A DNA stretch of 64,000 nucleotides from Strigamia acuminata (taxonomy: Eukaryota; Arthropoda; Chilopoda; Geophilomorpha; Linotaeniidae): positions 49,050,581 through 49,114,580 of the forward strand of contig OX442314.1 of the NCBI GenBank assembly GCA_949358305.1, read 5' to 3'. The stretch's first letter is position 1. The number at the start of each line of letters is the position of its first letter. The notes under the pieces are model-generated. The model was not told the origin of the DNA, ran no database searches, and was given only the letters and a program-made list of their open reading frames with translations. Positions 1 through 64,000 of this stretch are shown here, piece after piece. The position numbers and the translations under genes are program-made.

Positions 1-234
1 ACAGCGAAATGTAAAAATGTAAAACATTAAATTTTCTTTTCATTTTAAATAAAACCCATAAATTAAGTTATAGTTGTACTTTTATTTTAACTTGTTATGT
101 GCAAATGTAATGAGTAAATGACTGCAGTTGTAAAATTTATCAAAATTATATTTGAAATCATGACGTAAAAATATACAAATTCAAACGAGCATTTCTTGAA
201 TAAACAATTACATCAACTCCCAAGTCACTGTCGG

Positions 235-1285
235 TCTCTATTGATTCAACAAATGTTAAATCCATGTTAAAATTAAATTGGGATAGAATTATGACATAGA
301 TTTAGCATAGCATCGACATTAACGGTCTACACCGATTCAACACAGAGCGGTCTATGTTAATTCAACATAAATCGGTCTATGTTGATTCAACATAGAGCGG
401 TCTATGTTAAATCTATGTTAAATTTATTTTGGGATAGAACAGTGACGTAGATTTAGCATCACATCGACATTAACGGTCTACATAGATTCAACGCAGAGCC
501 TTCTATGTTAATTAAACATAAATCGGTCTATGTTGATTCAACATAGAGCGGTCTATGTTAAATCTATGTTAAATTTATTTTGGGATAGAACAGTGACGTA
601 GATTTAGCATCACATCTACATTAACGGTCTACATAGATTCAACACAGAGCCTTCTATGTTAATTCAACATAAATCGGTCTATGTTGATTCAACATAGAGC
701 GGTCTATGTTAAATCTATGTTAAATTTATTTTGGGATAGAACAGTGACGTAGATTTAGCATCACATCTACATTAACGGTCTACATAGATTCAACACAGGG
801 CCTTCTATGTTAATTCAACATCAATCGCTCTATGTTGATTCAACATAGAGCGGTCTATGTTAAATCTATGTTAAATTAAATTGGGATAGAACATTGACAT
901 AGATTTAACATCGCATCTATATCAACAGGTCTATGCAGATTCAACACAGAGCGGTCTACACAGATTCAACATCAATCGCTCTATGTTGATTCAACATAGA
1001 ACAGTCTATGTTAAATCTATGTTAAATTAAATTGGGATAGAACATTGACATAGATTTAACATCGAATCTATATCAACAGGTCTATGCAGATTCAACACAG
1101 AGCGGTCTACACAGATTCAACATCAATCGCTCTATGTTAATTCAACATAGAGCATTCTATGTTAAATCTATGTTAAATTAAATTGGGATAGAACATTGAC
1201 ATAGATTTAACATCGAATCTATATCAACAGGTCTATGCAGATTCAACACAGAGCGGTCTATATAGATTCTATGTAGATTCGATCA
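235..1285. repeat. 151-bp tandem satellite, about 7 copies
   Basis: The anchor GGGATAGAA recurs at 280, 431, 582, 733, 883, 1034 and 1185, giving a period of 151 bp (once 150). Each unit contains internal short inverted motifs of the type TCTATGTTGATTCAACATAGA. The first four and last three units form two subfamilies (TTTATTTTGGG versus AAATTAAATTGGG). The array ends within about 20 bp of the zinc-finger reading frame. Confidence 0.93.
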
Positions 1286-1302
1286 TCTGTGCTACCTGGG
1301 AC

Positions 1303-2061
1303 GAATGCAATCTGTGTGATTATTCGTGTTTACGCTATTCACTTTTGAAATGGCACATGCTTAAACACACTGGTGAAAAGCCTTTCAAATGTCAAATGTG
1401 TTCACTTTCATTTCGACTTAAAACTTACATGACTGTCCACATGCGAATTCACACTGGAGAAAAACCGTTCAAGTGCCATTTGTGTGATTATTCTTGCAAT
1501 CAAAATGGGAACTTAAAAACACATATATTAACGCATTCAGGAGAAAAACCGTTCAAGTGCCATTTGTGTGATTATTCTTGCAATCAAAATGGGGATTTAA
1601 GAAGGCATCTATTAATCCATTCAGGAGAAAAACCATTCAAGTGCAATTTTTGTGATTATTCCTGTATTGGAAGTGGGACTTTAAGGAGACATTTAGCCAT
1701 ACATACAGGGAAAAAACCATTCAAGTGTCATTTGTGTGCTTATTCCAGCAGTGAAAGTGGAAATTTAAAGAGACATCTATTAACCCACACAGGAGAAAAA
1801 CCATTCAAGTGTCATTTGTGTGCTTATTCCAGCAGTGAAAGTGGAAATTTAAAGAGACATCTATTAACCCACACAGGAGAAAAACCATTCAAGTGTCATT
1901 CGTGTGATTATTGTAGTAATCGAAATGAGACTTTAAAAACACATCTTTTAACCCATACTGGAGAAAACCCGTTCAAGTGTCATTTGTGTGCTTATTCTTG
2001 CAATCAAAGTGGGAACTTAAAAACACATCTATTAACCCACACAGGAGAAAAAGCATTTTAA
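1303..2061 (+). CDS. C2H2 zinc-finger protein, 3' exon (nine tandem fingers)
   Basis: Sequence-specific DNA-binding protein of the Krueppel-type C2H2 class, presumably nuclear. The frame opens upstream of the first ATG (1345): a complete finger begins with the Cys codon at 1306, so this is the 3' part of a larger gene whose earlier exon is not visible. Nine fingers follow with canonical TGEKPFKC linkers. The protein ends abruptly after TGEKAF, with no C-terminal domain. Fingers six and seven (1717-1800 and 1801-1884) look identical at the nucleotide level, a fresh 84-bp duplication, and most of the others are near-copies (FKCHLCDYSCNQNG). The exon start probably lies at an AG around 1276-1300, just past the 151-bp satellite. 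No KRAB, ZAD or BTB domain is present in the visible part. Confidence 0.85.
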   Translation, partial: ECNLCDYSCLRYSLLKWHMLKHTGEKPFKCQMCSLSFRLKTYMTVHMRIHTGEKPFKCHLCDYSCNQNGNLKTHILTHSGEKPFKCHLCDYSCNQNGDLRRHLLIHSGEKPFKCNFCDYSCIGSGTLRRHLAIHTGKKPFKCHLCAYSSSESGNLKRHLLTHTGEKPFKCHLCAYSSSESGNLKRHLLTHTGEKPFKCHSCDYCSNRNETLKTHLLTHTGENPFKCHLCAYSCNQSGNLKTHLLTHTGEKAF

Positions 2062-3567
2062 GCAGGAATATAAATTTAAAAACGTTTGTTTTCTTCATTC
2101 TGTTTATAATTCTTAAATTCAAACGCTGATTTTTGGTTTTGTTAATGCATTTAACTTTTTAAAAATAACATATGGTATATACAGTATATTTATTACTTTG
2201 AATTCTTGACAAGTGGAACTGTGTATTTTTCTCTGTTCATTTCCAATTTTAAAAGACTTTTACTTCTACGTACGTCACGTTCTTGCGTTGTAAATGAAAT
2301 ATAAAAATTTCTTCCGCTTCTGTATTTTATGCATAAATATGTATTTTTGTCTATTTCTGATTAAAATTTTTCAAGTTGAAAAACAATCATTTTACATCGT
2401 TCAATAAGAATTCCAAGCATTCATTTTGCTGTAGGTGCTCAAATTGATTTATATGCAAAATTGAGTTTTAATGTTTAGCAAAGACAAAAGTTTAATTTGT
2501 AAACAATAAATGCTACTTTGGGGAAAAAAATTGACCATTTGATTTGAGGAAACGGATCATTGTAGCAAATATTAAACGCTAAAATTCATCCAATATAATC
2601 GTATCATAACGTACGCGCGACGTGTATTATGGAATTGCTACGCGGACAGAATCTCAGATTTCATCGGTATTATTATCTGGTTTTCATTACAATTTAAAAA
2701 GGGAAAAAAAAAAACATTTTTATTCAATTAGCTCGGAAATTCATTTTTGGTGCGGTGTATACAGTATATTACTTTGAATTCTTGACAAGTGGAACTGTAT
2801 ATTTTTCTCTGTCCATTTCCAATTTTAAAACACTTTTACCTCTACGTACATCACGTTCTTGCGTTGTAAATGAAATATAGAAATTTCTTACACTTCTGTA
2901 TTTTATGCATATTCTTGTATTTTTTTCTATTTCTGATTAAAAATTTTAAAGTTGAAAAACAATCATTTTCCATCGTTCAATAAGAATTCTAAGCATTTAA
3001 ATGATTACATTTTGCTGTAGGTGCTCAAATTGATTTATATGCAAAATTGAGTTTTAATGTTTAGGAAAGACAAAAGTTTAATTTGTAGACAATAAATGCT
3101 ACTTTGGGCATAAAATTGAGCATTTGATTTGAAGAAACGGACCATTGTAGCAAATATTATTTAGAAAAACACTGATGCGATTTTCTTGTTCAAGAATTCT
3201 AGTTATATGTAAACTACAGTGTTCTCCAGTCTACTACTAAAAAGCCCACAATTAAATTTTTGCTACAAAAAGTGAATTTCTTTAAAAATGCAAGCTAAAC
3301 GCTAAAATTCATCCAACATAATTGTATCATAACGTACGCGGTCAGAATCTCAGATTTCGTCGGTATTATTATCTGGTTTTTTATTAGAATTTAGAAAGAG
3401 AAAAAATTTTTTTTATTTAATTTGCTCGGAAATTCATTTTTATTTTAGTTTTCTTATTTTTAGATGTCAAAAAATATTTTTTAGCAAATTTCGGTCGTAA
3501 ATTTTCAAATGTATATGTCTATATTTAATTTTTTGAGTGTAAGAGGAATAAATAATTCGAATATAAA
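2062..3567. repeat. Non-coding A/T-rich DNA with a two-copy direct duplication
   Basis: No convincing gene. A block starting near 2176 (ATACAGTATAT... GAATTCTTGACAAGTGG) recurs from about 2758, and its end (CGCTAAAATTCATCCAA) recurs near 2576 and 3301. The second copy carries about 150 bp extra around 3150-3295. The copies have diverged by scattered substitutions, so the duplication is not recent. Confidence 0.75.
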
Positions 3568-3998
3568 ATGTTAGTCGTTTGTTCCCTAATCAAATCAATC
3601 CTGTTATGTTTCAACATTACCAAAACGTTTTGAAAGGAAGCCGAACCAAAAACATTTGGAATATCTCCGGCGATCAATTTTTCCACTTCAGGAAAAAATT
3701 GTGCGGTTTTCTGCAACAAAATGACGTGCATGAAACTGAAAAAAAATCAAATTACAGAGTGGAAATTGTGAATTTATTAGTCACAACTTGCATTCTGTAA
3801 TTTGATTCCGTTTCCGTTTCCATCACGCCATTTTGTTGCAGAAAATCGCGCAAGTTTGACGGATCGCCGCCATGTCGGTGAAAAATTGATCGCTACAGAT
3901 ATTCCGAACGATTTTAGTTCGGCTTCCATTCTTAGTCACAATTGACGATTCCACCTCGCAACACGAATGATTTGATTAGGAAGCAAAGACGTGTTAAA
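3568..3998. mobile_element. Foldback / MITE-like element
   Basis: The whole 430 bp is an imperfect palindrome centred near 3785. The outer arms contain CCTAATCAAATCA (about 3585) and its complement TGATTTGATTAGG (about 3967). Inner arms pair GGAAGCCGAAC with GTTCGGCTTCC and TTTTCTGCAACAAAATG with CATTTTGTTGCAGAAAA. No transposase is encoded. I cannot define a target duplication, so the superfamily is unknown. Confidence 0.75.
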
Positions 3999-5089
3999 TA
4001 GGGGATGTGAAAGAACGTACTGATGACGTGAAAGTATACGTCAGGGAAACATTCCCCGGCACGTTAAAGAAATGTGACTGCAAGGGGGATGGCATTTTTT
4101 GTAACCAATCGTTTGTAACTGTGAAAAATTAAGTGTTTTTAATTAATAAGAAATGTCGGTTGTTTGCTGATTTATGGCGACGTTATTGTTGTAGAATCTA
4201 ATACAATCTGGTAATTGGTTTTCCTGCCCTGCTGATGCTTCACTGCCAAGCAGCTTTGAGTTTGTTTCCCTTTTATGAATACACACAATTCTGTTTTTAG
4301 TTTTTACACTGTAGACACATTCCAGAAGAAAACGTGTGAAAAAAGCCAAACAATTAGGAATTTTCCTACTTTCTAGAAAGTTACAAGTATTGGAAATATT
4401 TTTCCTTAAAATTTAAATCGAATTTTAAAAAGACAATTTTATTCATCTTGTCTTCTGAATCAATGTACAAAACATCGCTTTTTAGTCACGATTAAGCCGC
4501 TTCAGATGAAAACTAAGTCATTTCTGTGCTCGAATATTCAATTCTGTACACTTTGGTGGAGCAAGTTATTGCCATTTGCAAAATCAGGACAGAGATACAC
4601 AGTTACCTATCTTTGCTTCTCTACCATCTGAGAACGAAAATTCATAAGACTGACGTGCAAATGCAAGTGCGCAGTAGAAATTACATTTCAGGTGACAATT
4701 GCACCATCGAAGGGAAACACCCATTTCTCATTTCTCACAATTATGTTCAAATTAAATCACGATACAAAATTCATAGTTTTCTCAAAAGTCTGTAAAGCTA
4801 AAGAAATACTTTCATCCCGGATTCGGTTTCAAGGACCGTTGGAGGAATGTTTACGCTTTGCCACATCACCAAATCGTGAATCGTGTCACCTGGAATTCTG
4901 TACATACTAGCTAGTTCAGAATATCTACAATTAATAAGAAAGCACGAAGTATTCAGCAAAATCAAATATCATCGATTAACAATTGCAATATCAACCGAAT
5001 TCGAGAAACAACTTGTTACACAAAACTTCTAAGAAATAATCAAGAGGAATACCTTGAGTTAAAACTTGTAACGATGGAAATAGGAACAA
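3999..5089. other. No recognisable gene
   Basis: A/T-rich DNA with only short overlapping frames. I see no repeat family, splice pattern or RNA gene here. Confidence 0.5.
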
Positions 5090-5497
5090 GTGAATAGCCT
5101 TTACCCTTTCCAATTATGTATTGACACCATTTTTCAATTTCATTTTCTACTCTTTCTACTCTTCTACCCCGCGATTCATAATATGAAGCAAAAATATCCC
5201 TCATGGACTGGGTTTAAGACTGTGAAAACGTTGCTAGTGCCACATCCTGATGGCGTATTTCTAAATCCATTTACTAACATACAAACATTACGAATTGTAG
5301 TTTCAAAGGGTACAGACGTGAAGAAGTTAGCTGATTGGATCCAAACGCTTCCAATTATGGATCTGGTAATTAACTATAAGATTTCATCAGGGATCCCAAA
5401 ATTATTCAGACGCATGAATACTTTATGGGCCAGCAAAGGGAAATCACAATTAAAAACAATCACTTTATCTGAGCGTACGTCGCAGGGGCGCAGGTGA
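5090..5497 (+). CDS. Hypothetical ORF or gene fragment
   Basis: An open frame of 135 codons with a hydrophobic N-terminal stretch (FHFLLFLLFYP) followed by a mixed, globular-looking segment (residues about 45-125, with TLRIVVSKGTDVKKLADWIQ). The second half reads like real protein, possibly one exon or a decayed copy of a gene. I recognise no domain. The ATG at 5090 may not be the start. No neighbouring exons were identified, and it ends immediately before the 31-bp minisatellite. Confidence 0.3.
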   Translation: MNSLYPFQLCIDTIFQFHFLLFLLFYPAIHNMKQKYPSWTGFKTVKTLLVPHPDGVFLNPFTNIQTLRIVVSKGTDVKKLADWIQTLPIMDLVINYKISSGIPKLFRRMNTLWASKGKSQLKTITLSERTSQGRR

Positions 5498-5517
5498 CAA
5501 GACACTCAAAAACAACA

Positions 5518-5800
5518 GATTTTGATGAATTGCGAGTGAATTTGTTGAGATTTTGATGAATTGCGAGTGAATTTGTTGGGATTTTGATGAATTGCGAGTG
5601 TATTTGTTGAGATTTTGATGAATTGCGAGTGTATTTGTTGAGATTTTGATGAATTGCGAGTGAATTTGTTGGGATTTTGATGAATTGCGAGTGTATTTGT
5701 TGAGATTTTGATGAATTGCGAGTGAATTTGTTGGGATTTTGATGAATTGCGAGTGAATTTGTTGAGATTTTGATGAATTGCGAGTGACTTTGCTGAGCTT
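5518..5800. repeat. 31-bp minisatellite, nine copies
   Basis: GATGAATTGCGAGTG recurs at 5524, 5555, 5586, 5617, 5648, 5679, 5710, 5741 and 5772, an exact 31-bp period with two alternating variants (GTGAATTTG/GTGTATTTG and TTGAG/TTGGG). Because 31 is not a multiple of three, the open frames across it are repeat artefacts. Confidence 0.95.
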
Positions 5801-5863
5801 GTAAATGCTATGTTGAAAGCCATTTGCTAAATTTTTAAATAAACTAAATTAAATAATGCAGTT

Positions 5864-5880
5864 TTTATTCCATTTTTATT
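5864..5880 (-). terminator. Poly(A) signals of PRPF3
   Basis: TTTATT at 5864-5869 and again at 5875-5880 reads AATAAA on the minus strand, 37-55 bp past the PRPF3 stop codon. Confidence 0.6.
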
Positions 5881-5916
5881 TCGCCAACACTACACACATG
5901 TCAAAGCAATGAAGAA

Positions 5917-7707
5917 CTAATCAGCCGATTCCAAAATTGCCCCACTCAACGCCAAATCCCAGTAATGTTCCACGCCATGCTTTTTAAAATAACTTCTGGC
6001 TTGGTTTTCCATCGGACACACCTTGAACTTGACATTCCCAAAAGACCGGTACTTGACCGTGCCCTCCCAAACCAAAACGCAGCTATTTCCTTCGTCCGCG
6101 CTCCACTTTATCCTGCTCATCATCAGCCTCTTGAACTTCCTCTGCTGCTTCGGCCCGCCTTCCACAACCACGACATTGCAGTCGCCATGCAGCAACACGA
6201 ACCCGCTCATGTGCAGCTGCGTGCAATTCGTCTCCACCTTGAACTTGCTCGACGGATTCCTCAAATCGCGCACGCGATAAACAGAGACAAAAACCCCCAG
6301 AGAAACGTCCTCCTTCATCTTTCGCACTTTCTTCTCCCTCTTCTCGTCCTCCGTCAACATCCGCGACGCGTTCGCCGCCAAATGCACTTCCTGTCGCTTG
6401 GCCACCTGCGCGCGCACGTGCGCCTCGATCTTCGTCGGGTCCTGCACGGCTTCCCCACCGAGGACTCTCATCATGTTTTCAATCCGAAGCTTCGGGGCCG
6501 GCGCCGGCTCCAGGCCCAGCCTGATCTTCTCTTCTTTGTCTTTCTGGGTGTCGCGACGGCTCATCCGACGGAGCTTCTTCTTTTCCTTCGCGGTGAGGAA
6601 GATCGGTTGCAGGACGGGCTTGGTCGGTTCGCTCGGCGGTCGCATCGTTCGCGGATGTTCTATGAGGTTGGTCAAACCCGGAAATTTCTCCGCCAGAGAG
6701 ACGTGGTCGCTGTCGACCACGTCGAGCGTGTTGGCGTGTCCGATGATCGCCTGGTCCCACCACTCGACGTCCGGGATCTGGTCGTCCGACAAGGGCGCGA
6801 TCGGGGCGATCAGCGCGAGTTTGGTCGTGGTGGAAATGCCGGTCTTCTTCGCCGATTCCGAGATTTCTTGCTGCAGCTTTTCCAGTTGGAGTTTGGTGCG
6901 AAATCGCTGCGCAATCTGCACGAATTTGCCCTGCTCGTGGAAGCGGAAAAGCCGTTTGGGTCTTTGCGCGTCTTTGCCGTCGACTCGGGGGTCGAAGTAC
7001 GCGTTTTTGTCGGCGAAAACGCGTTCTTGGGGGACTTTGCTGTCGGTGTAGTGCTCCTTGAGTTTGGCACGAATGTTCGCCTTGAGTGTAGGGACTCGTC
7101 TGGAGAATTGTATTTCGTTTCCGGACACGTCGACGGTTTTTCCTTCTTCGTTTAAGATGAGCGGCTTCGGGCCGGACAAAAAAGCGGGAATTTCGAGTTT
7201 TGGTTTGATGGTTGTCGGCAATTGCGGGAGGATGATCGGCGGTCGTGCGACTAAAGCGTCGGATTGGATTTGATCGAGGGCTTTTTTTCGTTCGTTGATG
7301 GTTCGTCGGGCGAGTTCCATCATTTCTTTGATTTTCGACGTCGACATGGAGGTTGGGTTGGACTGGGGTTCTTGTTCCGGGATTTTAGTCGCTTCTTTTG
7401 CATCGTTGTCCGGGTTTTTCGGTTGGGGCGTTTGGTGGTTGTTGTCGTCGTCGGAGTCGTGTTTGCGGTGTCGTTTGGAAGTTTTGGTTTCGTGTCGGGA
7501 TGAGTGGGAAAATTTTTTCGCGCGGTTTTCGTCGTCGGAGTCGTGTTTGCGGTGTTTTTTGGCGTTTTTCGGTTCGTGACGGGTTGGGCATTTTTTTTTC
7601 GCCTCGTGGTGGTCGTCGTGGTCGTCGTAGTCGTCGTCGTGGTGGCGCCGTTTCTTTGCGTTTTGGGATTTGGAGAGTGGTGAAGACGTTTTGTTTGATT
7701 TCGGCAT
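5917..7707 (-). CDS. Prpf3: U4/U6 small nuclear ribonucleoprotein Prp3 (PRPF3)
   Basis: A spliceosomal protein that binds U4/U6 di-snRNA and is needed for assembly of the U4/U6.U5 tri-snRNP in the nucleus. The 596-residue product has the two hallmark parts. The central Prp3 domain (about residues 200-450) contains RPKRLFRFHEQGKFVQIAQ, a PDVEWWD motif and LTAKEKKKLRRMSRR. The C-terminal ferredoxin-like domain (about 460-590; DUF1115) contains CTQLHMSGFVLLHGDCNVVVV and ends ARSYFKKHGVEHYWDLAL. The N-terminal 110 residues are a charged Lys/His/Asp-rich tail with two imitation repeats (KHRKHDSDDEN, RHRKHDSDDDN). The PWI domain of vertebrate PRPF3 (683 residues) is not visible. The coding region is one uninterrupted exon. 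Start ATG at 7707; divergent from the gene at 8031. Confidence 0.95.
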   Translation of the reverse strand: MPKSNKTSSPLSKSQNAKKRRHHDDDYDDHDDHHEAKKKCPTRHEPKNAKKHRKHDSDDENRAKKFSHSSRHETKTSKRHRKHDSDDDNNHQTPQPKNPDNDAKEATKIPEQEPQSNPTSMSTSKIKEMMELARRTINERKKALDQIQSDALVARPPIILPQLPTTIKPKLEIPAFLSGPKPLILNEEGKTVDVSGNEIQFSRRVPTLKANIRAKLKEHYTDSKVPQERVFADKNAYFDPRVDGKDAQRPKRLFRFHEQGKFVQIAQRFRTKLQLEKLQQEISESAKKTGISTTTKLALIAPIAPLSDDQIPDVEWWDQAIIGHANTLDVVDSDHVSLAEKFPGLTNLIEHPRTMRPPSEPTKPVLQPIFLTAKEKKKLRRMSRRDTQKDKEEKIRLGLEPAPAPKLRIENMMRVLGGEAVQDPTKIEAHVRAQVAKRQEVHLAANASRMLTEDEKREKKVRKMKEDVSLGVFVSVYRVRDLRNPSSKFKVETNCTQLHMSGFVLLHGDCNVVVVEGGPKQQRKFKRLMMSRIKWSADEGNSCVLVWEGTVKYRSFGNVKFKVCPMENQARSYFKKHGVEHYWDLALSGAILESAD

Positions 7708-8030
7708 TTCGGATAAACTGGAAATGGAGAATTGTTTGCTGTGAAACGATGGGAATGGTGAATGAATGTGTTATTTACCGTTTATATGTGTCGGGCGTAC
7801 GTTTGAATAGCGTTGTTGGACCTAACGCGTCACCTGGTGACCAAAATGTAGTTGCATAAACCAAAACTAGGTTGCGTAAACCTTCTAGCTGATTGGTTCG
7901 TACCTTCATATGGTACAGTAACGTTTTTCAGCCTACCTAATCAGCATCTTGTAGGGTTGTTGATTATTATTATTAATTATTTACTTGGACCATCGAATCT
8001 CGTTAAACAAACTGACAAATTTATCTATCG
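7708..8030. promoter_or_regulatory. Divergent promoter region
   Basis: Only 323 bp separate the PRPF3 start (minus) from the ORF at 8031 (plus), so both probably share this promoter. It holds a near-palindrome CGCGTCACCTGGTGACC and a repeated motif GTTGCATAAACC / GTTGCGTAAACC (about 7851-7883). The assignment is positional, not proven. Confidence 0.4.
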
Positions 8031-8396
8031 ATGTTTAACCAACCAGAGCAAGTGAATGCGGCCGGCCCTCGTCCGGAAATCCACGAATGCGACACGATAG
8101 TTTCTCCCGAATTAAAAAAAAATATTTCTACTTTTTCTCCGGTATTGGATGGAGACGGTGCACGAGAGACAAAACAAGAACGCAGCGAAGGTGATGTCAC
8201 AAAAGTCGCGACTCCTCAAATTAAAAACGAAATCGCTGAAATTGCGTTGTTGCAGAAAAAAAATGCATATTTAGCACTTGTTAATTTACGTCCAAAAAAA
8301 AAAACAAATGTAGAAACTAGTGTGACGGGCGTGAAGGTCGAAGAAAATATTCAATATGGCATCAACAATGTTAATTGGGACAAACAACTAGAGTAA
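8031..8396 (+). CDS. Small protein of unknown function (121 aa)
   Basis: An intronless ORF of 121 codons followed by a good poly(A) signal. The product is hydrophilic and Lys/Glu-rich, with one short helical stretch (EIAEIALLQKKNAYLALVN) and no signal peptide or membrane segment. I recognise no family. Support for it being a gene comes from its position, divergent from PRPF3, the poly(A) signal at 8434, and a second partial copy of its 3' end at 33142-33245 that keeps the motif GVKVEENIQYGIN. That copy could also mean that the sequence belongs to a repeat family. Confidence 0.5.
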   Translation: MFNQPEQVNAAGPRPEIHECDTIVSPELKKNISTFSPVLDGDGARETKQERSEGDVTKVATPQIKNEIAEIALLQKKNAYLALVNLRPKKKTNVETSVTGVKVEENIQYGINNVNWDKQLE

Positions 8397-8433
8397 ACAA
8401 CAACTTATTTTATTTTCAGCTTAATAGAAACTT

Positions 8434-8439
8434 AATAAA
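8434..8439 (+). terminator. Poly(A) signal AATAAA
   Basis: AATAAA 38 bp after the stop codon of the 8031 ORF. The same signal is kept in the partial copy near 33236. Confidence 0.55.
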
Positions 8440-9059
8440 AACAGACCGTCTTATGTTGTTGCAAAAAACCCTAGTTATTCAACGAATGTTTAGTTTTATA
8501 ACATAATATACAGACTAGGGGATTGATTTGTAGACTATAGATGGATTAACTTACTACCGGTATACATTATAGTTAATCTATCGTGGTAACACATGGAATA
8601 AATTGAAAGACAATAGAATGTTATTTCTAGTGTTTTGTGTGGGTTCTGGGATTATATGTTTACAGCCTAGCTGTGTTGGATTTCTCTTCTTTTGAAATTT
8701 TGTAGATTGTTCTTTTATTATTTTTAATTTTTTAATTTTTTAATGAAAAGTAAATTTATGGATGAAGTAAAGGTTCAAAGGTTCATTGAGGGTCTACTGG
8801 AAAAACCAATGGATAGCAAATAAGTATAATATTTCCGTAATTTTCATGGAATAAAACGGCAAAAAGTGCACTAAAACCGGTTTATTAATTCAACCGGAGG
8901 TCGGAGAAATCTGAAAATACTTCAGGATACTAATATAGGTATGCTGGATTTAATGCCGTTGTCCGTTTGGCTCTACCTGCTATAGTTTTTGCGGAATCGT
9001 TGACGACAGACGGACAGACATGACCGTTTCATGAGACTTTCTAAACATAGAGTTTAGAA
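8440..9059. repeat. Non-coding DNA; part of a scattered paralogous segment
   Basis: 8486-8540 (ATGTTTAGTTTTATAACATAA...) matches 34700-34757, and 8580-8690 (GTGGTAACACATGGAATAAA... TGTTGGATTT) matches 35168-35280. Together with 8334-8438 versus 33142-33245, this is one ancestral segment now broken up at the second locus. Nothing recognisable remains at 8700-9059. Confidence 0.7.
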
Positions 9060-10960
9060 GTCTAAAAACAGAACAAACCGTTTGAGATGGAAAGAATCCT
9101 CGTTACGAAAGTTTTCCTACCACACTTGATGACGTACGCACAAGAGCGGCAATTTTGAAGTTTTAGTCGTATTAAAATAAATATTTGTGAATACGAACAT
9201 CAATCGAAAACAATATAACTGAAAACAGTTTTAAAATGTACATGACATCGGCATACTTTGGCCACTGTCTAAATCAGTAATCTTTTTTAAAAAAAATTTA
9301 CATTAACTTTGTTGTGTGGATTTCTGTTTAATTTTCTTTAAATAAATTGGGCGACGTTTCATCAATTATAAAAATTGTCAGCTCTTAATACAACATTGTT
9401 TGATTTAACTTTTATGATTTCAATAAACAAAAATTCCAAAACCGGTGAATCATTTGCTGATTTACACCTCGGACATTTTCTTCAATACACTCCTTGTAGG
9501 CCTTCAGACAATCTATCTTAAAAATTGCCATCTCTTCCCTCGAAGTGATAAACTTCTTCGCCACAAACACCAACAAATCCAAATTCAAACCGCACTTAGC
9601 GAAATCATGCTCCAAAACACGCCTGCATAAAACTCCCCGTACATCCTTCACTCTCAAATCCGCAAACAGCAATCCAATATTCAACAAATCTTGACGACTG
9701 CACGACATCGCTGCAAACAGTTCCCCAAACGAGAAATCCACAACGGGCTCGCAAACACGACTTTTAACCGCAGTCGGCATACTCGTCAACAAATCCGTCA
9801 AACAGTCTTTAACCTTACAAACATGCAAGCAGTCGACCCAACCGGCCAGTCTAATCATCAAAATGAGCAGATAATAAAGATGATCATCCGAAACCAAATG
9901 CCAAATACGCCTCAAAGTCAGCGCGAAAAGATCCACGAACAAGAAATCGCACAGGAGCTGCAAACAAACCTGCGATCCAAACCCTGAAAACAAAACGGCG
10001 TCCACTTGCTCTTCGTCCATTTGGGAAAGTAGAAAACACATAATGGACGAGCCAAAATACACCTGATCTTTAATTATGTGTCCAACAAACCGGTTAAATT
10101 TTCCTCCTAACTTTGCGAGTTCTACGACTAATTCGCTCTTTTCGTCGTTCGCCATTAGTGACCAAAAGTATTCGACTCCGCTCTGGTTTCTCCGCTCCAT
10201 GCACCGGAAAAACAAGTCGCGTTTCTTTTCATTTGTCAATTCGCAACAAGTAAATGCAAATGGATGAACTTTCCAAACATTTATCATTGAATTCTTAAAT
10301 TTAATGTCGTGGTTTTCGAATTTTGTGCTGTATTTTTCCAACAAGCCGGTGAAATTGCTCCAAAGATACTCGACCTCTTCGTGGATACAATACAAGCAAG
10401 CAATGTCGAATCGTTCTACGGGCGTTAAACTCCGCAATCGGCAAAGACATCTTGCTGAATCGGTCGTGTTTAAACGTCCATGGACTGTCCATTGGGCGCA
10501 CTCGGTTATGGGTTTGAATAATTGAGACCGGAGTTCGCCAAACACGTGGGAGACTAAAGTTTTTATCCAATCATTTAATTGGCGTCCAATGTAACGGACC
10601 AGTTGGTGTAAAGCGAGTTTTATGTTGCGAGGAATATTCAAAGTGTCCACTTGGTTGCAAATTAGAATCGTCACTTTTGGCCAGAATTCCAAAAGCGTGG
10701 TGCAGCCCAAACGGTCGATCGAGCCGTTGAAAACGTTTGCCCATAGAAGCGCTGCAGTTTTGGCGAGGCTTGCGTCCAGGAAACTCGGCACACCCAAGAT
10801 AAATTTCATGGTGGAATATCCCCCTGTCTCTGTAAGATTTGCCTTAAATATGTGGATACAAAGTCACGTTGTTGGAACGTGATAGTTTATCTCTGGACAG
10901 CTAATTTTTGCATAAAAACAGTGTGTCACACTCGGTGTACAGCAGAGAAGTTGCAAATGG
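9060..10960. repeat. Segmental duplication, copy A (paralogue at 44400-46435)
   Basis: The family gene and its flanks match 44400-46435 in the same orientation: downstream AACAAGAGCGGCAATTTTGAAG, and upstream GGTGTACAGCAGAGAAGTTGCAA versus GGTGTACAGCAGGGAAGTTGCAA. Divergence by substitutions and small indels indicates an old duplication. Confidence 0.85.
9412..10809 (-). CDS. Unrecognised protein family member A (465 aa)
   Basis: Predicted soluble, largely helical protein, unusually rich in Cys, Phe and Trp (for example IACLYCIHEEVEYLW and HPFAFTCCELTNEKKRDLFF). It has no signal peptide and no membrane segment. It shares length, order and most residues with the protein at 44731-46164, so selection on the frame is plausible: the copies differ by many substitutions yet both stay open for more than 450 codons. 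The recurrent pattern (aromatic/Cys, acidic, EYLW or EYFW) suggests degenerate ~35-residue helical repeats. I do not recognise the family and assign no function. This copy lacks about 17 residues (ESMGDEE... region) present in copy B. A 2-bp length difference just upstream of the ATG rules out the longer N-terminus that is open in copy B. Confidence 0.7.
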   Translation of the reverse strand: MKFILGVPSFLDASLAKTAALLWANVFNGSIDRLGCTTLLEFWPKVTILICNQVDTLNIPRNIKLALHQLVRYIGRQLNDWIKTLVSHVFGELRSQLFKPITECAQWTVHGRLNTTDSARCLCRLRSLTPVERFDIACLYCIHEEVEYLWSNFTGLLEKYSTKFENHDIKFKNSMINVWKVHPFAFTCCELTNEKKRDLFFRCMERRNQSGVEYFWSLMANDEKSELVVELAKLGGKFNRFVGHIIKDQVYFGSSIMCFLLSQMDEEQVDAVLFSGFGSQVCLQLLCDFLFVDLFALTLRRIWHLVSDDHLYYLLILMIRLAGWVDCLHVCKVKDCLTDLLTSMPTAVKSRVCEPVVDFSFGELFAAMSCSRQDLLNIGLLFADLRVKDVRGVLCRRVLEHDFAKCGLNLDLLVFVAKKFITSREEMAIFKIDCLKAYKECIEENVRGVNQQMIHRFWNFCLLKS

Positions 10961-11835
10961 AAACACGGAAATGTTCGTTCGTTTAAAAAGCCATCTGAAA
11001 ATGAAATGCATTACTTGGTATATTGGAAAATTTTTTGTGTTTGTGTTCTGTGCAATACATCCAATTCTGATTCTACTTTAAGTGTAAACGTACAGACATC
11101 ATTCAAGTATGAATTCGTTTTTGCCGCGAGGTTTTCTTAGAGATTTGTTCTGTCTAGAGTAGATCCCTGTTTTTCGACCGTGAACCCCGTAGCCACAACC
11201 ATTTTGAGTGGAGACACGGAAACGTTCGTTCGCTCAAGTGACGACGCGAAGGCGATGATTTTACTTGAATTGAACTTCAAATGTTACTATTTCTCACAGC
11301 ATTTAACCTAAATTTGACAATGTTTGACATTTTCATTGAAATTCATTTATAATTTTTTGTTTTTAGGCTCGGTTTGATATCTGCGTGTTCGAATTTTCTC
11401 CCCATCCCATGTGACGATGCCAAGTGAACTTACAATTGTTCGGAGTGAATCCTAGTGAAATAGAATTCGAAGTATTTGAAGTAAGACTTCTTTTTTTGTA
11501 AATGATTGCTTTGTTTGTGGGGGTGTAAAATCCAACTCTCTACCTCCACGTGGTCACCCCTGGATAAACTGATGATTTGAAATGTGTCGGTGGAACCAGA
11601 AGAGAGCTCTGGTCATATATTTCCTTTGCTTTTCACATTTCTTGAATTTGATATTTTTGTATTGTAAGACTGCATTCCCATACGAATGTGGCATTTACAT
11701 TTCTTGTACTGTAAGACCCCATTCTTCCATCAATGTGGCATTGGCATTGATAATTGAAACGCCGGGCGGTCAGCGGCGAATTCAGAAATTGGTGCCGGCC
11801 ATGATTTATCGCCGGGTTCGGTAAAATCGGTTATT
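10961..11835. repeat. Non-coding DNA with interspersed repeat (also at 48060-48300)
   Basis: No gene seen. 11530-11720 shares CTCTCTACCTCC, CACCCCTGG, GAGCTCTGG and repeated TACTGTAAGACTGCATT-type motifs with 48090-48300, and both lie downstream of a copy of the family gene. 11770-11900 is a G/C-rich stretch with repeated CGCCGGG motifs. Confidence 0.55.
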
Positions 11836-12260
11836 TTACCAGAAAAATTGGCGATTTTTCGGTTTTACGCCGAGCCCGTATAAACGCCGGGCTTCAAATC
11901 CGCGCCGGGGGAGGCGGCTCAAAAAAGCATTGATTGGGGCGGTACGGTATGTTGGTATGTGTCGCTGATATTTTTTTTGAGCTTCTGTAGATAAATATGC
12001 GGTTGTGGCTCTATGGAATCCGTCCTCAATACGTGGAATGCGAAATTCAGGGCCACAATTAAGATAGGTTATGAATATCCCCGACTCCGTATCTGTTGTG
12101 CGAATACTAAACGCAATTTCGCGCAAGTACTCGTCCCATCTTTTGTGGATGTCAGTGCATGTATATTGCAATAATATTCTTGATATCCCTGTTTAGCCGT
12201 TCCGCCGGGTCCAAAACACTGAAATTTTTCTTCCAAGTCAAGCCACCATGTGTTATTCAT
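11836..12260 (-). pseudogene. Degenerate Gypsy integrase fragment
   Basis: Minus-strand frames contain KRWDEYLREIAFSIRTT and related text, matching the catalytic-core end of the integrase in the complete Gypsy element of this window (WDEYLREFAFSLRTT). Frames are broken and shifted. It is nearly identical over about 90 bp to the remnant at 30097-30190, so both come from a second, older Gypsy family. Confidence 0.75.
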
Positions 12261-12591
12261 CATTTTTTTAATTTTTCTTGGTAATATGATGCATAAAACG
12301 AACAAATTAGTAAGAAATTCATAAAAACTAATGCTTAAGTTTGGTCATTTGCCCAGCACCAGTTCCAAAGGTTTATTAATGGTAGTGTCCCGCTAGGGGA
12401 TTGGTTTTTATATTTGTACTTGTACTTTACAGTGGTGACCAAAATTTTATCACCGCACTTGTTATGCACTTCTTGGGAATAACCAAAACTTTACAATTCA
12501 CAATTTACAATTCATCTTTTCTTCCAAAAATATTTTTGTACGATGACATGTTTGTATGTTTAGTCCAGGAGTCAATAATTCATCTTTAATA

Positions 12592-13159
12592 CAGTCGAAA
12601 CTATCTATAACGAATCGCAAGGGACCGGAAGAATCGATTCGTTATAACGAGAATTCGTTAAAACGAATTAATTGAAAAAATTAAATTGTATCATGAAAAA
12701 CATTATTTATTCATAAACATGGTATTTCATGGTAGTTTCATGTTAATTTTGTCCCGATTCTTTAAAATTGTTAAAATTTGCAGCTGAAATTGTAGAACGG
12801 ACAAATTAAACTCAGTAGCTACAATGGATGGCTTCTTGCCATTGTCAATGGCATTAATAATGTTCAGCTTGTCTTGAATTGAAATTGCCTTTCGTTTGGC
12901 AGCCATTTTTATTTTTCTTTGTTTTCTAAATACAGGCATCAGATGTGATCAGTTTTGAAAATTCGTTATAACGAGATCTTATGGGTATTACAGTGTACCT
13001 GAAAACTTGTTCGTTATAACGAATAATTCGTTATATCGAAATTCGTTATAACGAAAATATTTAACATGGTATTCTATGGCTGGCCAACCAAGTCATTTTA
13101 AACAATTCGTTATATCGATAATTCGTTATAACGCGATTTGTTATAAAGAGTTTCGACAG
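12592..13159 (-). mobile_element. pogo/Tigger-type DNA transposon, internally deleted (568 bp)
   Basis: Ends CAGTCGAAACTATCTATAAC and, inverted, CAGTCGAAACTCTTTATAAC form the terminal inverted repeats, flanked by TA on both sides (12590-12591 and 13160-13161), the target duplication of Tc1/mariner/pogo elements. The subterminal regions are full of TTCGTTATAACGAA-type palindromes, probable transposase sites. The inside keeps only the transposase N-terminus. Confidence 0.92.
12727..12906 (-). pseudogene. Transposase remnant with CENP-B-type N-terminal HTH
   Basis: Starting MAAKRKAISIQDKLNIINAI, then KKPSIVATEFNLS and TILKNRDKI, this is the psq/CENP-B-like helix-turn-helix typical of pogo/Tigger transposases. 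The DDE catalytic domain is missing and a short duplication disrupts the third helix. Confidence 0.8.
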
Positions 13160-13169
13160 TATACGGTGC

Positions 13170-13850
13170 AACCTACATACTAGTGGACTGCGAACTCTGT
13201 ATTGTGCCCAGCTTGAGAGAGGAGGAGGCATGACTGGAGGAAGTGATGTCACTGATTTTCCTCAACTTCCTGTTTTTGTCTTGCCAGCTTTTAGCACTAG
13301 GCGGTATTTTGAACCAGAAAAATACAATTGCACATGGAAAACTAAGATTGTGCACATGGCAGAAGCATTTCAAACGGATGCAGAAATGACTGACCATGGC
13401 TAGCAATGTGGTATAACCAGCCAAAAATTCAAACGGGAAAAAATCGCGTAAAAAAAGCAGAAATAAAATCCCACTCACAACTTGCCATTCATATGTGCGA
13501 CAAGCACATGTGGGGGCTATCCAGGGTCTTTTGGGCGGTCGAGACAAGCTGCAAAAAAAAGATCTGCATTTGGTCAAAACTTTCCAAAGCTCATTGTTGG
13601 AGATACCAGTTTTTAACAATTTGTAACAATTTTAAGCGTGTTGCTGATAAGCTGGTTGGACGCTGGCTGATCGTATAGTGGCTGGACACGCAGTTGGACA
13701 ATGCAGTCATGGCACCAGAAGAGTCAACAGAGTCCCCGGTGGGAAGGAAACTCGTTTCTACTCACAAACCATTATAATCCATTACAAATGCGAGGAGATA
13801 TAAAGTAGCGATGTTTATTCATCCATTTGCTCAAGTAAAAACTACAGATA
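13170..13850. repeat. Interspersed repeat X, copy 1
   Basis: 13430-13830 matches 33300-33712 in the same orientation (ATCGCGTAAAAAAAGCAG, GGGGGCTATCCAGGGTCTT, GGACACGCAGTTGGACAATG). Part of it (AAAACTTTCCAAGGC, ATGCCAGTTTTTAACAATTTT) recurs at 15825-15885. The second part of the same family follows at 15245 after an insertion. No intact protein; non-autonomous or decayed. Confidence 0.75.
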
Positions 13851-13864
13851 GCACAAGGAAAAAT

Positions 13865-15045
13865 GCTTCAAAATGATCACAATATGTACACCTATGGCCA
13901 AAAAAATCTTCACTTGCTCTCATGCTGCTCTAGCTCTAAATAAGCAGTTCATTTTTCTGCCACCGGCGGCTAGAGCAGTCTACTTTTCCTGGGGGCAACA
14001 GCAAGTTTAAATGCAACTAACACTGAGATTTTTAGTGAACTTGAAGCAAATTTAGTTTTATAATTTAATTATTATATATTAAATAGACAGTTATTTCTTC
14101 CATATTTTACTGGTTTATTTCCACAAAAAAAAAATTATTAAGCATAATTTGAAATGTAAAAATCTAAAAAATGTTAAAATGGCGTTTTTTGCCCAAAAAA
14201 TGGCGTTTTCCCTCATAAACTGGCGTTTTTCGCCCAAAAAATGGCGTTTTTCGCCCAAAAAATGGCGTTTTTCGCCCAAAAAATGGCGTTTTTCGCCCCA
14301 AAAAATGGAGTTTTTCGCCCAAAAACGGCGTTTTCGGCCAAAATATGGCGTTTTTCGCATAAAAAATGGCATTTATCGCACAAAAATGATGTTTTTGCCC
14401 AAAAATAATGTTTTTGCCCCCGAAAATGGTGTTTTTGCCCCCGAAAATGGTGTTTTTCTCCCCGAAAATGGTGTTTTTTGCCCAAAATGGTGATTTTTGC
14501 CCAAAAATGGTGTTTTTTGCCCAAAAATGATGTTTTTACCCAAAAATGATGTTTTTTGCCCAAAAATGATGTTTTTGCCCAAAAATGATGTTTTTGCCCA
14601 AAAATGATGTTTTTGCCAAAAATGATGTTTTTGCCCAAAAATGATGTTTTTGCCCCCGAAAATGGTGTTTTATTTCCCTAAAAATGTATTTTTGCACCAA
14701 AAATTGGTGTAAATATTAAATTATTTTTTTATCAAATTTGTTTACATTTCCAGTTTTCTTCTCTAAATTTATTTTTGTAGAAATAAACCAATCAAATATG
14801 GATAAAAGAAAAAACTGTTTATTTAATACATAATAATTGGATTATAAAACCAAATTTGCTTTAAGTTTACTAAATAGCTCACTCTTAGTCGTATTTAAAC
14901 TTTCTGTTGCCCCCAGGAAAAGTAGATTGCTCCAGCCGCCGGTGTCAGAAAAATGAACTGCTCATTTGGAGCTGCAGCAGCGTGGCAGCATGTGAAGATT
15001 TTTTTGTCCATAGGTGTACATCGTTTTGCAGAGTTGAAGATCGTC
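13865..15045. mobile_element. Element with ~200-bp inverted repeats around a minisatellite
   Basis: 13885-14080 is the inverted complement of about 14825-15030. Shared stretches include GTACACCTATGG, AGCAGTTCATTTTTCTG, CACCGGCGGCT and CTACTTTTCCTGGGGGCAAC. Between the arms lies a ~21-bp minisatellite and no coding sequence. Ends are approximate and no target duplication was identified. It interrupts repeat X, whose left part ends near 13840 and resumes near 15240. Confidence 0.85.
14175..14695. repeat. 20-21-bp minisatellite
   Basis: Unit close to TGGCGTTTTTCGCCCAAAAAA, at 14180, 14201, 14221, 14242, 14263 and 14284, grading into TGATGTTTTTGCCCAAAAA variants up to 14695. Open frames on both strands here (WRFSPKK, FWAKNAI repeats) are by-products of the repeat. 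Confidence 0.93.
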
Positions 15046-16303
15046 CAAGTCAGAAAAGGTCAGTATAGCAACCTTTCGAATAGCGAATTTCGACAAAATT
15101 GGTACAGTATAGCGACTTACTATTTAGCAACAACAAGTAATACAGCCAGGAAATTCGGGGTTTTTTTTTAGCGATCTGTCAGTATTTGGGAACAGGAAAT
15201 AAGACTGTTTGAATTTGTTGACCCTGACTTTCCTTGCACACTTTCTCAAGTGCCTTCATCATTAAAATTTGGATTTCGAGTGATGATAAAACTTTCATCG
15301 TCAAATTGTCCATCCAATATTTCGATTGGCTCTTCCTCATGTTGGTTTGAATCTTGCGTTTCAGCTGTGGTTGTTGGATTTTCTAGTGTCTAGAAGTAAA
15401 GGTGGGCGAATGTTGGGTCACTCACCCATAACACTATCGAATATATCATACCATGGGCACTTATTTAATACCTTGGCTAAAAAAAAGAGATGTTTGAGCA
15501 TTTAAAAATACAAAATAAAAATAAAAAGCATGTAGGGAAGCAAATTCTCCAGAATCAAAATCCGGTTCAACACCTGCTTCTGTGCTGTCCAGCCAGTGTT
15601 TCATTTTCATCTGTAATCGTGGACAGTTTGGGAATGCATCAGGTTCTTCATCCAAAAACCGTTTAAAATATCCATTTTGAAATTTGAGTTTTCGGATGCT
15701 TTCTAGTTCTGTAATTTATAATCTGGTGACCAATTTTGTAATTTTTCTGCTGGATAGATGATTCTTTTGTTTGAAATATTTAATCTATCAATCACTGGCT
15801 TTGAAAGAAAAATCCACAGGCTGTATTTGCTCAAAACTTTCCAAGGCCCATTGTCGGAAATGCCAGTTTTTAACAATTTTATATTCGGAGCAGGCTTTAA
15901 CACTTGAAAGGCCAGATCGGAAGGGCGTGGGCGTGGGCGTGGATGAGGGCAGCCAAAAGAGAATGACGTTACTGAATTGGTCCAATTTTTCCATCAGTGC
16001 AGTTTGTGACGATTCCACTTTTGGCTGAAATTATTAGCCATTTAAAGAGATAAAACTATCGGATCCTTACCGCGACCCAGAGCCAGTTAGTCGAGGGTCC
16101 CACTTCCATCTGGCAAGGCCTACTGTGTATGGACATTATACTATGTCACCGTACGAAATCTCCCTATCTTTTAAGATAGCGAGCTAATGCTACGGGACCA
16201 TTTGTTTACCGAAGTTAGTCTTCCCGAAAAGACACTACAACGAACAATAACCATTAGGTCGAGAGTCGAGGGGGCCTGATGTGTCGATAAAGAAAGATCA
16301 ATC
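15046..16303. repeat. Interspersed repeat X, second part, and unassigned DNA
   Basis: 15245-15500 matches 33906-34160 closely (GATGATAAAACTTTCATCGTC, AGTGTCTAGAAGTAAAGG, CCATGGGCACTTATTTAATA). 15560-15660 and 34190-34330 encode on the minus strand similar debris (MKHWLDST.AGVE), hinting at a dead transposase. 16055-16303 is unassigned flank of the Gypsy element. Confidence 0.6.
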
Positions 16304-16307
16304 AAAC

Positions 16308-17385
16308 TGCGGCGATCCGGGTTTTTACTTATTAAATTATATAAATTTAATAAGCAATCGTCGGTGAGATGCCGTACAGGACTTCTACTCTGTGGCCAAA
16401 TGGTTGTCTAGGGGAATGATTTTACACAGAGTAAAGGAAAAATTAGATTGTTTTAATCGTTTTAAATACACCCGAATATAATGCGAAATAATAAGTGTAA
16501 TGACTGGGTCGATCTGGTTTCTCTTCGTACTTGGACACTCACAGTTGACCGTTGGCTCCAAAATGGCGTCGATGGCGTCGTGTGAGCGCGGGATTTTAGC
16601 GGAGTAAACTCGACGCTAAAATACTTTGCTAAAATATACTAAAAATCCTCGCGGAGCAAGCTCAACACGAGAATACGTCTTGCACACAGCGATTTGATTA
16701 TTACGGAGCAAGCTCGACGTAACAATCCGTCTTAACACAATTCGCCTTGTGGAGTTAAACTCGACACAAAGCCTTCAAACTAACAGAGTAAACTCGATGT
16801 TAGTTTCACACACAGAAATGGCTTAAATTACTCGTAGTAATTCAAGCTAGAAAGTTGCTATTCCGTACAGTGGGTACAGACCAGCGATGAAACTCAATTC
16901 GTCCAAGAATCACAGATCACACTTTGCAGTTTTGGCAGAAGTTTGACACGGTTGTGAACAGTTTGGAGGTGGAATCAAGAGTGCGGGAAGAGTGGGCCAA
17001 AACCGTTTGGCTCACTTCTAAATCTGCTCAGAAAAGCTGCGCAGATGACGAGTTGCATGAAGATCACACACGGCCGCCTTCGGGTCGTGTGCAACAATCG
17101 AGCCGGGCACGCGCGAGGGGAAGGGATGCTCCGCCCAGGCACACGCCTAGCAGCATCATCAAAGCAATGCACGCTGCAGCGCGATTGGTTGACGCTGTTG
17201 CTGGGCCAAAACTTGCTGCAAAACACAATATTATTTGGGTAATATTGTGTCTTGTTTTATATTTTATTAATGTATGTTTTATTTCAATTTACATTGAAAC
17301 AAAACATATAAGTTTGTTGAATATGTTTATAAGACAATTTGGAAATATGGTGCGCACTCAAATAGGAATATTTGAGGTCACCACA
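16308..17385 (-). repeat. Gypsy 3' LTR
   Basis: In sense orientation it runs TGTGGTGACC ... GGATCGCCGCA (TG...CA). TATAAAAC on the minus strand at 17254-17261 is a plausible TATA box in U3. A short palindrome (CTTATTAAATT ... AATTTAATAAG) lies at about 16328-16354, near the U5 end. Confidence 0.96.
16593..16847 (-). other. Chain of hairpins in the LTR (copy also at 28984-29238)
   Basis: Six consecutive hairpins. Five share the loop GAGTAAACTCGA or a close variant but have different arms: 16593-16622, 16645-16674, 16697-16726, 16744-16772 and 16777-16806. The sixth, 16821-16847, has 12-bp arms and a 3-nt loop. Arms of units 1 and 5 are perfect (9 bp). The mismatches in units 2, 3, 4 and 6 are C-A or A-C on the plus strand, hence G-U on the element's sense RNA. 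A further perfect 11-bp hairpin, 17223-17250, lies just downstream of the TATA box. Confidence 0.8.
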
Positions 17386-17400
17386 CTTCCCCCCCCTTTT
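17386..17400 (-). other. Polypurine tract of the Gypsy element
   Basis: AAAAGGGGGGGGAAG on the minus strand, directly abutting the 3' LTR. It would prime plus-strand DNA synthesis. Confidence 0.93.
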
Positions 17401-17402
17401 AA

Positions 17403-18036
17403 CACTAGAACGGCCGGAATTTCCGCCTACCTAGAACGGCCAAAACCGGTCAAAATGACCGGTTTTCAATAACGTGAACAATACGTGCACCAAATGTGCA
17501 AAATACTTTCACAATACGTGCACAATACGTGCATACAACGTTTTGACATCAAATGGATTTAGTAACACGCGAAATATGCGAAGAAAATACCAAAACAAAA
17601 ATTGATGGTTATTATAAAACCTGATAAAATTAAATTTCCGTTTTTAATTTTATCAGATTTTATAAAAACCATCAATTTTTGTTTTGGTATTTTCTTCGCA
17701 TGTTTCGCGTGTTACTGAATCAGTTTGATGCCAAAACGTTGTATGCACGTATTGTGCACGTTTGGTGCACGTTTGGTGCACGGTTAGTGCAGTTTGGTGG
17801 ACGTATTGTTCAGGTGATTTCAACCGGTTATTTTGACCGGTTTCGGCCGTTCTAGGTCAATTCACTTTTTTTTTATTATTTCTTAAGATAAATGCAACTT
17901 TCGATGATTTATGATATAAAGCATCATAAATCAGCTAAAGTCACAAATTAGCAGCATCGTTAACCCATTGGGTTTATTGCTGCAGCTGTTTTAAACAGCA
18001 GTTCCGGTCAAAATGACCGGTCTGGCCGTTCTAGTG
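17403..18036. mobile_element. piggyBac-type MITE nested in the Gypsy element
   Basis: Inverted ends CACTAGAACGGCC at 17403 and GGCCGTTCTAGTG ending at 18036, flanked by TTAA at 17399-17402 and 18037-18040, the piggyBac target. The interior is a long imperfect palindrome centred near 17650 (arms contain ACCAAAACAAAAATTGATGG and its complement), then about 165 bp of non-palindromic sequence. No transposase. CCGGTCAAAATGACCGG recurs near both ends. Confidence 0.93.
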
Positions 18037-18128
18037 TTAAGAAAGAATCTTATTCTTTTCCAAAAAGAGACAGGTAAGTATAGGAATAAATACACAAGGT
18101 TTCAAAGTAAAATGGAACAGGATATATA

Positions 18129-18134
18129 TTTATT
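18129..18134 (-). terminator. Poly(A) signal of the extra Gypsy ORF
   Basis: AATAAA on the minus strand, 64 bp past the stop codon of the extra ORF and upstream of the 3' LTR. Confidence 0.6.
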
Positions 18135-18197
18135 CTTTTTTATTACAATATAAAAATAAAAAAGGAATCATTTTTAATAAACGGGCGTGTTCCCTAA

Positions 18198-20417
18198 TTA
18201 TTTCGGCAACATGTCCGTCGAATGATCGTTTGGATCTTTGTGCTCGGTGACGGTGCACAAAGGTCGGCCGGCGTTTGGTCCTGACCGGAAGCCAGGGTTG
18301 ATGTGGAGCCACACTTGCTTGATGCGGTCCACACCATCCCTTCGTCCAAAACCCATCTCGAAGTACTCCTGCGGGTCTTGAGGCGTAATTCGAGCGAACA
18401 CCAGGCGTTGATGCAGGATCCACGGCTGCTGTTCCTTGATGTGGTTTTCCAGCCACGCGAGGACTCGGTTGCATAAATCCTCGCTGTTCTGGAGAATCGT
18501 TTTCGTTGCGCTCGTTATGTAGCAAAAGGCGTATAATGAGCGCAAACGTTGATAGGCGGTGAGGTGGGTGGCCATACTCGATCCCCTATCTCTTGGCGGC
18601 GAATCCTTTGGAGGAGGCGGCGGTGGCGGCGACTTCTTGCAGATCGAGAGGGATCTGGATCTGCGTAAAGCCGGGGTGCGCGTCTTTGGTCTGGCACCGC
18701 AGGTCACAGGCACGACGAACTCGCGATCGTCGCTGTCGAGCCATTCCATCGGAGACGAGATGTTGCAACTCGGTGCCTCGGTCGCACGGGAAACACTCGA
18801 CGTTGCCGTGATGGCAGCGTGGAGTGGAGCTGCGGATGACGGTGGTGCGCCAGCGGGACGGGCGGTGGCTCGTTCTGCTGTGCGTCGCTGCTTCAGCGCA
18901 GCCCATTCCTGCCGTAGTCGAATGGCGGATCCAACCGGAGTTTCGCCAGTCGCCTCGGCTTGTTGCGTCAATTCGGCGAGCATCGTTGGAGGATCGGGGC
19001 GAACTGACTCCCAATCGTCCAGCAAGGCTCGTGGAAGCCCTAGTGGCACGGTCCACAATCGAGTGGCGGCGGCCAGAGCAATCTGTGGGTCGGGAAAGAC
19101 TCCTTGGAACAGGATTCGAAGAAGTCCCTCCGACAACTTCCTGTTCATCTTCTGCAGCGTCCGTTGCAGTTGCTTGTCGGACTTGCACGACGTAAGCTCT
19201 CGCGCAAGCCATTGCCATTCCTTCTCACCTTCGCGGATCTGAGCGAGTTGGTATTCGTCCAGATGCGCGAGGTACATCGTTTGGGCTGTCTCGGGAAACG
19301 ATGAGAATCGCCTCCAGAGATCAGCGCACTCCTGTGCGGGAAATGGTTCGTGAGAGACGTATCCCTCAAAACGGATGACCGATGTCACTTGTGGCACGGG
19401 CACCGATGGATCTGGTCGCATGTCGCTGGTGACTGGACGGCAAGCGAACGGCAAAGAGGTGTTAACGTCTCCCTGACCGGCTTGCAATGCGGCGATGCGT
19501 TGATCTTCCTTCGCTATCTCGTCCGACCAGTCAATCCGGCCGGAGGAGGAAGCGGTAAGCTGTGAAGCGTTGGATCGTTCTTCACGCGACGAGAGTGAAC
19601 TCCTCGTGGAAGATTGACGCGATTGCACTCGAGGTCGGCTTCGGGATGTGGGTCTCGATACGGACTTCGAATGTCTTTTCGGCGGCGTCGGCTCGCGTCG
19701 GTGATGTGAGCGATGACGAGCCTTCTGGAGTGGAGGTAACCCTCCAATGGCGCCTTCCCCCGACGACTGTGTTGGGGAGGAGCGACGGCCACTGTAGGGC
19801 GACCTCGATGATCGTGACCTCGACGTGGAGCGCGGTGGCACCACGTGGATGGTGGAAGCGACCTGTACCCGGGGCTCAGGCTCTGGATACGGGTTCGGCA
19901 CGAAATCTGCATGGAAACATCCGCCCATGGCTAGTTGATGCATCTCCGACTGGCATGTCGGCACCCAACGTTTCTTTCCGTCCGTTGTTACACGGAAAGA
20001 TTCGTTGTAGAGGCGTACAACCTCGGCCTTGGTTTGATCCAAGCGTTGGAAAATGTCCTCCAAAATCTGTCGACGCTCCCACGCAGGAGCGTTGAAGTAA
20101 CGGCGATGGTCTCGCGTTTCTTGTGCGATCACTGTGAAGGCGAAGTCGAGCAACACGTTTCGCAGTGGTCCGAAGGTGTCGCGCTTCATTGCCCACTCGA
20201 GGGCGTCGCGATGACCGAATCCATCGATTAAATAGGCGATCCGAAACTTCGTTCCCCATCGCTTGTTTAAGGCCTTGGAGAATTTGTGTCGGGCCGCCCA
20301 AAACGTCAGTCGTCCTTTCGACTTTATGATTTCTGGCGGCAATGCGTGTCGCCAGACACCAGGAGCGGTCGGAACATCGGGGTGTAGTTCGAGATGCGTC
20401 TCCCGAAGCTGGATAAT
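18198..20417 (-). CDS. Extra ORF of the Gypsy element, main exon
   Basis: Main exon (739 codons) of an additional ORF between pol and the 3' LTR. There is no ATG at the start of the frame. Instead a strong acceptor (ATATTTTTACAG) precedes it at 20418-20420, and joining it to the exon at 20772-21035 keeps one frame of 827 codons. Parts: a helical N-terminal region (WAARHKFSKALNKRWGTKF, then ALEWAMKRDTFG); an Arg/Ser-rich linker (RSTSRSRSSRSPYSGRRSS and onward, about 120 residues); a second helical region around LWRRFSSFPETAQTMYLAHL; a proline run of seven; a C-terminal globular segment with PWILHQRLVFARI. No signal peptide, membrane segment or known domain, so it is not an envelope. Composition is markedly more G/C-rich than gag-pol. 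Function unknown; the basic Arg/Ser region suggests nucleic-acid or protein binding. Confidence 0.75.
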   Translation of the reverse strand: MIQLRETHLELHPDVPTAPGVWRHALPPEIIKSKGRLTFWAARHKFSKALNKRWGTKFRIAYLIDGFGHRDALEWAMKRDTFGPLRNVLLDFAFTVIAQETRDHRRYFNAPAWERRQILEDIFQRLDQTKAEVVRLYNESFRVTTDGKKRWVPTCQSEMHQLAMGGCFHADFVPNPYPEPEPRVQVASTIHVVPPRSTSRSRSSRSPYSGRRSSPTQSSGEGAIGGLPPLQKARHRSHHRREPTPPKRHSKSVSRPTSRSRPRVQSRQSSTRSSLSSREERSNASQLTASSSGRIDWSDEIAKEDQRIAALQAGQGDVNTSLPFACRPVTSDMRPDPSVPVPQVTSVIRFEGYVSHEPFPAQECADLWRRFSSFPETAQTMYLAHLDEYQLAQIREGEKEWQWLARELTSCKSDKQLQRTLQKMNRKLSEGLLRILFQGVFPDPQIALAAATRLWTVPLGLPRALLDDWESVRPDPPTMLAELTQQAEATGETPVGSAIRLRQEWAALKQRRTAERATARPAGAPPSSAAPLHAAITATSSVSRATEAPSCNISSPMEWLDSDDREFVVPVTCGARPKTRTPALRRSRSLSICKKSPPPPPPPKDSPPRDRGSSMATHLTAYQRLRSLYAFCYITSATKTILQNSEDLCNRVLAWLENHIKEQQPWILHQRLVFARITPQDPQEYFEMGFGRRDGVDRIKQVWLHINPGFRSGPNAGRPLCTVTEHKDPNDHSTDMLPK

Positions 20418-20771
20418 CTGTAAAAATATTCGAAGAAATAATTAAAATCCATTTTTTCGTGTAAAATAATTATTTCCGAATTTTCAGTGAATAAAATCAC
20501 GGGTGAGATTTCATTCGACAGTTTAGATTCATTAAATTTTTTCAAAATATTTGAAAAATCGTAAAAAACGTTGTTTCCGACGGCTATGTTTCAGTGTTTG
20601 GAGCGTTACCGTAGCAACGCCTCAAAAATGAGACACAGCGCCATCTGATGATAATAATGGCGGCGTCTTCTTGCGAAGGCGTTACCAACGAACTTTTTGC
20701 TTTTTCGGAGTGAAAATGCACTTTTAATTACTTTTCATGACTGAAAGGTAATTTTATTTTAAATTATTTAC
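20418..20771 (-). other. Predicted intron in the extra Gypsy ORF (354 bp)
   Basis: Donor CGG|GTAAAT at 20771 and acceptor TTTTTACAG|AT at 20418. A/T-rich at both ends, unlike the flanking exons, with stop codons in all frames. Splicing is phase 0. Confidence 0.75.
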
Positions 20772-21043
20772 CCGGTCGTGTCTCTGTGCACGAGTTTCGC
20801 CGTTTGGATCGGCGAATAGGCCTCCTCGAAGTCGGGGCTGAGACGGCGTGACTGGCAAACGGGCAGCAGCGTCGGCTAGAGCGGCTTGAGCTTCAGCGGA
20901 CGCTTCGGCGGACTCTTCGGTGACATCCACGGATGCATTCGAAGTGTTTGCGGAACCAAGCAGCGTCGAATTTGTTTCTAATTCGAGGCTGTTGGCGCCG
21001 GCTTCGCTTCCTTCTTTCGGTTCCTCTCCTTCCATTTGAACGA
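20772..21043 (-). CDS. Extra ORF of the Gypsy element, first coding exon
   Basis: Begins ATG at 21035 and codes 88 residues, acidic and Ala/Glu-rich (MEGEEPKEGSEAG ... AEASAEAQAALADAAARLP ... RAQRHDR), ending at the donor at 20771. The acceptor TTTGGATTAG at 21044-21050 with a pyrimidine-rich lead, and a consensus donor GTAAGT at 21122-21117, define a 79-bp intron upstream. An untranslated exon thus precedes it, overlapping or following the end of pol. Expression is presumably from a spliced mRNA started either in the LTR or locally. Confidence 0.7.
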
Positions 21044-21245
21044 CTAATCCAAATGGAAAAGAAAAACGAAAATTAATTTATTAGTTTTTTCCTTGGAAAA
21101 TTCCAAAGAAAAAACTACTTACAATTGAAGATTCTCGTTGAAATAATCCGGTTGTTGCTTTTGGTTTTTTGGGAGATGAGCACTTAGCACACGTGTGAGA
21201 TCGAAGTGAACTCAGACGCGAAGTGATCAGTTCAAATACCGGAAG

Positions 21246-24200
21246 TTACGTTTGGGTAACGTCGCTGTTAGTGACGTCATCCAATCTTACTGTTTGAATG
21301 GTTTGAGTATGGCTTGAGGAATTGCTCCTTACGTCATACGGCTGATCCCTGGATCTCGAGGTTAGCGAGGGGAGAAGACACATGTTGTTTTTTCCTCTCG
21401 GTTTACGAGTCCGAAGATTATATCTCTTTGTCGGCGAGGGATTTATTGTATTTAAATCGCCGTCTTCATTGTCATCGGAGACTGAGTCAGATGAGTCTTT
21501 TATTTCAGATGTTTTTTGTTTCTTTTCTAAAAACACCTTTTTATTTAATTTTTTAGCAATTTCAAGCTTTTTGAAACTGTCACGAAGTTCAACGTCGTTA
21601 TTCACGAGGTCTGACTCCATTTGTGGTTTGGATGAATTATCGACAGGTATTTTCTTTAATTCATCGTCATCTAACGTATTAATTATATTTTCAGTCTTTT
21701 GACCGACTTCTTCGCCTTCTAACCATACTTCCTGGTCGAAACTCGGGAAATACGGAGTTAATTCAGACGAATGGACAGCTGGAAATATTTCGTTATTCTC
21801 TAGCTTTCTCAATTCTACCGAACCTCCCTGTAATACTTTGGTTATTACATAAGGTCCTGTTCTTTTATCAGCGATGCCAGCTGCAATGCCGCGGGCAGCG
21901 CTCGACAAAACATGAGAATCTCTCCAAACTAAATCGTTTAATTTAAAATTGGAGAACTTCTCACCTTCTTTTTTAAGATTAACTCGTCTGCGCAAATCTA
22001 ACACGTGTGACATCATGTGCTGATATGTTTCGGCGATAACGGCTTCTAATTTTTGCACGTATAAATGTGGGTTTTTTGGATCTACGACCAAAATTCCTTC
22101 AGGTATTCTTGGATCCCAAGGTACTCTGAGTTCGCGAAAAAAGTTAAGAAATGCGGGAGAGAAGTCTCTTCCTCTCGTCACCGTAGTTCTCAAGCTAAAT
22201 GCAAATTCACGCAAATATTCGTCCCATTTGAAATGAATAGATGAATAAATTGCAACCAAATATTTGATGTCACGGTTAACCCTTTCAACCGGGTTAGCTT
22301 GTGGGTGATACGTTGAAGTTGGTGTTGGAACCATCTTGAACTTTTCACAAAATTTTTTGAAGACTTGGGCACGAAATTGCGGGCCGTTGTCAGAAATAAT
22401 TTTACGAGGGAATCCCATGCTCATGGAAAGGTGATAAATGCAATTTGCTACTTTTCCAGCAGTGGGGTTACACATTGGATATAATTCTGGCCAATGAGTT
22501 GCCACATCAAGTATGACTAAAATATGTGTGTTGTTTTTGCGCGTCCGAGGTTTTGGGCCGGTCAAATCAACACTTAGACAGTCAAATGGGCTGTAAGGAC
22601 CCATTTGCGCTGCTTCAATTTGTCCTTTCGTTCGAGGTTTGCAAGCTTGACAACGCTCACAATGTCGAATGAATCTCGTAATGTCCGATTTCATGCCTTT
22701 CCAGGTATAAATTCGGCGTGCTCGATAAAGAGTCCTTGCAATTCCTGGGTGGCCAGAAAGTGGGTGGCCATGCATCAGCCAAATAATTTTATACTTCAAT
22801 GTCTGAGGTACAAAAACTTTGAGTGCTCTCCCATCCTCCCCCAATTCATCAGACATTGTGGGATGAAATTGCATTAATAAGTCATCTTCAATTAAGAAGG
22901 TGGTTGCGTGTTTTCTATATTGTTTCCTCTGGAGTCGCGTTGTGACGTCAGGCGGAAATTGATTACAATTTAAAAAATTACGCATCAATTGGCAAACTTT
23001 ATCTTCTTTTTGGGCCTTGATTATGTCTTCCCTTGTGGGAGGTTCACAATCAAGACGTTCTACAATTTTGGCGACAAATGCTTTTATTAAAACATTTGAC
23101 GAAGGAACTTGGAATTTCCTTGAAATTTGCGCTCTTATGACGTCATCTGATTCCTCAGAGGAGTCATAAATTTTAGTCCAATAGTTGACGAATTCATGAT
23201 CTTCCTTTTCCTCTAATGTGGAGACAGGAAGCTCATGGAATTTTCCCATTTTCCATTTTCGTTGTGGTGATGGACAGTAAGATAATAATTCGTCATTATC
23301 TCCATCATCTTCAGGATTTTCTGGTTTATCAATCGGTGATCTGGATAAAGCATCCGCTAAAACATTTAGTGGACCTTTAATATATTGTATTTCGAAAGAG
23401 TAGCGCATTAGCTCCATTTGCCAACGCGCTAACCTTCCAGCAGGTTCGTCCAACTGCATCAACCATTTTAATGCTTGATGGTCAGTCCTTACTATGAATG
23501 TTGTAAATTCCAAATAATGTCGAAATTTACGTAATGCCCAGATTACCGCTAGGCACTCCAATTCTGTGGCGCTGTAATTTATCTCAGCAGGTTGCAAACT
23601 TCTGCTGGCATAAACACAAGGCACTTCGATATTTTGATCGTCGATTTCTCTCATTTGCATAAGCGCGGCGCCTAGTCCTTTTCTGCTGGCGTCGGTATGC
23701 ACAATAAATGGTTCTGTCAAATCAGGCATGGCCATTGTTTCTGCATTCGTTAAAGCATCTTTTATTTGATCAAAAGCTTCTTGATGAATTTCTGACCAAA
23801 TAAATTCCACATCCTTTTTGAGTAAAGGACGTAGAGGTTCTGTCATTACTGCCAGATTTTTAAGTAATCGGTGAAAAAAGTTCACCATTCCCAAAAACCT
23901 TTGCAACTCTTTCAAATTTGAAGGAGCTGGCATTTCTTTAATGGCGGCGACTTTTTTAGGGTCGACACTAACTCCTTGAACACTTAACTTGTAACCAAGA
24001 AAAGTTAATTCTTTTCTGCCAAATTTCGATTTTTCTGGATGAACATGAAGATTTGCATTTTCAAGTTTACTCAGAATTTCTTCCAGATGAATCATGTGTT
24101 CTTCAAAATTTTTAGATATAATGATTATATCATCGAGGTATGCCCATGCAAATTTTCGATAGGCGTCCCCCAAAATTTTTTCTATTAACTTCTGGAAAGT

Positions 24201-25694
24201 TGACGGCGCATTTACGAGACCAAAGGGCATGACTCGAAATTGTAGTCGACCCAAAGGGCTCCAAAATGCAGTTTTAGCACGGTCGTTCGGATGAACCTCT
24301 ATCTGCCAATAGCCTTTTGACAAATCTATTGTTGTGACCCATTCAAACCTTCCGAGTTCTCGCAAGATTTCCTCAATGCTGGGCATTTGAGGAGGGTCGT
24401 ATAATGTATGTGCATTGAGTGGTCTAAAATCAATGCAGAGTCTTGGATCACAATCCGGACGCATCACTAGAACTATTCGCATCCCATAGTCTCCAGTGGC
24501 TTGTTCAACGTACCCATTATCCAACATATCTTGACAGATTTGACGGATAATTTCACGTTTCTGTGGATTTACGCTTTTAAACGGAACTCTAATCGGAACT
24601 TTAGTGTCCAGTTTAATTTCATGCCTAACGAGGTGTGTTCTACCTGGTCGGCGTGATAAAATCTTTTCATGTTTCTTTAATACTTTTTCAAGCATTAAAT
24701 TATTTTCCATTGACAAATTAGCATCGCTAACAAGTCTTTGTACTATATTTTCTTCATCGGCAACTTTAGCTTGACATGCAGTGGCGGAACCAGCTTTCAT
24801 GTGATTTGCTTTAATAAAGTCGCGTTTCATGATTTCTTCGGGTGGATCAAGAAACTCTTGATAACGATCAAGAATCGCTTGAGGAACAAAAGGTAAATCT
24901 TCTTTCAAAGACTTGACAAAATTCCAAGACATGGTCTTAGGATTTGGTTGAATATTGAGTCGATTCATGAAATCACATCCTAATAAAATAATAGGATATT
25001 TATTTCTTAAAATTATGAATGGATGACTTAACATCCCGTGTGTCCATGCAAAAGAAAGTAGGAGAGTCCCTTCAGGGACTACATCTTCTGAAGCAGTCGT
25101 AACTCTCACATCCGGTCCTATTGGTCGAATTTCATCTTCCAGTTTCAGCGAAATTACTACGGAGTAGGCCATGAAGCTTCGATTAGCTCCAGAGTCTAAC
25201 ATCCCTGTTATCATACCGTTTGCCGTCTGCAATCGAATCGTCGGCAAATCATTGCTGTTTGGTATGTCCGCGTACTTGCATTTAAAACGTCGCGGTGGCT
25301 TAATTTCTATTGGCGGATCCAATGGTAATTCGTCCAATAAATCATTAGTGACTAGCGTTGTAGCCATTAATTTTTCAATGCATTCATCAAGACCAGGTAA
25401 ATCAATTTTACCTGACCTTTCAACAATTTCAGGTGTGGGCCTAGCTTTTCCATCTAGTAAAGTAACAGCATCTTTTATTTTAGATTCCCAATCAACTTTT
25501 ATTTGTTGAACTTTTTCTTTAAAAAATTCTTCAGTGATGTTTTCATTTTGCAGCACAAGCCTTAAACTGGAAACATCAATTTTTGGAAATACTAAATTAT
25601 TTTCTAATTCTAATTTAATCTGGGTATTTAAAAATTCATCTAAAATCTGAGATGGTGTTAGTTCATTTTCCGAGGCGGTAGGCGTCGCATCCAC
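21246..25694 (-). CDS. pol: Gypsy Pol (protease, RT, RNase H, integrase)
   Basis: Polyprotein region of 1482 residues, reached by frameshift from gag (the frame has no ATG at its start and is open upstream to the gag overlap). Aspartic protease: LDSGA at residues 166-170. Reverse transcriptase: RLCIDFRPLN (about 418-427) and catalytic YLDD at 519-522. RNase H: TDAS at 667-670 and TDHQALKWL. Integrase: zinc-binding HHCC about 975-1017, then catalytic D1043, D1102 and E1137 (DLTGP, SDNGPQF, NPVERVNR), spacing D-35-E. A 330-residue C-terminal tail follows, ending in a basic YNLRTRKPR motif; no chromodomain. All catalytic residues are intact and there are no internal stops, so this copy may be active in pol. 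Confidence 0.96.
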   Translation of the reverse strand: MDATPTASENELTPSQILDEFLNTQIKLELENNLVFPKIDVSSLRLVLQNENITEEFFKEKVQQIKVDWESKIKDAVTLLDGKARPTPEIVERSGKIDLPGLDECIEKLMATTLVTNDLLDELPLDPPIEIKPPRRFKCKYADIPNSNDLPTIRLQTANGMITGMLDSGANRSFMAYSVVISLKLEDEIRPIGPDVRVTTASEDVVPEGTLLLSFAWTHGMLSHPFIILRNKYPIILLGCDFMNRLNIQPNPKTMSWNFVKSLKEDLPFVPQAILDRYQEFLDPPEEIMKRDFIKANHMKAGSATACQAKVADEENIVQRLVSDANLSMENNLMLEKVLKKHEKILSRRPGRTHLVRHEIKLDTKVPIRVPFKSVNPQKREIIRQICQDMLDNGYVEQATGDYGMRIVLVMRPDCDPRLCIDFRPLNAHTLYDPPQMPSIEEILRELGRFEWVTTIDLSKGYWQIEVHPNDRAKTAFWSPLGRLQFRVMPFGLVNAPSTFQKLIEKILGDAYRKFAWAYLDDIIIISKNFEEHMIHLEEILSKLENANLHVHPEKSKFGRKELTFLGYKLSVQGVSVDPKKVAAIKEMPAPSNLKELQRFLGMVNFFHRLLKNLAVMTEPLRPLLKKDVEFIWSEIHQEAFDQIKDALTNAETMAMPDLTEPFIVHTDASRKGLGAALMQMREIDDQNIEVPCVYASRSLQPAEINYSATELECLAVIWALRKFRHYLEFTTFIVRTDHQALKWLMQLDEPAGRLARWQMELMRYSFEIQYIKGPLNVLADALSRSPIDKPENPEDDGDNDELLSYCPSPQRKWKMGKFHELPVSTLEEKEDHEFVNYWTKIYDSSEESDDVIRAQISRKFQVPSSNVLIKAFVAKIVERLDCEPPTREDIIKAQKEDKVCQLMRNFLNCNQFPPDVTTRLQRKQYRKHATTFLIEDDLLMQFHPTMSDELGEDGRALKVFVPQTLKYKIIWLMHGHPLSGHPGIARTLYRARRIYTWKGMKSDITRFIRHCERCQACKPRTKGQIEAAQMGPYSPFDCLSVDLTGPKPRTRKNNTHILVILDVATHWPELYPMCNPTAGKVANCIYHLSMSMGFPRKIISDNGPQFRAQVFKKFCEKFKMVPTPTSTYHPQANPVERVNRDIKYLVAIYSSIHFKWDEYLREFAFSLRTTVTRGRDFSPAFLNFFRELRVPWDPRIPEGILVVDPKNPHLYVQKLEAVIAETYQHMMSHVLDLRRRVNLKKEGEKFSNFKLNDLVWRDSHVLSSAARGIAAGIADKRTGPYVITKVLQGGSVELRKLENNEIFPAVHSSELTPYFPSFDQEVWLEGEEVGQKTENIINTLDDDELKKIPVDNSSKPQMESDLVNNDVELRDSFKKLEIAKKLNKKVFLEKKQKTSEIKDSSDSVSDDNEDGDLNTINPSPTKRYNLRTRKPRGKNNMCLLPSLTSRSRDQPYDVRSNSSSHTQTIQTVRLDDVTNSDVTQT

Positions 25695-25727
25695 TAGACC
25701 GTCTGGATGCGCGCTTACAAGTTTTTT
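25686..25727 (-). promoter_or_regulatory. -1 ribosomal frameshift site between gag and pol
   Basis: On the minus strand the gag codons CTA AAA AAC TTG TAA contain the canonical slippery heptamer A_AAA_AAC (25727-25721). After a 9-nt spacer, a perfect 7-bp hairpin follows: CGCATCC ... GGATGCG, 12-nt loop, 25711-25686. The pol frame is exactly -1 to gag and open through the site. The gag stop is 25717-25715. Confidence 0.9.
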
Positions 25728-27007
25728 AGAAGCTCGCCGATTGATTTCATCGATTTTTCGAACTCCTCAATGATCTTGTCTTTGCTCGATTTCCTATCAG
25801 GACATTCTTTAGCCCAATGTCCCAATTTTTTACAAATATTACACGGGTCAGTAGCAGGCGATTTCGCGACTTTTGGCGAAGGCGAACTTGAACGTTTGGC
25901 TTCGTCCTTTTTAGGGGTCGGCGACTTCGATCTACTGAGCGCGTCTGTCTTTGGTGAACCAAAAGTAACGTTTTTAGGCGCCATCTTTGGTCCAAATTTT
26001 CGAGCTACTGCGTTATTACGGGCTAATAAAGCAGCTGCAGCCTCGCTTTCTGGTTCCGAGTCAGATTTCTCTGGTTCAGAAGCAGTTTCCATTTCAGTCA
26101 CTTCGGCTAAGTGAGCTTTAGGGGTTGGATGTGGATTTTTCCCATCCGATCCCTTTTTAGATTCCTTAGCAGTCTCTGCCAAAAAATCTCCTCGTTTTGG
26201 GGGTTGCAAAAGAGGGGTGTTAGCAAAACGTGTGTCTTTTGCTAATTCCTTTCTCCGTTGCTGTCGCTTAGCGTACGCAACTTTTTCATCAGCTGGTAGA
26301 TAAGCTTTATAATTTTCGTCAATCCTTATTTGATTGGCTCGCATAAATTTGGCTAATTCAGCGAAACCACCCGGATAAGGTGCTCGTACTGAAAGTAGAA
26401 CATTTTTTGAATAATCTGTCAATCCACGTCGGAATTGACGATCAATGGCTGCATCTCCCATTGTATAAGGGAGAGTGACCAATAAATCCTCAGTCCTTCT
26501 TAAATAAGAGCGAAGACTTTCGCCTTTATTTTGAGAAAGATTATCCCACATTTGTAGTAAGTCTTCACTTGACTCCCCATATTCAGTCATGAATTCCTCT
26601 ACAAAGTGATTCCAGTTTTGAAATTGTTTAGAATAAAACCATTTCTCAGCTCGATCTATAAGAGCTTTTGGTACTACTCTTTTCAAAGCAGTGTGACATG
26701 CAATGCCATTCAACCTTGAAATTCGTAACACTTCATCTAAAAGAGTGGATCCAGCTTCCCATTCTCCATCGAATAAAGCGGGTTTGATGTGATCCCATCT
26801 AATAGTTCTTTCATCAACTAGATCGTGAGTCCAGTTGTTGGCAGTATATTGTGCAATTTTTTGTCGTAATGCAATATCAGCATTATCGGCAGTAGCGTCA
26901 GATCGATCGGAAGATCGACGATCAGCTAATAATCGATCAATTTCTTCAGCAGTGTAATAATGTGTATTACGCCGAGAAGAATGGCCTCGATGTCGACGTC
27001 GATGAGA
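25715..27007 (-). CDS. gag: Gypsy Gag, capsid-nucleocapsid part
   Basis: Structural protein forming the particle. The frame is open for 430 codons directly after an in-frame TGA at 27008-27010 and is in the same frame as ORF1, so the two are halves of one ~963-residue Gag. No ATG is near the start of this part; first residues are Arg/His-rich (SHRRRHRGHSSRR). The retrotransposon-gag capsid region spans about residues 60-230 (KWFYSKQFQNWNHFVEEF ... MGDAAIDRQFRRGL). A Ser/Lys/Pro-rich linker follows, then one zinc knuckle CNICKKLGHWAKECPD (CX2CX4HX4C) that would bind RNA. The slippery site sits at the stop codon. Confidence 0.9.
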   Translation of the reverse strand, partial: SHRRRHRGHSSRRNTHYYTAEEIDRLLADRRSSDRSDATADNADIALRQKIAQYTANNWTHDLVDERTIRWDHIKPALFDGEWEAGSTLLDEVLRISRLNGIACHTALKRVVPKALIDRAEKWFYSKQFQNWNHFVEEFMTEYGESSEDLLQMWDNLSQNKGESLRSYLRRTEDLLVTLPYTMGDAAIDRQFRRGLTDYSKNVLLSVRAPYPGGFAELAKFMRANQIRIDENYKAYLPADEKVAYAKRQQRRKELAKDTRFANTPLLQPPKRGDFLAETAKESKKGSDGKNPHPTPKAHLAEVTEMETASEPEKSDSEPESEAAAALLARNNAVARKFGPKMAPKNVTFGSPKTDALSRSKSPTPKKDEAKRSSSPSPKVAKSPATDPCNICKKLGHWAKECPDRKSSKDKIIEEFEKSMKSIGELLKNL

Positions 27008-28606
27008 TCAATGTCGATTATCGCGTTCTTGTTGCGCATTCACATCAGAATCCGACCTTGAATCAGATTGTGAATTTGAAGGCGTGTTAAAATGTGGTGT
27101 TTCAGGTGGGTCGGGTGGGTCGCCGTCATCGTCGGGCGGTCGACGTCCACCTCCAGGTGGTCCATCTCCATGTCCATCTGGATTTCCTCCATCTGGTGGA
27201 TTTCTTCTATACTGACCCCCACCTGGCGGGCTTTCATGTCCGTCCGGCGGTTCGCGTGTTGGATTGGTGTCTCGTCGACTTCTTTTTGACGAGTCTTGCT
27301 GTTGAGTCAGTGGTATCGTTCGAGTAACATGAATACCAGTTTCATGCCGTCTATTTCGATCGTCTACTATCCCCAACAGTCGGTCACTGTTGTGAAAAAT
27401 AGGGTTTCGATTACCAGGGAGCGGATTGCGATCAGCTCTCCGTTCCTCAGAATCTGAAGGACGTTTTCTTTTTGAGCGATGGCGACGACGCGAACGTTGG
27501 TCGTCATCACTCGATAATCCAGATTGGCTACTTAACTCTGAAACAACAGAAATTGTTATTGTTTCGGGAGTCAAAATAGGGACAGTTGGCGCAGCCATTT
27601 CTGGTTGCACCAATTGGTCAGTATAATTTCTTGCTTGCAAACGGTCTTTCATTTCTGCAAGCTCTTCTTGAGCGCGTAACAAATCAGCTCGGAGGATTTC
27701 ATTCTCGTTTATTTGATTTTGCGATTCTGGTTGTAATCGCTTAGCAGGGCCGCTAGACTTGACTTGTCCGCTCGTACTGGGTTGATCCAGCGAGTGGAAA
27801 ATCTCGTCTTCACGCTTAGCTATTTTGCTTTCGCGAGTACGCTGTGTTTTAGCACGTGTGTCTAATTCAGCAGCATATCTCACTAGTTGATTATGATTGC
27901 GTTGGTAGTGGTCTGCCAAATCAATCAATTCTTTATTTTTCTGCTCCAGCTTACTTTTGGTAAGCTCGAGCTGTCTTCGCGCCTCTTGGTGTGAGCGAAT
28001 TGAAAGTTCATTTCTAGTATTCATTTTAGAAAGATCTTCCACTTCACCTTTTAATCGGTATTCTCTAGCTTTTTGGGCTAGAAATTCCTCATTTTGTCGA
28101 TTGAGTTCCATGTGTTGAAGCTCAACCTCCGCTTTTTGTTGTTGAAGCTCAGCTTCTTTTCGTTCCATTTCAAATTGTAAATTTGAAACGGCTCGGTCAG
28201 TGTGAAGTCGTATCATGGCGCGATGAATCTCTTCCACCGTCATGTCGTCCGTTATTTGGGCGCCATCTTGGCGTGCTTGATTTCTCAAAGCATCCAACAT
28301 GGTCATGCGAGGAGGTGATTCGTGAGACGATTCACTTTCCATTTCACGTAACGTATTTTCCACTTCCTCCAGTGGAAGTGGCGGGAGTTCTTGGTCGTTA
28401 GAACTCGCACTTGAAGCGCTTAATGCTCTAGCAACTTCATTTTCAGCATCCTTAAGTTGTTTCGGATCTGGAACTGGTGTTATTTCTTCAGAAATAATTT
28501 TCTCCATAAGCATTTCAGGCTCGAGAGCCGGCAAAACCGTCGCTGCTCGTTTCTGAGTGCTTGGTCGACCTCGTTGTCGTTTTACAATTTGCATTGGCGT
28601 CGCCAT
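27008..28606 (-). CDS. Gypsy ORF1 / N-terminal part of Gag (coiled coil)
   Basis: ATG at 28606, 72 bp after the primer-binding site; 532 codons to a TGA. An AT-hook-like basic motif (KRQRGRPS) lies at residues 9-16. A long heptad-rich coiled coil spans about 150-270 (QFEMERKEAELQQQKAEVEL and onward). A Ser/Arg-rich stretch (RRRHRSKRKRP) and a Gly/Pro/Asp-rich tail follow. The terminal codons before the TGA and those after it are in one frame and similarly Arg/His-rich, so the stop probably interrupts a single Gag. The coiled coil would support multimerisation (inference). Confidence 0.85.
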   Translation of the reverse strand: MATPMQIVKRQRGRPSTQKRAATVLPALEPEMLMEKIISEEITPVPDPKQLKDAENEVARALSASSASSNDQELPPLPLEEVENTLREMESESSHESPPRMTMLDALRNQARQDGAQITDDMTVEEIHRAMIRLHTDRAVSNLQFEMERKEAELQQQKAEVELQHMELNRQNEEFLAQKAREYRLKGEVEDLSKMNTRNELSIRSHQEARRQLELTKSKLEQKNKELIDLADHYQRNHNQLVRYAAELDTRAKTQRTRESKIAKREDEIFHSLDQPSTSGQVKSSGPAKRLQPESQNQINENEILRADLLRAQEELAEMKDRLQARNYTDQLVQPEMAAPTVPILTPETITISVVSELSSQSGLSSDDDQRSRRRHRSKRKRPSDSEERRADRNPLPGNRNPIFHNSDRLLGIVDDRNRRHETGIHVTRTIPLTQQQDSSKRSRRDTNPTREPPDGHESPPGGGQYRRNPPDGGNPDGHGDGPPGGGRRPPDDDGDPPDPPETPHFNTPSNSQSDSRSDSDVNAQQERDNRH

Positions 28607-28678
28607 TTTGTCAAATTGAAAAAGAACAATGGAAATAAAGGATTTTTTCGCAAAAATCGGATTTTAATAATCAAAACA

Positions 28679-28696
28679 ATCCCGGACGGGCCCCCA
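28679..28696 (-). other. Primer-binding site, tRNA-Pro-like
   Basis: TGGGGGCCCGTCCGGGAT on the minus strand, two bases inside the 5' LTR. It differs at one position from the tRNA-Pro primer site known from gammaretroviruses and should pair with the 3' end of tRNA-Pro. Confidence 0.88.
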
Positions 28697-28698
28697 AG

Positions 28699-29776
28699 TG
28701 CGGCGATCCGGGTTTTTACTTATTAAATTATATAAATTTAATAAGCAATCGTCGGTGAGATGCCGTACAGGACTTCTACTCTGTGGCCAAATGGTTGTCT
28801 AGGGGAATGATTTTACACAGAGTAAAGGAAAAATTAGATTGTTTTAATCGTTTTAAATACACCCGAATATAATGCGAAATAATAAGTGTAATGACTGGGT
28901 CGATCTGGTTTCTCTTCGTACTTGGACACTCACAGTTGACCGTTGGCTCCAAAATGGCGTCGATGGCGTCGTGTGAGCGCGGGATTTTAGCGGAGTAAAC
29001 TCGACGCTAAAATACTTTGCTAAAATATACTAAAAATCCTCGCGGAGCAAGCTCAACACGAGAATACGTCTTGCACACAGCGATTTGATTATTACGGAGC
29101 AAGCTCGACGTAACAATCCGTCTTAACACAATTCGCCTTGTGGAGTTAAACTCGACACAAAGCCTTCAAACTAACAGAGTAAACTCGATGTTAGTTTCAC
29201 ACACAGAAATGGCTTAAATTACTCGTAGTAATTCAAGCTAGAAAGTTGCTATTCCGTACAGTGGGTACAGACCAGCGATGAAACTCAATTCGTCCAAGAA
29301 TCACAGATCACACTTTGCAGTTTTGGCAGAAGTTTGACACGGTTGTGAACAGTTTGGAGGTGGAATCAAGAGTGCGGGAAGAGTGGGCCAAAACCGTTTG
29401 GCTCACTTCTAAATCTGCTCAGAAAAGCTGCGCAGATGACGAGTTGCATGAAGATCACACACGGCCGCCTTCGGGTCGTGTGCAACAATCGAGCCGGGCA
29501 CGCGCGAGGGGAAGGGATGCTCCGCCCAGGCACACGCCTAGCAGCATCATCAAAGCAATGCACGCTGCAGCGCGATTGGTTGACGCTGTTGCTGGGCCAA
29601 AACTTGCTGCAAAACACAATATTATTTGGGTAATATTGTGTCTTGTTTTATATTTTATTAATGTATGTTTTATTTCAATTTACATTGAAACAAAACATAT
29701 AAGTTTGTTGAATATGTTTATAAGACAATTTGGAAATATGGTGCGCACTCAAATAGGAATATTTGAGGTCACCACA
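28699..29776 (-). repeat. Gypsy 5' LTR
   Basis: Same length and, where compared, same sequence as 16308-17385. Promoter LTR of the element: TATAAAAC at about 29645-29652, hairpin at 29614-29641, hairpin chain at 28984-29238. Confidence 0.96.
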
Positions 29777-29780
29777 AAAC

Positions 29781-30096
29781 GATATCAATAATACAATACA
29801 AACAATATTCAAACAAGCCAAGCTCGTTCTGGTGGAAAACCAGAGCTTATTATTCTTGAGAACAGTAGGATTGGCGATAGCCAATCGGCTGTCAGAATCC
29901 ATAGATTCGCAGGTCACTTTAGTCCCGACCTAGTAGTAAACTGGGTCCAGAAAAGTCCGATTGGTTCTCTTCGAAAGGTAAGTAGAACGTAATATTGATT
30001 CGGTAGAATCAATATAAGTAAATAATACGGAGTACTTGATTAGGTTGAATAAAATATCTTGTATTCTTTTCCCGTCGTTGTAACAATTAATTATTA
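29781..30096. other. Unassigned flank of the Gypsy insertion
   Basis: No gene. Probably part of the older Gypsy remnant that continues at 30097. A CGAAAGGTAAGT donor-like sequence occurs at about 29973-29985, but no exon is evident. Confidence 0.4.
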
Positions 30097-30470
30097 CAAC
30101 GCAAGTACTCGTCCCATCTTTTGTGGATGTCAGTGTATACTTGCAATAATATTCTTGATATCCCTGTTTAGCTGTTCCACCGGGTTTGCTTGTGCATGGC
30201 GACGTGAATTTTGGTGATCTTTTGCAAAATTTTTGGTAGATTTTTGCTTTGAATTAAGGTCCATTGGGCATTCCCAATCCATGGCGGTATCGTAAATGCA
30301 ATCTGACACTGTGCTGTTCGTACATCCAACAATGGGTACAATTTCGGCCACCATTGGCGCCCCTTGCATTTGCGGTAGTGGCTATGGCTATGCTCTAACG
30401 CATTGGTGGAAATGGTTTGGTGGTTTGGAATAGACCTTTGGAAAACTATGATGTAATGCCCTTTGGCTCC
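30097..30470 (-). pseudogene. Degenerate Gypsy integrase fragment, second copy
   Basis: Minus-strand debris with HAQANPVEQLNRDIKN, corresponding to the integrase segment HPQANPVERVNRDIK of the intact element, then KRWDEYL. Upstream pieces (MAEIVPIVGC region) match the sequence between the first and second catalytic Asp. Several frameshifts. Same family as 11836-12260. Confidence 0.8.
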
Positions 30471-30683
30471 GCCCACAATAATGTGACTTATTTTGAAATT
30501 GCATTTTGCATGGTTTTTCTCATAGAGGGTTTAGATTCTGTTCAAATTATTTCTTCTAAAAATTATGGTAAAATGTTAATGTTCATAATGGCGTAAGATG
30601 TAGAGAAAATGAAGCACACAAGCACACAGGTTGAAAGTGGAAATTACACTGGTTCTGACTTTATTCTTTTACTTGGAAACAAT

Positions 30684-31284
30684 AGGTGCATTCAATATCG
30701 ATAAGGAGAAGTGACTTCTCTTTAAGTTGATTAAATAAGTCATTTGAAAGAAGTGACTTATGTTTGAACGCGCTTATTATTTTACTGAAGTGTTTGACTT
30801 CTATCCAGTTGTGACGAGTTCTGGGCATGCTCAGAACAAGTATTGCAAATGGCTGCCAAACCAAGATGCAAAAGATCAACGCAATGTTGCCTAAAACACA
30901 AAAAAATATGTGATCTAAAATTCTAAAAACAACACGCATCTCTTTTTCTTGTGTTAATTAGAAGTTCATGTGGTTTTTAGAATTTTAGAGCACATATTTT
31001 TTTTGTTTTAGGCAACATTGCGATGAGCGAATTAGATCGGAAAAGAATGCAGCCAAAAATTTCCAAAACGAGGCGAAACCAGGCGATACGCGCACGCGCA
31101 CCATTGTTTAAGTGACTTATTCATAAGAATAAGTAACTATTTTTTCACTTCTCCTTACTTCACTTATTTGACTTCTTTCAAAACGACTTATCAGAGATAT
31201 GACACAAAAGTCGTCATATATCCGGTTGTGAGAAGTCAAATAAGTGAAAGAAGTCACTTCTTCTTATCGATATTGAATGCACCT
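30684..31284. mobile_element. Palindromic MITE (601 bp)
   Basis: Inverted ends AGGTGCATTCAATATCGATA at 30684 and its complement ending at 31284, flanked by AAT on both sides (30681-30683, 31285-31287). Inner arms also pair (GTTGCCTAAAACA near 30887; TGTTTTAGGCAAC near 31003). AAGTCACTTCTT-type motifs repeat near the ends. Superfamily uncertain; the 3-bp duplication would fit Harbinger-like elements, but AAT is not the usual TWA. Confidence 0.85.
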
Positions 31285-31392
31285 AATTTTTAATTGCTCC
31301 TATTGGAGCAAATACAACTAATCCTTTGCACCTGTTAGAGTGACAAAGGACTCATATTCCTCTAATGCTAAGAACCCAAATCAATTAAAGTC

Positions 31393-31441
31393 TTTGAATT
31401 CTGTATAAATTCTTGACTTGAGAATTTATACAGAATTCAAA
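31393..31441. other. Perfect 21-bp inverted repeat
   Basis: TTTGAATTCTGTATAAATTCT and its exact complement separated by 7 nt. It forms a perfect hairpin of 49 nt. No larger element around it was recognised. Confidence 0.8.
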
Positions 31442-31675
31442 TTTATGCTCAAGAATCTTGAACACGAAATAACACTCTCACAAGTCAGTATAATTAAAAG
31501 CACAATCAATCAAGAAATACATAAAAGCATAAATCAAATGAAATTAAGAAAATTATAACTATAATCAAAACTGAGAATAGCAAAAAATGTAATTGAAAAT
31601 GGGTTTACAAATAAAATATGAAATGAGTTAAAATAAGCATCTACAACACAAGTTGTAATACGCTGGTTTCACAGA

Positions 31676-31689
31676 GGGGGGGGGGGGGG
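31676..31689. repeat. G14 homopolymer
   Basis: Fourteen consecutive G residues in A/T-rich DNA; prone to sequencing and length error. Confidence 0.9.
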
Positions 31690-31949
31690 CAACAATTGTT
31701 TTAAAATACAAGAAAATGCCTAAACTTACACGTTGTGTCGCCTTGTATTCCTCAAGAAGCAAAAGAGAAAAGGTTAATTTCATTAAATTTTCAAAGAATT
31801 TGCATTTTATACACATTAAAAGACACTTTGCCTAAAGTCTTTTGCCAGGGTAATTACAAATTGTTTTTATTTATAATGGATCACTTTGAACAGACAATCT
31901 TATATAGGAAAAAAACGAGGCTGAAATTTGTGGCGTGCTTTCATCTGTA

Positions 31950-32307
31950 TCCATCCATCGATCATCGTTATTGTTTTCTCGAACGACGGCATGAGTATTA
32001 GCAGCGTATAAGATGCGAGGACTATGACTTCGTGCTCAAACGTATAAGAATAGAGAAGTTTCGGGGTGCGACGCGAAAAAGAAAGCACCACAGACTTATC
32101 AACATTAAGACTCATCAAGTTAGCATTAGTCCAACGATGCACTCTATCCAGATGGAGTTGCAAATTCCCGCAGTCGCCGACAGAATCAATACTGCGGCCC
32201 AACTTAGTGTCGTCAGCAAAGAAAGCATGGGACACACTCTGAAGAAAAAAAAGACAAATCATTAATAAAAAATTTAAATAAAACAGGACCAAGTATAGAG
32301 TCCTGAG
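31950..32307 (-). pseudogene. LINE reverse transcriptase fragment, interrupted by a hAT element
   Basis: Minus-strand text HAFFADDTKLGRSI is the catalytic FADD box of a non-LTR retrotransposon reverse transcriptase, followed by the thumb-side segment NLQLHLDRVHRWTNANLMSLN. In another frame the motif DSILGPVLF precedes it and crosses the hAT insertion point at 32308. The 5' continuation lies at 33029-33140. Truncated and frameshifted. Confidence 0.85.
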
Positions 32308-33028
32308 TAGACCCCGGATATATATGTGAAATAAATTTCGTTTTATGCACATAAAATATGCACTAAAAATCCCATTTTATGCGAAATAAAAAAATTGAAA
32401 TATGCAAAATAAAAAAATGTATTTCAGTCAAATCATTTGTTGCAATAACAAATCAGTGCCATTTCTAAGTGGTGTGTGGTAAAACCGTGTCGCTGTGTAA
32501 GCACAGACTTAAATTGGAAAATAAAACCGTTCAACATTGCAACTGGTGATAGGGGCATATGTAAATCTTGCAAAAATTCAGTTTGTGGATGTGGATTTGA
32601 TACTTCTAAGTTTGGTTGAACGGACATGGCTTTTCTCTTGTTTGCAACATGTCCACTAGTTTTAACATGTTGTTTAACTTGAGACTTCTGTGGTGGTTTA
32701 CCACTTCCACCAATTGGGGCGAAACAGACAAAACAGAAAATGAAATCACACTCAACTCATAATGTGATTTTATCAATTTCATTCTAGAATTGACAACTTT
32801 CGGCATTCTTGTAAAAGAAATGCAATGAAAATGATATGTTGATATTATCAACATATCATTTTCATTGCAGAAAAGGCCTTTCGACGGTTACATATCATGT
32901 TCGTATCATAAAAAAAGCCGATTTATGCAAAAAAAAACAATTTTCGGGAAATATGCAATAAAAGCCAATTTCGGCTTTTTATTGAATATAAATATATTGT
33001 ATGCATTTATGCATTTATCCGGGGTCTA
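32308..33028 (-). mobile_element. hAT-type element (721 bp) inserted in the LINE
   Basis: Inverted ends TAGACCCCGGATA / TATCCGGGGTCTA with an 8-bp duplication GTCCTGAG at 32300-32307 and 33029-33036, which fits the hAT target pattern (T at position 2, A at 7). Subterminal ATGCATAAA-type repeats occur. At about 32620-32760 the minus strand encodes CFVC ... QHVKTSGHVANKRK, resembling the N-terminal zinc finger of hAT transposases. The catalytic part is lost. Confidence 0.88.
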
Positions 33029-33140
33029 GTCCTGAGGAACCCAGGAAGCGGTCACATAGCAACTTGGCGTAATAGTCCCACATTCACTTCATACAGTATT
33101 TTCTATTGCTCAAGTAGCTGGCAAACCTCTTAACCAAACG
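33029..33140 (-). pseudogene. LINE reverse transcriptase fragment, 5' side of the hAT insertion
   Basis: After removing the hAT element and one copy of the duplication, the minus-strand frame runs through WVPQDSILGPVLF, the conserved reverse-transcriptase motif upstream of FADD. This shows that the two LINE pieces were contiguous. Confidence 0.75.
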
Positions 33141-33141
33141 G

Positions 33142-33245
33142 GTGTGAAGGTCGAAGAAAATATTCAATACGGCATCAATGTTGGGAGATACAACTAAAGT
33201 AAACAAAAACCTATTTTATTCACAACTTAATAAAAACTTAATAAA
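33142..33245 (+). pseudogene. 3' fragment of the 8031-type gene
   Basis: Matches 8334-8438, including GVKVEENIQYGIN, the stop region and the AATAAA poly(A) signal. A deletion after GIN alters the last residues. Confidence 0.75.
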
Positions 33246-33297
33246 AATAACTGGAAAAAAAATGAAACACAGCGCCCAAAAAAGGCCAAAAAATAAA

Positions 33298-34345
33298 TTA
33301 AAACGGCAAAAAATCGCGTAAAAAAAGCAGAAATAAAATCCAACTCACAACTCGCCATGTCCTATGTGCGACAGGCACATTTGGGGGCTGTCCAGGGTCT
33401 TTTGGGCGGTCGAAACACGCTGCAAAAAAAAAGAAAAAAAAATCCACAGGCTGCATTGGTCAAAACTTTCCAAGGCTCATTGTTGGAGATACCAGTTTTT
33501 AACATTTTTAACAATTTTAAGGAGTTGCTGATAAGCTGGCTGGACGCTGGCTGATCGTATAGTGGCTGGACACGCAGTTGGACAATGTAGTCATGGCGCC
33601 AGAAGAGTCAAGAGAGTCCCCGGTGGGAAGGAAACTGGTTTCTACTCACAAACCATTATAATCCATTACAAATGCGAGAAGATATAAATTAGCGATGTTT
33701 ATTCATCCATTTGCTTTATAACAAGAGAGGAGCACACTAACAACAATCTTGAGTGCTCCTAAACAATCAAATAAACAGAGAAGAATTCAGACAAGCTCTT
33801 CTCAGTCTCCATATATCAATATTTTAAACTGAAGAGATAGCCAGTATAGGCTACCGTATAAGGTATACAGGAATTCTAAAGAAAATAACTCAAGTAAAGC
33901 GCAAAGTGGTGCCTTCATCATTAACATTTGGAGTGATGATAAAACTTTCATCGTCAGATTGTTCATCCAATATTTCGAATGGCTCTTTCTTATGTTAGTT
34001 AGAATCTTGCGTTTCAGCTGTGGTTGTTGGATTTTCTAGTGTCTAGAAGTAAAGGTGGGCGAATGTTGGGTCACTCACCCATAACACTATCGAATATATC
34101 ATACCATGGGCACTTATTTAATACCTTGGCTAAAAAAAAAGAGATGTTTGAGCATTTTAAACTACAAAATAAAAATAAAAACCATGTAGTGATGCAATTT
34201 CTTCAGAATCCAGTTCAACACCTGCTCCTGTGCTGTCCAGCCAATGTTTCATATGCATCCTCCGTCGTTGAGAATTTGTTTTTCGTCTGTAATGGTGGAC
34301 AGTTTGGGAATGCATCAGGTTCTTCGTCAGAGTCGCACCGCCGAT
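33298..34345. repeat. Interspersed repeat X, copy 2
   Basis: 33300-33712 matches 13430-13835 and 33906-34160 matches 15250-15500. Here the two parts are separated by about 180 bp (33713-33890) instead of the 1.4-kb inverted-repeat element found at the first locus. Minus-strand debris (HMKHWLDSTGAGVE) parallels that at 15560-15660. Confidence 0.8.
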
Positions 34346-35077
34346 CATTCGGGTTGCTATCATCGTCAGCATTGGGGAGCGATCACAGATGCGACCGTTA
34401 CCATGCTGACCGAGAGAGAACTTTTCTGGCCTCTGCGGGGCCAACCACTTCCGGAAGGGGCACTTCCGGGTTCTCAATTGGCCGAACCAAATGGACCGCA
34501 GCTCCACCAGGTGCTGGGAACCGCACCAGGCTGCGCACGAGAGACACGAGTGGCGCGAGAGCTGCAGGAGACGCCCTGTGCTGCAGGTGAGTGATCAGCC
34601 TGCGGGGGCAGCTGGTCACATCTTAACAAATTTGGGTGTGCACATCATCAGTTACATAACTCAAATCATTATATTATGAATCTTAATTGAAGTACACAAC
34701 AAAAATGTTTAGTTTTATAACATAATGTACAGACTAGGGAATTGATTTATAGACTATAAATAAAAGTGGCGGAACTTATACACCTGAAATTTGCAAGAAC
34801 CAACATAAATCAACCTGGCGTGAGAAATGTCAAAAAGGAACAACTTCGATCTATTTTGAATGCAGTTACTGCGTGTTTATGTCTCTATATTTTTCGTTTT
34901 TGTGTGGAAAATGAAATCGATGTCGATAAAATGCAAAACATAAAATTACCGTAAAAAGTCATTAAAATTTTATCACTTTGTATGTGTTTACGCAACAGAT
35001 ACTAAGGAAACTTCGTATGGGCTGATCACACAAAGGACACACACATTTTGTGAAGATATTTGCACAATATTGCTGAT
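34346..35077. other. Non-coding; G/C-rich patch and repeat fragments
   Basis: 34350-34620 is G/C-rich with open frames on both strands and no recognisable product. 34700-34757 matches 8486-8540. 34760-34960 shows no clear gene. Confidence 0.5.
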
Positions 35078-35120
35078 ATGTATCTCTGCTTACTCATAAA
35101 CTTATTTCTACTTGATGCAC
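35078..35120 (+). CDS. Possible signal-peptide exon of the ionotropic receptor
   Basis: ATG followed by a hydrophobic leader (MYLCLLINLFLLDA) and a consensus donor GTAAGT at 35121. It reads as a secretory signal, as expected for an ionotropic receptor. Its phase (1) suits the alternative exon start at 35496 (acceptor TATTATTTAG), not the one at 35477, so the link is tentative. Confidence 0.45.
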
Positions 35121-35476
35121 GTAAGTTAAGTTACTTTTCTGTGGCCCAAATAAAACCGGCCCAACATTAGTAACACGTGGTAACACGGAATAAACTGTAA
35201 AACAATAAAATGTTATTTCTAGTGTTTTGTTTGGGTTCTGAGATTAGATGTTTACAGCTTAGCCGTGTTGGATTTTCCCAAATTACTTTAATTCCGAATC
35301 GTGGTAAATTGGTTGCAAAGTTTTCAATTGCGCAATCATTAAATGTTTGAGTTTATTTCTAGGAATTTTCCTGGAAAGTGTCGCTGTTGTAAGATATCGT
35401 GTTTTGATTTTTATTTTTCGATGTGGTTGTATAAAAATTTTCTTTCACCAGATCAATAAATATTTTTTTATTGCAG

Positions 35477-38102
35477 AACGAATTTTATTATTTAGGATAC
35501 AAATGGCGACGAATTGATGCAAGAAAGTCTTTATTACAACTAAGTTGTGGTAATCAATCTGTGAGTTGTGTTCAAATTGATTAATTTCTAAGTGTTTATT
35601 CGAAATGTGGTAAAATTAAAGATTAGAGACACCCAAAAGGACGAAGGGAGAAAGGTCTTGGAAAGAGAAATAAAATTAACTGTTGTTGATGTATGTAACA
35701 GTGTAACCCATACTTTTTGTTAGTAAATAAGGTACTTTTTACACAAATCTTCTTATAGTTTCCACCACGCATTACATTAACTTATGTAAATCAATCACTG
35801 ACACTAGGTGGTTATTTTGGGGAAGTTTTTAACATTTTTAAAAGTCAATTTAACGCAAGGTAAAATTTTAAAAAAAAATTATGATTTATTTTCTTATGTC
35901 AATTATTATACTATGTTACTTGTTACTACCGGTAGTTTTAAAATCATTCGGAGCAAGCGTAATCAATTTGGGGCCTTTATAAATGGAAGCTGGACAGGGA
36001 TGATGGGTGATATTACACAGGGGGTGTGTATTACACATCAAACTGAGTTGTATAGATACTCAAATCCACCATAAGAGTAACCTATTTTTCATTGGCCCAG
36101 CCTCATTACTCCCAACTGTGGACTGTATGTTACCAACTTACCATCACAAAAAGTAGTTTTGTTTTGTTTTTAATTTGTTAGATTACTTTAATAATTGAAA
36201 TGATGTAATGTTATTTGTATTTTATAAGAAAATGTTATTTCAATTCATAAAGTACAGATTTATGATGTTTTTATTTCAATATTTATGTTTATTCAGTTTA
36301 TTGCTTGCTTTGTCGGGAAAGCAAACAATTTTCTAACAATAGGTAATCGATTACAATGTCTGTACATTGTAATGCAATTCTGGTGTTTGGGTCTATTTTT
36401 TGTATCACTACACAAGTAAAATGGCTCGGCCAATGGAAAATAGGCCACTCTTATGGTGGGTTTGAGTATAGTGATATTAAGCATTTTAAATTTTTGTTCG
36501 CTTTGTTTAGACAGCCGACATTTCAATCGGTGTGAGCATGACCCGACAGCGAATAGACTACGAGTACTTCTCTCCACAATTCTTTCCAATTCAGTTTGAA
36601 ATTATTTACAGAGGATTAGATCAGCAAGAATGGAATTACAGTTTCTATTTGCAACAGTTCGATATAGAAATGTGGTTGTACATATTTGCTATAAGCCTGA
36701 TGGTTATTTTGATCAACGTATTAGCAAGTCATTTATCAAGTACAAAACGTTTTCAGAGTTGTGTTTTAAATCTCGTTGAGCAATTAATGCTTTGTTGGCC
36801 AATTGTGATTCAAGGTTTGTATGATTTTTAATGAGAATTTACCACAAGCTTTGTCTATAAATAACCACGAATGAGATTAGGCCTAACAAAACAACAATCG
36901 TTCTTCGACCAATCCCGACGCGCTTAACAAACCGCTTTTGACGTCCCATGGGTTCTTACGGGGAAGAAATTTCTCTGGCCATGCATAATTCCCGGGAATT
37001 TTTCTCTTGCTACTGGCGCCCCCCCGGTGGGGCCTTAACGAACCAAACGTCAAATGCGGTTTGTTACGCGCGTCAGGATTGGTCAGCAGATCGATTGTTG
37101 TTTTGTTAGACCTAATCTCTATAAAGACGTGCATTTTCTATCAGTAAATTCTCGTTTTAAATACACCTAGCGTTTGAGTAATAGTCGGATTAGGTCAGCA
37201 CTCATCACGAGTGATTTTATCATGTAAGAAGATTCCTGCTGACCTAATTATCCCGACAATTACACGTCTCGCTCGGTACATTACCTCTGAAAATTTTTTG
37301 ATCCAATTTGATCCAATCTTTGCTGTTATTTCATTTAGACAAGTTTGTTAGTTTTTCAAGGAAATCCATGAAAATCGTCTTTGTAATTTATATCACATTT
37401 TCAATGTTGCTGTGGGTTAGTTACAATTCTAAATTAACTTCTTTGCTTGCAACAACGGATGTCAAAGTTCCTTTTACTTGCCTTGACGAAATGTTTGAAA
37501 ATACAGACTATTTGCCAGCGATTTTAAAAGACAGTAGTGGCGAAGAAATATTTCAGGTTTTATGATAAGAATTATTTTTTTTTCTTAAATCTATAGGCAG
37601 TTATTTTTAACAGCAACCATCGTACGTAAATAAGAGTGTTTTAAAAGTTGGTAGTGTTCACGACGGAATTGAGACGGCTTATGGTGGAAAATATGCATTC
37701 ATATGCATATTGCAAGCAGTTCAACATGTGATTCATGGAAACTGCAGTTTTGCTGTTGCATCTCATTACGTTAGAAAAGAAACTATATCCCTAGGATATT
37801 CAAAACAGTTTGCCTACTTGGAGTATTTCAATCGCAAGTAAATAAATTTCAGTCTTGCGTATATTATAAAAACAAAAAATTGATATATTTTTTGACACAG
37901 AATTCTATTATTGAAGCAATATGGAATCTTATCGGTCGTATTTCAACGTTTTTTCTCCAAATGGTCTGCTTGTTTAGAAAATCAGTTTAATAGTGTTTGG
38001 TTTGGTCAAATGATTGGACCTTTTGTATTCTTAATGGGTGCAATCTCAATATCTTTATTAGTTGGGATGTTTAAATTAATTATTGATAAATTCTTTATGT
38101 AA
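35477..38102 (+). CDS. Ionotropic receptor (IR), iGluR-like chemosensory channel
   Basis: Ligand-gated cation channel of the variant ionotropic glutamate receptor family, acting in sensory-neuron membranes. Exons I infer (phases all agree): 35477 or 35496-35560, 35759-35859, 35936-36023, 36511-36814, 37339-37556, 37614-37837, 37901-38102; about 400 residues. Ligand-binding S1: FPPRITLTY ... GGYFGEVFNIF, INGSWTGMMGDITQG, then TADISIGVSMTRQRIDYEYF with the conserved Arg. M1: MWLYIFAISLMVILINVLA. Pore loop: LNLVEQLMLCWPIV. M3: VIYITFSMLLWVSYNSKLTSLLAT, the SYTANLAAF-like gate. S2 follows (KVGSVHDGIETAYGGK). M4: FVFLMGAISISLLVGMF. No large amino-terminal domain, as in divergent IRs. Introns hold MITEs. 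Poly(A) signal at 38270. Confidence 0.9.
36057..36468. mobile_element. MITE in an IR intron
   Basis: Inverted ends TACTCAAATCCACCATAAGA (36057) and its complement ending at 36468. The match continues for about 50 bp through CCTATTTT.CATTGGCC. A/T-rich middle, no coding capacity. Wholly inside the intron 36024-36510. Confidence 0.8.
36874..37119. mobile_element. Second MITE in an IR intron
   Basis: Inverted ends AGATTAGGCCTAACAAAAC and, inverted, AGATTAGGTCTAACAAAAC, with arms extending about 100 bp (CCAATCC.GACGCGC.TAACAAACCGC). G/C-rich core. Inside the intron 36815-37338, which also holds a smaller inverted repeat TTAGGTCAGCA / TGCTGACCTAA at about 37189-37249. Confidence 0.82.
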
Positions 38103-38923
<821 letters not shown>

Positions 38924-39488
38924 GTTTTGTATGTTATTCTAGTGTAGGAAATACAATTTTTATTGTTATTAAATAAAATTATTAAAATAATTGGTTTTGT
39001 GGTTTAATTTGTAAATAAAAGATGGAACAGCAAGCTGTGTTTTGTCTAGTTGTAATATATTTGTAGAATATTCTGATAATTCTCCTAAATTTATGTACTA
39101 AACGTCTAAACTATAATTATAAGGGTCTTCATCCTAACGCAATAAATTTTTACAATAATTCGTAAGAATTACTGGGTTTTTCGCTGAAATTCCTAAAGAA
39201 CAGGACTGTATTCTTGCATATTCTGTTGTGCTTCTAAGCGGGATTTAACTAAAATTAATCTATTTAATTTGTAAAGAAAATAGCAGTCGTATTAAACAAG
39301 TTTGTTTATTTATTGTATTTTTGATTAAATATGTATAATCTTTGCAGATAATATAAGTTCTTTCTTTAAAATAAAACCCAATAGCCTTAATCATTTTTAT
39401 GAAGCACTTTGTACAATAAAACCAACATCCACAAATCTAGAAAATACATTTTTATTTATTAGTAATTTTTGTTATAAATTGTTCAAAT
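38924..39488. other. Non-coding A/T-rich DNA
   Basis: Nothing recognisable besides the H3 poly(A) signal; several additional AATAAA sequences. Confidence 0.5.
38972..38977 (+). terminator. Poly(A) signal after H3
   Basis: AATAAA 48 bp downstream of the H3 stop codon, in place of the expected histone stem-loop. Confidence 0.6.
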
Positions 39489-39492
39489 AAAT

Positions 39493-40463
39493 TGCTGCGA
39501 TCCGGGTTAATATCAAGCAAATTACTAATTAATAGGCTTGAAACCGCAGGTGAATGCTTAAAAAGACTTACAATCAGCGGCCGTAAATTGTCTAGGGTTG
39601 ATTTGCAATAGAGAGAAATAAAGACACAGTTTTTATGATAAAAATCACACAAATTCTTTATTAAGTTAAATACAATAAAATATAATGAAATGACTAGTTA
39701 AAATAATACGATTGCGACAAGTCGCGAAGTGAAATGAGCGGGAACAATGGAAGGGCTTGCAACGACTGTTGCAAGCTACAAAGCGTCAGAAATGGCGCTT
39801 AAACAACACACAGTTGCTAGGAAAATATCTCTGTTCTTTTCCTCTCAACACTCACGTACGATGGTCCTTTTGACGATGGTTCACGTGAGTCTACTGCTCG
39901 GCGTGCGACGGCTCGGAGGCGGTGGTTGACGGCGGGCAGGCTTCCGTTTCTCGTACGATGGCGGTGGCTGTCGTTCGCGCGGCAGCGACGGCGATGGTTC
40001 ACGGAACACGGGAACTTCTCTTCTCGATTGCTGGAATTAGCTACGGCTAATTCAAGCAGAATTGCTGGCTTTGTGCTTTGGGTGGCACAAAGATAGCAGG
40101 TGAAACTGAGTTACAACGGTCCTCTACCAATACTTTTCTTTCAGGAGCAAAAGCAGTGATGTTGAGGTTGTTGTTGTATTTTTCAGAGTCCCGATTTGAG
40201 CCAAGGCGCGAGCCCAGCACGCTTCAATATTGCGCAGAAATCTGCGCACTTAGCTCAAATGGGTGCAACTAGTGGTTATTACACCATATTGCACCATAAC
40301 GGTTAATAACCGTCTTCACCCCGGACAACCTGGGGTGATATGTGCCTAGAGAGGATTTCTCCCCTCGGTCACATGATCTGACTTGGCGTGTGCCACAGTC
40401 AAATTAATTAGAAGACAATTAATTTTATCTTCTAAGTTGGTGAAATATTTTGAGATCACCACA
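39493..40463 (-). repeat. Solo Gypsy LTR (971 bp)
   Basis: In sense orientation it runs TGTGGTGATC ... GGATCGCAGCA, resembling the ends of the complete element's LTR, with AAAT duplicated at 39489-39492 and 40464-40467. No internal sequence remains, so it is a recombination-derived solo LTR of a related family. It contains perfect hairpins at 39755-39776, 40034-40053 and 40069-40092 and a short one at 39781-39800. The one at 40034 aligns with the last hairpin of the complete element. Confidence 0.93.
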
Positions 40464-40467
40464 AAAT

Positions 40468-41711
40468 CAGTAAAAATCTGCAAAACTTACAAATATTTAA
40501 TAAAAAAAATTGTTTATTATACAGGGTGTATCAGAATTCATGTTACACAGAAATAGGAGGTATAGAAGGAGACCAGGAGATCACGTTTCCACTGATCAAA
40601 AATTCCAAAAAAAATTTCCATATAGTCACAGCCCCAAAAACAATGGAAGATTTTAAATATCGCGCGTCATGCATATCGCCCACGTTTGCCAGGTTAAAAC
40701 GTAATTCTCAAATAAATACACACAATCAGTAGCCAACAGCAGAAATTTATTACAAGAGATGCTCTACATGTCCACCATATGCATCAATGGCACAGTTGGT
40801 AGCGACAGAATAAATTCATTCCGACTCTGTTAAAGATCTTTGGGTTATCCGTGACCTCTCCTACAGCAACACATTCTGTAACATTAAAATGATCAGTTTG
40901 TGTGTTTTTATTTGAGAATTGCACCTGAGCAAAATTTTTTTCATCACATTTAATGGCACCAATTAGTGTTTCAGGTCAACCTTTTTTTTAGGACTGTCTT
41001 TTCCTGTCTTTGAGAGATTGGTTAGTCATTTAGTTAATAATAGGCAGATCAAAAGCTTTTTTTTAGTTTATTTTTAAATATTTGTTGGTGTTTGCTTAGT
41101 AGTGTTCCAATATCTTATGAATGGATAGAAAAATCAGATTTTTAAATTTTTCGAATTTCTTCAATTTTAGAGGAGTCGACACTCGTTTGTTGCTGTGCTC
41201 GTGGGCTCGTTGTTCGTGTGTTCACATTTCAATTCTTTTTTCAGTTTTAATTCGGCATAGAATAAAAAAAATTTGAAATAAAAATATTAAATTCGATCGA
41301 AAAATAAAAATGTAGGCGTGAGTTCCTTTCTCACTCAATCGATAATACAAAACGTATTCATTTCCTCTACCGTATACAAATACCGGTAAGTATATTTCAG
41401 TTTCTAGCCCAAAATAAAATATTGCCCGAGTTAAGAAAATAAACCAAAGATCTAATTTCCTATACACAAACTTCTTGCTTTACAATTTAGTTAGATAATA
41501 GTAATCTTTGTCAAAGGTGTTGACATCGGCGTTACATCTAACAGATACACATTAGAAATTGACATTTGAACTACGTTACACATGTCTACGTTACACATGT
41601 CTACCGTAACGCACCACCTACGTCACCTTGATTTCACGTACTTAAAGGTGGATGTGGCCACTCTCAAAGCATTCAGTCTCTGCTACCAACGCTTAACACC
41701 GACCAAACGAC
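40468..41711. repeat. Non-coding; DNA-transposon debris and a dispersed repeat
   Basis: 40522-40560 begins ACAGGGTGTATCAGAATTC, an end typical of mariner-related insect elements. At about 40750-40800 the minus strand reads CAIDAYGGHVEHLL, like a transposase C-terminus. 40926-41165 is a dispersed repeat (AATGGCACCAATTAGTGTTT, GAGAGATTGGTTAGTCATTT) also at 48996-49235 and 59156-59395. At about 41575-41610 the motif CTACGTTACACATGT is repeated. Confidence 0.55.
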
Positions 41712-42213
41712 ATGTCCGAACAATCCATCAACATCGACGACGCATTTCCCTTCGCCTGTGGATGTTGCAACAAAAAATTCACCGGCCAAGCACCCTACAA
41801 CCAGCATTTGGCCAGCGCGATGCACTTGAGAAAAGCGCAGAATTTGCGACCTAACCAGCGACGCAGATTTGCCGTTGTCTTTTCCGTTTTCTTGTTTGGT
41901 GTGCAACAAGAAATTCACGGGCGAAAAACCGTATGAGCATCACTTAGTCAGCGCGCTGCACGCACGGAAAGTGAATGCGGATTTTTCGGAGGCATTGAGA
42001 GATAGTCGCGGGGCTTATCACCCCATTAATAATCCGGGCGGGTGGAAGGAGTGCGAGCTGAACATGGGCTTGGTTTGTCCGTGGTGGGAGTGCGAGCACT
42101 GCCACCCCGCTCCATCACCCAAAAATTTCGTCAATAATCTCGACTCTTCGCTGGACTCTTCGCTGGATTCTTTGCTAGATTCCAGCGATTCCAGCGAATA
42201 TCTATTTAGTTAG
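41712..42213 (+). CDS. Small two-finger C2H2 protein, frameshifted between fingers
   Basis: The first frame (ATG at 41712) encodes FPFACGCCNKKFTGQAPYNQHL...H; a second frame (open from before 41869) encodes FPFSCLVCNKKFTGEKPYEHHL...H, then GAYHPINNPGGWKECELN, a WWECEHCHP motif and an Asp/Ser-rich repeat tail (SSLDSSLDS) to the stop at 42213. The two fingers are clear duplicates, so they belong to one protein. A single-base indel around 41855-41870 separates them; no GT donor is available between them for an intron. Either a recent pseudogene, a sequencing error, or two short products. Possibly nucleic-acid binding. Confidence 0.55.
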
Positions 42214-42647
42214 GGCACATGTTACTTATTTATTTATTTATTTATTCATTCATTCATTGTCACATTCACATTGCAATTTCATACAAAATTTTCTCTGTGC
42301 TCGAAAATGTTGAGAAATTGCTATGACGTTGTCAAAACTAACCTAAAATAAAAAGAAACGAAATCAAATAGCGTATTTTCTCGTTTTGTAGCCGCCCTCG
42401 AATAGTAGCCGCGCCTCAAAGACGACATTTTTCAGCGTGTTTTCAGCCTATTGGTGATTTTCCTTAATGCTTTATGTTCTTTTGTTTAATTTGCCTCATC
42501 CAGTGTTGATAAAAAGTTCTATCACAGACAGATGAACAATGCAGTCAAGCCTCCTTTTCCAGACATTCCAATTGGAGAAAAGTGAAATAACCGCTTAAAT
42601 TTCAAAAATGTAATTTTTTTTAAAAATATAATAATAAAAATTAGATA
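42214..42647. other. Non-coding DNA
   Basis: A (TTTA)n/(TTCA)n microsatellite at about 42224-42260; AATAAA near 42344. Nothing else seen. Confidence 0.5.
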
Positions 42648-43634
42648 CAGTGCGCGCCAAAAAGATGAGTGCACCCCATTTTTCCTTCATTTTTCAGCAA
42701 TGCCCGCGTGTTGAGTGTTGAAATTTTAAACAAAGGTGCAAAATCATAACAAAATAAACTGCTGAAACAATTGGAGCGATTGAGAAACAAACAAAAAATT
42801 CATTACAAAAAAATGAAAATAGAGGTGCGACAAAATGATGGTTTTGGATGAAAAAAAACTCAATCCAGATGCATTGAGAAGTGATTGGCATCCCAAACCA
42901 CGACATGAGTTCATTAATGCACCTTAGAACATTCTGTTTTCTTGCTGTACTCAAATGGGCAATTTTTATGATTCTCTGCGGGTGGTGTGCTGAGTCCTGT
43001 AAATTTTTAAGCCACATAAAAATAGTACAAGATGAGCAGGAAAGCTGTATTCTATTTGAAATTAAGCCTGCTGCTAGCCTAACACAAGTTACAAAGGCAA
43101 AATTTTGTCATTTGGCTCCAGTCAATGTGCAACTTTTCCATTCAAGTTGTGTTATAGTACAGAAATTGAGTCCCAACCTAAAAATTATTATGAAATTATG
43201 CATTAGGAACCCCCAATTAGTCTAAAAAGTGTTTTCAGAAATTTATTATTACAATGAAATTCCATATTTCCTGAATTTAAGGGTCGGGGAGTTCAGAGTG
43301 ATGTGGAGGCTTTAAAAATGGACAATTTAAAAATCTGCTTTGACAGTTTTCATCCAACATCACCTATTTATCACCATCTATACATGCAAGTTCATTGTCT
43401 TAACTATTTTGCTTACTGTTGAAGTTTGATTGTAGTGCACTTATCATTTTGTCGCACCTCTATTTTCATTTTTTTGTAATAAATTTTTTGTTTGTTTCTC
43501 AATCGCTCCAATTGTTTCAGCAGTTTATTTTGTTATGATTTTGCACCTTTGTTTAAAATTTCAACACTCAACACGCGGGCATTGCTGAAAAATGAAGGAA
43601 AAATGGGGTGCACTCATCTTTTTGGCGCGCACTG
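42648..43634. mobile_element. Tc1/mariner-like element with ~190-bp inverted repeats
   Basis: Ends CAGTGCGCGCCAAAAAG, flanked by TA at 42646-42647 and 43635-43636. The left arm 42648-42840 is almost exactly complementary to 43444-43634. The 600-bp middle has a 114-codon open frame (42881-43225) without a DD(E/D) signature, so it is non-autonomous. Confidence 0.92.
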
Positions 43635-43636
43635 TA

Positions 43637-44399
43637 GTAAATTAAATGTTTAATTCAAACTTTATTCGTGGCAATGCCGGAAAGTTTCATCGCCAAGAAC
43701 ACTAACAGACTCGCTTAAATGTATTAAGTTCTCGGGATCTCGGCTGTAGCATCCTGCTACCGCAATTTGTCCTCATGGCAGCGTATAAAAATCGCTTACC
43801 CTCTAAAGTACTGGAAAATTTTAATGTAATTAATATTAATTTCTTATTTTTAAAAAAATAACAAACATTAACATTACTACTAAAAAAATAAATAAATAAA
43901 AGTAAAAATTTTCACAGTACACACAGGAAAGAATCCTGTGTGGTTGTAACTGTTTGTAACAATGTGAGAGAGAGGTGCATTTAAATTTTTGAAAGAAACA
44001 TTGCTCAGGTCGTGTGAATACTTTATTTAACAATAATTTTAACAATTGTGAATTACACACTCTTGCGGTCCCCTTGTCAGTACTATGTTTGTACTATGTA
44101 AAAAATGCTATGTTGAATTGACCACGTCACCCATGGGGCTCATACCCTGTGTGTGACGGTGCGGTTGCCGGTGCGGTGTGCCTTCGTGGCACCCCCGCAA
44201 CGGGTGACGGGATTCCCCATACCCCTAGACAACAGTAATAAAGGCCAACCAACCAATATTAGGGAGTTTCTGTCATTTTACGTGAGTATGCGTCCCATAC
44301 CAGTGTATTCAGTCCCCCTGATTGCTCTGGCGAAAACCATATTACCGGTAGTCAATTTTTTCAAGCGCGGATCAACGTGTATGTGACTACGGGGTTTAC
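43637..44399. other. Non-coding DNA
   Basis: 44100-44240 ends CATACCCCTAGACAACAGTAATAAAG, which recurs as CATACCCCTAGACAACAATAAA at 47790-47811; probably the 3' end of a small retroelement family. Otherwise nothing recognised. Confidence 0.45.
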
Positions 44400-46435
44400 A
44401 AAGCAACAAACAAAACAAATCGTTTGGGATAGGACGAATTCTCGTTACAAAAGTTTGCCAACCATTTACGACACTTGATGACTTTCGAACAAGAGCGGCA
44501 ATTTTGAAGATTTAGTCGTCATAAAATAAATATTTGCGAATAAAACAAAATAACTACAAATGTACATGACATCGGCATACTTTGGCCACTGTCTAAATCA
44601 GTAAACTTTTTTAAAATTTTCTAACATTAACTTTGTTGATTTCTGTTTAATTTTGTTTAAATAAATTGTGTGACGTTTCATCAACCACAAAAATTGTCAA
44701 CTCTCAATACAACATTGTTTGATTTAACTTTTATGATTCCAATAAACAAAAATTCCAAAACCGGTCAATCATTTGCTGATTTACACCTCGGACATTTTCT
44801 TCAATACACACCTTGTAGGCCTTCAGACAATCTATCTTAAAAATTGCCATCTCTTCCCTCGAAGTGATAAACTTCTTCGCCACAAACACCAACAAGTCCA
44901 AATTCAAACCGTAGTTAGCGAAATCATGCTCCAAAACACACTTGGATAAAACTCCCCGCACATCCTCCACTCTCAAATCTGCAAACAGCAATCCAATATT
45001 GAACAAATGTTGACGACTGCACGTCATCGCTTCAAACAACCCCGCAAACGAGAAATGCACAACGCGCTCACAAACACGACTTTTAACCGCAGACGGCACA
45101 CTCGTCAACAAATCCGTCAAACAATCCTTAACCTTACAAACATTCAAGCAGTCGACCCAACCGGCCAGTCTAATCAAAAAAATGAGCAGATAATAAAGAT
45201 CATCCGAAACCAAATGCAAAATACGCCTCAAAGTCGGCGTGAAAAAATCCACAAACACCAAATCGCACACGAGCGCCAAACAAACCTGCGATCCAAACCC
45301 CGAAAACAAAACGGCGTCCACTTGTTCTTCGTCCATTTGAGAAAGTAAAAAACACATAATGGACATGCCAAAACCATAATCGCCGCGAGGAGGAATTTCT
45401 TCGTCGCCCATGCTTTCCGCCTGATCTTTAATTAAGTCTCCAACAAACCAGTTAAATCTTCCTCCGGACTTTGCGAGTTCTACGACTAATTCGCTCTTTT
45501 CGTCGTTCGCCATTAGTGACCAAAAGTATTCGACTCCACTCTGGTTTCTCCACTCCATGCACTGGAAAAACAAGTCGCGCTTCTTCTCATTGGTCATTTC
45601 ACAACAAGTAAATGCAAATGGATGATCTTTCCAAACATTTATCATTAAACTCTTCAATTCGTCGTCGTCTTCGAATTCTGCGCAGTATTTTTCCAACAAG
45701 CCGGTGAAATTGTTCCAAAGATACTCGACCTCTTCGTGAATGCAATACAAGCAAGCAATGTCGAATCGTTCTATGGGCGTTAAACTCTGCAATCGGCAAA
45801 GAAATCGTGCTGAATCGGTCGTGTTTAATCGTCCATGGACTGTCCATTGCGCGCAGTCGATTACGTGTTTGAATAATTCAAACCGGAGTTCTTCAAACAC
45901 GTCGAAGAGCAAAGTTGTTATCCATTCATCTAATTGGCTTCCAATGTAGCGGACCTGTCGGTGTAAAGCGGGTTTTATGTTGCGAGAAATATTCAAAGTG
46001 TCCACTTGGTTGCAAATTCGAATCGTCACTTTTGGCCAGAATTCCAAATGCGTGGTGCAGCCCAAACGGTCGATCGTGCTGTTGAAAACGTTTGCCCATA
46101 AAAGTGCTGCAGTTTTGGCGAGGGTTGCGTCCAGGAAACTCGGCACATCCAAGATAAATTTCATGGTGGAATATTCCTGTCTCTGTAAGATCGGCTTTAA
46201 ATGTGCGTGAATACAACGCGACGTTGTTGCGACGTGATATTTTAACCCTGGACACCTCAAACTGAATTTCTTCGTACATTGTTGCATGTTGATACATTGT
46301 TTATTCTCGGGGTTGTTTAAAATTAAAAAAATATATTACTAGTATGAAAACCCGATTAAAAACAAGATCATTTGTGACGGACATTGCTGCAACTTTGTTC
46401 TACACATGCGGTGTACAGCAGGGAAGTTGCAATGG
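44400..46435. repeat. Segmental duplication, copy B (paralogue at 9060-10960)
   Basis: See copy A. Same gene orientation and flank order. Confidence 0.85.
44731..46164 (-). CDS. Unrecognised protein family member B (477 aa)
   Basis: Paralogue of 9412-10809, with most residues shared. I start it at the ATG at 46164 (MKFILDVPSFLDATLAKTAA), which matches copy A. The frame is open a further 41 codons upstream to an ATG at 46287, but that extension has no counterpart in copy A. It carries an extra acidic segment (about residues 276-293, ESMGDEEIPPRGDYGFG) missing from copy A. Cys/Trp/Phe-rich, helical, no transmembrane span. A downstream tRNA-His and a repeat similar to 11530-11720 follow. Function unknown; the maintained frame argues for a real gene family. 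Confidence 0.7.
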   Translation of the reverse strand: MKFILDVPSFLDATLAKTAALLWANVFNSTIDRLGCTTHLEFWPKVTIRICNQVDTLNISRNIKPALHRQVRYIGSQLDEWITTLLFDVFEELRFELFKHVIDCAQWTVHGRLNTTDSARFLCRLQSLTPIERFDIACLYCIHEEVEYLWNNFTGLLEKYCAEFEDDDELKSLMINVWKDHPFAFTCCEMTNEKKRDLFFQCMEWRNQSGVEYFWSLMANDEKSELVVELAKSGGRFNWFVGDLIKDQAESMGDEEIPPRGDYGFGMSIMCFLLSQMDEEQVDAVLFSGFGSQVCLALVCDLVFVDFFTPTLRRILHLVSDDLYYLLIFLIRLAGWVDCLNVCKVKDCLTDLLTSVPSAVKSRVCERVVHFSFAGLFEAMTCSRQHLFNIGLLFADLRVEDVRGVLSKCVLEHDFANYGLNLDLLVFVAKKFITSREEMAIFKIDCLKAYKVCIEENVRGVNQQMIDRFWNFCLLES

Positions 46436-46587
46436 TGCATCTTTATCTTTTTAATGTTTTTACCATTGGTAAATTGGACAAAAAAGTAACTAATAATGTA
46501 TGAAAACTCTTGTAGGTGCACACCAACAATCAAAATTGATTTATAGTTTTATATTTTTGTTAAAAAAAAGTTTAAAAAAAAAAGTCG
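46436..46587. other. Spacer
   Basis: A/T-rich spacer between copy B and the tRNA-His 3' half. An A-rich stretch (T-rich on the minus strand, 46561-46583) directly follows the tRNA 3' end and could act as the RNA polymerase III terminator. Confidence 0.5.
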
Positions 46588-47254
46588 TGCCGTGACCAGG
46601 ATTCGAACCTGGGTTAAGCTAAGTACACATGACCTGATTCCGTGCACGGAATGATCACTTTCCGTGTATGGCCGAAAGTTTGGTTCAGTGTGGTACACAT
46701 GATTCCGCTTACCACACACGGAAACTTTCTGGCAACCGAAATTTTATTCTTTCCGGCAGTGATGGTGCACGGAATAGCTTGAATTGTTTCCGTGCACGAA
46801 CAGATTCTGAGTACCCAGAATGCATTGTGGTAATGCAACCGATCGTGACCGGTCGTACACAAGGTGTGGAGGTGGATACTGAATACAAAGACAGATAATA
46901 CTAAAAATGTTTGATTAATTTATTTTATTATTTATTATTAATTATTAATTTAAAAATACATCAATCCATTTATTTTGCACAATCTAACTCCAACATTTTT
47001 TAAAAGTGGTCGCCATTTGTATTTACAACACGTGCACGGATTGTTTGTACCAAACAATTTCCGTGCACGGATTGTGTGTACCAAACAATTTCCGCGCACG
47101 GAATGACACAGCCAAACACACAGGCGGAATTATTTCGCGCGCAGCGTGACATCCTGAAATTTCAGACTCTGAATATTCAGAGTCTGAAAGTCTCATGTGT
47201 ACTTAGCTTTATTGCGGCCACAACGCAAGGTACTAACCACTATACGATCACGGC
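46588..47254 (-). tRNA. tRNA-His (GTG), split by a MITE
   Basis: Minus-strand 5' half 47254-47212: acceptor GCCGTGA, D arm, anticodon arm TTGCG-TTGTGGC-CGCAA (anticodon GTG). 3' half 46616-46588: T arm CCAGG-TTCGAAT-CCTGG and acceptor TCACGGC plus A. Without the insertion and with one TTA removed, a 72-nt cloverleaf with a 4-nt variable loop results. The insertion lies in the variable loop between A and B promoter boxes. Both boxes are intact but about 600 bp apart, so the gene is presumably dead. Confidence 0.92.
46617..47208. mobile_element. Harbinger-like MITE in the tRNA-His gene (592 bp)
   Basis: Perfect 15-bp inverted ends AGCTAAGTACACATG, flanked by TTA at 46614-46616 and 47209-47211, the PIF/Harbinger preference. 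The motif GTGCACGGA (or its complement) occurs many times near both ends, likely subterminal transposase sites. No transposase. Confidence 0.92.
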
Positions 47255-48279
47255 TACAACATTGATGCAAGTTAGAAATTACACACACTCATAACTCCAC
47301 TTAACGATAAATAAATCAAATACAAGATCTTTTTACACGGTTTGATTTAACACAAATTAAAAAATAAATTCAATTCTGATTTTAAACGATTTATTTTTGT
47401 ATAACATTGTTTTTTATTCAGAAAATTAAAAAGTAGACAGCAACTGAACTCAGAAATCGGGTTTATGCTGTTTGTATATTTGCTTTTGGTGGAGAGAAAT
47501 TGAAGAAATTTGGATGGCCTTTCTGGGTTGATGGCCCTTCTGGGTCGATGGCCCTCCTGGGCCACGGCTTTTCAGAAATTTTAAATATTTTTAATTTTTG
47601 AAATTCTTCATTTATTTGGCCCTCCTGGGCCACGTGTAATTTTTTCAACTTTTGCGAAAATTGCGATGGCCCTTCTGGACCACCATACATGAGACCCAAT
47701 GGCCGCTGTGACTCGCGGTCTGATCAGACATGGCCGCCATGCAGCCATCGCATTGGGAAATGCACTGGGAGTGGGAGACCCCGCATCATACCCCTAGACA
47801 ACAATAAACTTTACACCAAAACTAAACCTTTGTCTCTTGTGTATTTCGTGTGTGTTGCATCGAGCGCCTCATGGCCCTCCCCTGACCACATGGCGTCCAT
47901 CCAAACACTCACAATTTTGACTGCATTGGCTAAGTATTGTTAAAATACTAGTGCCGTTCCGTCATCGTCACAAGGTAATTTTTAATGTAACGGCCAACGC
48001 AAACCAGAGTTAATGATTCTACTCGTGTCATTCGGTGTTTCCCCTTGAATTTTGTAACTTTATTGAACGTTTTTGTTGACATATGGGGTCAACAAATCCG
48101 GCTCTCTACCTCCTTGCGGTTGCCCCTGGCCCACTGGTCATTGCAACCAGTGGTATGGAATGATAGCTCTGGTTGGTTCTGGTTTGCAATATTGCGCAGA
48201 ATAAAGAACTGGTACTGTAAGACTTCATTACATGAGTGCTGCATTTACAAAATGAGAATAGTGTATTGATACTGTAAGA
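47255..48279. repeat. Non-coding; short GGCCCTCCTGGG-type repeats and interspersed repeat
   Basis: 47510-47690 has repeated GATGGCCCTTCTGGG-like units. 47785-47812 repeats the CATACCCCTAGACAACA motif seen at 44219. 48090-48279 resembles 11530-11720. Confidence 0.5.
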
Positions 48280-48508
48280 CTGCATTAAAACCTGAGACAC
48301 TTGATGATGATTATAAAAACAGTTATTTGGTGACAAAATAATGCACAAATATTTATATAACAAAAAAAATTATCTATAATTTGTTCTTGTTAATCCAGAT
48401 GAACATTTACCTATAAAGCAATTTAAAAAGCAAAATAAAACCTTACTTCATGAATAAATGCCTAGGCTCTGTAAAAATTCGGGAAAAAATACATTTAAAA
48501 AAATCCAT

Positions 48509-49797
48509 TTATTTATTTATATACGCCTACATTTTCTTTTCTTTTGGCTATACGAATAAATCAAGGAAGACCCTTCTGGCAGTAGCAAACCAAACAATAC
48601 ATTATACAACCAAAACGAAATTAAATAAAGAAAAAATAAATAATTCGGCGTAGCTGCAGCTATCAGCAAATCACTTGCGAACCTGTAGAAGAAACTTGTA
48701 TACAAAACCAATTAATAAAATAAAATAAAAAAAATAAGAAATAAGAATTACTAACAATAATATGAATACAGTACAATTATTATGACTAGCAGTATGCATC
48801 TAGAATATCAAACTTCCCTCAAAATATATCATCACTGAGAATATTTTTATTTTTCTTTTTTAAAATGAGTTCCAAGCAAAGTCAAAGTATGAGAAAGTCC
48901 AGGACCTGCTTGGCTGCCATTTTTGCTAGCGCGCATACTGGACGGTTGGTAACACTAATCTTATTCTAAACTTTGAATATGTATGTGGTTTCTGAGCAAA
49001 ATTTTTTTCATCAAATTTAATGGCACCAATTAGTGTTTCAGGTCAACCTTTTTTTTTTAGAACTGTCTTTTCCTGTCTTTGAGAGATTGGTTAGTCATTT
49101 AGTTAATAATAGGCAGATCAAAACCTTTCTTTTTGTTTATTTTTAAATATTTGTTGGTGTTTGCTTAGTAGTGATCCAATATCTTATGAATGGATAAAAA
49201 AGTCAGATTTTTAAATTTTTTGAATTTCTTCGAATTTAGTAGTGTTTCGACAAGTTTTTGACAAATTTAAAAAATGTTGAATTTTTTGGTAAATTCCAAT
49301 ATATTTTTATGAATACTGTATGTCGTTTGAAAAATGTTGATAAAATGAAAGAATTTAATTTCAAATAGAGATCATAAATGGTATCAAAATTATGGTTGTT
49401 CAGGAGTGCGATATATCGCACAGCGATTTTTTATTTCCAAAAACTGCAACACGATTAACCGCAAACCGCAAAAAACCGCAGAAAACTGCAAAACTGAACA
49501 AACCGAAAATCTGCAAATTTCATTTCATTTTATTTAAAAAAAAAATTTCTTTTTTTCTTTTTTCATTTTGGATTTTTTAGGGTTTATTTTCTTAAATTTT
49601 GAGTTTTTGCACGTGCATTGCAGCTTTATATGGAAACCGCACCGCACTTGCCAAAAAAAATAACCGCACAACCCTAATCAAAATCTCTTAGCTGGAGCTT
49701 CTGTCCCCACCACTAACATACCAGTTATTCACTATTGGAACATTTACTAAAAAAAATGTTATATTTATATATTATATATATTTATATATATATATTA

Positions 49798-49828
<31 letters not shown>

Positions 49829-50116
49829 ATTTTATACACACGGTTTAAAAAAAACTTGGTTGACCTCCCACACCCCTACCATACGTATTTTCAGTTAGAA
49901 TAAATCTGCAATCATTATAAAAGTTAATATAATTTCACTGGATGCAAAAAACCATCAAAAAAAATAATATTTTTTTCAATACAAATATCATTGCATAGTT
50001 AATACAATTAGAAATAGTCTTCGCCGGTATAAACTTCTCTGTAATAAAAAAAATTGCTTTACAAAATAAAAGTTAGCGTCCCGTTCCAATTTAAAAAAAA
50101 AAAAAAAAACTCAAGA
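48509..50116. other. Non-coding DNA with dispersed repeat and microsatellite
   Basis: Copy of the dispersed repeat of 40926 at 48996-49235. (AT)n microsatellite at 49757-49830. A17 run ending near 50109. Short frames only. Confidence 0.6.
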
Positions 50117-50743
50117 TCATTTCCCGAACCCAACTCTATTATTACCTCCGCTTTTGTCTTTAAATGCGTGTGAGTCATGTTCGTCGAAAAACACTCGAGT
50201 GATCACGATATCTCCCGTAGACAAAGTCTGACAACTTGCATCCGACATTAGCTTCTTGGACTCCTCGCTCAAGGAGCCCATAGAAGACACCGATACATTT
50301 TCACTGGTGCCGTCGGTGCCTTTGCCGCCGGGAGAGATGCCGGCGTCCCGATGGCAGTTGCAGCGACAACACATCCCCAAGTTGGTCACCCCGAGTAGCG
50401 TTTCGATGCACCCGTTCGCAAAGTATTCGTCTACGTATTGCCAGTTGCCGAAGTTGGCGGGCGACATCACTTGGCTCGAGCGGTGAAAGGGCGAATCCGG
50501 AGACGCTTTGCCGCCGCTTTCTTCGATCGAGTCCACGTCGTCCTCCTCTTCCTCGTATTCGTCGTTCAACTCTTCATTGTCGGCACCGTTTTCCGGAGAT
50601 GTCTCAGAGTCTCCTCCCGATCGAACACTGCCGCCTTCTTCCGAGTTTTTGCTGCCTTGTAAGCGCTCTAATTTTAATTCGCGCCACTTTATACGAGCCT
50701 TCCAACTTTTCCCGCTCCTCATCCGAGAGTTAGTTCCAAGTAT
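50117..50743 (-). CDS. Terminal exon of an unrecognised gene (copy 1)
   Basis: Acceptor GCATATTTAG precedes 50743 and the frame reads ILGTNSR then MRSGKSWKARIKWRELKLERL, a basic helix. An acidic segment (EYEEEEDDVDSIEE), a Cys-containing segment (GCIETLLGVTNLGMCCRCNCH) and a Ser-rich tail with SDASCQTLSTGDIVITRVFF follow; stop at 50117. G/C-rich coding-like composition in A/T-rich surroundings and a frame that is open across the splice acceptor suggest a real last exon. Upstream exons would lie at higher coordinates but were not found before the MITE and satellite. Family not recognised. No AATAAA on the minus strand in the first 70 bp after the stop. Confidence 0.6.
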   Translation of the reverse strand: MLGTNSRMRSGKSWKARIKWRELKLERLQGSKNSEEGGSVRSGGDSETSPENGADNEELNDEYEEEEDDVDSIEESGGKASPDSPFHRSSQVMSPANFGNWQYVDEYFANGCIETLLGVTNLGMCCRCNCHRDAGISPGGKGTDGTSENVSVSSMGSLSEESKKLMSDASCQTLSTGDIVITRVFFDEHDSHAFKDKSGGNNRVGFGK

Positions 50744-50927
50744 CTAAATATGCAAACATCAAGTTTACTTGGGCTATTGGCTGATATCACGAACCAAGGA
50801 TAACATTTTGCCACGGATGGCAAAACATAATACATAGCCGCACTGTATTCTGGGATGACAACAGGTAACAAACATGTCAAAATTTGTCACCAAAATTTGG
50901 CAAAATTTGCGAAAAATCTGTCAAATA

Positions 50928-51037
50928 CCGTACTGCCTCGATTAAACGCCGGGACTCGATTAAACGCCGGGGCTCAGCTGCGTGCAGCAGGTCGAAAAAA
51001 TTAATAAACGCCCCGGCGTTTATTCGAGGCAGTACGG
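50928..51037. mobile_element. Short MITE (110 bp)
   Basis: Palindrome with ends CCGTACTGCCTCGA and complement, flanked by TA (50926-50927, 51038-51039), with CGCCGGG / CCCGGCG inside. Second copy at 61088-61197. Confidence 0.85.
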
Positions 51038-51039
51038 TA

Positions 51040-51443
51040 TTTGACAAAATTTTAGAAAAATTTGTCAAATTTGTCAAATTTGGGAAAAATTGAGAAAATT
51101 TGGAGGCAAAAATCAAAATTTGACAAAAAGTTGTGGAAAAAAAATGGAAATTTTGGGGAAAAAGGCAAAATGTGAGGTAAAATTGTAGAAAGAAATAAGG
51201 CAAAATTTGGGAGGGAAAGGGCAAAATTTGACAAAAATTTGGAGAAAAAAGGCAAATTTGGAGGAAAAAGGGCAAAATTTGGGGAAAAAAAGGCAATATT
51301 TGACAAAGATTTTTTGGAGAAGTTTGACAAAAAAAATTGTAGAAAATTGACAGTTTTTTCCAAATTTTGAAATTTTTGTCAATTTTCTGTCAATTTTCTA
51401 CAATTTTTTTTGTCAAACTTCTCCAAAAAATCTTTGTCAAATA
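51040..51443. repeat. A/T-rich satellite (GGCAAAATTTG units), left of Copia
   Basis: Irregular repeats of GGCAAAATTTG / GGAAAAA. The part 51287-51440 is an almost perfect inverted repeat (arms ATTTGACAAAGATTTTTTGG and complement). It continues at 56595-57140 beyond the Copia insertion. The Phe/Pro-rich frames here are artefacts. Confidence 0.85.
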
Positions 51444-51586
51444 TGATGGTAATGTGGTGAAATAATGGACATCGGTTTAATAAACGAAAAAGTGGTGCTT
51501 TATTGTCGCGGGAAAACTATATACGTCACAAGAACGAAACACACGGGTTACTCATAGGAACAATCATTACAGGTGTTCTATCTACA
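51444..51586 (-). repeat. Copia 3' LTR (143 bp)
   Basis: TGTAGATAGAACACC ... TTACCATCA in sense orientation. Lacks about 51 bp present in the 5' LTR between TATTGTCG and AAAACTATATACG. Confidence 0.93.
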
Positions 51587-51595
51587 TTCTCCTCC
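51587..51595 (-). other. Copia polypurine tract
   Basis: GGAGGAGAA on the minus strand immediately before the 3' LTR. Confidence 0.75.
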
Positions 51596-51668
51596 AGAAT
51601 TCCTGTAATGACTGTTCCTGTACAATGTATAATCTCAAAAGAACATCATAAATTAAACAATAAATCTC

Positions 51669-54600
51669 CTATGCTTCTTCAGGTTCTTCCAGAATCCGTA
51701 ACTGCATCAGGCATGATTTGATCTTTGGCGCTGAAAGTTTCTTTGTCAATAGATCTGCCTGCATCTCATCTGTTGGAACCTGTTGAATTAAAATATCATT
51801 AGTTTTTAATTCTTCTCGAATAAAATAAAATTTTCTGTTGAGCAATTTCGTCCTCATTTTTTTGAGTTGGATTCTTCCATAATTGAAATGCTCCTGAGTT
51901 ATCGTTGTAGATAACCTCTTTGCCCATTACTCTGTTTGGACTTAATTCTTTCAACAATTCCTTGGTCCAAATTAGCTCCGATAATGCATCCGTGATTGCT
52001 CCTAGCTCGCTCTCGGTTGATGACATGGCAACTGAGCGTTGTTTGTTGCTACGCCAATTTAGAAGTGACGATCCATCTTTTATCACATACCCCGAATATG
52101 ATTTCGCATCCGATGTTGCGTTCCATGACGCATCGGCATACGAATGTAAATTCCCTTCCTCTTTGCGAAAGGTGAGACCGTATGTGCTTGTTCCCTTGAT
52201 GTATCGCAACAACTTCTTTACCGCTTGATGGTGAATCTCTCTGGGATCGCAGTTGTACTGCGCGAGAGCGCTTGCTGGGTAGCTAATGTCTGGCCTCGAA
52301 CCAGTCGCCAGGTACATTATCGAGCCAATCATCTCTTGATACTTCGTAGCATCAAATTTCGGACTAGATTCAAATTCATCCAAATCCTGGCTAACGTCCA
52401 TTGGCGTATATACGCTGTTGCAATCAGGAAGTCCAAATCTTGTTAGAATCTTCTGGACATAACCTTGCTGTGTCAAAACGATTTGGTTCCTCTGCTGATC
52501 AATTTCGAGTCCCAAAATAAAGGTTAACTTTCCTAAGTGAATTAACTCGATTTGTTTTGCAAGTTGGGATAGAATTTCCTTTTTAAGTGCTGGATCAGAG
52601 CAAAGTCTGATAATGTCATCGACATAAATTCCCATGTATAGGAATTCTTTTCCACGCCTCAAAATGTAGAGACACGGGTCACAAGTTGATTGTTGAAATC
52701 CAACACTAATCAGCGCTTTGTGTAATGTTTCATACCAACATCTGCCACTCTGGCGTAAGCCATAAATACTCTTCTTGAGTTTACAGACTTTCTTGCCCTT
52801 GCGCGTTTTGTATCCCTCCGGTTCTTGCATGAAAATGACTTCGTCCAGTATTCCATGCAAATAAGCTGTTTTCACATCGTCCTGTTCTAATTCCAAACCC
52901 TCTTTAGCTGCGATGCTAATCAACATTCTGAGCGTCTCCATTCTGATTACTGGGGAATAGGTTTCTTCGAAATCAATTCCAGGACGCTGTGAATAACCGG
53001 TCGCCACTAAACGTGCTTTGTAACGATCCAATTTTCCAGATTTATTAAGTTTAAGTCGATATACCCATTTCGATTTAACTATCGGTTGACCTTTGGGTAC
53101 GTCCACTGTGTCCCACACGTCATGCTCCTCCATGGACTTCATTTCCTCGTCCATCGCTTGTTTCCATTTTGCATGTTGTGGTGATCTCATTGCCTCATTG
53201 TATGACTTTGGTGTTTGCATTGCTATTTGTTCTGCCAAATGTGCAAAATTACATTTTGCTTTCTTCTGCAGACGCTTAGATTTACGAGTTCCAGAAGTGC
53301 TCGCTCCATTGTCCTGAGTTTCGGAATTTTTCCTTTTCTTAGCTGCAATGGCGTCTTTGGTAGTTCCCTTAGGGCGTCCAACCTTTCGTGGTACGGGCGC
53401 TTCCTCTGGTGTGGACTCACTTTCCGATTCAGCCGAGAGAAAGTCCGATGTCTGGTCACGGGTTGATGATTCAGACGATTCCGGTAACTCTTGTGCAAGC
53501 CATTCATCTTCTGACGAATCCCCTTCTGGTACGATCTCCTCATGCTGGTCTATAATGGGCGGTGTAATGTCCATTTGTACAATTTCGTTGTTGTCTTTGT
53601 GTCGTGACTTCTTGTGATGTGGCAACAAATCATATCCAAGTGTGTTTTCGTCAAATTTGACATTTCGTGCCTCTGTAACACGATGCATGTGTGGCACGTA
53701 GATCCTGTAGGCTTTTCTCTTTCGCGAATAGCCGACAAAAATCCCAATGATGGTCTTCGAACCCAATTTGGTTTGTTGCGGTTTGGGCTTAAGGACGTAA
53801 GCTTTACATCCGAATCGTCTCAAAAACTTCACTGTAGGGATTCTTGATGACCACACATATTCCGGTATCTTGTTATGGTATGACGACTTACACAAGTTCC
53901 TGGTTCGAACTGCTACATGTATTGCTTCTCCCCAAAAACGTTTTGGTAATTTGGCATCCAAAACCAAAGTTCTTGTGGTTTCCATGATTGTTCTGTTTGC
54001 CCTTTCGGCTGCGCCATTACTAGCAGGGCTATGGGGAACTGTGAGCTCATGCTTGATGCCTTTCTTCTTGAAAAAGACATTTAAAGTATTCGCAATAAAC
54101 TCACCACCGTTATCGCTGCGAATCCTTTTCACTTTCTGGTTTTGTTGCGTTTCTTGTTGCAAAATAAAGTCCTGTAAAACAGAAGACGTTTCCCCTTTAC
54201 GCGTGAGAATTTCCACGAAAATTTTTCGGCTGTAGTCGTCGACAATTGTCAACACGTATGCTCCATTTGAATAAGTGCTTGGATTAATCGGACCCATCAA
54301 ATCCACGTGCAACAATTCCAACGTTTGTTGCGACTGCTGCGTTTTGACTGTCTCATGTGGCGAGGCTGCTTGCTTCCCCGCAATGCATGACTCACAAATA
54401 TCTTCCGACTTTTTCTTCGGCATTTCCAAACCTCGGACCAAATTTTCTTGCTCCATCTCCTTCAAAGTGTTGAGATTAACATGGGCGAGTCGCTTGTGCC
54501 ACATTTGTTGCGTTACGACGTTTGCTTCTTGATATGTCTCAAGGTGTCGAATACTCATGTCTCGCAAAATGTAGCTGTTGCCACTACGTTGAATATCTGC

Positions 54601-55809
54601 GATGATTTGATTCTTTTCTGTTAGAATGCGTGCCGACTTCCGAGTAAATAATACGTTCAACCCACTATCGACTATCTTCGGCACTGACAGCAGTTGTGTT
54701 TTTAAATCGGGGACATATAAAACTTCAGTCAACGTTAATTTCGATTCCTTAGTTTCTAGCTCCACTGTCCCTATTCCTTCAGATTTTAATTCTAATCCTT
54801 TACCAGCCAGTCCAATGTTTTGAATTTCCGGGCTTAATTGTTTAAAACTGTCTTTTTGGAATGACATGTGGCTTGAAGCGCCAGAATCGAGTAACCAATC
54901 GAGTGAAAAAGTGAATTCCTCTTCTTCCGGTTTGCTATTGTCAACATGAAAAGTGAATTCATACTTAACACCATCATCACGCTTTGTTGCCACAGATGCC
55001 TGATTTTTGCCACGTCCTCGGTTACGCATATAGGACTGAGAGCGTTGTGTTGACTCCTCCTGGTCCTTTTCCTTCTTAGGACGCCAGCAATCCTTGGAGA
55101 AATGTCCCGGACGACCGCAATTGTAGCATTTGAAGTTTCCTTTCTTGTTTTTAGCTTTGAAAGCCTTTTCGGAATTTTCATGCGACTCGTCGCCTACTTT
55201 ACGACGCATTTTGTCCTCCAAATACTTCAGTTGTGTTCTCACTTCATCCAGGGTCAAATCCTTGATGGCTCCCAATGCATTTACACTTTGTTCAAAGGCA
55301 GGTCTCACCCCATTTAACACGTGAAGAGTAATCTCCCGATCAGACAATACTTTACCAAGCTCTGCGCTTTTATTTGCGATTCCCTCAGCCCGGTCGAAAT
55401 AAGTGTCTATATCCTCTGTCTTACTCATTTTCAGTCTCATCAATTCGAATGAGCATGCAACCTGTTGTTCAGCTACTCTGCCGGCCATATGTTGCTCTAT
55501 TTGAGTCCAAAGCGTCTTGGCATTTCGTTCTCTGCTGTAACGCATGGCTTGTTCTGCAGACAAAGTTAAAACAATTACTACCAAGGCTTGTGAATTCTTC
55601 TTGTTCCAAGCGGTCCATAGAGCCAATGCATCATCATAATTTGGTGCCCCTTGCACAGGTTGAGGTGGCGCATCAGCAATAATAGCTTCGTCCCATAATT
55701 CTTTTACTTCGAGAATTGCACGCACCCGCATGCGCCAGAGAAAATAATTTTTATTGTTTAATTTCTCAATGTGACCAATATTTCCTAATATATTGTCCTG
55801 GGCGGCCAT
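51669..55809 (-). CDS. Copia Gag-Pol polyprotein (late frameshift)
   Basis: I start it at ATG 55809 (MAAQDNILGNIG); the main frame runs 1336 codons to 51799. Order: gag (UBN2-type, NYFLWRMRVRAIL), zinc knuckle CYNCGRPGHFSKDC (residues 228-241), protease DSGASSH (308 on), GAG-pre-integrase with zinc site (WHKRLAHVNL ... CESCIAGK), integrase catalytic D503, D566 and E602, an AT-hook-like VGRPKGTTK, reverse transcriptase with YVDD at 1062-1065, RNase H (ADASWN, STESEL). The last ~60 residues (FYFIREEL ... ADLLTKKL) lie in another frame (51857-51669) after a T7 homopolymer at 51857-51863, so this copy has lost its RNase H C-terminus unless the run length is a sequencing error. Confidence 0.93.
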
Positions 55810-56381
55810 TATTGATGTTTGCCGACAAATAAATACAAAAATGCGAATTAATCGTTTTGTTTTTACAATAAATAAACGTGTACTTGTCCACTTGTGTGCC
55901 CTTGAATCCGTAGGCACAATGGAGTTTCACAGCGACGTTCCTACGAAAAAATTCCGTCACGTTCGTTCGACCGTTCGTATCGTGTCCTAATACGTTCCCG
56001 CGACGTGTTTGTCGTTTATTTTTCCGCACGTTTTTCCTGTGGTTTCGCTTCCAAAAAATCGTTGCCGCACGTTTTAAACCTACGACGTTTCTCCGACGTT
56101 CTACACGACGTCCGCACAGTTCAACGACTAGGCCTAATTGGGTCTTTATATTCGGCTCTTGCAGAAAAGCAAAAGAAAGTGTTATCAACAATTTATAACC
56201 AAGAATTTAATTACTTAGCTGAATTGGTGCCTTTATAATTCCTAGGCACACTTGAATTCACGTCCGGTCGTCCCTCGTTATATTCGCACGTTGCACAAAC
56301 GTTTCCCGCAGTACATTCGCGTGCACGACGATTCCGGGACGAATTGTTGATAATTTCGCTTAAAACAATCCAGCAAAGCCG

Positions 56382-56399
56382 AACCATCCTCTGCTACCA
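56382..56399 (-). other. Copia primer-binding site (initiator tRNA-Met)
   Basis: TGGTAGCAGAGGATGGTT on the minus strand, one base inside the 5' LTR; complementary to the 3' end of initiator tRNA-Met. Confidence 0.88.
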
Positions 56400-56400
56400 C

Positions 56401-56594
56401 TGATGGTAATGTGGTGAAATAATGGACATCGGTTTAATAAACGAAAAAGTGGTGCTTTATTGTCGAAAGCGTACGACCAAGTGCGACATTGAATTATGCC
56501 GGCAAGGTCGCGTACAAAGAAAAACTATATACGTCACAAGGACGAAACACACGGGTTACTCATAGGAACAATCATTACAGGTGTTCTATCTACA
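56401..56594 (-). repeat. Copia 5' LTR (194 bp)
   Basis: Full-length form of the LTR, including the ~51 bp absent from the 3' LTR. Confidence 0.93.
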
Positions 56595-57140
56595 AAATAT
56601 TGCCCTTTTCCCTCCAAATTTGCCTTTTTTCTCCAAATTTTTCTGTCATAATTGTGCTTTTTTTCCTTTTAAATTTGGTCATTTTTTCCCAAATTTTGTA
56701 ATTTTTGTCAAATGTTTGTCAGTTTTTTCCAAATTTTGAAATTTTTGTCAATTTTCTGACAAACATTTGATAAAAATTACAAAATTTGGGAAAAAATGAC
56801 CAAATTTAAAAGGAAAAAAGCAAAATTTGACAGAAAAGTGTGGAAAAAAAGGCAAATTTTGGGCAAAAATGCAAAATTTGAGGTAAAATTGTAGAAATAT
56901 ATGAGAAGAAAATAATTAGTAGAAGTTTGACAAAAAAAGTGACAAAAATTTGACAAAAATTTCAAAATTTGGGAAAAATTTCAAAATTTGGGAAAAAAAA
57001 TGACCAAATTTGAAGGAAAAAAGCAAAATTTGACGAAAAAGTGTGGAAAAAAAGGCAAATTTTGGACAAAAAGGCAAAATTTGAGGTAAAATTGTCAAAA
57101 GAATGAGGCAAAATTTGGGGAAAAAAGGCAAAATTTAAAT
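56595..57140. repeat. A/T-rich satellite, right of Copia
   Basis: Continuation of the 51040 array: GGCAAAATTTGAGG, AAATTTGGG units, with an inverted repeat (CAAATTTTGTAATTTTTGTCAAATG and complement) around 56690-56790. Confidence 0.85.
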
Positions 57141-58399
57141 CTCATTTTCTTTCTTTTTTCACTCACCATCACCATCACAGAAGAAAACATAGGAAAAATT
57201 CAAATTTAAATTCAAATTTATTATCACTTGATAAATTTGCAAAATGCGCTAAATATAATCGTTACTTCAAACGACATCAAACGTCATCAAACAACACACC
57301 GAGTGTGATCGCGCCCAACAATCGCAATAAAATGGCTGCCTCGCTCCTCGGTCCTCACCCAACCGATTCACCTCATCAAATGGCATAATCCTGTCCCTGC
57401 ACAACATCTTTATATAGACTACACTATATATACTAGCAAGTAAGATACACAAAGACCTATACCTACATGTATAATAATATACTGTTTTGTACCTATCTTA
57501 AAAAAACTAGGCTTAACTTTTACATGCAATCCAATGGTAATTGTGGAACAAGTAGAGAATATGACGTTTTCACATTCACTCCATCATCCCAGATCTGAAC
57601 CTGACTCAGCTTCAGCTGTATTGCTCTATTTACTCGCTAGAGTGCGTCATTGTACTATATTTTATACATCCAGTCTCCATAGAGAAACTAAAACCAATGC
57701 TGTTGCTGGCAATGTTGGATGCGAAGCAATTCTGGAGCAACTTATCATCGCTTTTTCAATGGGAGAAAGGATTAATTTTCTTTTATTATTTTAAGCAATG
57801 TTTCGACCTGTTTCGACCTGTGGATTAAGTGACCAACAGAACGTAACGGACGCGATCGATCGATCGATCGATCGATCGAGTACTGCCAAATGGCCCGACG
57901 TACCCGGCCAACTAATCGCACTGAGCAGCACGAAACTGCTCAACAAGTAGCGGACCGAATTAATGCTCTCAACACATTGCAATAAGTGACCTAAACGACC
58001 TAAATTTAACGAAAACGTCGATCGCCATTTTGATACATGAGGCAGCACATAATAATCCGTCGTATTTATCCGAATTTGATGGTGTTAATAAGACGTTTAG
58101 TTGTTTTTATTTTTGCTTAGTGGATAGTTAAAACCCACAAAAACATACAGCTGGTTTGTTTTCCGCGTTTGGTTAGCACGTTTTGCTATTCATTCACATT
58201 GAAAGTATTTTTTCACTCACCCTAACTCGGACTAGTTTTAAGGTCAGTTTTTCATTTAAATTTCGGATACATCAACATTTTAGGTAAGCTATACTAACTT
58301 GTAATTTTACTTCAATGACAGTATATATCCATTATATTTGTTATTTTTGTATTTTTGTATTTTTCTAACTTTATTGCAATATTGTGCTGAGAATACTGT
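57141..58399. other. Non-coding spacer between tandem copies
   Basis: A (CGAT)n microsatellite at 57853-57879. Several short frames without recognisable product. This is the only part of the 10-kb unit whose second copy lies beyond the window. Confidence 0.55.
57853..57879. repeat. (CGAT)n microsatellite
   Basis: Six to seven perfect CGAT units. Confidence 0.95.
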
Positions 58400-59957
58400 A
58401 AGACTGACTGCATTAAAACCTGAGACACTTAATGATGATTATAAAAACAGTTATTTGGTGGCAAAATAATGCACAAATATTTCTACAACAAAAAAAATTA
58501 TCTATAATTTGTTCCTGTTAATCCATCCAGATGAACATTTACCTACAAAGCAATTTAAAAAGCAAAATAAAACTTAATGTTAATTCTTAACCTTACTTCA
58601 TGAATAAATGCATAATAGGCTCTGTAAAGATTCGGGAAAAATACATTTAAAAAAATCCATTTATTTCTTTATTTATTTATATACGCCTACATTTTCTTTT
58701 CTTTTGGCTATACGAATAAATCAAGGAAGACCCTTCTGGCAGTAGCAAACCAAACAATACATTATACAACCAAAACGAAATTAAATAAAGAAAAAATAAA
58801 TAATTCGGCGTAGCTGCAGCTATCAGCAAATCACTTGCGAACCTGTAGAAGAAACTTGTATACAAAACCAATTAATAAAATAAAATAAAAAAAATAAGAA
58901 ATAAGAATTACTAACAATAATATGAATACAGTACAATTATTATGACTAGCAGTATGCATCTAGAATATCAAACTTCCCTCAAAATATATCATCACTGAGA
59001 ATATTTTTATTTTTCTTTTTTAAAATGAGTTCCAAGCAAAGTCAAAGTATGAGAAAGTCCAGGACCTGCTTGGCTGCCATTTTTGCTAGCGCGCATACTG
59101 GACGGTTGGTAACACTAATCTTATTCTAAACTTTGAATATGTATGTGGTTTCTGAGCAAAATTTTTTTCATCAAATTTAATGGCACCAATTAGTGTTTCA
59201 GGTCAACCTTTTTTTTTTAGAACTGTCTTTTCCTGTCTTTGAGAGATTGGTTAGTCATTTAGTTAATAATAGGCAGATCAAAACCTTTCTTTTTGTTTAT
59301 TTTTAAATATTTGTTGGTGTTTGCTTAGTAGTGATCCAATATCTTATGAATGGATAAAAAAGTCAGATTTTTAAATTTTTTGAATTTCTTCGAATTTAGT
59401 AGTGTTTCGACAAGTTTTTGACAAATTTAAAAAATGTTGAATTTTTTGGTAAATTCCAATATATTTTTATGAATACTGTATGTCGTTTGAAAAATGTTGA
59501 TAAAATGAAAGAATTTAATTTCAAATAGAGATCATAAATGGTATCAAAATTATGGTTGTTCAGGAGTGCGATATATCGCACAGCGATTTTTTATTTCCAA
59601 AAACTGCAACACGATTAACCGCAAACCGCAAAAAACCGCAGAAAACTGCAAAACTGAACAAACCGAAAATCTGCAAATTTCATTTCATTTTATTTAAAAA
59701 AAAAATTTCTTTTTTTCTTTTTTCATTTTGGATTTTTTAGGGTTTATTTTCTTAAATTTTGAGTTTTTGCACGTGCATTGCAGCTTTATATGGAAACCGC
59801 ACCGCACTTGCCAAAAAAAATAACCGCACAACCCTAATCAAAATCTCTTAGCTGGAGCTTCTGTCCCCACCACTAACATACCAGTTATTCACTATTGGAA
59901 CATTTACTAAAAAAAATGTTATATTTATATATTATATATATTTATATATATATATTA

Positions 59958-59988
<31 letters not shown>

Positions 59989-60276
59989 ATTTTATACACA
60001 CGGTTTAAAAAAAACTTGGTTGACCTCCCACACCCCTACCATACGTATTTTCAGTTAGAATAAATCTGCAATCATTATAAAAGTTAATATAATTTCACTG
60101 GATGCAAAAAACCATCAAAAAAAATAATATTTTTTTCAATACAAATATCATTGCATAGTTAATACAATTAGAAATAGTCTTCGCCGGTATAAACTTCTCT
60201 GTAATAAAAAAAATTGCTTTACAAAATAAAAGTTAGCGTCCCGTTCCAATTTAAAAAAAAAAAAAAAAACTCAAGA

Positions 60277-60903
60277 TCATTTCCCGAACCCAACTCTATT
60301 ATTACCTCCGCTTTTGTCTTTAAATGCGTGTGAGTCATGTTCGTCGAAAAACACTCGAGTGATCACGATATCTCCCGTAGACAAAGTCTGACAACTTGCA
60401 TCCGACATTAGCTTCTTGGACTCCTCGCTCAAGGAGCCCATAGAAGACACCGATACATTTTCACTGGTGCCGTCGGTGCCTTTGCCGCCGGGAGAGATGC
60501 CGGCGTCCCGATGGCAGTTGCAGCGACAACACATCCCCAAGTTGGTCACCCCGAGTAGCGTTTCGATGCACCCGTTCGCAAAGTATTCGTCTACGTATTG
60601 CCAGTTGCCGAAGTTGGCGGGCGACATCACTTGGCTCGAGCGGTGAAAGGGCGAATCCGGAGACGCTTTGCCGCCGCTTTCTTCGATCGAGTCCACGTCG
60701 TCCTCCTCTTCCTCGTATTCGTCGTTCAACTCTTCATTGTCGGCACCGTTTTCCGGAGATGTCTCAGAGTCTCCTCCCGATCGAACACTGCCGCCTTCTT
60801 CCGAGTTTTTGCTGCCTTGTAAGCGCTCTAATTTTAATTCGCGCCACTTTATACGAGCCTTCCAACTTTTCCCGCTCCTCATCCGAGAGTTAGTTCCAAG
60901 TAT
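60277..60903 (-). CDS. Terminal exon of an unrecognised gene (copy 2)
   Basis: Identical in translation to 50117-50743, including the upstream acceptor. If the duplication is real, one copy is separated from its upstream exons by the tandem junction. Confidence 0.55.
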   Translation of the reverse strand: MLGTNSRMRSGKSWKARIKWRELKLERLQGSKNSEEGGSVRSGGDSETSPENGADNEELNDEYEEEEDDVDSIEESGGKASPDSPFHRSSQVMSPANFGNWQYVDEYFANGCIETLLGVTNLGMCCRCNCHRDAGISPGGKGTDGTSENVSVSSMGSLSEESKKLMSDASCQTLSTGDIVITRVFFDEHDSHAFKDKSGGNNRVGFGK

Positions 60904-61087
60904 CTAAATATGCAAACATCAAGTTTACTTGGGCTATTGGCTGATATCACGAACCAAGGATAACATTTTGCCACGGATGGCAAAACATAATACATAGCCG
61001 CACTGTATTCTGGGATGACAACAGGTAACAAACATGTCAAAATTTGTCACCAAAATTTGGCAAAATTTGCGAAAAATCTGTCAAATA

Positions 61088-61197
61088 CCGTACTGCCTCG
61101 ATTAAACGCCGGGACTCGATTAAACGCCGGGGCTCAGCTGCGTGCAGCAGGTCGAAAAAATTAATAAACGCCCCGGCGTTTATTCGAGGCAGTACGG
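61088..61197. mobile_element. Short MITE, copy 2
   Basis: Same as 50928-51037, with TA on both sides. Confidence 0.83.
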
Positions 61198-61603
61198 TAT
61201 TTGACAAAATTTTAGAAAAATTTGTCAAATTTGTCAAATTTGGGAAAAATTGAGAAAATTTGGAGGCAAAAATCAAAATTTGACAAAAAGTTGTGGAAAA
61301 AAAATGGAAATTTTGGGGAAAAAGGCAAAATGTGAGGTAAAATTGTAGAAAGAAATAAGGCAAAATTTGGGAGGGAAAGGGCAAAATTTGACAAAAATTT
61401 GGAGAAAAAAGGCAAATTTGGAGGAAAAAGGGCAAAATTTGGGGAAAAAAAGGCAATATTTGACAAAGATTTTTTGGAGAAGTTTGACAAAAAAAATTGT
61501 AGAAAATTGACAGTTTTTTCCAAATTTTGAAATTTTTGTCAATTTTCTGTCAATTTTCTACAATTTTTTTTGTCAAACTTCTCCAAAAAATCTTTGTCAA
61601 ATA

Positions 61604-64000
61604 TGATGGTAATGTGGTGAAATAATGGACATCGGTTTAATAAACGAAAAAGTGGTGCTTTATTGTCGCGGGAAAACTATATACGTCACAAGAACGAAAC
61701 ACACGGGTTACTCATAGGAACAATCATTACAGGTGTTCTATCTACATTCTCCTCCAGAATTCCTGTAATGACTGTTCCTGTACAATGTATAATCTCAAAA
61801 GAACATCATAAATTAAACAATAAATCTCCTATGCTTCTTCAGGTTCTTCCAGAATCCGTAACTGCATCAGGCATGATTTGATCTTTGGCGCTGAAAGTTT
61901 CTTTGTCAATAGATCTGCCTGCATCTCATCTGTTGGAACCTGTTGAATTAAAATATCATTAGTTTTTAATTCTTCTCGAATAAAATAAAATTTTCTGTTG
62001 AGCAATTTCGTCCTCATTTTTTTGAGTTGGATTCTTCCATAATTGAAATGCTCCTGAGTTATCGTTGTAGATAACCTCTTTGCCCATTACTCTGTTTGGA
62101 CTTAATTCTTTCAACAATTCCTTGGTCCAAATTAGCTCCGATAATGCATCCGTGATTGCTCCTAGCTCGCTCTCGGTTGATGACATGGCAACTGAGCGTT
62201 GTTTGTTGCTACGCCAATTTAGAAGTGACGATCCATCTTTTATCACATACCCCGAATATGATTTCGCATCCGATGTTGCGTTCCATGACGCATCGGCATA
62301 CGAATGTAAATTCCCTTCCTCTTTGCGAAAGGTGAGACCGTATGTGCTTGTTCCCTTGATGTATCGCAACAACTTCTTTACCGCTTGATGGTGAATCTCT
62401 CTGGGATCGCAGTTGTACTGCGCGAGAGCGCTTGCTGGGTAGCTAATGTCTGGCCTCGAACCAGTCGCCAGGTACATTATCGAGCCAATCATCTCTTGAT
62501 ACTTCGTAGCATCAAATTTCGGACTAGATTCAAATTCATCCAAATCCTGGCTAACGTCCATTGGCGTATATACGCTGTTGCAATCAGGAAGTCCAAATCT
62601 TGTTAGAATCTTCTGGACATAACCTTGCTGTGTCAAAACGATTTGGTTCCTCTGCTGATCAATTTCGAGTCCCAAAATAAAGGTTAACTTTCCTAAGTGA
62701 ATTAACTCGATTTGTTTTGCAAGTTGGGATAGAATTTCCTTTTTAAGTGCTGGATCAGAGCAAAGTCTGATAATGTCATCGACATAAATTCCCATGTATA
62801 GGAATTCTTTTCCACGCCTCAAAATGTAGAGACACGGGTCACAAGTTGATTGTTGAAATCCAACACTAATCAGCGCTTTGTGTAATGTTTCATACCAACA
62901 TCTGCCACTCTGGCGTAAGCCATAAATACTCTTCTTGAGTTTACAGACTTTCTTGCCCTTGCGCGTTTTGTATCCCTCCGGTTCTTGCATGAAAATGACT
63001 TCGTCCAGTATTCCATGCAAATAAGCTGTTTTCACATCGTCCTGTTCTAATTCCAAACCCTCTTTAGCTGCGATGCTAATCAACATTCTGAGCGTCTCCA
63101 TTCTGATTACTGGGGAATAGGTTTCTTCGAAATCAATTCCAGGACGCTGTGAATAACCGGTCGCCACTAAACGTGCTTTGTAACGATCCAATTTTCCAGA
63201 TTTATTAAGTTTAAGTCGATATACCCATTTCGATTTAACTATCGGTTGACCTTTGGGTACGTCCACTGTGTCCCACACGTCATGCTCCTCCATGGACTTC
63301 ATTTCCTCGTCCATCGCTTGTTTCCATTTTGCATGTTGTGGTGATCTCATTGCCTCATTGTATGACTTTGGTGTTTGCATTGCTATTTGTTCTGCCAAAT
63401 GTGCAAAATTACATTTTGCTTTCTTCTGCAGACGCTTAGATTTACGAGTTCCAGAAGTGCTCGCTCCATTGTCCTGAGTTTCGGAATTTTTCCTTTTCTT
63501 AGCTGCAATGGCGTCTTTGGTAGTTCCCTTAGGGCGTCCAACCTTTCGTGGTACGGGCGCTTCCTCTGGTGTGGACTCACTTTCCGATTCAGCCGAGAGA
63601 AAGTCCGATGTCTGGTCACGGGTTGATGATTCAGACGATTCCGGTAACTCTTGTGCAAGCCATTCATCTTCTGACGAATCCCCTTCTGGTACGATCTCCT
63701 CATGCTGGTCTATAATGGGCGGTGTAATGTCCATTTGTACAATTTCGTTGTTGTCTTTGTGTCGTGACTTCTTGTGATGTGGCAACAAATCATATCCAAG
63801 TGTGTTTTCGTCAAATTTGACATTTCGTGCCTCTGTAACACGATGCATGTGTGGCACGTAGATCCTGTAGGCTTTTCTCTTTCGCGAATAGCCGACAAAA
63901 ATCCCAATGATGGTCTTCGAACCCAATTTGGTTTGTTGCGGTTTGGGCTTAAGGACGTAAGCTTTACATCCGAATCGTCTCAAAAACTTCACTGTAGGGA
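61604..64000 (-). mobile_element. Ty1/Copia element, copy 2 (partial, runs off window)
   Basis: 3' LTR 61604-61746 with the same ~51-bp deletion, preceded by AAATA at 61599-61603. The same insertion as copy 1, carried by the tandem duplication, not a second transposition. Confidence 0.93.
61829..64000 (-). CDS. Copia polyprotein, copy 2, C-terminal part
   Basis: Covers the end of the integrase region, reverse transcriptase (YVDD) and RNase H; the same T7-associated frame change lies at 62017-62023. The N-terminal half is beyond the window. Confidence 0.9.

Follow-up and report, generated by a model that had tools for sequence, protein, structure and literature searches.

Which molecule reads a chain of short hairpins that share a loop and differ in their arms, and what does the reading achieve? 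The question is raised by a retrotransposon long terminal repeat (LTR) in Strigamia acuminata, where an initial annotation of the window (the whole stretch of DNA analysed, 64,000 nt) described five shared-loop hairpins and a sixth with a 12-bp stem, and proposed that they act as RNA.

The host element

The host is a Ty3/gypsy LTR retrotransposon on the minus strand. Self-BLAST identified two identical 1,078-bp LTRs (TG...CA), the 3' LTR at 16308 to 17385 and the 5' LTR at 28699 to 29776 (its sense strand begins at 29776), with a 4-bp target duplication, GTTT; RVT_1, RNase H, H2C2 and rve domains follow in Ty3/gypsy order by Pfam. A putative primer-binding site (TTGGGGGCCCGTCCGGGAT, 28679 to 28697, minus strand), which we take to be of the tRNA-Pro type, adjoins the LTR end. 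All ORFs of the element lie on the minus strand. The first (532 aa, 27008 to 28606), taken as the N-terminal part of gag, has a basic N-terminus (KRQRGRPSTQKR) and gave no hit in a Pfam search. The second (338 aa, 25715 to 26731) carries Retrotrans_gag and zf-CCHC, the capsid domain and CCHC zinc knuckle by which gag was recognised. The window copy thus has gag split between two ORFs (25715 to 28606), where a second element family described below has a single one. The pol ORF (reverse transcriptase, RNase H and integrase by Pfam) spans 21246 to 25694, and a third ORF (ORF3; 714 aa, 18198 to 20342), with an arginine/serine-rich region, is conserved in the second family.

The element is young and common: when the 237.5-Mb genome was searched with a 401-bp LTR piece, 24 of the best 40 of 265 candidate matches scored as highly as an identical piece would. 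The window copy also contains a TTAA-flanked insert with inverted ends (CACTAGAACGGCC; 17399 to 18040, just upstream of the polypurine tract), presumably piggyBac-MITE-like, because of which its LTR spacing is 12,391 bp rather than the approximately 11,753 bp of other copies. Elsewhere in the window, two 5.6-kb segments (48278 to 53840 and 58406 to 64000) are 99.2% identical with about 10.1 kb between them, and a tandem array of approximately 20- to 21-bp units (GCCCAAAAAATGGCGTTTTTC; 14155 to 14721) is flanked by inverted-repeat arms (14000 to 14099 and 14806 to 14905).

Architecture of the hairpin array

The six hairpins were found with the coordinates, arms and loops first described, and the array recurred in the second LTR. 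The five shared-loop units lie on the minus strand, which is the sense strand of the element, between 16593 and 16806, and have the common apex U-Y-GAG(YUUR)CUC on differing arms of 8 to 10 bp. Each is built as arm, UC or UU bulge, GAG, loop (YUUR or UUUAA), CUC and arm. Fold, LTR sequence and a covariance model together delimited unit A' (16777 to 16806; AAACTAACA/TGTTAGTTT, loop TTTA), unit B' (16743 to 16773; GCTTTGTG/CACAAGGC, loop TTTAA), unit C (16697 to 16726; the core of GATTGTTACG/CGTAATAATC, loop CTTG), unit D (16645 to 16674; ATTCTCGTG/CGCGAGGAT, loop CTTG) and unit E (16593 to 16622; ATTTTAGCG/CGCTAAAAT, loop TTTA), the bulges of which start at LTR positions 589 to 773 on the sense strand. 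The sixth hairpin (16821 to 16847, minus strand; 12-bp stem, different loop), recognised from the fold and from other copies' sequences, largely retains its stem in those copies, where its loop is variable and the shared apex is absent. In the 5' LTR, the covariance model placed the five units at 28984 to 29013, 29036 to 29065, 29088 to 29117, 29134 to 29164 and 29168 to 29197 (minus strand), and this is the copy expected in the element RNA leader.

Folding of the minus strand (16593 to 16850) gave a minimum free energy of -78.1 kcal/mol, compared with -59.95 ± 4.41 kcal/mol for shuffled sequences, none of 200 of which was as low. The plus strand also fell below its own shuffles, to a lesser extent (-62.5 versus -45.86; z = -3.58, compared with -4.12 for the minus strand), because the DNA is palindromic. 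At E ≤ 10, the covariance model matched ten sites in the window, five per LTR; it had been trained on 14 units of three groups of repeats, four of which came from the window itself. Across 20 fetched loci, which were picked for containing the apex, 55 hairpins with at least 7 arm pairs were found (one of them, at L049, has another apex and looks like a chance match), versus none in the reversed sequence. Genome-wide, the apex pattern had 1,156 matches, compared with 494 in a reversed control. A search of Rfam with both strands of 16200 to 17500 returned no match above gathering score and, at E ≤ 1, none to TAR, for which Rfam holds a family; the sole hit at E ≤ 1, RUF1, reached 18.4 bits where the gathering score is 70, and was rejected as a family identity.

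The arms had been called unrelated. Their sequences do differ, and yet their origins are not all separate: units C and D share flanks (family D5), and in two seven-unit copies (L047 and L048) the pairs [A B] and [A' B'] resemble duplicates. Five-unit arrays contain different unit combinations among copies. From these seven-unit arrays and varied combinations, units seem to turn over, being gained and lost through duplication and loss.

Covariation and strand polarity

The window's own family (family 1) was aligned in 28 rows, comprising 20 copies chosen by LTR similarity (18 from the best 40 of one set of matches, 2 from the best 40 of another), the window copy itself and seven further loci retrieved with the apex pattern; the seven-unit copies and locus L020 stand outside this alignment. 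Of 1,796 cells, 98.6% were paired, falling to 38.5 to 47.6% when the partner was slid by 1 to 3 columns. Two-sided changes occurred in 48 cells, compared with 13.5 ± 3.2 in shuffles, and the covariation score was 0.141 versus 0.099 ± 0.003 (0 of 500 shuffles in either case). Neither the number of pairs with a two-sided change (eight, reached by 42 of 500 shuffles) nor that of further pair types (30, with 493 of 500 shuffles having as many) exceeded the shuffles. Of the eight two-sided pairs, six belong to units A and B, where copies may have kept either A or A' and either B or B', and thus are not clean point events; unit E contributes the remaining two (columns 226-245 and 229-242), to which this ambiguity does not apply. 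Unguided RNAalifold on the same rows recovered every one of the five arm stems but missed the apex stem of unit D.

Strand polarity was pronounced in the arms. On the sense strand, arm cells comprised 1,125 Watson-Crick pairs, 97 G-U, 4 A-C, 14 other combinations and 20 gaps, and counting each state once per column pair still left 19 G-U against 4 A-C (two-sided binomial, approximately 0.003). The 97 G-U pairs would be mismatches on the other strand, and therefore selection sees the sense RNA. Apex stems lacked this polarity (545 Watson-Crick, 3 G-U, 7 A-C, 1 other, 4 gaps): the apex, when changed, breaks, whereas the arms keep wobble. The 26 non-pairing cells were spread over 15 of the 28 rows. 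Over all pairs, G-U states arose by A>G in 10 cases, by C>T in 9 and by either way in 3; adenosine editing was rejected as the wobble source because C>T states were about as frequent as A>G.

The arm changes across the family were thus mostly compensated or wobble, and the proposal of selection on sense-strand RNA, which uncompensated changes would contradict, is borne out. Given compensatory changes together with strand-specific arm wobble, that is, a conserved RNA structure, we regard it as nearly certain that selection acts on the sense-strand RNA structure of the array. The accompanying claim that all mismatches are wobbles held in the window copy, where the imperfect arm pairs are G-U on the sense strand, and failed in other copies, in view of the apex stems above and of C.A mismatches in the two further groups described below.

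Conservation was greatest at the apex. All 139 family 1 instances (28 copies; one further instance was a gap) had U as the first bulge base, GAG kept its A in 139 of 139, and the A-U pair was intact in 138 of 139 cells. The most variable class was the second bulge base, a pyrimidine throughout (diversity 0.318); values for the 28 copies were otherwise 0.020 in the apex core, 0.103 in loops, 0.106 in arms and 0.197 in linkers.

A second family and a third group of repeats

The second family (family 2), consisting of L075 and its relatives, has a 1,396-bp LTR that likewise begins TGTGGTGACC. Its LTRs had no blastn match to those of the window at E 1e-4 (L042 and L045 among the subjects). The capsid-nucleocapsid part of gag is 34% identical between families (E = 7e-58), and the N-terminal halves of the two Gags had no significant BLASTP similarity. 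Family 2 has three sense-strand hairpins. One has the apex of the window family (GTGAGAGCGCCA-TC-GAGTTTACTC-TGGTACTCTCAT); the two outer ones, whose arms (ACAGTGAAC and TTCGTAAGC) are unrelated, have in common another apex of 22 nt that lacks the UC bulge, and fold with a single C bulge. On arm TTCGTAAGC, TATTCGTAAGC/GCTTACGAATA is replaced by TATCTGTAAAC/GTTTACAGATA, with three compensated pairs and a fourth in L085.

Among 22 family 2 copies, 99.3% of 1,016 cells were paired (32.8 to 46.4% when slid) and the covariation score was 0.125 versus 0.064 ± 0.005. Two-sided change occurred in 9 pairs (0 of 500 shuffles had as many), 5 of which derive from three rows (L087, L089 and L090) in which the whole unit differs; further pair types were not above shuffles (500 of 500). 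The first apex pair of the third unit was broken in 3 of the 22 copies.

A third group of repeats (L050 and L063, with weaker units in L060 and L061) carries the apex on arms like TGAGTCCCG/CGGAACTCA. Read on the apex-bearing strand, three of its units contain a C.A arm mismatch, as does the second family. Folded alone, units of this group were modestly better than shuffles (12, 6 and 11 of 200 as good), except the second L050 unit, which was not (168 of 200 as good). When 14 units from the three groups were taken together, pairing held in 96.7% of 182 cells, a value biased upward because units were picked for pairing arms, and the covariation score was 0.769 versus 0.230 ± 0.035; the loop-closing pair alternates between C-G and U-A.

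Other features of these repeats were recorded. The family 2 LTR (L075:690-700) and the third group (L050:2011-2021) both contain GGGTAACGCCC, around which another hairpin, differing in its flanks, may form. L075:73-8944 has gag and the third ORF, and its three largest sense ORFs contained no Pfam reverse transcriptase or integrase. Three LTR pairs are spaced 7.35 to 7.48 kb apart and one other 12.9 kb; judging by coding content and spacing, the family may be non-autonomous.

Probable position of the array in the element RNA

The array lies upstream of the first ORF with no intervening ATG. The 837 nt from LTR position 331 to 1167, ending shortly before the first ORF (28610 to 29446 on the minus strand), contain no ATG, compared with a mean of 11.3 and none of 2,000 dinucleotide shuffles as low; placing the start of this stretch behind the last ATG biases the test towards this outcome. 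The opposite strand contains 12. Sense-strand ATGs occur in the LTR at 79, 92, 227, 230 and 328, and the first ORF begins at 1171; the upstream 330 nt are somewhat ATG-poor (5 versus 10.3; 35 of 2,000 shuffles as low). Family 2 repeats the pattern, with no ATG in 955 nt versus 8.0 expected (0 of 2,000) and 4 versus 9.8 in its upstream stretch (25 of 2,000). Only one of 12 distinct full LTRs, the most diverged (83%), had an ATG after position 450.

Because no ATG occurs in the 837 nt before the first ORF, the array probably sits in the mRNA 5' leader, and the ATG distribution suggests that transcription starts after about 230 to 450, upstream of the hairpins. The leader position first proposed is in this way supported indirectly. 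A TATAAA at position 55 with AATAAA at 103 and 118 would instead give a long U5.

Proposed function and candidate readers

We propose, with about even confidence, that the array is multivalent, binds Gag and selects the element RNA for packaging. It would then be a cis-acting RNA that a young Ty3/gypsy-type element carries in its LTR, and probably in its 5' leader, with each unit one copy of the same predicted protein-binding hairpin. The protein would read the apex, namely the conserved bulge U, the free second pyrimidine, G-C/A-U/G-C and a two-base loop closed by C-G or U-A; the arm would drift by compensatory change because it would be a double-stranded stalk only. The likeliest reader would be a protein of the element, Gag being the first choice, several molecules of which could nucleate on one RNA and lead to its selection for packaging. 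Gag and packaging are favoured because repeated sites with a shared apex are a form of packaging signal described in the part of PMC6281560 consulted, and the shared apex motif on variable stems is present here. The same sequence signature would be seen under a role in translation or export.

Where the unit occurs bears on its reader. In the first 30 of the 1,156 genomic apex matches, the arms comprised at least 9 pairs at 22 loci and at most 3 at the other 8. Of the 22 long-arm loci, 20 carried family 1 units and 2 carried family 2 units, L036 being assigned from its unit only, so that no locus of this sample outside the two families has the unit. This fits an element protein as reader, in a small sample that does not amount to proof. 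Gag has a basic RGRP stretch at its N-terminus in both families, which we take to be AT-hook-like. At E ≤ 5, Pfam detected no AT-hook in the window gag ORF; its one sub-threshold hit to that motif lies elsewhere, in the gag of family 2. ORF3 protein is a second candidate reader on the strength of its sequence: it is 39% identical over 231 aa to L075:5747-7417 (E = 4e-35) and arginine-rich in the window copy. It matched no Pfam family, and among 6,885 candidates in the protein collection none was a homologue of its domain at E ≤ 0.001.

An arginine-rich element protein (the Gag N-terminus or ORF3) might instead read the units as arginine-sandwich sites and control elongation, export or translation, as in TAR or the Rev response, rather than packaging, which we consider possible and yet unlikely. 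According to the part of PMC6189040 consulted, bulge base U23 of TAR joins A27-U38, which is the second pair counted from the bulge upward, in a base triple, and arginines of Tat contact G26 and G28; 7SK follows the same rule through U40U41, with U40 joining A43-U66 at a two-base bulge. The unit of the window family appears to fit this rule, having a bulge pyrimidine and A-U as second pair, and the bulge U and A-U pair (almost without exception in place), beside a free second bulge base, match the U-A-U triple of TAR and 7SK by sequence (PMC6189040). Both families encode the N-terminal RGRP stretch and the conserved ORF3. Against this stand the two-base bulge, rather than a three-base one, and two-base loop, the Rfam and AT-hook results given above, and family 2, whose two outer units, as folded with a single C bulge, miss the arginine-sandwich rule and where three of 22 copies have lost the first apex pair. 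The broader claim, that LTR retrotransposons outside retroviruses possess TAR-like trans-activation or Rev-like export, with a tandem leader array and an arginine-rich element reader kept across families whose gag is 34% identical, we hold to be improbable.

Control of translation, in which the array slows or diverts scanning ribosomes (by repression, shunting or an IRES) or binds a host translation repressor, seems to us rather improbable too. The array lies within a long ATG-free stretch, and because this stretch is kept free of ATG, scanning through the array is to be expected; the leaders of Drosophila melanogaster gypsy and Idefix reportedly contain IRESs. However, stability alone would not retain one apex sequence under drifting arms, and an ATG-free leader makes an IRES seem less necessary. 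That a host factor binds the array, in defence or to export the element RNA, is more doubtful still. The unit is short and repeated, as we infer sites of host RNA-binding proteins can be, and a host protein could be the reader, but the 22 long-arm loci among the first 30 matches were all family 1 or 2 units. Finally, a DNA-level feature (DNA-protein sites, a cruciform, or palindromes perfected by template-switch correction without RNA selection) is hardly credible: RNA hairpins are DNA palindromes, both sides of which a single round of template-switch correction can alter, but such correction would erase wobble pairs and not keep them, the apex is asymmetric with a 2-nt bulge on one side, and the arm wobble polarity, on one strand, led us to reject a DNA palindrome or insulator.

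Comparison with known systems

Titles and abstract beginnings listed from one open-access paper library yielded no such array, which is weak evidence of absence. To our knowledge, how animal Ty3/gypsy elements mark their RNA for packaging is largely open. The gypsy Su(Hw) insulator array also consists of tandem protein sites near the gypsy 5' end; those are DNA sites without paired arms, whereas the array described here has paired arms and a strand polarity that points to RNA. The leader and packaging elements of Ty1 and Ty3 are likewise LTR-element RNAs that act in cis from the 5' end, as the array probably would; unlike it, Ty1 uses a long-range pseudoknot, no repeated apex is described in the part of the source consulted, and the RNA structure of Ty3 is called uncharacterized there (PMC4974528).

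The dispersed packaging signals of MS2 and HBV resemble the array in having several stem-loops per RNA with a shared coat-protein motif in variable surroundings, and MS2 recognition involves a loop motif and an A in a 5' bulge, as far as PMC6281560 was consulted. Here, in contrast, the sites are clustered in about 215 nt of LTR, the apex is nearly invariant, and the apex would be the candidate Gag contact. With the arginine sandwich of TAR and 7SK the units share the bulge U, the pyrimidine bulge and A-U as the second pair, within the part of PMC6189040 consulted. The array differs from TAR in its five to seven copies, in a two-base loop instead of the TAR hexaloop and in having no Rfam match. 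G-C/A-U/G-C above the bulge is a further likeness to TAR and 7SK, and we know of no Tat for this element. If the arginine-sandwich reading were true, TAR-type recognition would extend to retrotransposons and provide a probe for the protein partner. With its near-invariant apex, exchangeable arms and variation in copy number, the approximately 30-nt unit constitutes a small, testable RNA-protein recognition element beside these systems.
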